A stretch of 21,539 nucleotides of DNA from Jimgerdemannia flammicorona (lineage: Eukaryota > Mucoromycota > Endogonomycetes > Endogonales > Endogonaceae): contig RBNI01001631.1 of assembly GCA_003990745.1 (NCBI GenBank), positions 1-21,539 on the forward strand. Reading direction: 5' to 3'. The notes under the pieces were generated by a model that saw nothing but the letters and a program-made list of their open reading frames with translations, had not been told where the DNA came from and ran no database searches. Made by a program: the position numbers and the translations under genes. The stretch's first letter is position 1. Each line of letters opens with the position of its first letter. Positions 1 to 21,539 of the stretch are shown in pieces.

Positions 1-65
1 TAATAGTCACTTGGACTCTGCCTTTTATTACCTGTCTATTAATAATTTTACAGTTTACCCTCCCA

Positions 66-3000
66 CTACCCAATCCCCATAGGGGTGCCACTCCCCCTAC
101 CTACATGATCAAAGACCACTTTCTCACCCACAACACCAACTCTCCCCCCACTCTGCCTACAGATTTGTTCTACCAAATAATGCCTTCAACCCCCCTTCAA
201 CCCCCAACCAAGTCACCAGCCCATCAAGGTGTCTTCCATAAGGCTACACCACCTCATCAGCCTGACCTCAGAGCCAAGTTTCCTCCCATCCTCAAAAACA
301 AACACCCAGTGACTGGCCAGCCCCACCCAAATGGCCAAAGCCCAACCTAACGTCAGCCATTCCTTCCCCACCCCCCCCTCCAGTCTGCCCCTTAAATCCT
401 CCCATCACCTCTGCACATCAGCTCCCCTACACACTACTCCCAGATGATCCCCAATGTTCTGCCAAAAGGTACTAAGTACCTCACACTCTCCTAGCCAATG
501 TTCAGACATCTGTACATATCCCCCTTCCTGTCCTACATTATAACACTCTTCACAGTCGAAGCAGCCTCCCTTGATAAGGTGACCAGAGTGGAAGTTGAGT
601 ATGACATTTCGCCTCAGCACATGCCACCAGACCACCCAGTACTTCAGTGGCAGCCACCTCCTCACCTTGGCACTCCAGGCCCAAATGCTATACCAGTCCC
701 ACTCCTCGTCAATTCCTACACCCTGCCAACTGCTAGGCCACAGATCCTGGCCTGGTCCCCATTGGTATTCGATCTTATCACCAATATCAAACTCAATTAA
801 GGGAATGCCTCCTAGTAACACTCGGTCCCATCTCTACATTGCTGGGTCCCAAGCCTCCTCTCCTTCATTTCCCTATCACCTAATTCCAATGAGGTACACC
901 CCCACTGCCACTCCCCACCAGAAGTCTTTGTATTGCAATTGTCTGAAGTTCTGAAGGCCCACAAGTGCTAGGAGATCACCAATCGAACCCCTCAGCAAGG
1001 ACCTCATCTCCCAGACTTTCTGCAGTAGGGGAACCCAACCACCCCCTCTCAACTCCACTGCTCTCTTCAGCCACCATGCTCTCAAGCAGTGCAGCCTCTT
1101 AGGAAAGTCAACCAGTCCAAGTCCCCCACATGCCACTGGTAAGGACAAGACCTCCCAGCCAATCTGACTCTGCCTTCCAGCCCAGATCCACCCCTTGGCC
1201 AGCTTCATCAATCACTTTACCACCCAAGCTGGGAAGTCCAGATGATAAGCCAGATACCACACCTTCAGCAGCCAATAGACATTCAGAATCAAAATGCATC
1301 CTGCCAGAGACAATTGGCAGCCCCCCCCAGGCAGTTCCATCTCTGATAAGTCTACCTCCTACAAAGCCCTGCTGCTCCTCACTTAGTACCTGTTGAGCAA
1401 CCTTCTGTAGTCTTGCAACAATCACCTTAGTTACCATCTTCCAGTCCATATCCAGAAGCATGATTAGTCTCCAGTTCTTCCAGTCCTCTCACCTGCCCTT
1501 GTCTTTATACAATAAGGCCACCAAATCCAGGTCCTGCTCTCCAACCCACTTGCCATTCAGAAGAACATGGTCACAGAGGGCAGCCATCTCTTCTAATACT
1601 TCAGGGACCTTTGCCATCTTCTTCCAGAAGTCCCAAGGCAACCCATTCTCCCCTGGTGCTGTCCCAAGCTTAGTTGTCACAAGGACTCTCTGAATCTCCT
1701 CCTCTTGGACTAATAAGATTAAGTCACCCAGTCCCTCCACCTGTGGTGGCTCCCACTCCTCCAGTGTAACTCTAATTGCCTCCTCATCTGCACCCCCTTC
1801 TTTCTCTCTCCACAGACCCTGCCACCTCTCCTTTAAAACCCCCCAGACCAGTTGCATGCCATGCACCATATCCCCCTTAGCATCTAAGACCCCTTCCCAC
1901 CTATATCACACCCTTCTAGCTTTGAGGAGTCTAGACAAGTATCTAGTAGGCCACTCCCCCTCCTCAAGCCCCTGCCAACATAGCCTGGCAGCCATTCCTT
2001 ACATATGAGCTTCATTCTCCTCTCTCAACACCTGTTGCAGTTCCACTTCCTCCAATTTCGCCCCTCTAACCTCCAATCCACCACCTCATCAGAAGCAAGC
2101 AAATCAGCCCATTCCATCTACAATCTCATCAGCCTATTTGAAGCACATTGTATATGCTTCCTCCTTCATCTCCCTGCCTCTCTACCAGCCTCTCTCCAAT
2201 AGACCCTCACCACCTCTTTCAACATTATCCAACAGACACCCACAGATAAACCCTCATGCCTCCAGATAGGAATCTTTGCCTGAATGTCCTCTATCCATGA
2301 GTCCCACAAACCCTTCTCAGCCAGTAGGGAGGAGTTAAGGCACCATGTCTGGGTCCATCTCCACTCTCCCCAAACTGCCCCTGCCCTAACAGTCCTCAGT
2401 GATCTGATCACAGGCACCACTCCACCTTCAAAGTCTTCCAAACATCAGCATCCCAATAGTCTGCCATCAGAATCCAATCAATTCTCATGCCTAAGCCATT
2501 CACCCAATGTATGTAGACTCTTGTTTCACCCCACCAAGTTCTGTCCCTATCTCCTAAGGAGCTAAGATTCTCTACCTCCTCCCATGCATTCAGACCACCG
2601 CTTCTCCCACCTGCATTCCTCCTTTCATCAGTTCTATCTAGCTGTTGATCCCAAACCATATTAAAATTACTGCTGAGAACATTGACTCCTTCCTCCAAGA
2701 GAATACCCTTCTCCAGCAGCTCCTTAATCCATACAATCCTCTTGCCCCTAACTGCAGGGCAGTAGCAGGAGCCAATCCTCACTGATTCCCACCCTAGTCA
2801 ATGACATTCTCCCCAGACCAAGCAATCACTCCAGCTCCTGATTCCCTCCAAGTCTCCTCTACCCTTCTTCACCAAAATTGCCACTTTGCCAAACCAAGCA
2901 GTAGCTCTGCTCCATTCCCTAGTCCACTTCACCCGATCATCCTCATCCTTACACCATACATTCTGCAGTAAAAAGAGATCAGCCTCCAATCCTTTGAGCA

Positions 3001-3079
3001 AAGTAAAAATGTTCTTATGCTGCCCAGATCCCCATAACCCATTCACATTCAGAGAGAAAATGTTAGGTGTACTGTTCAT
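66..3079 (-). pseudogene. LINE copy A ORF2: APE endonuclease + reverse transcriptase (core deleted) + C-terminal zinc-binding region
   Basis: ORF2 of a LINE normally nicks target DNA with an APE-type endonuclease and primes reverse transcription there. The ATG at 3079 opens with NIFSLNVNGLW, the usual endonuclease N-terminus. Further on are the SNFN block (usually GDFN) and the terminal SDH near 2400. The RT fingers are seen around 1690-1620 (GENGLPWDFW) and 1420-1350 (QQGFVGGRLIRDGTAW). The next residues should lead into the palm, but about 641 bp present in copy C are missing, so the GDPLSP and FADD motifs are absent. The tail is intact: CEEC, then HWLGEC near 490-560, a zf-RVT-like pattern. 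The frame changes several times (around 2440, 1870 and 1210), and in-frame stops occur, one at 405. The probable original stop is near 66. This is a pseudogene. Confidence 0.85.
1311..1331 (-). other. Deletion junction in LINE copy A RT domain
   Basis: The flanking sequence CTGCCAGAGA (1301 here, 19539 in copy C) and GCAGTTCCAT (1331 here, 20210 in copy C) are 30 bp apart in copy A but 671 bp apart in copy C. The missing 641 bp encode the RT palm, including the catalytic FADD. A C-rich run (CCCCCCCC) sits at the junction. It must be a loss in A, because copy C carries the canonical RT order. Confidence 0.85.
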
Positions 3080-3110
3080 AAGAAATAATGTTATTCATCA
3101 ATCTCATCCT

Positions 3111-5074
3111 CTACAAATCTGCATTCAACTCCTCCTGTGCTAAGTCCAAGTCATATTCTGCAGCTAGTCCCTTCTCTTCAGCTTCCTGTGCTGCCAACCC
3201 TCTCAGAAGTTCAGCCATCTTCCTATCCTCTTTCTCCTCAAAGTCCTCATGATACTCCAGACAGGCCTTCTGCAAGAGCTGCAAGACATGATGCTCTGCC
3301 CAGCAATAGGCAGCCCACTCACCAGCAACAACTGCCAGATCCACCTCTCTCACCTTATCAACCTCATACCCCTCCTCCTCTATGAAAATTGCAAGAATTT
3401 CTACCTTCAGTGCCTCCACCACTCCATCACCATGCAGAATCCTTGCTCAATGCTCCTCAGGCATCACATACAGGTCCACTTCTCCCAACTCCTCAGCTGC
3501 GAGGTTATCCATCACCCTGCTCATCCACAGCAGATTCCCCACCTCCTTCCCTCCAGGAGTCCCTGGCCACCCTGCATCCAGTATTGTGGTATCTGCTCCT
3601 ACACTGGCAGCCTCATCCCACTCCTCCTCAGGGACATCCACCAGCTCGTCCTCACCAACTGCCACCACCTGACCCCCTTTTGCCACATTGGGCACCCCAA
3701 AGTATACTCTCTAGGCCCCCTGCATCAGCACATCCTCTGCTGCCCCTCTCTTCCCTACTGGGCCCCTCCTGATAAGAGGTGGGGGGGTACCATCCAACTC
3801 CTGCTCCCAGATTTCAAATGTACCATCTATATAGAGGTCCTTGCTTGGCACCTTCCTAGCCCCTTCCTTGTTTGCCTCCACCTCCCCTCCTCCTTTACTA
3901 GCCCAGATGCTGGCTTCGACTCCTCCAGCCTTCTCAGCCCCATCCACCTTCTTTGTTGCCCCTTCTTTCATACTTGCCAAGAGCTCCCTCTTCCTCTTAC
4001 ATCCCTGGGCCCACTCCCACTACCTCTTACATCCCCGGACCCACTCCCACTGCCTCTTGTCAGTGTGGATACACTTTCCCTCCACAATCTCCAAGTGTGT
4101 CGACTCTTCATATTTCTTCCAGACCTTTGCCCTCTGCTCAACTGCTCCACCCATCTCTTCCAGCACCTCAAGTAGATCCTCCTCCTCCTTCTCACTCCCT
4201 TTTACCCTAAACACTTGACAGCTGAAAGCCCCCCAAAGCATTACTGCCAGGCAGTCACTCATCTTCCCAGTGGCCTTCTTCTCTGCTAGTCAAATCCTTA
4301 TATCAACATCCCCAGTCCTGATGGTGGTCCCCTCACAAATCTGAAAACCAATATCAACCACATTGCCATACTCAGCCATCACCTCCTCAACCTTCCTCCT
4401 CATCTCAACCACCATCACTATAGGTAATCCCTTTACCAGCAGCTGTACCACCCTGGGGTCCCACCTCAGGCAATGCACCATAGGGACCACTACCTCTCCA
4501 ACTACAACTCCAGCCTTCAGAGCCTCATCCAGTATGCCCACCTCCTCAAAACCCACTTCTACCCCCTTCAGCCCCTTCAGAAACTTCACTGAGGTAGCTC
4601 CAGCCACCTGCTTCAAGATAAGCCCCAGGACCATCCTTGCTGTCACTGCCAAGCCCTGGAAGTACAGGGTCACTGCATACTCTGAAATCGACTTCTTGAG
4701 TAACAGTGCCACCACCAGCCCTGTCACACCATTGGCCAGGTCCTCCTTCTGTATTGGGAACCCCTGCCCCACTCCACCATCAGCTGTCACATCTCTTTTT
4801 TTTTCCTGATTTCCCATCACACTTCTATCAGCAGTCCCACCCCCAGCCACAGCACCTCCAGCAACTATGCTCACATCCCCCACCTGAGTACCTCCCCCCC
4901 TCCCAAGGCTTGCCTTGCCCTTCCCCTCAGTAGCACCAGTCCTAGAACCCACCAGCCACCCACTCCCCTTCACCTTATCTGCGCAACTTAAGGGGCCAGG
5001 CCTTCCCTCATTGCCACCAGCCACTGGACACCTCTGGAGCCCTCACCACTCTTCAACCCTCCAAAGGCCCCCAT
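3111..5074 (-). pseudogene. LINE copy A ORF1 (RNA-binding gag-like protein), interrupted by stops
   Basis: One minus-strand frame stays readable from about 5050 to the stop at 3111. It is broken only by single stops near 4290, 4020, 3711 and 3447, so this was one protein of roughly 640 residues. The segment near 4420-4290 (VKGLP, then an amphipathic helix, then YGNVVDIGF) looks like the RRM-like fold found in many LINE ORF1 proteins. That is inference from pattern. Upstream is a Gly-rich low-complexity N-terminus; downstream is an acidic, helix-rich C-terminus (residues EEKEDRKMAELLRGL near 3200). At 4290 copy B has Trp where A has TGA, which shows the stop arose by transition. The probable start is the ATG at 5074, aligned with the ATG at 6359 in copy B. 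A one-base frame slip near 5050 separates it from the main frame. ORF1 binds the LINE transcript in related elements. Confidence 0.75.
3993..4052 (-). repeat. Two tandem 30-bp units within LINE ORF1
   Basis: Two 30-bp copies (3993-4022, 4023-4052) begin CCTCTTACATCCC on the plus strand, followed by the start of a third (CCTCTTG). On the minus strand each encodes ten residues of the form xWEWxxGCKR. In one copy the first codon has become TAG, where the other has Gln. Copy B appears to carry a single unit near 5300-5330, so the duplication arose within the family. Confidence 0.75.
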
Positions 5075-5261
5075 CTCCAGGCTATAACCCCTTCCCACAT
5101 TCTGCCAGCCAAAAGCCCCAGGTCCACCTGACCCAGCACACCCATCAGAACTCTTGCCCAATGATATTTTTATAATACCTCTACTCTGAGTTGTATTGAA
5201 AAACTATTGCTTGAAGTTGGTGTAATGTGAATTGTACAGAAGAAAGGTGGATACCCTGTTG

Positions 5262-6359
5262 ATGACTTATTTTTCTCCTTCAAACTATCCAGCAACTCTC
5301 TCTGCCAATTATTTCTCTGAGCCCTCTTCCACTAATTCTTATCTATCTAAATATGCTTTCAATCCACTATCTCTAAGTATGTTGAGTCTACATAAGCCTG
5401 CTATGTCTTAGCCTACCACTCCACTGCCCCACGAAGTCCCTCCAGTCCTCCACCAGATCCTCCTCCTTCTCTATACTCCTCTTCACTCTCATCACCTTAC
5501 AGATAAATACCTCTAACATCAATACTGAGGGCCAGTTTCTCAGCTTCTCTGTAGCCTCCTTCTCAGCCAGCCAGAGCCTGATATCTACATCTCTTGTCCT
5601 GAAATAATTCCCCTCTCAGATGTTGAAACCAATATCAACCACCTTGCAATACCCTATCATAACCTCCTCTATACTCCTTTTTGTCTTAATAATTGTCACT
5701 ATGGACACTCTCTTCACCAGTAGCTGGACCACTCTGGAGTTCTACCTCAGACAGTGTACCATCAGAACCACTATCTTACCTATAGTCAACTCTACTTTCA
5801 ATGCCTCCCCCAAGGGAGCAGTCTCCTCAAAGTCCACCTCTACATTCTGAAGACCCTTCAGAAACTTCACCAAGGCAGCTTCAGCCATCTGCTTTGAGAT
5901 CAGTCCCAGAACCAACTTTGCTGTCATTGCTAAGCCCCAGAAGTACAATATAACTGCAAACTCTGAAATTAACTTCTTGAGTAACAGGATCATGGCTAGG
6001 TCCATCACACAATCAGCCAGATCTCCCTGTCCCTGATTATTTCTCTGTATAGTGTTACCCAGCTGTCATATCTCTTTTTTTTCTAGATTCCCTATCATAC
6101 TACCATCAGCTGTCACACTACTTCTTCCAGTCACAGCTCCTCCTGCCCCTATGCATAATCTCCTATGCAAAGGACCTCCTGTCCTCTCCAGAGTAGCCTT
6201 GTCTTTCCCCTCAGCTATACCAGCCTGAGCACCTGCTGACCATTCTCTCTCCTTCATCTTATCAGCAAAACTAGTGGACCCAGACCTACTCTTATTTTCA
6301 CTAGACACCAGCTCTCCTCCATACTCTTTGCCTCTATTTATATCTCCAAAAGCACTCAT
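5262..6359 (-). pseudogene. LINE copy B ORF1, partial and decayed
   Basis: This is a relic of the same ORF1 as in copy A. The ATG at 6359 starts MSAFGDINRG, followed by the FADKM block (SCADKV in A). The block LLLKKLISEFAVILYF near 5960 matches LLLKKSISEYAVTLYF in A, and the DIRLWLAEKEAT segment lies near 5560-5590. Several frame breaks and stops are present. The C-terminal third is absent because the copy is cut at about 5262. B keeps Trp in DIRLWL where A has a stop, so it is useful as a reference for mutations in A. Confidence 0.72.
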
Positions 6360-6534
6360 CTCCAGGCCATGACTCCTCCACAAATACTATCAACTGAATG
6401 CCCTGGATCTACCTAACCTAGTATGCCTATTGGAACTCTTGCTTGATGATATATTACTAGTAGCTTTTTACTAAGTTGTATTGAAAAGTATTGCCTGAAA
6501 TTTGTGTAATACAAATTATACCAGTAGAAGGTTG
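5262..6534 (-). mobile_element. LINE copy B, 5' fragment (5' UTR + ORF1), older
   Basis: This stretch aligns with about 3945-5249 of copy A in the same orientation. Shared landmarks are the Lys/Leu-rich ORF1 core (5742-6008 against about 4450-4740) and the 5' UTR (6470-6534 against 5185-5249, both with GTTGTATTGAAAA). Its similarity to A begins abruptly at about 5262, just beyond the 5' end of A. It is more diverged and more AT-rich than A. The ORF2 part is not in the window; if A inserted into B, it should resume to the left of base 1. The 5' limit near 6534 is where similarity to A ends, so it could be the true element end. Confidence 0.8.
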
Positions 6535-8342
6535 CTAATAAGAGACTATCAAAATATAGGTAAAGTACTTTAGTACTTGATAAGTCAGAATGCAGTCACA
6601 TAGTACAAAGTATAAACTAATATATCAAGAGATCTATTGACTGATAAGTCAGAACACAGTTATATAATACTAAGCTAATCAAACTATACTAATGACTGCA
6701 GTGCTATATATAGATTTAGACACTATCTGGATAGTTGTTGATGAGATTATCATTGATGATATTATCTCTAATAAAGTAGTTATCTAGAAAGAGTGATTCT
6801 TGGATTATATCTCCATATTTATTTATATAATAGTATATGAAAATGAAATGATTGTCCTATAGGATAGCATCATCTCTCTGATATACTGAGTATAATATTG
6901 ATCAACAGAAAAGGGGTATATCATCTTTACTTTAATCTGATTAGCTATCAGTATAGCTTCAGTATGTTATGATACTGTATGTTATAGAGTTGTAGTATAC
7001 TAGTAGTTATTCTTTATATATATCACTTGTACTCAAGAGATAGAGTTGTTAATGCTATCCCAAGAGTGATCTGGATATATAAGTTGTGTTCTCCTATTTC
7101 TTCATTATAGTTGAAGTAGTCAGATATGAATACAAGTTGATACTTATGCCAGTGGTCATTCTCTTAATAGATCTCATAGATAGTTATAAAATATTATAAG
7201 TATATAAATAAGATTGGTAAAGTAATCAGAGTTGACAGAGATCCTTAGCTAGAGGTTATCTCAGTGTTAGAGTGGTCATTGTCTTCTGCTTTATTATTAT
7301 CAAACTAGATTATATTATAGATATCATTTATAGTATATCTAACTTAGGACATTTGTAGAATATAGTCATCTAGGTGTGAGAAGGGTCTATCTATAATTTG
7401 GACATACTTGATATAATTCTGATTGTGTTCTCAAACTATATTTTCAATTTAGTTATATATCAGAGTAGTAACTATTTTGGTACTAGTAACTCAAAAATAG
7501 AGAATAACGATACTATACTTATAGAAGATTTCTCAGTATATGTATACAATGAGCTTCAGGTATTGAGATCTTTCAGTAATGTCTACATTATAGTAGTAGT
7601 TTACCATATCTTTCAGAAGGTAGCTAATTTGAATATAGCTTGTGATTTGTCTAATTCTGTAAGTACACAACCTCTAAGCTACAGAAATTACACCTCACCC
7701 TCAGAACAAATTTGGAAATTACCTATAAGATCACTAAGCTAAGTTAAACTGAACTCACAAATTATGAAGCTGAGTTAACTCAAAGTTATGAAATATAAGA
7801 TATATGAAAATAGAATATTACTATTCAGGACTGAAAGCATATATACTGAATATATAGAATATCAAAATGAAGATCTACAACAAACTGAAACCATAACTAC
7901 AAACATTCAAATATATACAAGATATAACTGCTGAAATTTATAATTATATTGATACTGATATTTGGAATTTCATTGTAAACTTAGCCACAGTACTCCTACC
8001 TCTCATAAATATTTATAGTCTAGTACTGCCCTATTTTATAATAGTCCAATAGAATGCTTTAAACATATTAAGTAAGGCCCACCAAATCAGATAATTCTCA
8101 AGCTACTATCAGATCAGCTGTCTCCTGAAAGAAATAATTAACCTCTACTATGATAAAATATTACCAAAATATCTCAATACCCGAAACTCATCCTCTGTAA
8201 ATACTAAGAACTCTTTTATAAGTATAGCACCTTTATTCCCCACCTCTAAGTTACTACTGCTAAAATGATTGTAACTTTGACTTGTGGTCAAATTGACAAT
8301 ATGATATGTATAAGAACTCAATCATAAATATATCAAGTATAC
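6535..8342. other. AT-rich intergenic spacer, no recognised gene
   Basis: About 1.8 kb of strongly AT-rich DNA lies between the 5' end of LINE copy B and the 5' LTR. The longest plus-strand frame, 7398-7742 (114 codons), has a biased Ile/Asn/Ser/Val composition and no domain I recognise; I do not call it a gene. On the minus strand, one frame from about 7640 to 6980 has fewer stops than expected for such AT-rich DNA (about 11 in 215 codons), and these are mostly TAA and TGA. This might be a very old coding relic. No tRNA, terminal repeat or element end was recognised. The last five bases, TATAC (8338-8342), would be one half of a target-site duplication for the LTR element. Confidence 0.5.
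6578..6676. repeat. Imperfect direct repeat at the spacer edge
   Basis: TGATAAGTCAGAA occurs at 6578 and again at 6642, each followed by a similar CAGT(C/T)A(C/T)ATA stretch of about 35 bp in all. The period is 64 bp. It lies just outside the 5' end of LINE copy B. No function is evident. Confidence 0.55.
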
Positions 8343-8456
8343 TGTAACAAGCAAATAGTATAATATAACCAGATGATACAAACCCAGCAAAGCATAGTTA
8401 CCCATGCACATCATACTTATAATTAGCTAGAATCCTGAATTAGGGTTGTTTATCTG

Positions 8457-8551
8457 TATCCTGAGAACACACCTGTGTCTGGTGGACACACTTATATCCT
8501 GCAGACATACTTATGTCCTGCAGACACACTCATGTCTTAAGAACACATTCA
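8457..8551 (+). repeat. Five tandem 19-bp units in the LTR (5' copy)
   Basis: Five consecutive 19-bp units occupy this stretch with no gap. The consensus is TRTCCTGCAGACACACTYA, centred on the palindrome CTGCAG. The outer units are the most diverged. They end about 60 bp upstream of the TATA box, the usual place for LTR enhancer elements; enhancer activity is inference. Confidence 0.85.
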
Positions 8552-8612
8552 AACATTACCAGAAATAGTAAATCTATAATTATCCAGATAGCAACCAGAT
8601 TAGCAACCACAA

Positions 8613-8620
8613 TATATAAA
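8613..8620 (+). promoter_or_regulatory. LTR TATA box (5' copy)
   Basis: TATATAAA lies in a stretch conserved between both LTRs (TATAAAA at 17594-17600 in the 3' copy) and downstream of the 19-bp repeats. It is the likely core promoter for the genomic transcript. Confidence 0.6.
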
Positions 8621-8640
8621 ATACCCCAGAGATAAGTGTG

Positions 8641-8646
8641 AATAAA
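8641..8646 (+). promoter_or_regulatory. Possible LTR polyadenylation signal (5' copy)
   Basis: AATAAA follows the TATA box by about 20 nt and is conserved at 17620-17625 in the 3' LTR. If it is used, the R region must be very short or start close by. It could also be chance in AT-rich DNA. Confidence 0.35.
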
Positions 8647-8778
8647 CCTCAGTCTAAATTGATATACAAACTAAAGAAGTCTCTAAAGATTAAGCATTAG
8701 TCCCCTTATTCTCACTCCAGTCCACTTTCTGATACAAAGCTGAAGATTTGCCACCAAGTTCAAGAAAGAACTTTACTG

Positions 8779-8956
8779 CCTTTGAAGAGAAACCTGCTAC
8801 TTAAGGAATAAGCTACACTATTGGTTTGCTTGCTAGATAAGTCTGAAGATTTCTGCCTTTCTCACTACCTTTGAAGAGAAACCTGCCACTTAAGGAATAA
8901 GCTACACTATTGGTTTGTTTGCCAGATAAATCTGAAGATTTCTGTCTTTTCTGCCA
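8779..8956 (+). repeat. Tandem duplication of 89 bp inside the LTR (5' copy)
   Basis: Two 89-bp copies, each starting CCTTTGAAGAGAAACCTG (8779 and 8868), run through AAGGAATAAGCTACACTATT to TCTGAAGATTTCTG. The same duplication is in the 3' LTR (17758 and 17846, period 88), so it predates this insertion. Confidence 0.85.
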
Positions 8957-9723
8957 CCTAAGAGAAAGCCACCTTACTCAAGCCAGTTTCTGATGCAAAT
9001 TCATAGTGAATCTGTTTGTGCAAATGAAGCCAGTCTTTGATGCAACTTTGCCAAGAGACCCTTTCCCAAAGCTGCTAGTAATATTTCCCAGTTGAAGCTG
9101 CTATTTTCAAAATGAAGTCCTCTGATTCAGAAGAATCTGCATCAACTGCCATTTTCAAGTTATTCACCACATTCTCAGAAGAACCTTGCCAATTCAGGAA
9201 GAATGTGCATCATCCGAGTTATCTGAGCTATCTGTACCATCTGAGTTATTAGTTTGTTCTCAGTGAACCTGATTCAGAAGAATCTGCCACCAGCATAATT
9301 CCCAGTGAGCTATTTTAGGAGAACCCACACCTAAGTTGCCTGCCTAACTACATAAGGAATTGCCAAATTACCAGATTGTCATATATAAGAAACCTGCCAT
9401 GCTACACAAGACCATTATCCAGAAATAGCATACTTTTGGAGATCATCACACTATACAGAGATTGCCCATCACTTAAGAAGGAGAACCACTAAATTGCCAG
9501 ACTATTACACATAGAGATTGTTGCACTACAGACGAAATTCTACCAATTCTCAGTTGACTCCAGAAGGGAACCCATTTATAAACCACTGCGATACCAAGAG
9601 AACTGTCCCAATAAGGAAACTTGATGAGATTAACCATTGTATCCAGATTGACTATTATACTACTAAACACTAATAAGGACCTCAGGAATATTAGAACATT
9701 TTGTTGCTTTTTAACAAAGTAAC

Positions 9724-9741
9724 TGGGGGCTCAAGCCAAAC
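9724..9741 (+). promoter_or_regulatory. Candidate tRNA primer-binding site
   Basis: TGGGGGCTCAAGCC begins 7 nt after the inferred LTR end and starts with TGG, the complement of the tRNA CCA end. The priming tRNA is not identified. Decay at C residues may have altered the site. Confidence 0.5.
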
Positions 9742-9832
9742 TACACCAACTCCCAATCTTGTAATTTGCCTCCATTGAGCCAGACATGTTACATTTGGGA
9801 GCTCAACTGGGAAGATTTCAAAATCAACATAA

Positions 9833-11310
9833 CTTTTCAGGTCACAAGATCTCACAGTCAAACTGGATACATTTGATATAACACTAATCTCTGCCACTAA
9901 AGGAGAACTAGTTATCACTAGCATTTGGACAAGAAGAGAAGTAATCAACTCAAGACTTGCCAACTACCCAGCATCAGAAGGTTCCCAACCAGAACCAGAA
10001 GTCAGTACAGCCCGAAATCCCCAACCAGATCAACCAGACAATACAGGTGACCCTGTTGGAGATTTTGAAGACCTTACACTGAAACTAGAAGATCTTATTA
10101 CATAAGCCCAAGATCTTACAGCCAGACACCCCATACTAGTCCCACTAATCTCACCAATAGAACCTTTACCACCAGCTCTTGCAGAATTGGAAGTAGCTTC
10201 TACAAGAATACCTAGGCTCATACCACTTTGTCCAAGGTCCAGAACCCGATCCTCAAGATCCCCAAGTACCACTATCTCCAGTAATAGTTCAGAAAGTGAA
10301 TCTGAATCAGAATCAGAACCAGAACCAGAATGATAAAAAAGTGATGAAAAAATGGCCATCTTACTGCCAATCTGCACAGAATATCAAGAGAAAGACCCCA
10401 GAGAATTCCTTGATGGAATTGAATAAATTGCAGCTCTGAGAAATCTCTCAGATGAAAGAAAAATTGCCATCTACAAGGCCCAACTCAGAGAACCAGCCAG
10501 AGAAATCTTCCACCAAACAGCAAACAACCCACATTCAGAACTGGTGAGACAGATACAAGCAGCAGCATCTTATGAGCTAGAATATATAGCCATAGTCCAC
10601 TGGCTCATTGAAAAGAATGCAGGAAATAAAACCCACCACAAGGCTCAAGAATCTATCATAGAGATGAAGATGAATCTTGGAGAATCACCCAGAGCCTTCT
10701 TCACAAGAATTCAGAAGAGAATACATGCTGCTGGGTTCAATGCCACCAACCAGAACATTATAGTTCCAATGATCTTCATGTTGGGATTCCCCCAAACATT
10801 GCCCAGTATGTCTGCACCTTAGGCATCAGAAGGTCTGAAGAGCAGGTAGATGCAGCCCAAGGATTCTTTATATCAGACAAGAAACTATCTGAAGTAATTA
10901 TGATAAGAAATAAGATAAAGAAGACATCCTGGTCAAAGCCCTGCAAGGACTCCTCCAAGGACAAGAGAGATCTGAAGAAAGAAGGCCAGCCAAAGAAGTA
11001 AAGAAGGACAGGAGTGAAATCCAAGACCTCAGCCCCAATTTGGACCAATTGGTTGGATAGATTGAGAAACTCACTATCTGCAAAAATCAGAGTTACTAAG
11101 ACAACAGAGGATACCCACCACAGAGGAGCCAAGGTTACTCACCTAGAGAAAACAGAAGCTACCAGTAAGAGGAAAGAAGATATCCTGTCAGAGATAGAGC
11201 CCAAGTCTAATACTTCTACTGTGGATAATTTGGATACTATGCTACCAAATATGATAACAAAAGAAGTGACTGAAGGGACTCAGAACCACTAAACTGAAGG
11301 AATGACACTC
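9833..11310 (+). pseudogene. gag pseudogene with decayed CCHC zinc knuckle
   Basis: Gag forms the particle and binds the element RNA. The frame is readable from about 9833; no intact ATG was found, so the start is unknown. An N-terminal acidic/Ser region ends in a SESESESEPEPE run near 10290-10330. It is followed by a TGA-TAA pair and then a capsid-like part: MAILLPICTEYQEKDPREFL from 10352, later LGESPRAFFTRIQKRIHAAG near 10676-10735. TAA codons at 10103 and near 10425 replace probable Gln. The frame slips by one base at the C-run 10789-10793, and again near 10890. The final frame has a zinc-knuckle relic at 11211-11252 with C-X2-C-X4-H-X4-C spacing, in which three of the four ligands are now Tyr. 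Downstream (11310-11500) the same frame encodes a basic stretch (KRKRP...GRPSR, 11436-11470). Confidence 0.75.
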
Positions 11311-11629
11311 AGTACAAGAAGACTGAAGTCCATCCTGTTGAAGATTTCGAGGAAATAAGCAACTTGAAAGAGTACAGTAACCTAGACTTGTACCCTACTA
11401 AGGTTACCACCCAAAAAACAGTCTACCCAGCAGAGAAGAGGAAGAGACCTATAGGAAGGCCATCTAGAAATATCAGCAGAAGAATTATCCAGAAAGCAGA
11501 TAAAGAGTATGAATAGGAGCAAGTAGAAACACCTCTCTGAACTCCTTCACACTTTGCCTCTGAGACAAATGAGCTGCCATCAGAGGATGAAAAAATGAAC
11601 AAGAAGAACAAGAACCTACTGCCACAAAG

Positions 11630-12178
11630 TCCAAGAAGAAGTACACCCTGAAGACCATGCCCAGAGATATCTATAATGAAGCCTGGCAGAAGATTCAAGA
11701 AGCCAAGATAGAAGTCCCTCTCCTGCAGTTCCTACAACTGATACCAGCTAGAGTCTGAAACAAATTACTGAGAACAATTGGTCTAGCTGGCCAGGTTCCA
11801 ATTTCACAGCAAGAGCCCACCCCCACATCTATCCAGGCTGCAGAGAGACATGTCAGCACCTACTTACATGGAGACATTGAAGGACAAAAGGCGAAAATCC
11901 TCATAGACACAGGAGCAGCTGTCTGTATCATTGCTAAACAATTCCTGGATACCCTCTAATGGCCCATTTATGGACCATCCAACCTCAGCATCATAGTAGC
12001 AGATGGAGCCCGAACTCAACCTCTTGGAGAAGTATGAAACATCACCATTTCTCTTGAACACATTCAGTTCTCCATTCCAAAAGCTGTTGTTATCAAAGCT
12101 ATCACCTATGACATAATCCTTGGCACCAACTGGATGAAGGAAATGAATACAGTTGTTGATATTGATCAATAAGTACTC
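11630..12178 (+). pseudogene. Retropepsin-like aspartic protease of pol
   Basis: The protease would cut the Gag-Pol precursor. The active-site block ILIDTGAAVCII lies at about 11897-11935, with the DTGA codons at 11906-11917. Downstream, DIILGTNWM near 12112-12136 matches the second conserved block (hydrophobic-hydrophobic-G with following W) of Ty3/gypsy proteases. The N-terminal extension from about 11630 (KKKYTLKTMPRDIYNEAW) is helical and links to gag. This segment stays in one frame, with in-frame stops near 11757, 11958, 12036 and 12170 that look like altered Gln, Trp or Arg codons. The catalytic Asp itself is retained. Confidence 0.82.
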
Positions 12179-12950
12179 AAGTTTGACTACTGAGGCAAGA
12201 AGTATAGAGTTAAGGTGGCCAGCTATAAGCAATCAAAGAAGAAGAAGAAGGTCACAATTCAGGAAGAATATGCCAGCAGCAAAGATTCTACCACTGAGGA
12301 GGAAGAAGAATCTGAAGATAGAAATGAACCCAGACTTAACCCCCAAATTAACCTGGTAGATGACAGACCATAAGACAATGTATGGACCAAGAACACTGTC
12401 CCTATTACTATTGGAGCCATTGCAGGAGAGATCAAAGGATACCCCACCTGCCTCAAGAGATACAAGTGTCCCGAGCACTCCTCCAAGATCATTGGGACAA
12501 GGAATTCGCCTGGTACAGCTTGCTCAGAGTGCAGAAGGAAGAAGAAGAAATGCAGACATATTCCAGAAACACCTGCAGCCAAAGCTGCAGAAGTACAAGC
12601 AATTTGGGAACAAGAATCATCTGAGGAAGAAGAAGCTCCTAACTAAGAAGTTCTTGAAAATGAAGTACCTGAGGAAGAAGAGGTCCCTGAACTCATTCCC
12701 TGAGATGAACCTTGATGGGCACCACCTGAAGATAATGACCTCTGGAATAGAGAAGAAGGACCCAGCACAATCCCCATCACTCCCAAGAAAGAAACTTAGG
12801 AAGATGTCCACACCAAATGGTCTGCCACTCTTCTCAAGACTACTGCTATCAGTGCCATCTACTAGACCAATAGGAGAGACAAAGACCCCAGAGACCAGAA
12901 CCCTCAAATATAGTTGTACAGTCAACAATCTTCTAAGAAGTTACCACTAA
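12179..12950 (+). pseudogene. Pol spacer I: Lys/Glu-rich linker with Cys/His cluster
   Basis: This continues in the protease frame. A Lys run (near 12235-12250) leads to acidic runs (12290-12320). A Cys/His cluster follows: C-X5-C-X2-H at 12449-12478, then C-X2-C-X6-C at 12521-12553 with the sequence CSECRRKKKKC and a His two codons later. The second part matches the first half of a fungal Zn(II)2Cys6 DNA-binding motif, but the second three Cys are missing, so it is not a complete finger of that class. Acidic, Pro-rich sequence follows, with several in-frame stops. Metal and nucleic-acid binding are plausible but inferred. Ty3/gypsy elements do not usually have such a segment here. Confidence 0.6.
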
Positions 12951-13545
12951 GTTGCAAAGCTGATTTAGAGGACAAGGTCTCTTCACCCAAACAGAAGTTT
13001 ACCCTTTGTCTACTCTTCTCCCAACTTATGATCAAGATGGATACCAATTCCCAAGACAACAAGAAATCAACAACTGAGAATATCATTTCCAAGCAATGGG
13101 ATATTGTAACCATAGAAGTCACCTGGATTACTGAGACTGCAGATATCAGAAGATTCACCTCAGTCATGATGTTGCAATCCACACATTGAAGAGAGGAGAC
13201 AATAGAAGCCAGATCTGAAATAGCCAGACCAAGAAGCCAGGAAGAAGGACTCTTAAGATCTACAATTTAGGAGAAGACATTCTAGCTCTTATCAGACATA
13301 CAACCTGTCAAGAATGGGTAGAAGATGCCACCAACTTCATGGAAGCCCTAGACCCAACAGGATGAGGAGAAATCAACTACCTCCAAGACCCCTTCACTGG
13401 AGCCAGATGGCCACACCTCAACCTCAGAGCTTTGAGGCTCTCTGCTAGTAGGGCCTCAGCCTAAGGACAGCCAGAACTCAGCAAGGATGTTGTCCAGTAT
13501 GCCCTGCTACATCCAAAGGCCAAAACCTCAACCAAAGCTCACCCA
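12951..13545 (+). pseudogene. Pol spacer II: segment of unknown function before the dUTPase-like domain
   Basis: The readable frame shifts by one relative to spacer I and stays the same for about 195 codons. It holds a Cys/His-rich stretch (CNHRSHLDY, then DC and IHLSH; 13105-13167) and a mixed alpha/beta-looking part (KIYNLGEDILALIRHTTCQE from about 13250). This is followed by LQDPFTGARWPHLNLRALRL and a Lys/Pro linker into DD(A/V)G of dUTPase motif 1. Stops within it (near 12966, 13075, 13132, 13222, 13363 and 13462) are TGA or TAA at places that suit Trp, Gln or Arg. I recognise no family. Coding origin is supported by its continuity with dUTPase motif 1 and by few frame breaks. Confidence 0.5.
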
Positions 13546-13895
13546 GATGATGTAGGTATGATCTTCACAGTCTGGAGGATAAATCTATCAAATCTGGAAA
13601 AACATTTATGATCAGAACCAAACTAGCCATGTAGCCACCCCAAGGAGCTTACATGTAATTAACCTCAAGGTCTGGACTTGCCAGACAAGGAATAACTATA
13701 GAAGGAGGAACTATTGTGTCAGGATATACAGGCAAAATCAAGGTCATTCTACACAACAGCAGTACAGAATGGCACTAAATTATTAAAGGCCAGAAGATTG
13801 CTCAAGCAGTCTTCATGATGGTCAAGACCCCACAATTACAAGAAGTACCTGAACTGACTGAAGGAACAAGACAAGTCAAAGGATTTGGAAGTTCA
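13546..13895 (+). pseudogene. dUTPase-like domain (trimeric dUTPase fold) in pol
   Basis: Trimeric dUTPases hydrolyse dUTP to dUMP and limit uracil in newly made DNA. Motifs appear in the right order and spacing over about 117 codons. Motif 1 is DDVG/YDLHS at 13546-13571, split by a one-base loss. Motif 2 is SRSGLA, with RSGLA at 13668-13682. Motif 3 is GGTIVSGYTGKIKV at about 13704-13745. Motif 4 is KGQKIAQ at 13785-13805. Motif 5 is TRQVKGFGSS at 13866-13895. Three in-frame stops (13632 TAG, 13653 TAA, 13776 TAA) fit altered Gln codons. The Asp normally found after GxI in motif 3 is Val (GTG), not explained by one transition, so the parent may already have lacked catalysis. dUTPases are known in several retroviruses. 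This position, between protease and RT in a gypsy element, is unusual to my knowledge. Confidence 0.85.
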
Positions 13896-14343
13896 AACAA
13901 GAAAGAAGTACATCTCCTTCAAGTCAACCAGCTCAAGAGAAATGTACCCCAGCCAACCAGTCAGACTGCACAAGAATCTCATCCTGGAGCCTGGATAACA
14001 AACTACCTTCAAAATCTTTGCACCACCCAACTCCAGAAATCTTTTCTTTGAACCCAATAAAGATATCCCACACCTAGACATAGAAGGACAGACATTTCCT
14101 GACAAGATGAATTTAGTTCACTCTTGAGCAATCAACCAAAGTTAGGAAACCATCATCTTGCCAAAAGGAACTATCATAGGGCATCTGGTGCCTTTTCTCA
14201 ACCGAACTCATAGAGAAGTTGATGAACTAAACTCTTTAGGAAATGGCAAAAGGTTACAGAAGAAAGGAAAGGCCCCTCTGCGACCCAGGAGACAGTGAAG
14301 CCTTCCACCAAAATGGAGAAAAATTGACACCCCAGCAATGATA
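13896..14343 (+). pseudogene. Pol segment between dUTPase-like domain and RT
   Basis: The frame changes near 13960-14000. It then encodes a beta-rich stretch (RNLFFEPNKDIPHLDIEG near 14030-14085, then ILPKGTIIGHLVPF near 14155-14200). This resembles the all-beta region often found just upstream of RT in Ty3/gypsy pol. A basic, Pro-rich linker follows (GKAPLRPRRQ near 14270-14300). Stops near 14127, 14142 and 14298 interrupt it. Confidence 0.5.
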
Positions 14344-15252
14344 ACAACTAGTAGAACTTCTTAACAAATATCAATATATCTTCACCACTGATTATGGTAA
14401 CCTACCATACAATCCATCATATCACTACAGTATTAATACTGGAAATGCAACACTCATATGGCAGAAACCCTATAGAATATCTAACCACTTAATAATATTT
14501 GAAAAGGAGCACATTTAAGAACTCTTAGACAATGTAGTCATCTGATCCTCTACCAGCCCCTGGGTCAGCTCTATACTTATTGTGCCAAAGAAAGGAGGAT
14601 GGAGACTTTGTGTAGATTATAGAAAACTCAATTCAGTTACTAAAAAGGATGCCTATCCTTTGCACAGAATTGATGACTTTTTGGACCAGTTACAGGATAC
14701 CAGATGCTTCAGCAGTATTGACCTTTTTGCAGAATTCTATTAGATCCCCATAAACCCCAAAGACATTCAAAAGACAGTCTTTCTTGCTCTAGAAAAACTG
14801 TTTGACTACCTCCAAATGCCTTTTGGACTTTGCAATACACCCCCCACCTTTTAGAGAATGATGAATTCAGTCTACACCCCTTTGATCCACCACTGCCTGA
14901 TCATATATATATGGATGATTTCAATATCTATTCAGCAAATTTCAAAGAACACCTGCACCACCTAGAGGAATTCTTCAAGCTCACCCATAAGAACCACCTG
15001 AGACTCAATGCAAAGAAATGTAACTTCAGGAAACAGAAACTTAAATTTCTTAGATTCATAGTTTTGAAAGAAAGAATCAATACAGACTCAAAGAAAACTG
15101 AGAAGATCAACAACTGGTCAGTATCCAAGACCCTGAAAGAAACAATATCATTCCTGATACTAGTATCCTACTACAGAAGATTTATCAAGGATTTTGCCCA
15201 AATCACCACCCCAATCCAGATCCTTCTCAAGAAAGGAGTACCATTCAAATAG
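14344..15252 (+). pseudogene. Reverse transcriptase of the gypsy element
   Basis: RT copies the element RNA into DNA. Conserved blocks are in order: ELLDNVVI (about 14520), SSTSPWVSSILIVPKK, WRLCVDYRKLN (about 14599-14632), FSSIDL with the first catalytic Asp at 14720-14722, LQMPFGLCNTPPTF (about 14811-14852), and YMDDFNIYS with the YMDD codons at 14908-14919. The YMDD is in a different frame from the blocks before it. The shift coincides with an (AT)5 run at 14903-14912, where one fewer AT unit would restore continuity. The thumb region follows in the new frame (LRLNAKKCNF, FLILVSYYRRFIKDFA) up to a TAG at 15250 that suits Trp. Other stops near 14515, 14551, 14741 and 14852 suit Gln, Arg or Trp. 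Confidence 0.9.
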
Positions 15253-15705
15253 ACTGAATCACAAGAAAGAGCCTTCAAAGAACTCAAGAACTACATAACT
15301 ACAGAATCAATCCTTGTGCACTCTAATCTACAAAAGCCATTCATCTTATATATAGATGCTTCCAAAGATGGCCTAGGAGCAGTTTTAGTTCAGGAAGGAT
15401 CTGACTAACAACACTATGTAATAGCTTGTACAAGCTGAGCTACTAATTGACAGCAGATGAACTATGGCAGCACTAAATTGGAATGTCTTGCAGTCATATG
15501 GACAGTCACTCTGTTCAAGCATTATCTCATTAGAAAAAGGTTCACTCTTATTACAGATCATGCAGCCCTCAAATGGCTATTCAACTATAAGAAACCTACT
15601 GGAATCCTGGTCTGCTGGATCCTTATCCTTCAGGATTACAAAATCACCATCATCCTCAAAGCAGAGAAAGCTTACAACAATGTTGACATACTTTCCCTCT
15701 AGCCC
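15253..15705 (+). pseudogene. RNase H of the gypsy element
   Basis: RNase H removes the RNA strand during cDNA synthesis. It stays in the frame of the RT thumb. All four acidic active-site positions expected for Ty3-type RNase H are seen: Asp in YIDASKDGLGAVL (15355-15357), Glu in KLECLAV (15481-15483), Asp in LITDHAAL (15556-15558) and Asp in NNVDILS (15685-15687). In-frame stops near 15406, 15436 and 15448 replace residues before MNYGSTKLEC. The next frame slip is near 15705, at the boundary with integrase. Confidence 0.85.
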
Positions 15706-16770
15706 TAATGAACCAGAAGAAGGGTATTACAAGGCACTATACCCAAAGGAAGCTCCTCAGACCATCAAGGCACAAGAAGATTTCATCTGAAAAGAATACC
15801 AGAAAGCCCACCAAGGACAAGTAAACATAGAAGAAAAGTTGTGAACAACATACAAACATTGGCCCAATCTCAGAATGTAAGTCTGGGACATACTCAAGAA
15901 ATGTGATACTTGCCAGAAGTACTAAGGAAGAATGAACTACCAAGTACTACTGCAATCAATATACCACCAGACAACATCTTTCAGAGATAGGAAGTAGATG
16001 TAATTGGACCTCTACCAGTTATACTAAGAAGAAATAAGTACATTCTTGTATTTGTGGAACATCTGACTAAGTGGCCTGAGGTTTTCCCAATGGAAATTGC
16101 AGATGCCATAACTATTGTAGAACTCCTCCATGAACTCATACTCAGATATGGACCCCCAGAAGAACTCATCTCTAACAGTGGCACAGAATTTATCAATAAT
16201 ATAATCACAAGTTATGCCTGAATTCGCAATATCCACCTCAAATGGATAACATCATACTATCCCCAGACCAATGGCATAACAGAAAGAATGAACCAGACCA
16301 TCAAGAGAGGACTTGCCCGAGTCAATCCAACCAATTAGGATCTTTGCTTACCTGAGATCCTATAGGAAATCTGAAATACCCCTGCTACCTTTACCAAACA
16401 AAAGCTGTTTGAAATGATGTTTGCCAAGAGGACCAGAAATACTGACCATGAAAACCTAGGAGATCTCCTCAAGAAGGCAGTACAGTTATATAATCAGACC
16501 CAAGTTCATATTTCCAAAGCCCAGGAAAGACAAATGAAGTACTATGACCAGAAATAGAAGGACCAGAAGTTCAAGATTGGAGATCAAGTACTAGTTTGGA
16601 GAAGTATAATAGAAACAAACTTTGTACCAAATTGGAGCCCAAATGAGAAGGACCATATCTTATATTCAACATCAGAGGAATCAGTATCTATTTAAGAAGC
16701 ACGGATGGATGAACCCTGAGGACACCAGTATACATCAATCACCTCAAGATATACCTTTCCCTATATCTTG
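15706..16770 (+). pseudogene. Integrase (zinc-binding, catalytic core, GPY/F)
   Basis: Integrase joins the cDNA to the genome. The N-terminal zinc-binding part is in one frame (His in KAHQGQVN, later CDTCQKY near 15903-15925). The frame then shifts by one at about 15925 into the core: EVDVIGPLP with the first Asp at 15997-15999, ISNSGTEF with Asn at 16174-16176 where the second catalytic Asp belongs, and NGITERMNQ with Glu at 16282-16284. The second and third positions are 35 residues apart, exactly the DD35E spacing. Asp to Asn needs one G-to-A transition. A further shift near 16600 puts the GPY/F module in another frame (EGPYLIF at 16647-16667, ending VYINHLKIYL). Stops occur near 15988, 16219, 16336 and 16363. 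Confidence 0.88.
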
Positions 16771-17283
16771 AACCAGAGATTTGACAACTACCTCCAGACC
16801 CTTATTCTTAGTTCCCTTCAAGTCCTATCAGTTCCCTTGCCACAGTTCCAAGAATACAATGGACCATACCTTCAGAGAATCTGAGTTCATCAAGCAAACC
16901 TCACTCTGGCTGAGAGATTACTCCAGATCCACCAGCTACAGACATACTATACAATTGGAGAACAATTGCAGAATCTCCCCCTCCCAGACCTGGCTTATGT
17001 CTGCAACACTACTGGCCTGAGCAGAAGAAATACCACTGCTGCAGAAAGATTATACACAATCTACAAATGAAACTCTTCAGCTTTAATACAGGCCCAGTTC
17101 TCTCTGAATAACCTCCAAAGGATAACTCTGCCCACCTATCTCAATATCATCCACCAAGTTGAGATCCTATTTTCCAAGAAAGAAGAGGAGCCTTTAGAAT
17201 GGAGTGACCCTAGCCTAGATAATGAAGATAATAGAACAGGTATAGATGTAGAAGCTGCTTATGCTTATTGGGATGATAACTAA
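16771..17283 (+). pseudogene. Pol C-terminal extension after integrase
   Basis: About 170 codons follow the GPY/F module in the integrase-core frame and end at TAA 17281-17283, about 28 nt before the polypurine tract. The sequence is Leu/Gln-rich and looks helical (ANLTLAERLLQIHQLQTYYT near 16888-16945; NTTAAERLYTIY near 17029-17065), with an acidic end (EEEPLEWSDPSLDNED...AYAYWDDN). Only two in-frame stops occur (16882, 17068), both TGA, so it was surely coding. It has no chromodomain signature that I can see. Its role is unknown; in other families such tails guide integration or bind host proteins, but that is inference here. Confidence 0.65.
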
Positions 17284-17310
17284 AGAACAGTCTAGGACAG
17301 ACTATCCTTC

Positions 17311-17322
17311 AGTGGGGGCTAA
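17311..17322 (+). promoter_or_regulatory. Polypurine tract
   Basis: AGTGGGGGCTAA immediately precedes the 3' LTR start TGTGATGAG. A G-run here is the usual plus-strand primer site. Confidence 0.6.
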
Positions 17323-17436
17323 TGTGATGAGCAAATAGTATAACATAGCCAGATGACATGAACTGAGTATAGCATAGTTACCCATACATATCATACTTAT
17401 AATTAGCTAGGATACTGAATCAGGGTTGTTTATCTG

Positions 17437-17531
17437 TATCCTGAGGACACACCTGTATCCAGCAGACACACTTATGTCCTACAGACACACTCATATCCTG
17501 CAGACACACTCATATCTTAAGATCACACACA
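17437..17531 (+). repeat. Five tandem 19-bp units in the LTR (3' copy)
   Basis: The units are the same size, number and phase as at 8457-8551. Unit 4, TATCCTGCAGACACACTCA, is closest to the consensus. Unit number is identical in both LTRs. Confidence 0.85.
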
Positions 17532-17593
17532 AATATTACTAGAAATGATAAATCTATAATTTTCCAGATAGCAATCAGATAGCAACCACAATG

Positions 17594-17600
17594 TATAAAA
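17594..17600 (+). promoter_or_regulatory. LTR TATA box (3' copy)
   Basis: TATAAAA is at the same place as in the 5' LTR, with AATAAA at 17620-17625 downstream. Confidence 0.5.
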
Positions 17601-17757
17601 TACCCCAGAGATAAGAGTGAATAAACCTCAGTCTGAATTGAAGTGCAAACCAAAGAAGTCTCTAATGATTGAGCATTGGTCCCCTTATTCCCACTCTGGT
17701 CTACTTTCCAATACAAAGCTGAAGATTTGTCACCAAGTTCAAAGAAGAACTTCACTG

Positions 17758-17934
17758 CCTTTGAAGAGAACTTGCCACTTAATAAATAAGCCATGCTATT
17801 GGTTCACTTGCTAGATAAGCCTGAAGATTTCCACCTTTTTTACCACCTTTGAAGAGAAACCTGCCACTTAAGGAATAAGCTACACTATTGATTTACTTGC
17901 CAGATAAGCCTGAAGATTTTCACCTTTTCTGCTG
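17758..17934 (+). repeat. Tandem duplication of 88 bp inside the LTR (3' copy)
   Basis: Two units start CCTTTGAAGAGAA at 17758 and 17846. They correspond to 8779 and 8868 in the 5' LTR. Confidence 0.8.
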
Positions 17935-18194
17935 CCTAAGAGAAATTTGCCTTGCTTAAGCCAGTTTCTGACACAACTTTATAGTAAATCCATTCATACA
18001 AATGAAGTCAGTCTTTGATGCAACTTTACCAAGAGACCCTTTCCCAAAGTCATCAGTTATATTTCCCAGTTGAAGTTGCCATTTTCAAGAAGTCTGCCAA
18101 ATCAGGAGAATTCATATCATCTACTATTTTCAAGTTATTCAGCACATTCCCAGAAGAACCTCGCTGATTCAGGAAGAATGTGCATCATCTGAGT

Positions 18195-18196
<2 letters not shown>

Positions 18197-18235
<39 letters not shown>
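18197..18235 (-). repeat. Poly(A) tail of LINE copy C (T-run on the plus strand)
   Basis: Thirty-nine uninterrupted T separate the LTR sequence GAGTTA from the LINE 3' UTR. This marks target-primed insertion and the minus-strand orientation. Length in a homopolymer may be affected by sequencing. Confidence 0.9.
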
Positions 18236-18238
<3 letters not shown>

Positions 18239-18327
18239 GTCACTTGGACTCCATCCTTTATTTACCCATCTATCCCATAAAAGTACATTGATCCCAATCC
18301 CTAACCAATCCCCTGGGGGGGGTCCCC

Positions 18328-21300
18328 TCATCCTACCTCTACCTGATGAAATTCCACTTTGTCCAACACAATCCCCACCCTCCCACCACTTTGCTCACAG
18401 ATTCTAGTTACCATACTATGCCATCTCCCCCCCAGAGGACCCTAACCAACCCACCATCCAGTCAGCAGATCCCCCAACAGCTCCTCCCACCATACCACCT
18501 TCTCCAGCAGTCCCATCTGCTACCCCTCCTTAAATACAAAGAGCCAATGACCTGTCAGTCCTACCCACACTGCCAACATCCAACCTACAGTAAGCCAACT
18601 ATCATCCACCCCCTCCACTAGCCGAGATTTCATGTCATCCCAGCGACCCCCCACACCAACCTGCCTCTGCTCCACACCCAGTCTATTCCCGATTACTACC
18701 CAAAAGTCCCCCAATACCTCACACTCTCCTAGCCAATGTTCTGGCATCTGCACCAGACCCCCAGCCTGCCCTACATTGTAACACTCCTCACACTCAAAGC
18801 AGCCACCATCAACCAGATGCTCAGTATGGAAATTCAACATAACATTCCTCTGCAGTACCCACCACCATACCACCCAGTATTTAGGAGGAAGCCAACATCA
18901 CACCTTGGCACTCCAAGACCAGATACCTGCCCAGTCCCACTCCTCGCCGATCCCTGCTGCCTGCCAGCCACTTGGCCAAAGATCCAGACCAAGACCCCGC
19001 TGACACTCCACTCTATCCCCAATATCAAATGTTTCAAGTGGAGTACCCCCCAGGAGCAGCCTATCCCAACTCCACATACCGGACCCCCACATCACCTCCC
19101 CCTCATTACCCTGCCAACACAGGCCAATTCTGTGCACTCCCTCTACCACTCCCCACCAAAAGCCCTTGAATTGCAGCTGCCGAGTACCATTCAGCCCCAC
19201 CATAGAGAGCAGATCTCCAGAGGACCCTTGAGGGGAGGATCTCATCTCCCACACCTTTTGCAGCAGAGGCACCCAACCCCTGCCCCACAGTTCAGCAGCT
19301 CTCTTCAACCACCAGGCTTGCAAGCAGTGCAACCGCTTGGGAAAATCCACAAGGCCTAGATCCCCCCTGACCACCGGTATCACCAAAGTATCCCAACTGA
19401 CCTGGGCCCTCCTCCCTGCCCAAATCCAATCTCTAGCCACTTTCGTCAGCCTCTTCACCACCTACACTAGGAAGTCCAGGTGATAGGCCACATACCACAG
19501 CTTGGGGAACCAATATACATTCAGTATTGTCACCCGTTCTGCCAGAGAGATATGGCGGCCTCCCCAACCTCGAAGGGCCTCCCCCCACATGGTCACTCTG
19601 CTCTCCCACCACACCTATGGCAGGACTGAGCCATACACAGAGAGGAAGATGTCCAGATACTGCACCACCTCCCCAGTAGGGACAATTGTTCCAATGACAT
19701 CCCCACCCACTAGTCCATTCCCTAGCACCATTGTCTCACACTTATTCCAGTTGAGCTTCACCCCAGAGTGAGCCTCATACTAATCTACTATCTCCTTAAG
19801 TACCTTGACATCTGCTATAGACTCAAGTCCAACCACCATATCATCAGCAAAGGCCCCCACCTTCCACCCTATATCATATATAGAGAGCCCCACCACCTTT
19901 CAGTGAATCTGATCCATCAATGGCTCCAGCAAAAGGGCATAGAGAATAGGGGACAAAGGATCCCCCTGAGGAACTCCTCTTCCCAAGGAAAATGCCAGAC
20001 CATGGTGTCCATTGCACATCAATACTGCCTGACTACTCCCCAGCAGACTCAACATAGAGGCCCGAAATCTCAGAGGAATACCAATTTGATCTAACACCTT
20101 GCCCAGCCAAACCCACTATACCCGGTCATAAGCCTTCTCCTGGTCCAAGAAAACCAACCTGCCATCGAGTCTACAGGTCCAAGCCCCTTCAATGACACCA
20201 TGAACCCAAGCAGTTCCATCTCTTATAAGCCTGCCCCCAACAAAGCCCTGCTGCTCCTCCCCCAGCACCCCTTGGGCAACTTTCTGCAGCCTAGCAATGA
20301 TCACCTTAGTCACCATTTTCCTGTCCATATCTAGGAGCATAATCAGCCTCCAATTCTTCCAGTCCTCCCTTCTCCCTTTATCTTTGTATAATAAGGCCAC
20401 CAGCCCAAGGTCCTGTTCTCCAACCCACTCACCCCTCTGAATAACATGGTCACAGAGGGCAGTCATCTCACCCAAAACTCCAGAAGTCCCACGGCAATCC
20501 ATCCTCCCCTGGTGATGTTTCAAGTTTAGTCGCTGCAAGGACACTCTGAATCTCCTCTCCTTGTACCAGTAAGATCAAGTCACCCAAATCAGCTACTTGC
20601 AGCAGCCCCCACTCCTCTAGTGTATTGGCAATCGCTTCCTCATCTGCACCCCCTTCTTCCTCACTCCACAAATCCTGCCATTGCTCCTTCAAAACTCCTA
20701 AGATTCGTTGTGTGCCATGTACCATATCCCCATCGGCATCTAAGACCCCATTCCACCAATGCTGCACTCTCCTAGCATTGAGGAGTCTCAATAAGTACCT
20801 AGTAGGCCACTCACCCTCCTCAAGCCCCTGCCACTGTAGCCTGGCAGCCATGCCTCGCATATGAGTCTCCTCCTCATCTTGCAATACCTGTTGTAGTTCC
20901 ACTATCTCCAATTTTGCCCTCTCCATCCTCCAGTCCTCCACTCTATCAGAAGTGAGCAGATCTACCCAATCCAATTGCAGTCTCCACAGCCTATTGGAAG
21001 CACACCTTGTGTGCTCCCTCCTCTGCCTCCCAGCCTCCCTACCGGCTCTTCTCCAAAAGACCCTTGCAGTCTCTTTCAAATGTTTCCAACATATATCTAC
21101 AGACAAACCCTCATGCCGCCACACAGCAACCTTTGCCTGAATGTCCTCCACCCATGAGTCCTACAACCCCATCTCGGCCAGCAGGGAGGAGTTAAGGCAC
21201 TAATATCCGGGTCCATCTCCACTCCCCCCAAACCGCCCCTGCCCCAACAGTCCCCAGTGGTCAGACCATGGGCACCACTCCACCTCTAATGACTTCCAAA

Positions 21301-21539
21301 CATTGGAACCCCAATACTCAGCCATCAGAATCCAGTCAATCCTGGTACCTAAGCCATTCACCCAATGTATATAAACCCTTACATCACCCTACCGTATTCT
21401 GCCCATATCCCCCAATGAGCTCAACCTCTCCACCTCCTCCCATGCCCCCAGCCCTCCACTTCTCCCCCCTGCACTCCTCCCTCCATCAGTCCTGTCTAGA
21501 TGCTGATCCTGAACCATATTAAAGTCCCCCCCCAGAACA
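18328..21539 (-). pseudogene. LINE copy C ORF2: endonuclease C-terminus, reverse transcriptase, zinc-binding tail (partial)
   Basis: From the right edge, the end of the endonuclease domain is seen (DWILMAEYW, then WSDHWGLLGQGRFGG near 21290-21240). A helical linker then leads to RT. RT blocks are GEDGLPWDFW (near 20500), QQGFVGGRLIRDGTAW, LVFLDQEKAYDRV (near 20120-20155), GVPQGDPLSPILYALLLEPL (near 19915-19975) and the catalytic FADD at 19840-19851. From about 20544 to the probable stop at 18328 one frame holds, broken only by stops such as those near 20114, 19903, 19789, 19607, 19466 and 18895. The zinc-binding tail CEEC...HWLGEC (18722-18795) is intact. A 23-nt deletion near 20480, relative to copy A, shifts the frame between the first RT block and the rest. 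The copy is inactive but is the best reference for the family. Confidence 0.88.

What the first reader, a model, noticed from the sequence alone, without database searches (positions are those of the whole stretch)
13546..13895. dUTPase-like domain between protease and RT in a Ty3/gypsy element
Five ordered blocks match the trimeric dUTPase motifs (DxGYDLxS-like, RSGLA, GxI..GYxGxIKV, KGQKIAQ, TRxxxGFGSS) in about 117 codons, in the same orientation as pol and flanked by protease and RT. Retroviral dUTPases are established in nonprimate lentiviruses (between RNase H and integrase) and betaretroviruses (with protease). I cannot name a described gypsy lineage with this order. The element may have gained a host or viral dUTPase to limit uracil in its cDNA.
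Basis: partly seen in the sequence, partly recalled or inferred. Interest (0 to 1): 0.88.

Follow-up and report, generated by a model that had tools for sequence, protein, structure and literature searches.

The report
Fungal jumping gene carrying a dUTPase
A decayed fungal retrotransposon carries a real dUTPase, an enzyme that keeps uracil out of DNA; such elements were already described, but here the enzyme is read together with the structural protein, and a second element family in the same genome has a dUTPase of different descent.

Summary
Window 13500-13931 (+) matches PF00692 at E 1e-23 despite stops, in a Ty3/gypsy-type element with LTRs at about 8343-9222 and 17323-18197. The order is protease, dUTPase, RT. 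This copy is dead: stops, frame shifts, Val at the catalytic Asp. Two family markers occur 731 and 765 times in this fungal genome. Of 20 copies picked by the RT side 20 show the domain, six in pieces; 48 of 50 copies read keep the Asp; shared variants show purifying selection.

The order is not undescribed: PosPlaTy3-5, rotifer and planarian elements have it.

Not found in print by my searches: Gag, protease and dUTPase share one frame ending at a stop in 30 of 30 copies, RT following in the -1 frame; GGGAAAY sits in phase in 14 of 30. No RNA structure supports slippage. A second family has Gag-dUTPase-protease order and a dUTPase of other descent (AU p 0.004). Verdict: new variant of a known kind.

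The parts
8343..9222 (+). 5' LTR (starts TGTAACA; the end given is that of the LTR-LTR alignment, true end uncertain)
10352..10819 (+). Gag, decayed, frame 2; recognised from the copies L061 and L062, in which Gag, CCHC and PR share a frame; 10427-10819 has no Pfam hit
11211..11270 (+). Decayed Gag zinc knuckle (CFHCGQFGHYATEC in L061 and L062)
11897..12148 (+). Aspartic protease by motif (ILIDTGAA ... ILGTNW), frame 2; the window stretch was never scanned successfully (searches failed)
13500..13931 (+). dUTPase domain with five motifs; frame 1 before, frame 3 from YDLHS on; three stops in domain codons; Val at the catalytic Asp place (13716-13718)
13969..14295 (+). Conserved tail after dUTPase up to PLRPRRQ, frame 1 after an 11-base deletion in this copy; no known domain
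14238..14244 (+). Place of the proposed -1 slip heptamer (GGGAAAT or GGGAAAC in 14 of 30 copies; altered in the window copy)
14296..14298 (+). Stop that ends the Gag-PR-dUTPase frame (TGA in 25, TAA in 5 of 30 copies)
14345..15170 (+). Reverse transcriptase, decayed over two frames (PF00078 E 3e-34 in copy L058; end approximate)
15349..15699 (+). RNase H (PF17917 E 8e-18 on 15451-15699)
15899..16692 (+). Integrase (KCDTCQKY; core 15991-16218 with PF00665 E 7e-4, 20.4 bits, below the cut-off of 32.6; GDQVLVW)
17323..18197 (+). 3' LTR, runs into a poly-T run

Best explanation
The window holds a dead copy of an abundant fungal Ty3/gypsy-type LTR retrotransposon that encodes a dUTPase of the homotrimeric kind. 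In the active ancestor one frame coded Gag, zinc knuckle, protease, dUTPase and a conserved tail; RT, RNase H and integrase followed in the -1 frame, probably through ribosomal slippage at GGGAAAY before the stop. The dUTPase was thus made at Gag level, freed by the element's protease and packed in the particle, where it turned dUTP into dUMP and kept uracil out of the cDNA. Shown: domain, order, frames in the copies read, common stop, heptamer in 14 of 30 copies, selection, spread. Inferred: enzyme activity, slippage, packaging, benefit.
For: PF00692 on the window itself 1e-23. The model of relative P0001 has 110 residues with pLDDT of 90 or more, in the dUTPase stretch (lower at its end, motif 5), and matches dUTPase crystal structures (target TM up to 0.94). 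Asp in 29 of 30 copies and, read by eye from the output, 19 of 20 further copies. Non-CpG variants in 3 or more of 30 copies: 43 synonymous to 33 not (5 of these stops); singletons 30 to 64 (3 stops); Fisher p 0.0018; same trend in tail and RT. Gag, PR and dUTPase in one frame in the copy covered by L062 and L044. Stop in 30 of 30, -1 frame overlap of 70 nt in 21 of 30, heptamer in 14 of 30. Metagenome relatives P0001, P0002, P0003 end at the same place.
Against: No structure signal 3' of the heptamer: z between -0.45 and 0.56 in the 10 of 30 copies that I folded; pseudoknots not modelled. 16 of 30 copies lack the exact heptamer; only 9 of the 16 differ by the CpG-type change alone. The 30 copies were picked for likeness to the window. 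Activity and uracil control were not tested; in bovine immunodeficiency virus a dUTPase-related gene matters without activity (PMC4261571, listing only).
Confidence: 0.72

Rival explanations
1. The domain keeps the dUTPase fold but serves another purpose, such as a structural or signalling part of the Gag polyprotein, without hydrolysis.
For: In bovine immunodeficiency virus a dUTPase-related gene is critical without dUTPase activity (PMC4261571, title and abstract start in the listing). The tail after the domain shows the same selection pattern as the domain.
Against: Catalytic Asp in 29 of 30 and 19 of 20 copies; motif 4 Gln, motif 5 Arg and Phe in 30 of 30.
Confidence: 0.13
2. RT is reached by another route than -1 slippage at GGGAAAY, such as bypass, stop-restart or splicing. 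This concerns one step and does not exclude the rest of the main reading.
For: No RNA structure signal in 10 copies; exact heptamer in 14 of 30 copies only.
Against: With the definition (XXX, then AAA or TTT, then not G) no other in-phase heptamer occurs in the 132 nt before the stop in the 30 copies, and it lies in the short overlap; 9 of the 16 copies without it differ there by a CpG-type change alone.
Confidence: 0.25
3. The dUTPase is a host gene or pseudogene next to or inside an unrelated element, not part of it.
For: In the window alone the domain is separated from PR and RT by frame changes.
Against: dUTPase match upstream of the RT side in 20 of 20 copies chosen by the RT side, and in 30 of 30 chosen by the dUTPase side.
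Confidence: 0.01

Closest known systems
PosPlaTy3-5 of Postia placenta (PMC2864245, passages)
   Same: Fungal Gypsy LTR element with dUTPase between PR and RT
   Different: Treated among chromodomain elements, while I saw no chromodomain here (not scanned). Its frames are not in the passages ('frameshift' 0 occurrences; figures not held).
Tmt1 of Tuber melanosporum and the Phanerochaete elements (cited in PMC2864245; originals not held)
   Same: Fungal LTR elements with a dUTPase
   Different: Order and frames could not be read; kinship with family A or B not tested
Rotifer Juno, Vesta, TelKA (PMC5408684, passages)
   Same: dUTPase between PR and RT
   Different: The paper has PR in pol and speaks of a gag-pol frameshift; here PR and dUTPase are in the Gag frame. 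Animal hosts.
Betaretroviruses (PMC4531489, passages)
   Same: dUTPase tied to Gag/pro expression, at a higher level than pol
   Different: There dUTPase precedes PR and is a trans-frame protein; here PR precedes dUTPase and both are in the Gag frame
Alpharetroviral gag-pro fusion (recalled, from no call)
   Same: PR in the Gag frame, -1 shift before RT
   Different: No dUTPase there (PMC4531489 says alpharetroviruses lack it)

Membership tests
Trimeric-type dUTPase (PF00692) | Profile match above cut-off | tested here: met
   84 bits against 22 in the window, 97.2 in L058
Trimeric-type dUTPase (PF00692) | Five motifs with catalytic Asp in motif 3 | tested here: met
   Met by the family (Asp in 29 of 30 and 19 of 20 copies); not by the window copy, which has Val
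Trimeric-type dUTPase (PF00692) | Fold | tested here: met
   Model of relative P0001, not of the window: 110 residues at pLDDT 90 or more, target TM up to 0.94
Trimeric-type dUTPase (PF00692) | Trimer and dUTP hydrolysis | not testable with these tools
   needs protein
Ty3/gypsy LTR retrotransposon | Paired LTRs in direct orientation | tested here: met
   873-base match at 85%
Ty3/gypsy LTR retrotransposon | Order Gag, PR, RT, RNase H, IN | tested here: met
   RT and RNase H by Pfam; integrase below cut-off; PR and Gag by motif and by copies
Ty3/gypsy LTR retrotransposon | RT tree position | not tested
   No RT tree built
Chromovirus | Chromodomain after integrase | tested here: inconclusive
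   None seen by eye after GDQVLVW; 16375-16554 gave no Pfam hit, the stretch after 16554 was not scanned
-1 programmed frameshift | In-phase slippery heptamer in the overlap | tested here: met
   GGGAAAT or GGGAAAC 58 nt before the stop in 14 of 30 copies
-1 programmed frameshift | Downstream stem or pseudoknot | tested here: not met
   No stem beyond chance in 10 copies folded; pseudoknots not modelled

The most novel reading that the evidence does not exclude
A fungal Ty3/gypsy lineage that puts its dUTPase, with its protease, into the Gag frame and has a frameshift at the dUTPase-RT border, so that dUTPase is made at Gag stoichiometry; and, in the same genome, a second lineage captured a dUTPase of other descent at another site, pointing to a shared pressure from dUTP or uracil repair in this fungus.
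Probability: 0.45. Interest if true: 0.55.

Novelty: new variant of a known kind. Interest (0 to 1): 0.4.

Why it matters
dUTPase capture by LTR elements is known but little analysed. One genome with two lineages that carry dUTPases of different descent, at over 700 and 282 marker hits, is a natural test of whether uracil in cDNA limits retrotransposition in fungi. If dUTPase is made at Gag level, it acts in the particle in bulk rather than as a trace pol enzyme, in line with the higher dUTPase expression described for betaretroviruses (PMC4531489, passages).

Tried and rejected
That the conserved tail after dUTPase is a second, worn dUTPase: profile comparison probability 0.2%, E 0.27, model of low confidence there; not supported. 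That a host dUTPase gene is the source: the query with PDB chain 3so2 scored 150 of 4922 candidates, many at the same places; I could not single out a host gene. That families A and B share one capture: rejected, AU p 0.004. Homologous long polyproteins: 83 candidates, none significant. Relatives of the tail: P0001-P0003 only, of 43 candidates. RNA structure 3' of the heptamer: none in 10 copies.

I then copied from the capped exact-match listings the pairs that lie close together: 43 pairs, 470-478 bases apart. They were picked for closeness, so this is no test; C1, C443 and C777 hold both markers not so paired, and exact hits without a listed partner were not judged.

The originals of Riccioni 2008 and of Novikova and Blinov 2008 are not held. 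'Not found in print' rests, in open-licence PMC papers only.

Full report
What is there. The window lies in a 134.8 Mb assembly of 7,754 contigs. It looks fungal: 22 matches to PF04082 Fungal_trans, none in 14 control genomes, which are all prokaryotes. An LTR pair (8343-9222, 17323-18197; 85% over 873 bases) brackets about 9.9 kb. LTR divergence is K2P 0.171, or 0.109 without CpG-type transitions; no rate is known, so I give no age. CpG is almost absent (observed/expected 0.03-0.06 in four segments of 1-18200, 0.16 beyond), as expected of old methylated repeats. Tuber melanosporum is a repeat-rich fungus with methylation at CpG (PMC4165359, listing); that is context, not an identification.

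Check of the observation. The dUTPase is real: PF00692 at E 1e-23 in the window itself and 8e-28 in copy L058. By sequence the best solved relatives of L058 are 2okb and 2okd, E 3.5e-24 and 4e-24; one search names 2okd as vaccinia virus dUTPase. The model of metagenome relative P0001 has mean pLDDT 58, but 110 residues at 90 or more, in the dUTPase stretch, falling at its end, and it matches dUTPase crystal structures. The window copy is dead: three stops in domain codons and one base missing in motif 1, an 11-base deletion after the domain, and Val for the catalytic Asp.

The family. DNA search with 13450-14000 scored 40 of 923 first-look candidates; the 39 others are 85-87% identical. Thirty became loci (L031 is the window itself); 30 of 30 show the domain. 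A 24-base dUTPase marker with up to 3 mismatches occurs 731 times, a marker at the end of the tail 765 times, reversed controls 0. A dUTPase match is present in 20 of 20, in two pieces in six of them; L077 lacks the middle of the domain. Eight of 30 copies have no stop in the aligned dUTPase codons, at least one of these with a frame shift there.

Selection. Among 30 copies, without CpG-type columns and without variants seen exactly twice, variants in 3 or more copies fall on codon positions 1, 2, 3 as 18, 16, 42 (chi-square p 9e-6); singletons as 28, 30, 36 (p 0.36). Shared: 43 synonymous, 33 not; singletons: 30 and 64 (Fisher p 0.0018). The tail (p 0.0002) and RT (p 5e-17) show the same contrast. 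So the domain was kept by selection while the lineage was active, and decayed after insertion.

Frames. In the copy covered by L062 and L044, Gag, CCHC knuckle, protease and dUTPase lie in the same frame, with stops in it; in the copy of L061 and L058 Gag, CCHC and protease do, and L058 has a one-base deletion before dUTPase relative to the other copies. The frame ends after PLRPRRQ or like residues at a stop in 30 of 30 copies (25 TGA, 5 TAA); relatives P0001, P0002 and P0003 end at the same place. RT is in the -1 frame (L058 open frames 1524-2357 and 2306-3391), which overlaps by 70 nt in 21 of 30 copies. The only in-phase heptamer of the usual kind (XXX, AAA or TTT, not G) in the 132 nt before the stop is GGGAAAT or GGGAAAC, 58 nt upstream, in 14 of 30 copies. 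Of the 16 others 9 differ there by a CpG-type change alone, 7 by more or other changes, the window among them. Ten copies folded downstream show no stem beyond chance. I infer -1 slippage; splicing or bypass stays open.

A second family. The best Pfam hits in the genome (150 of 5,391 candidates scored) include L004 and L008, which read CCHC, dUTPase and protease in one frame, and L005, open from dUTPase into RT. A marker of this family occurs 282 times. In a tree of 37 dUTPases it groups with the cellular and poxviral enzymes (97/93), family A elsewhere; joining A and B is rejected, AU p 0.004. Family A stands next to P0017 and P0069, of unknown host, at 94/86. The tree has no retroviral, rotifer or other fungal-element dUTPases and few eukaryotes, so the donors stay unknown. 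PMC2864245 already says that such elements seem to have acquired dUTPase independently and at varying places.

What it does. By the described chemistry (Asp of motif 3 positions the water, PMC4531489, passages) the ancestor's enzyme would lower dUTP at reverse transcription. Made in the Gag frame, it would be abundant. Neither was tested.

Comparison. The order PR-dUTPase-RT is described in PosPlaTy3-5, in Juno/Vesta/TelKA and in planarian giants; PMC2774666 mentions dUTPases of fungal chromoviruses like that of betaretroviruses, and PMC11105155 reports dUTPase domains enriched with retroelement domains in Entomophthora muscae. New here, as far as searches show, is PR and dUTPase in the Gag frame with the shift before RT. 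I therefore file it as a new variant of a known kind.

Noticed in passing
window 12515-12559: Half of a fungal Zn2Cys6-like motif (TACSECRRKKKKCRH) between protease and dUTPase; PF00172 E 0.0056, 17.2 bits, below the cut-off of 21.
   Followed up: partly
window 397-2644 and 18635-21502: Direct repeats about 18.2-18.9 kb apart flank the element, as if it sits nested in another repeat; no Pfam hit in the six flank ORFs scanned.
   Followed up: partly
window 4166-5202 and 5447-6487: Diverged tandem of about 1281-bp period, 70-76% alike.
   Followed up: no
window about 18198-18235: The 3' LTR runs straight into a poly-T run, perhaps another insertion.
   Followed up: no
P0005 (protein): dUTPase in a 306-aa metagenome protein that also carries PF22936 (copia-type, name recalled); hints at dUTPase capture by a copia-like element.
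   Followed up: no
P0010, P0011 (proteins): dUTPase followed by a retropepsin-like stretch (PF13975 in P0010; by eye in P0011), the order of betaretroviruses and of family B.
   Followed up: no
window 13969-14295: Conserved tail after dUTPase with no known domain; same selection pattern as dUTPase, not dUTPase-like by profile.
   Followed up: partly
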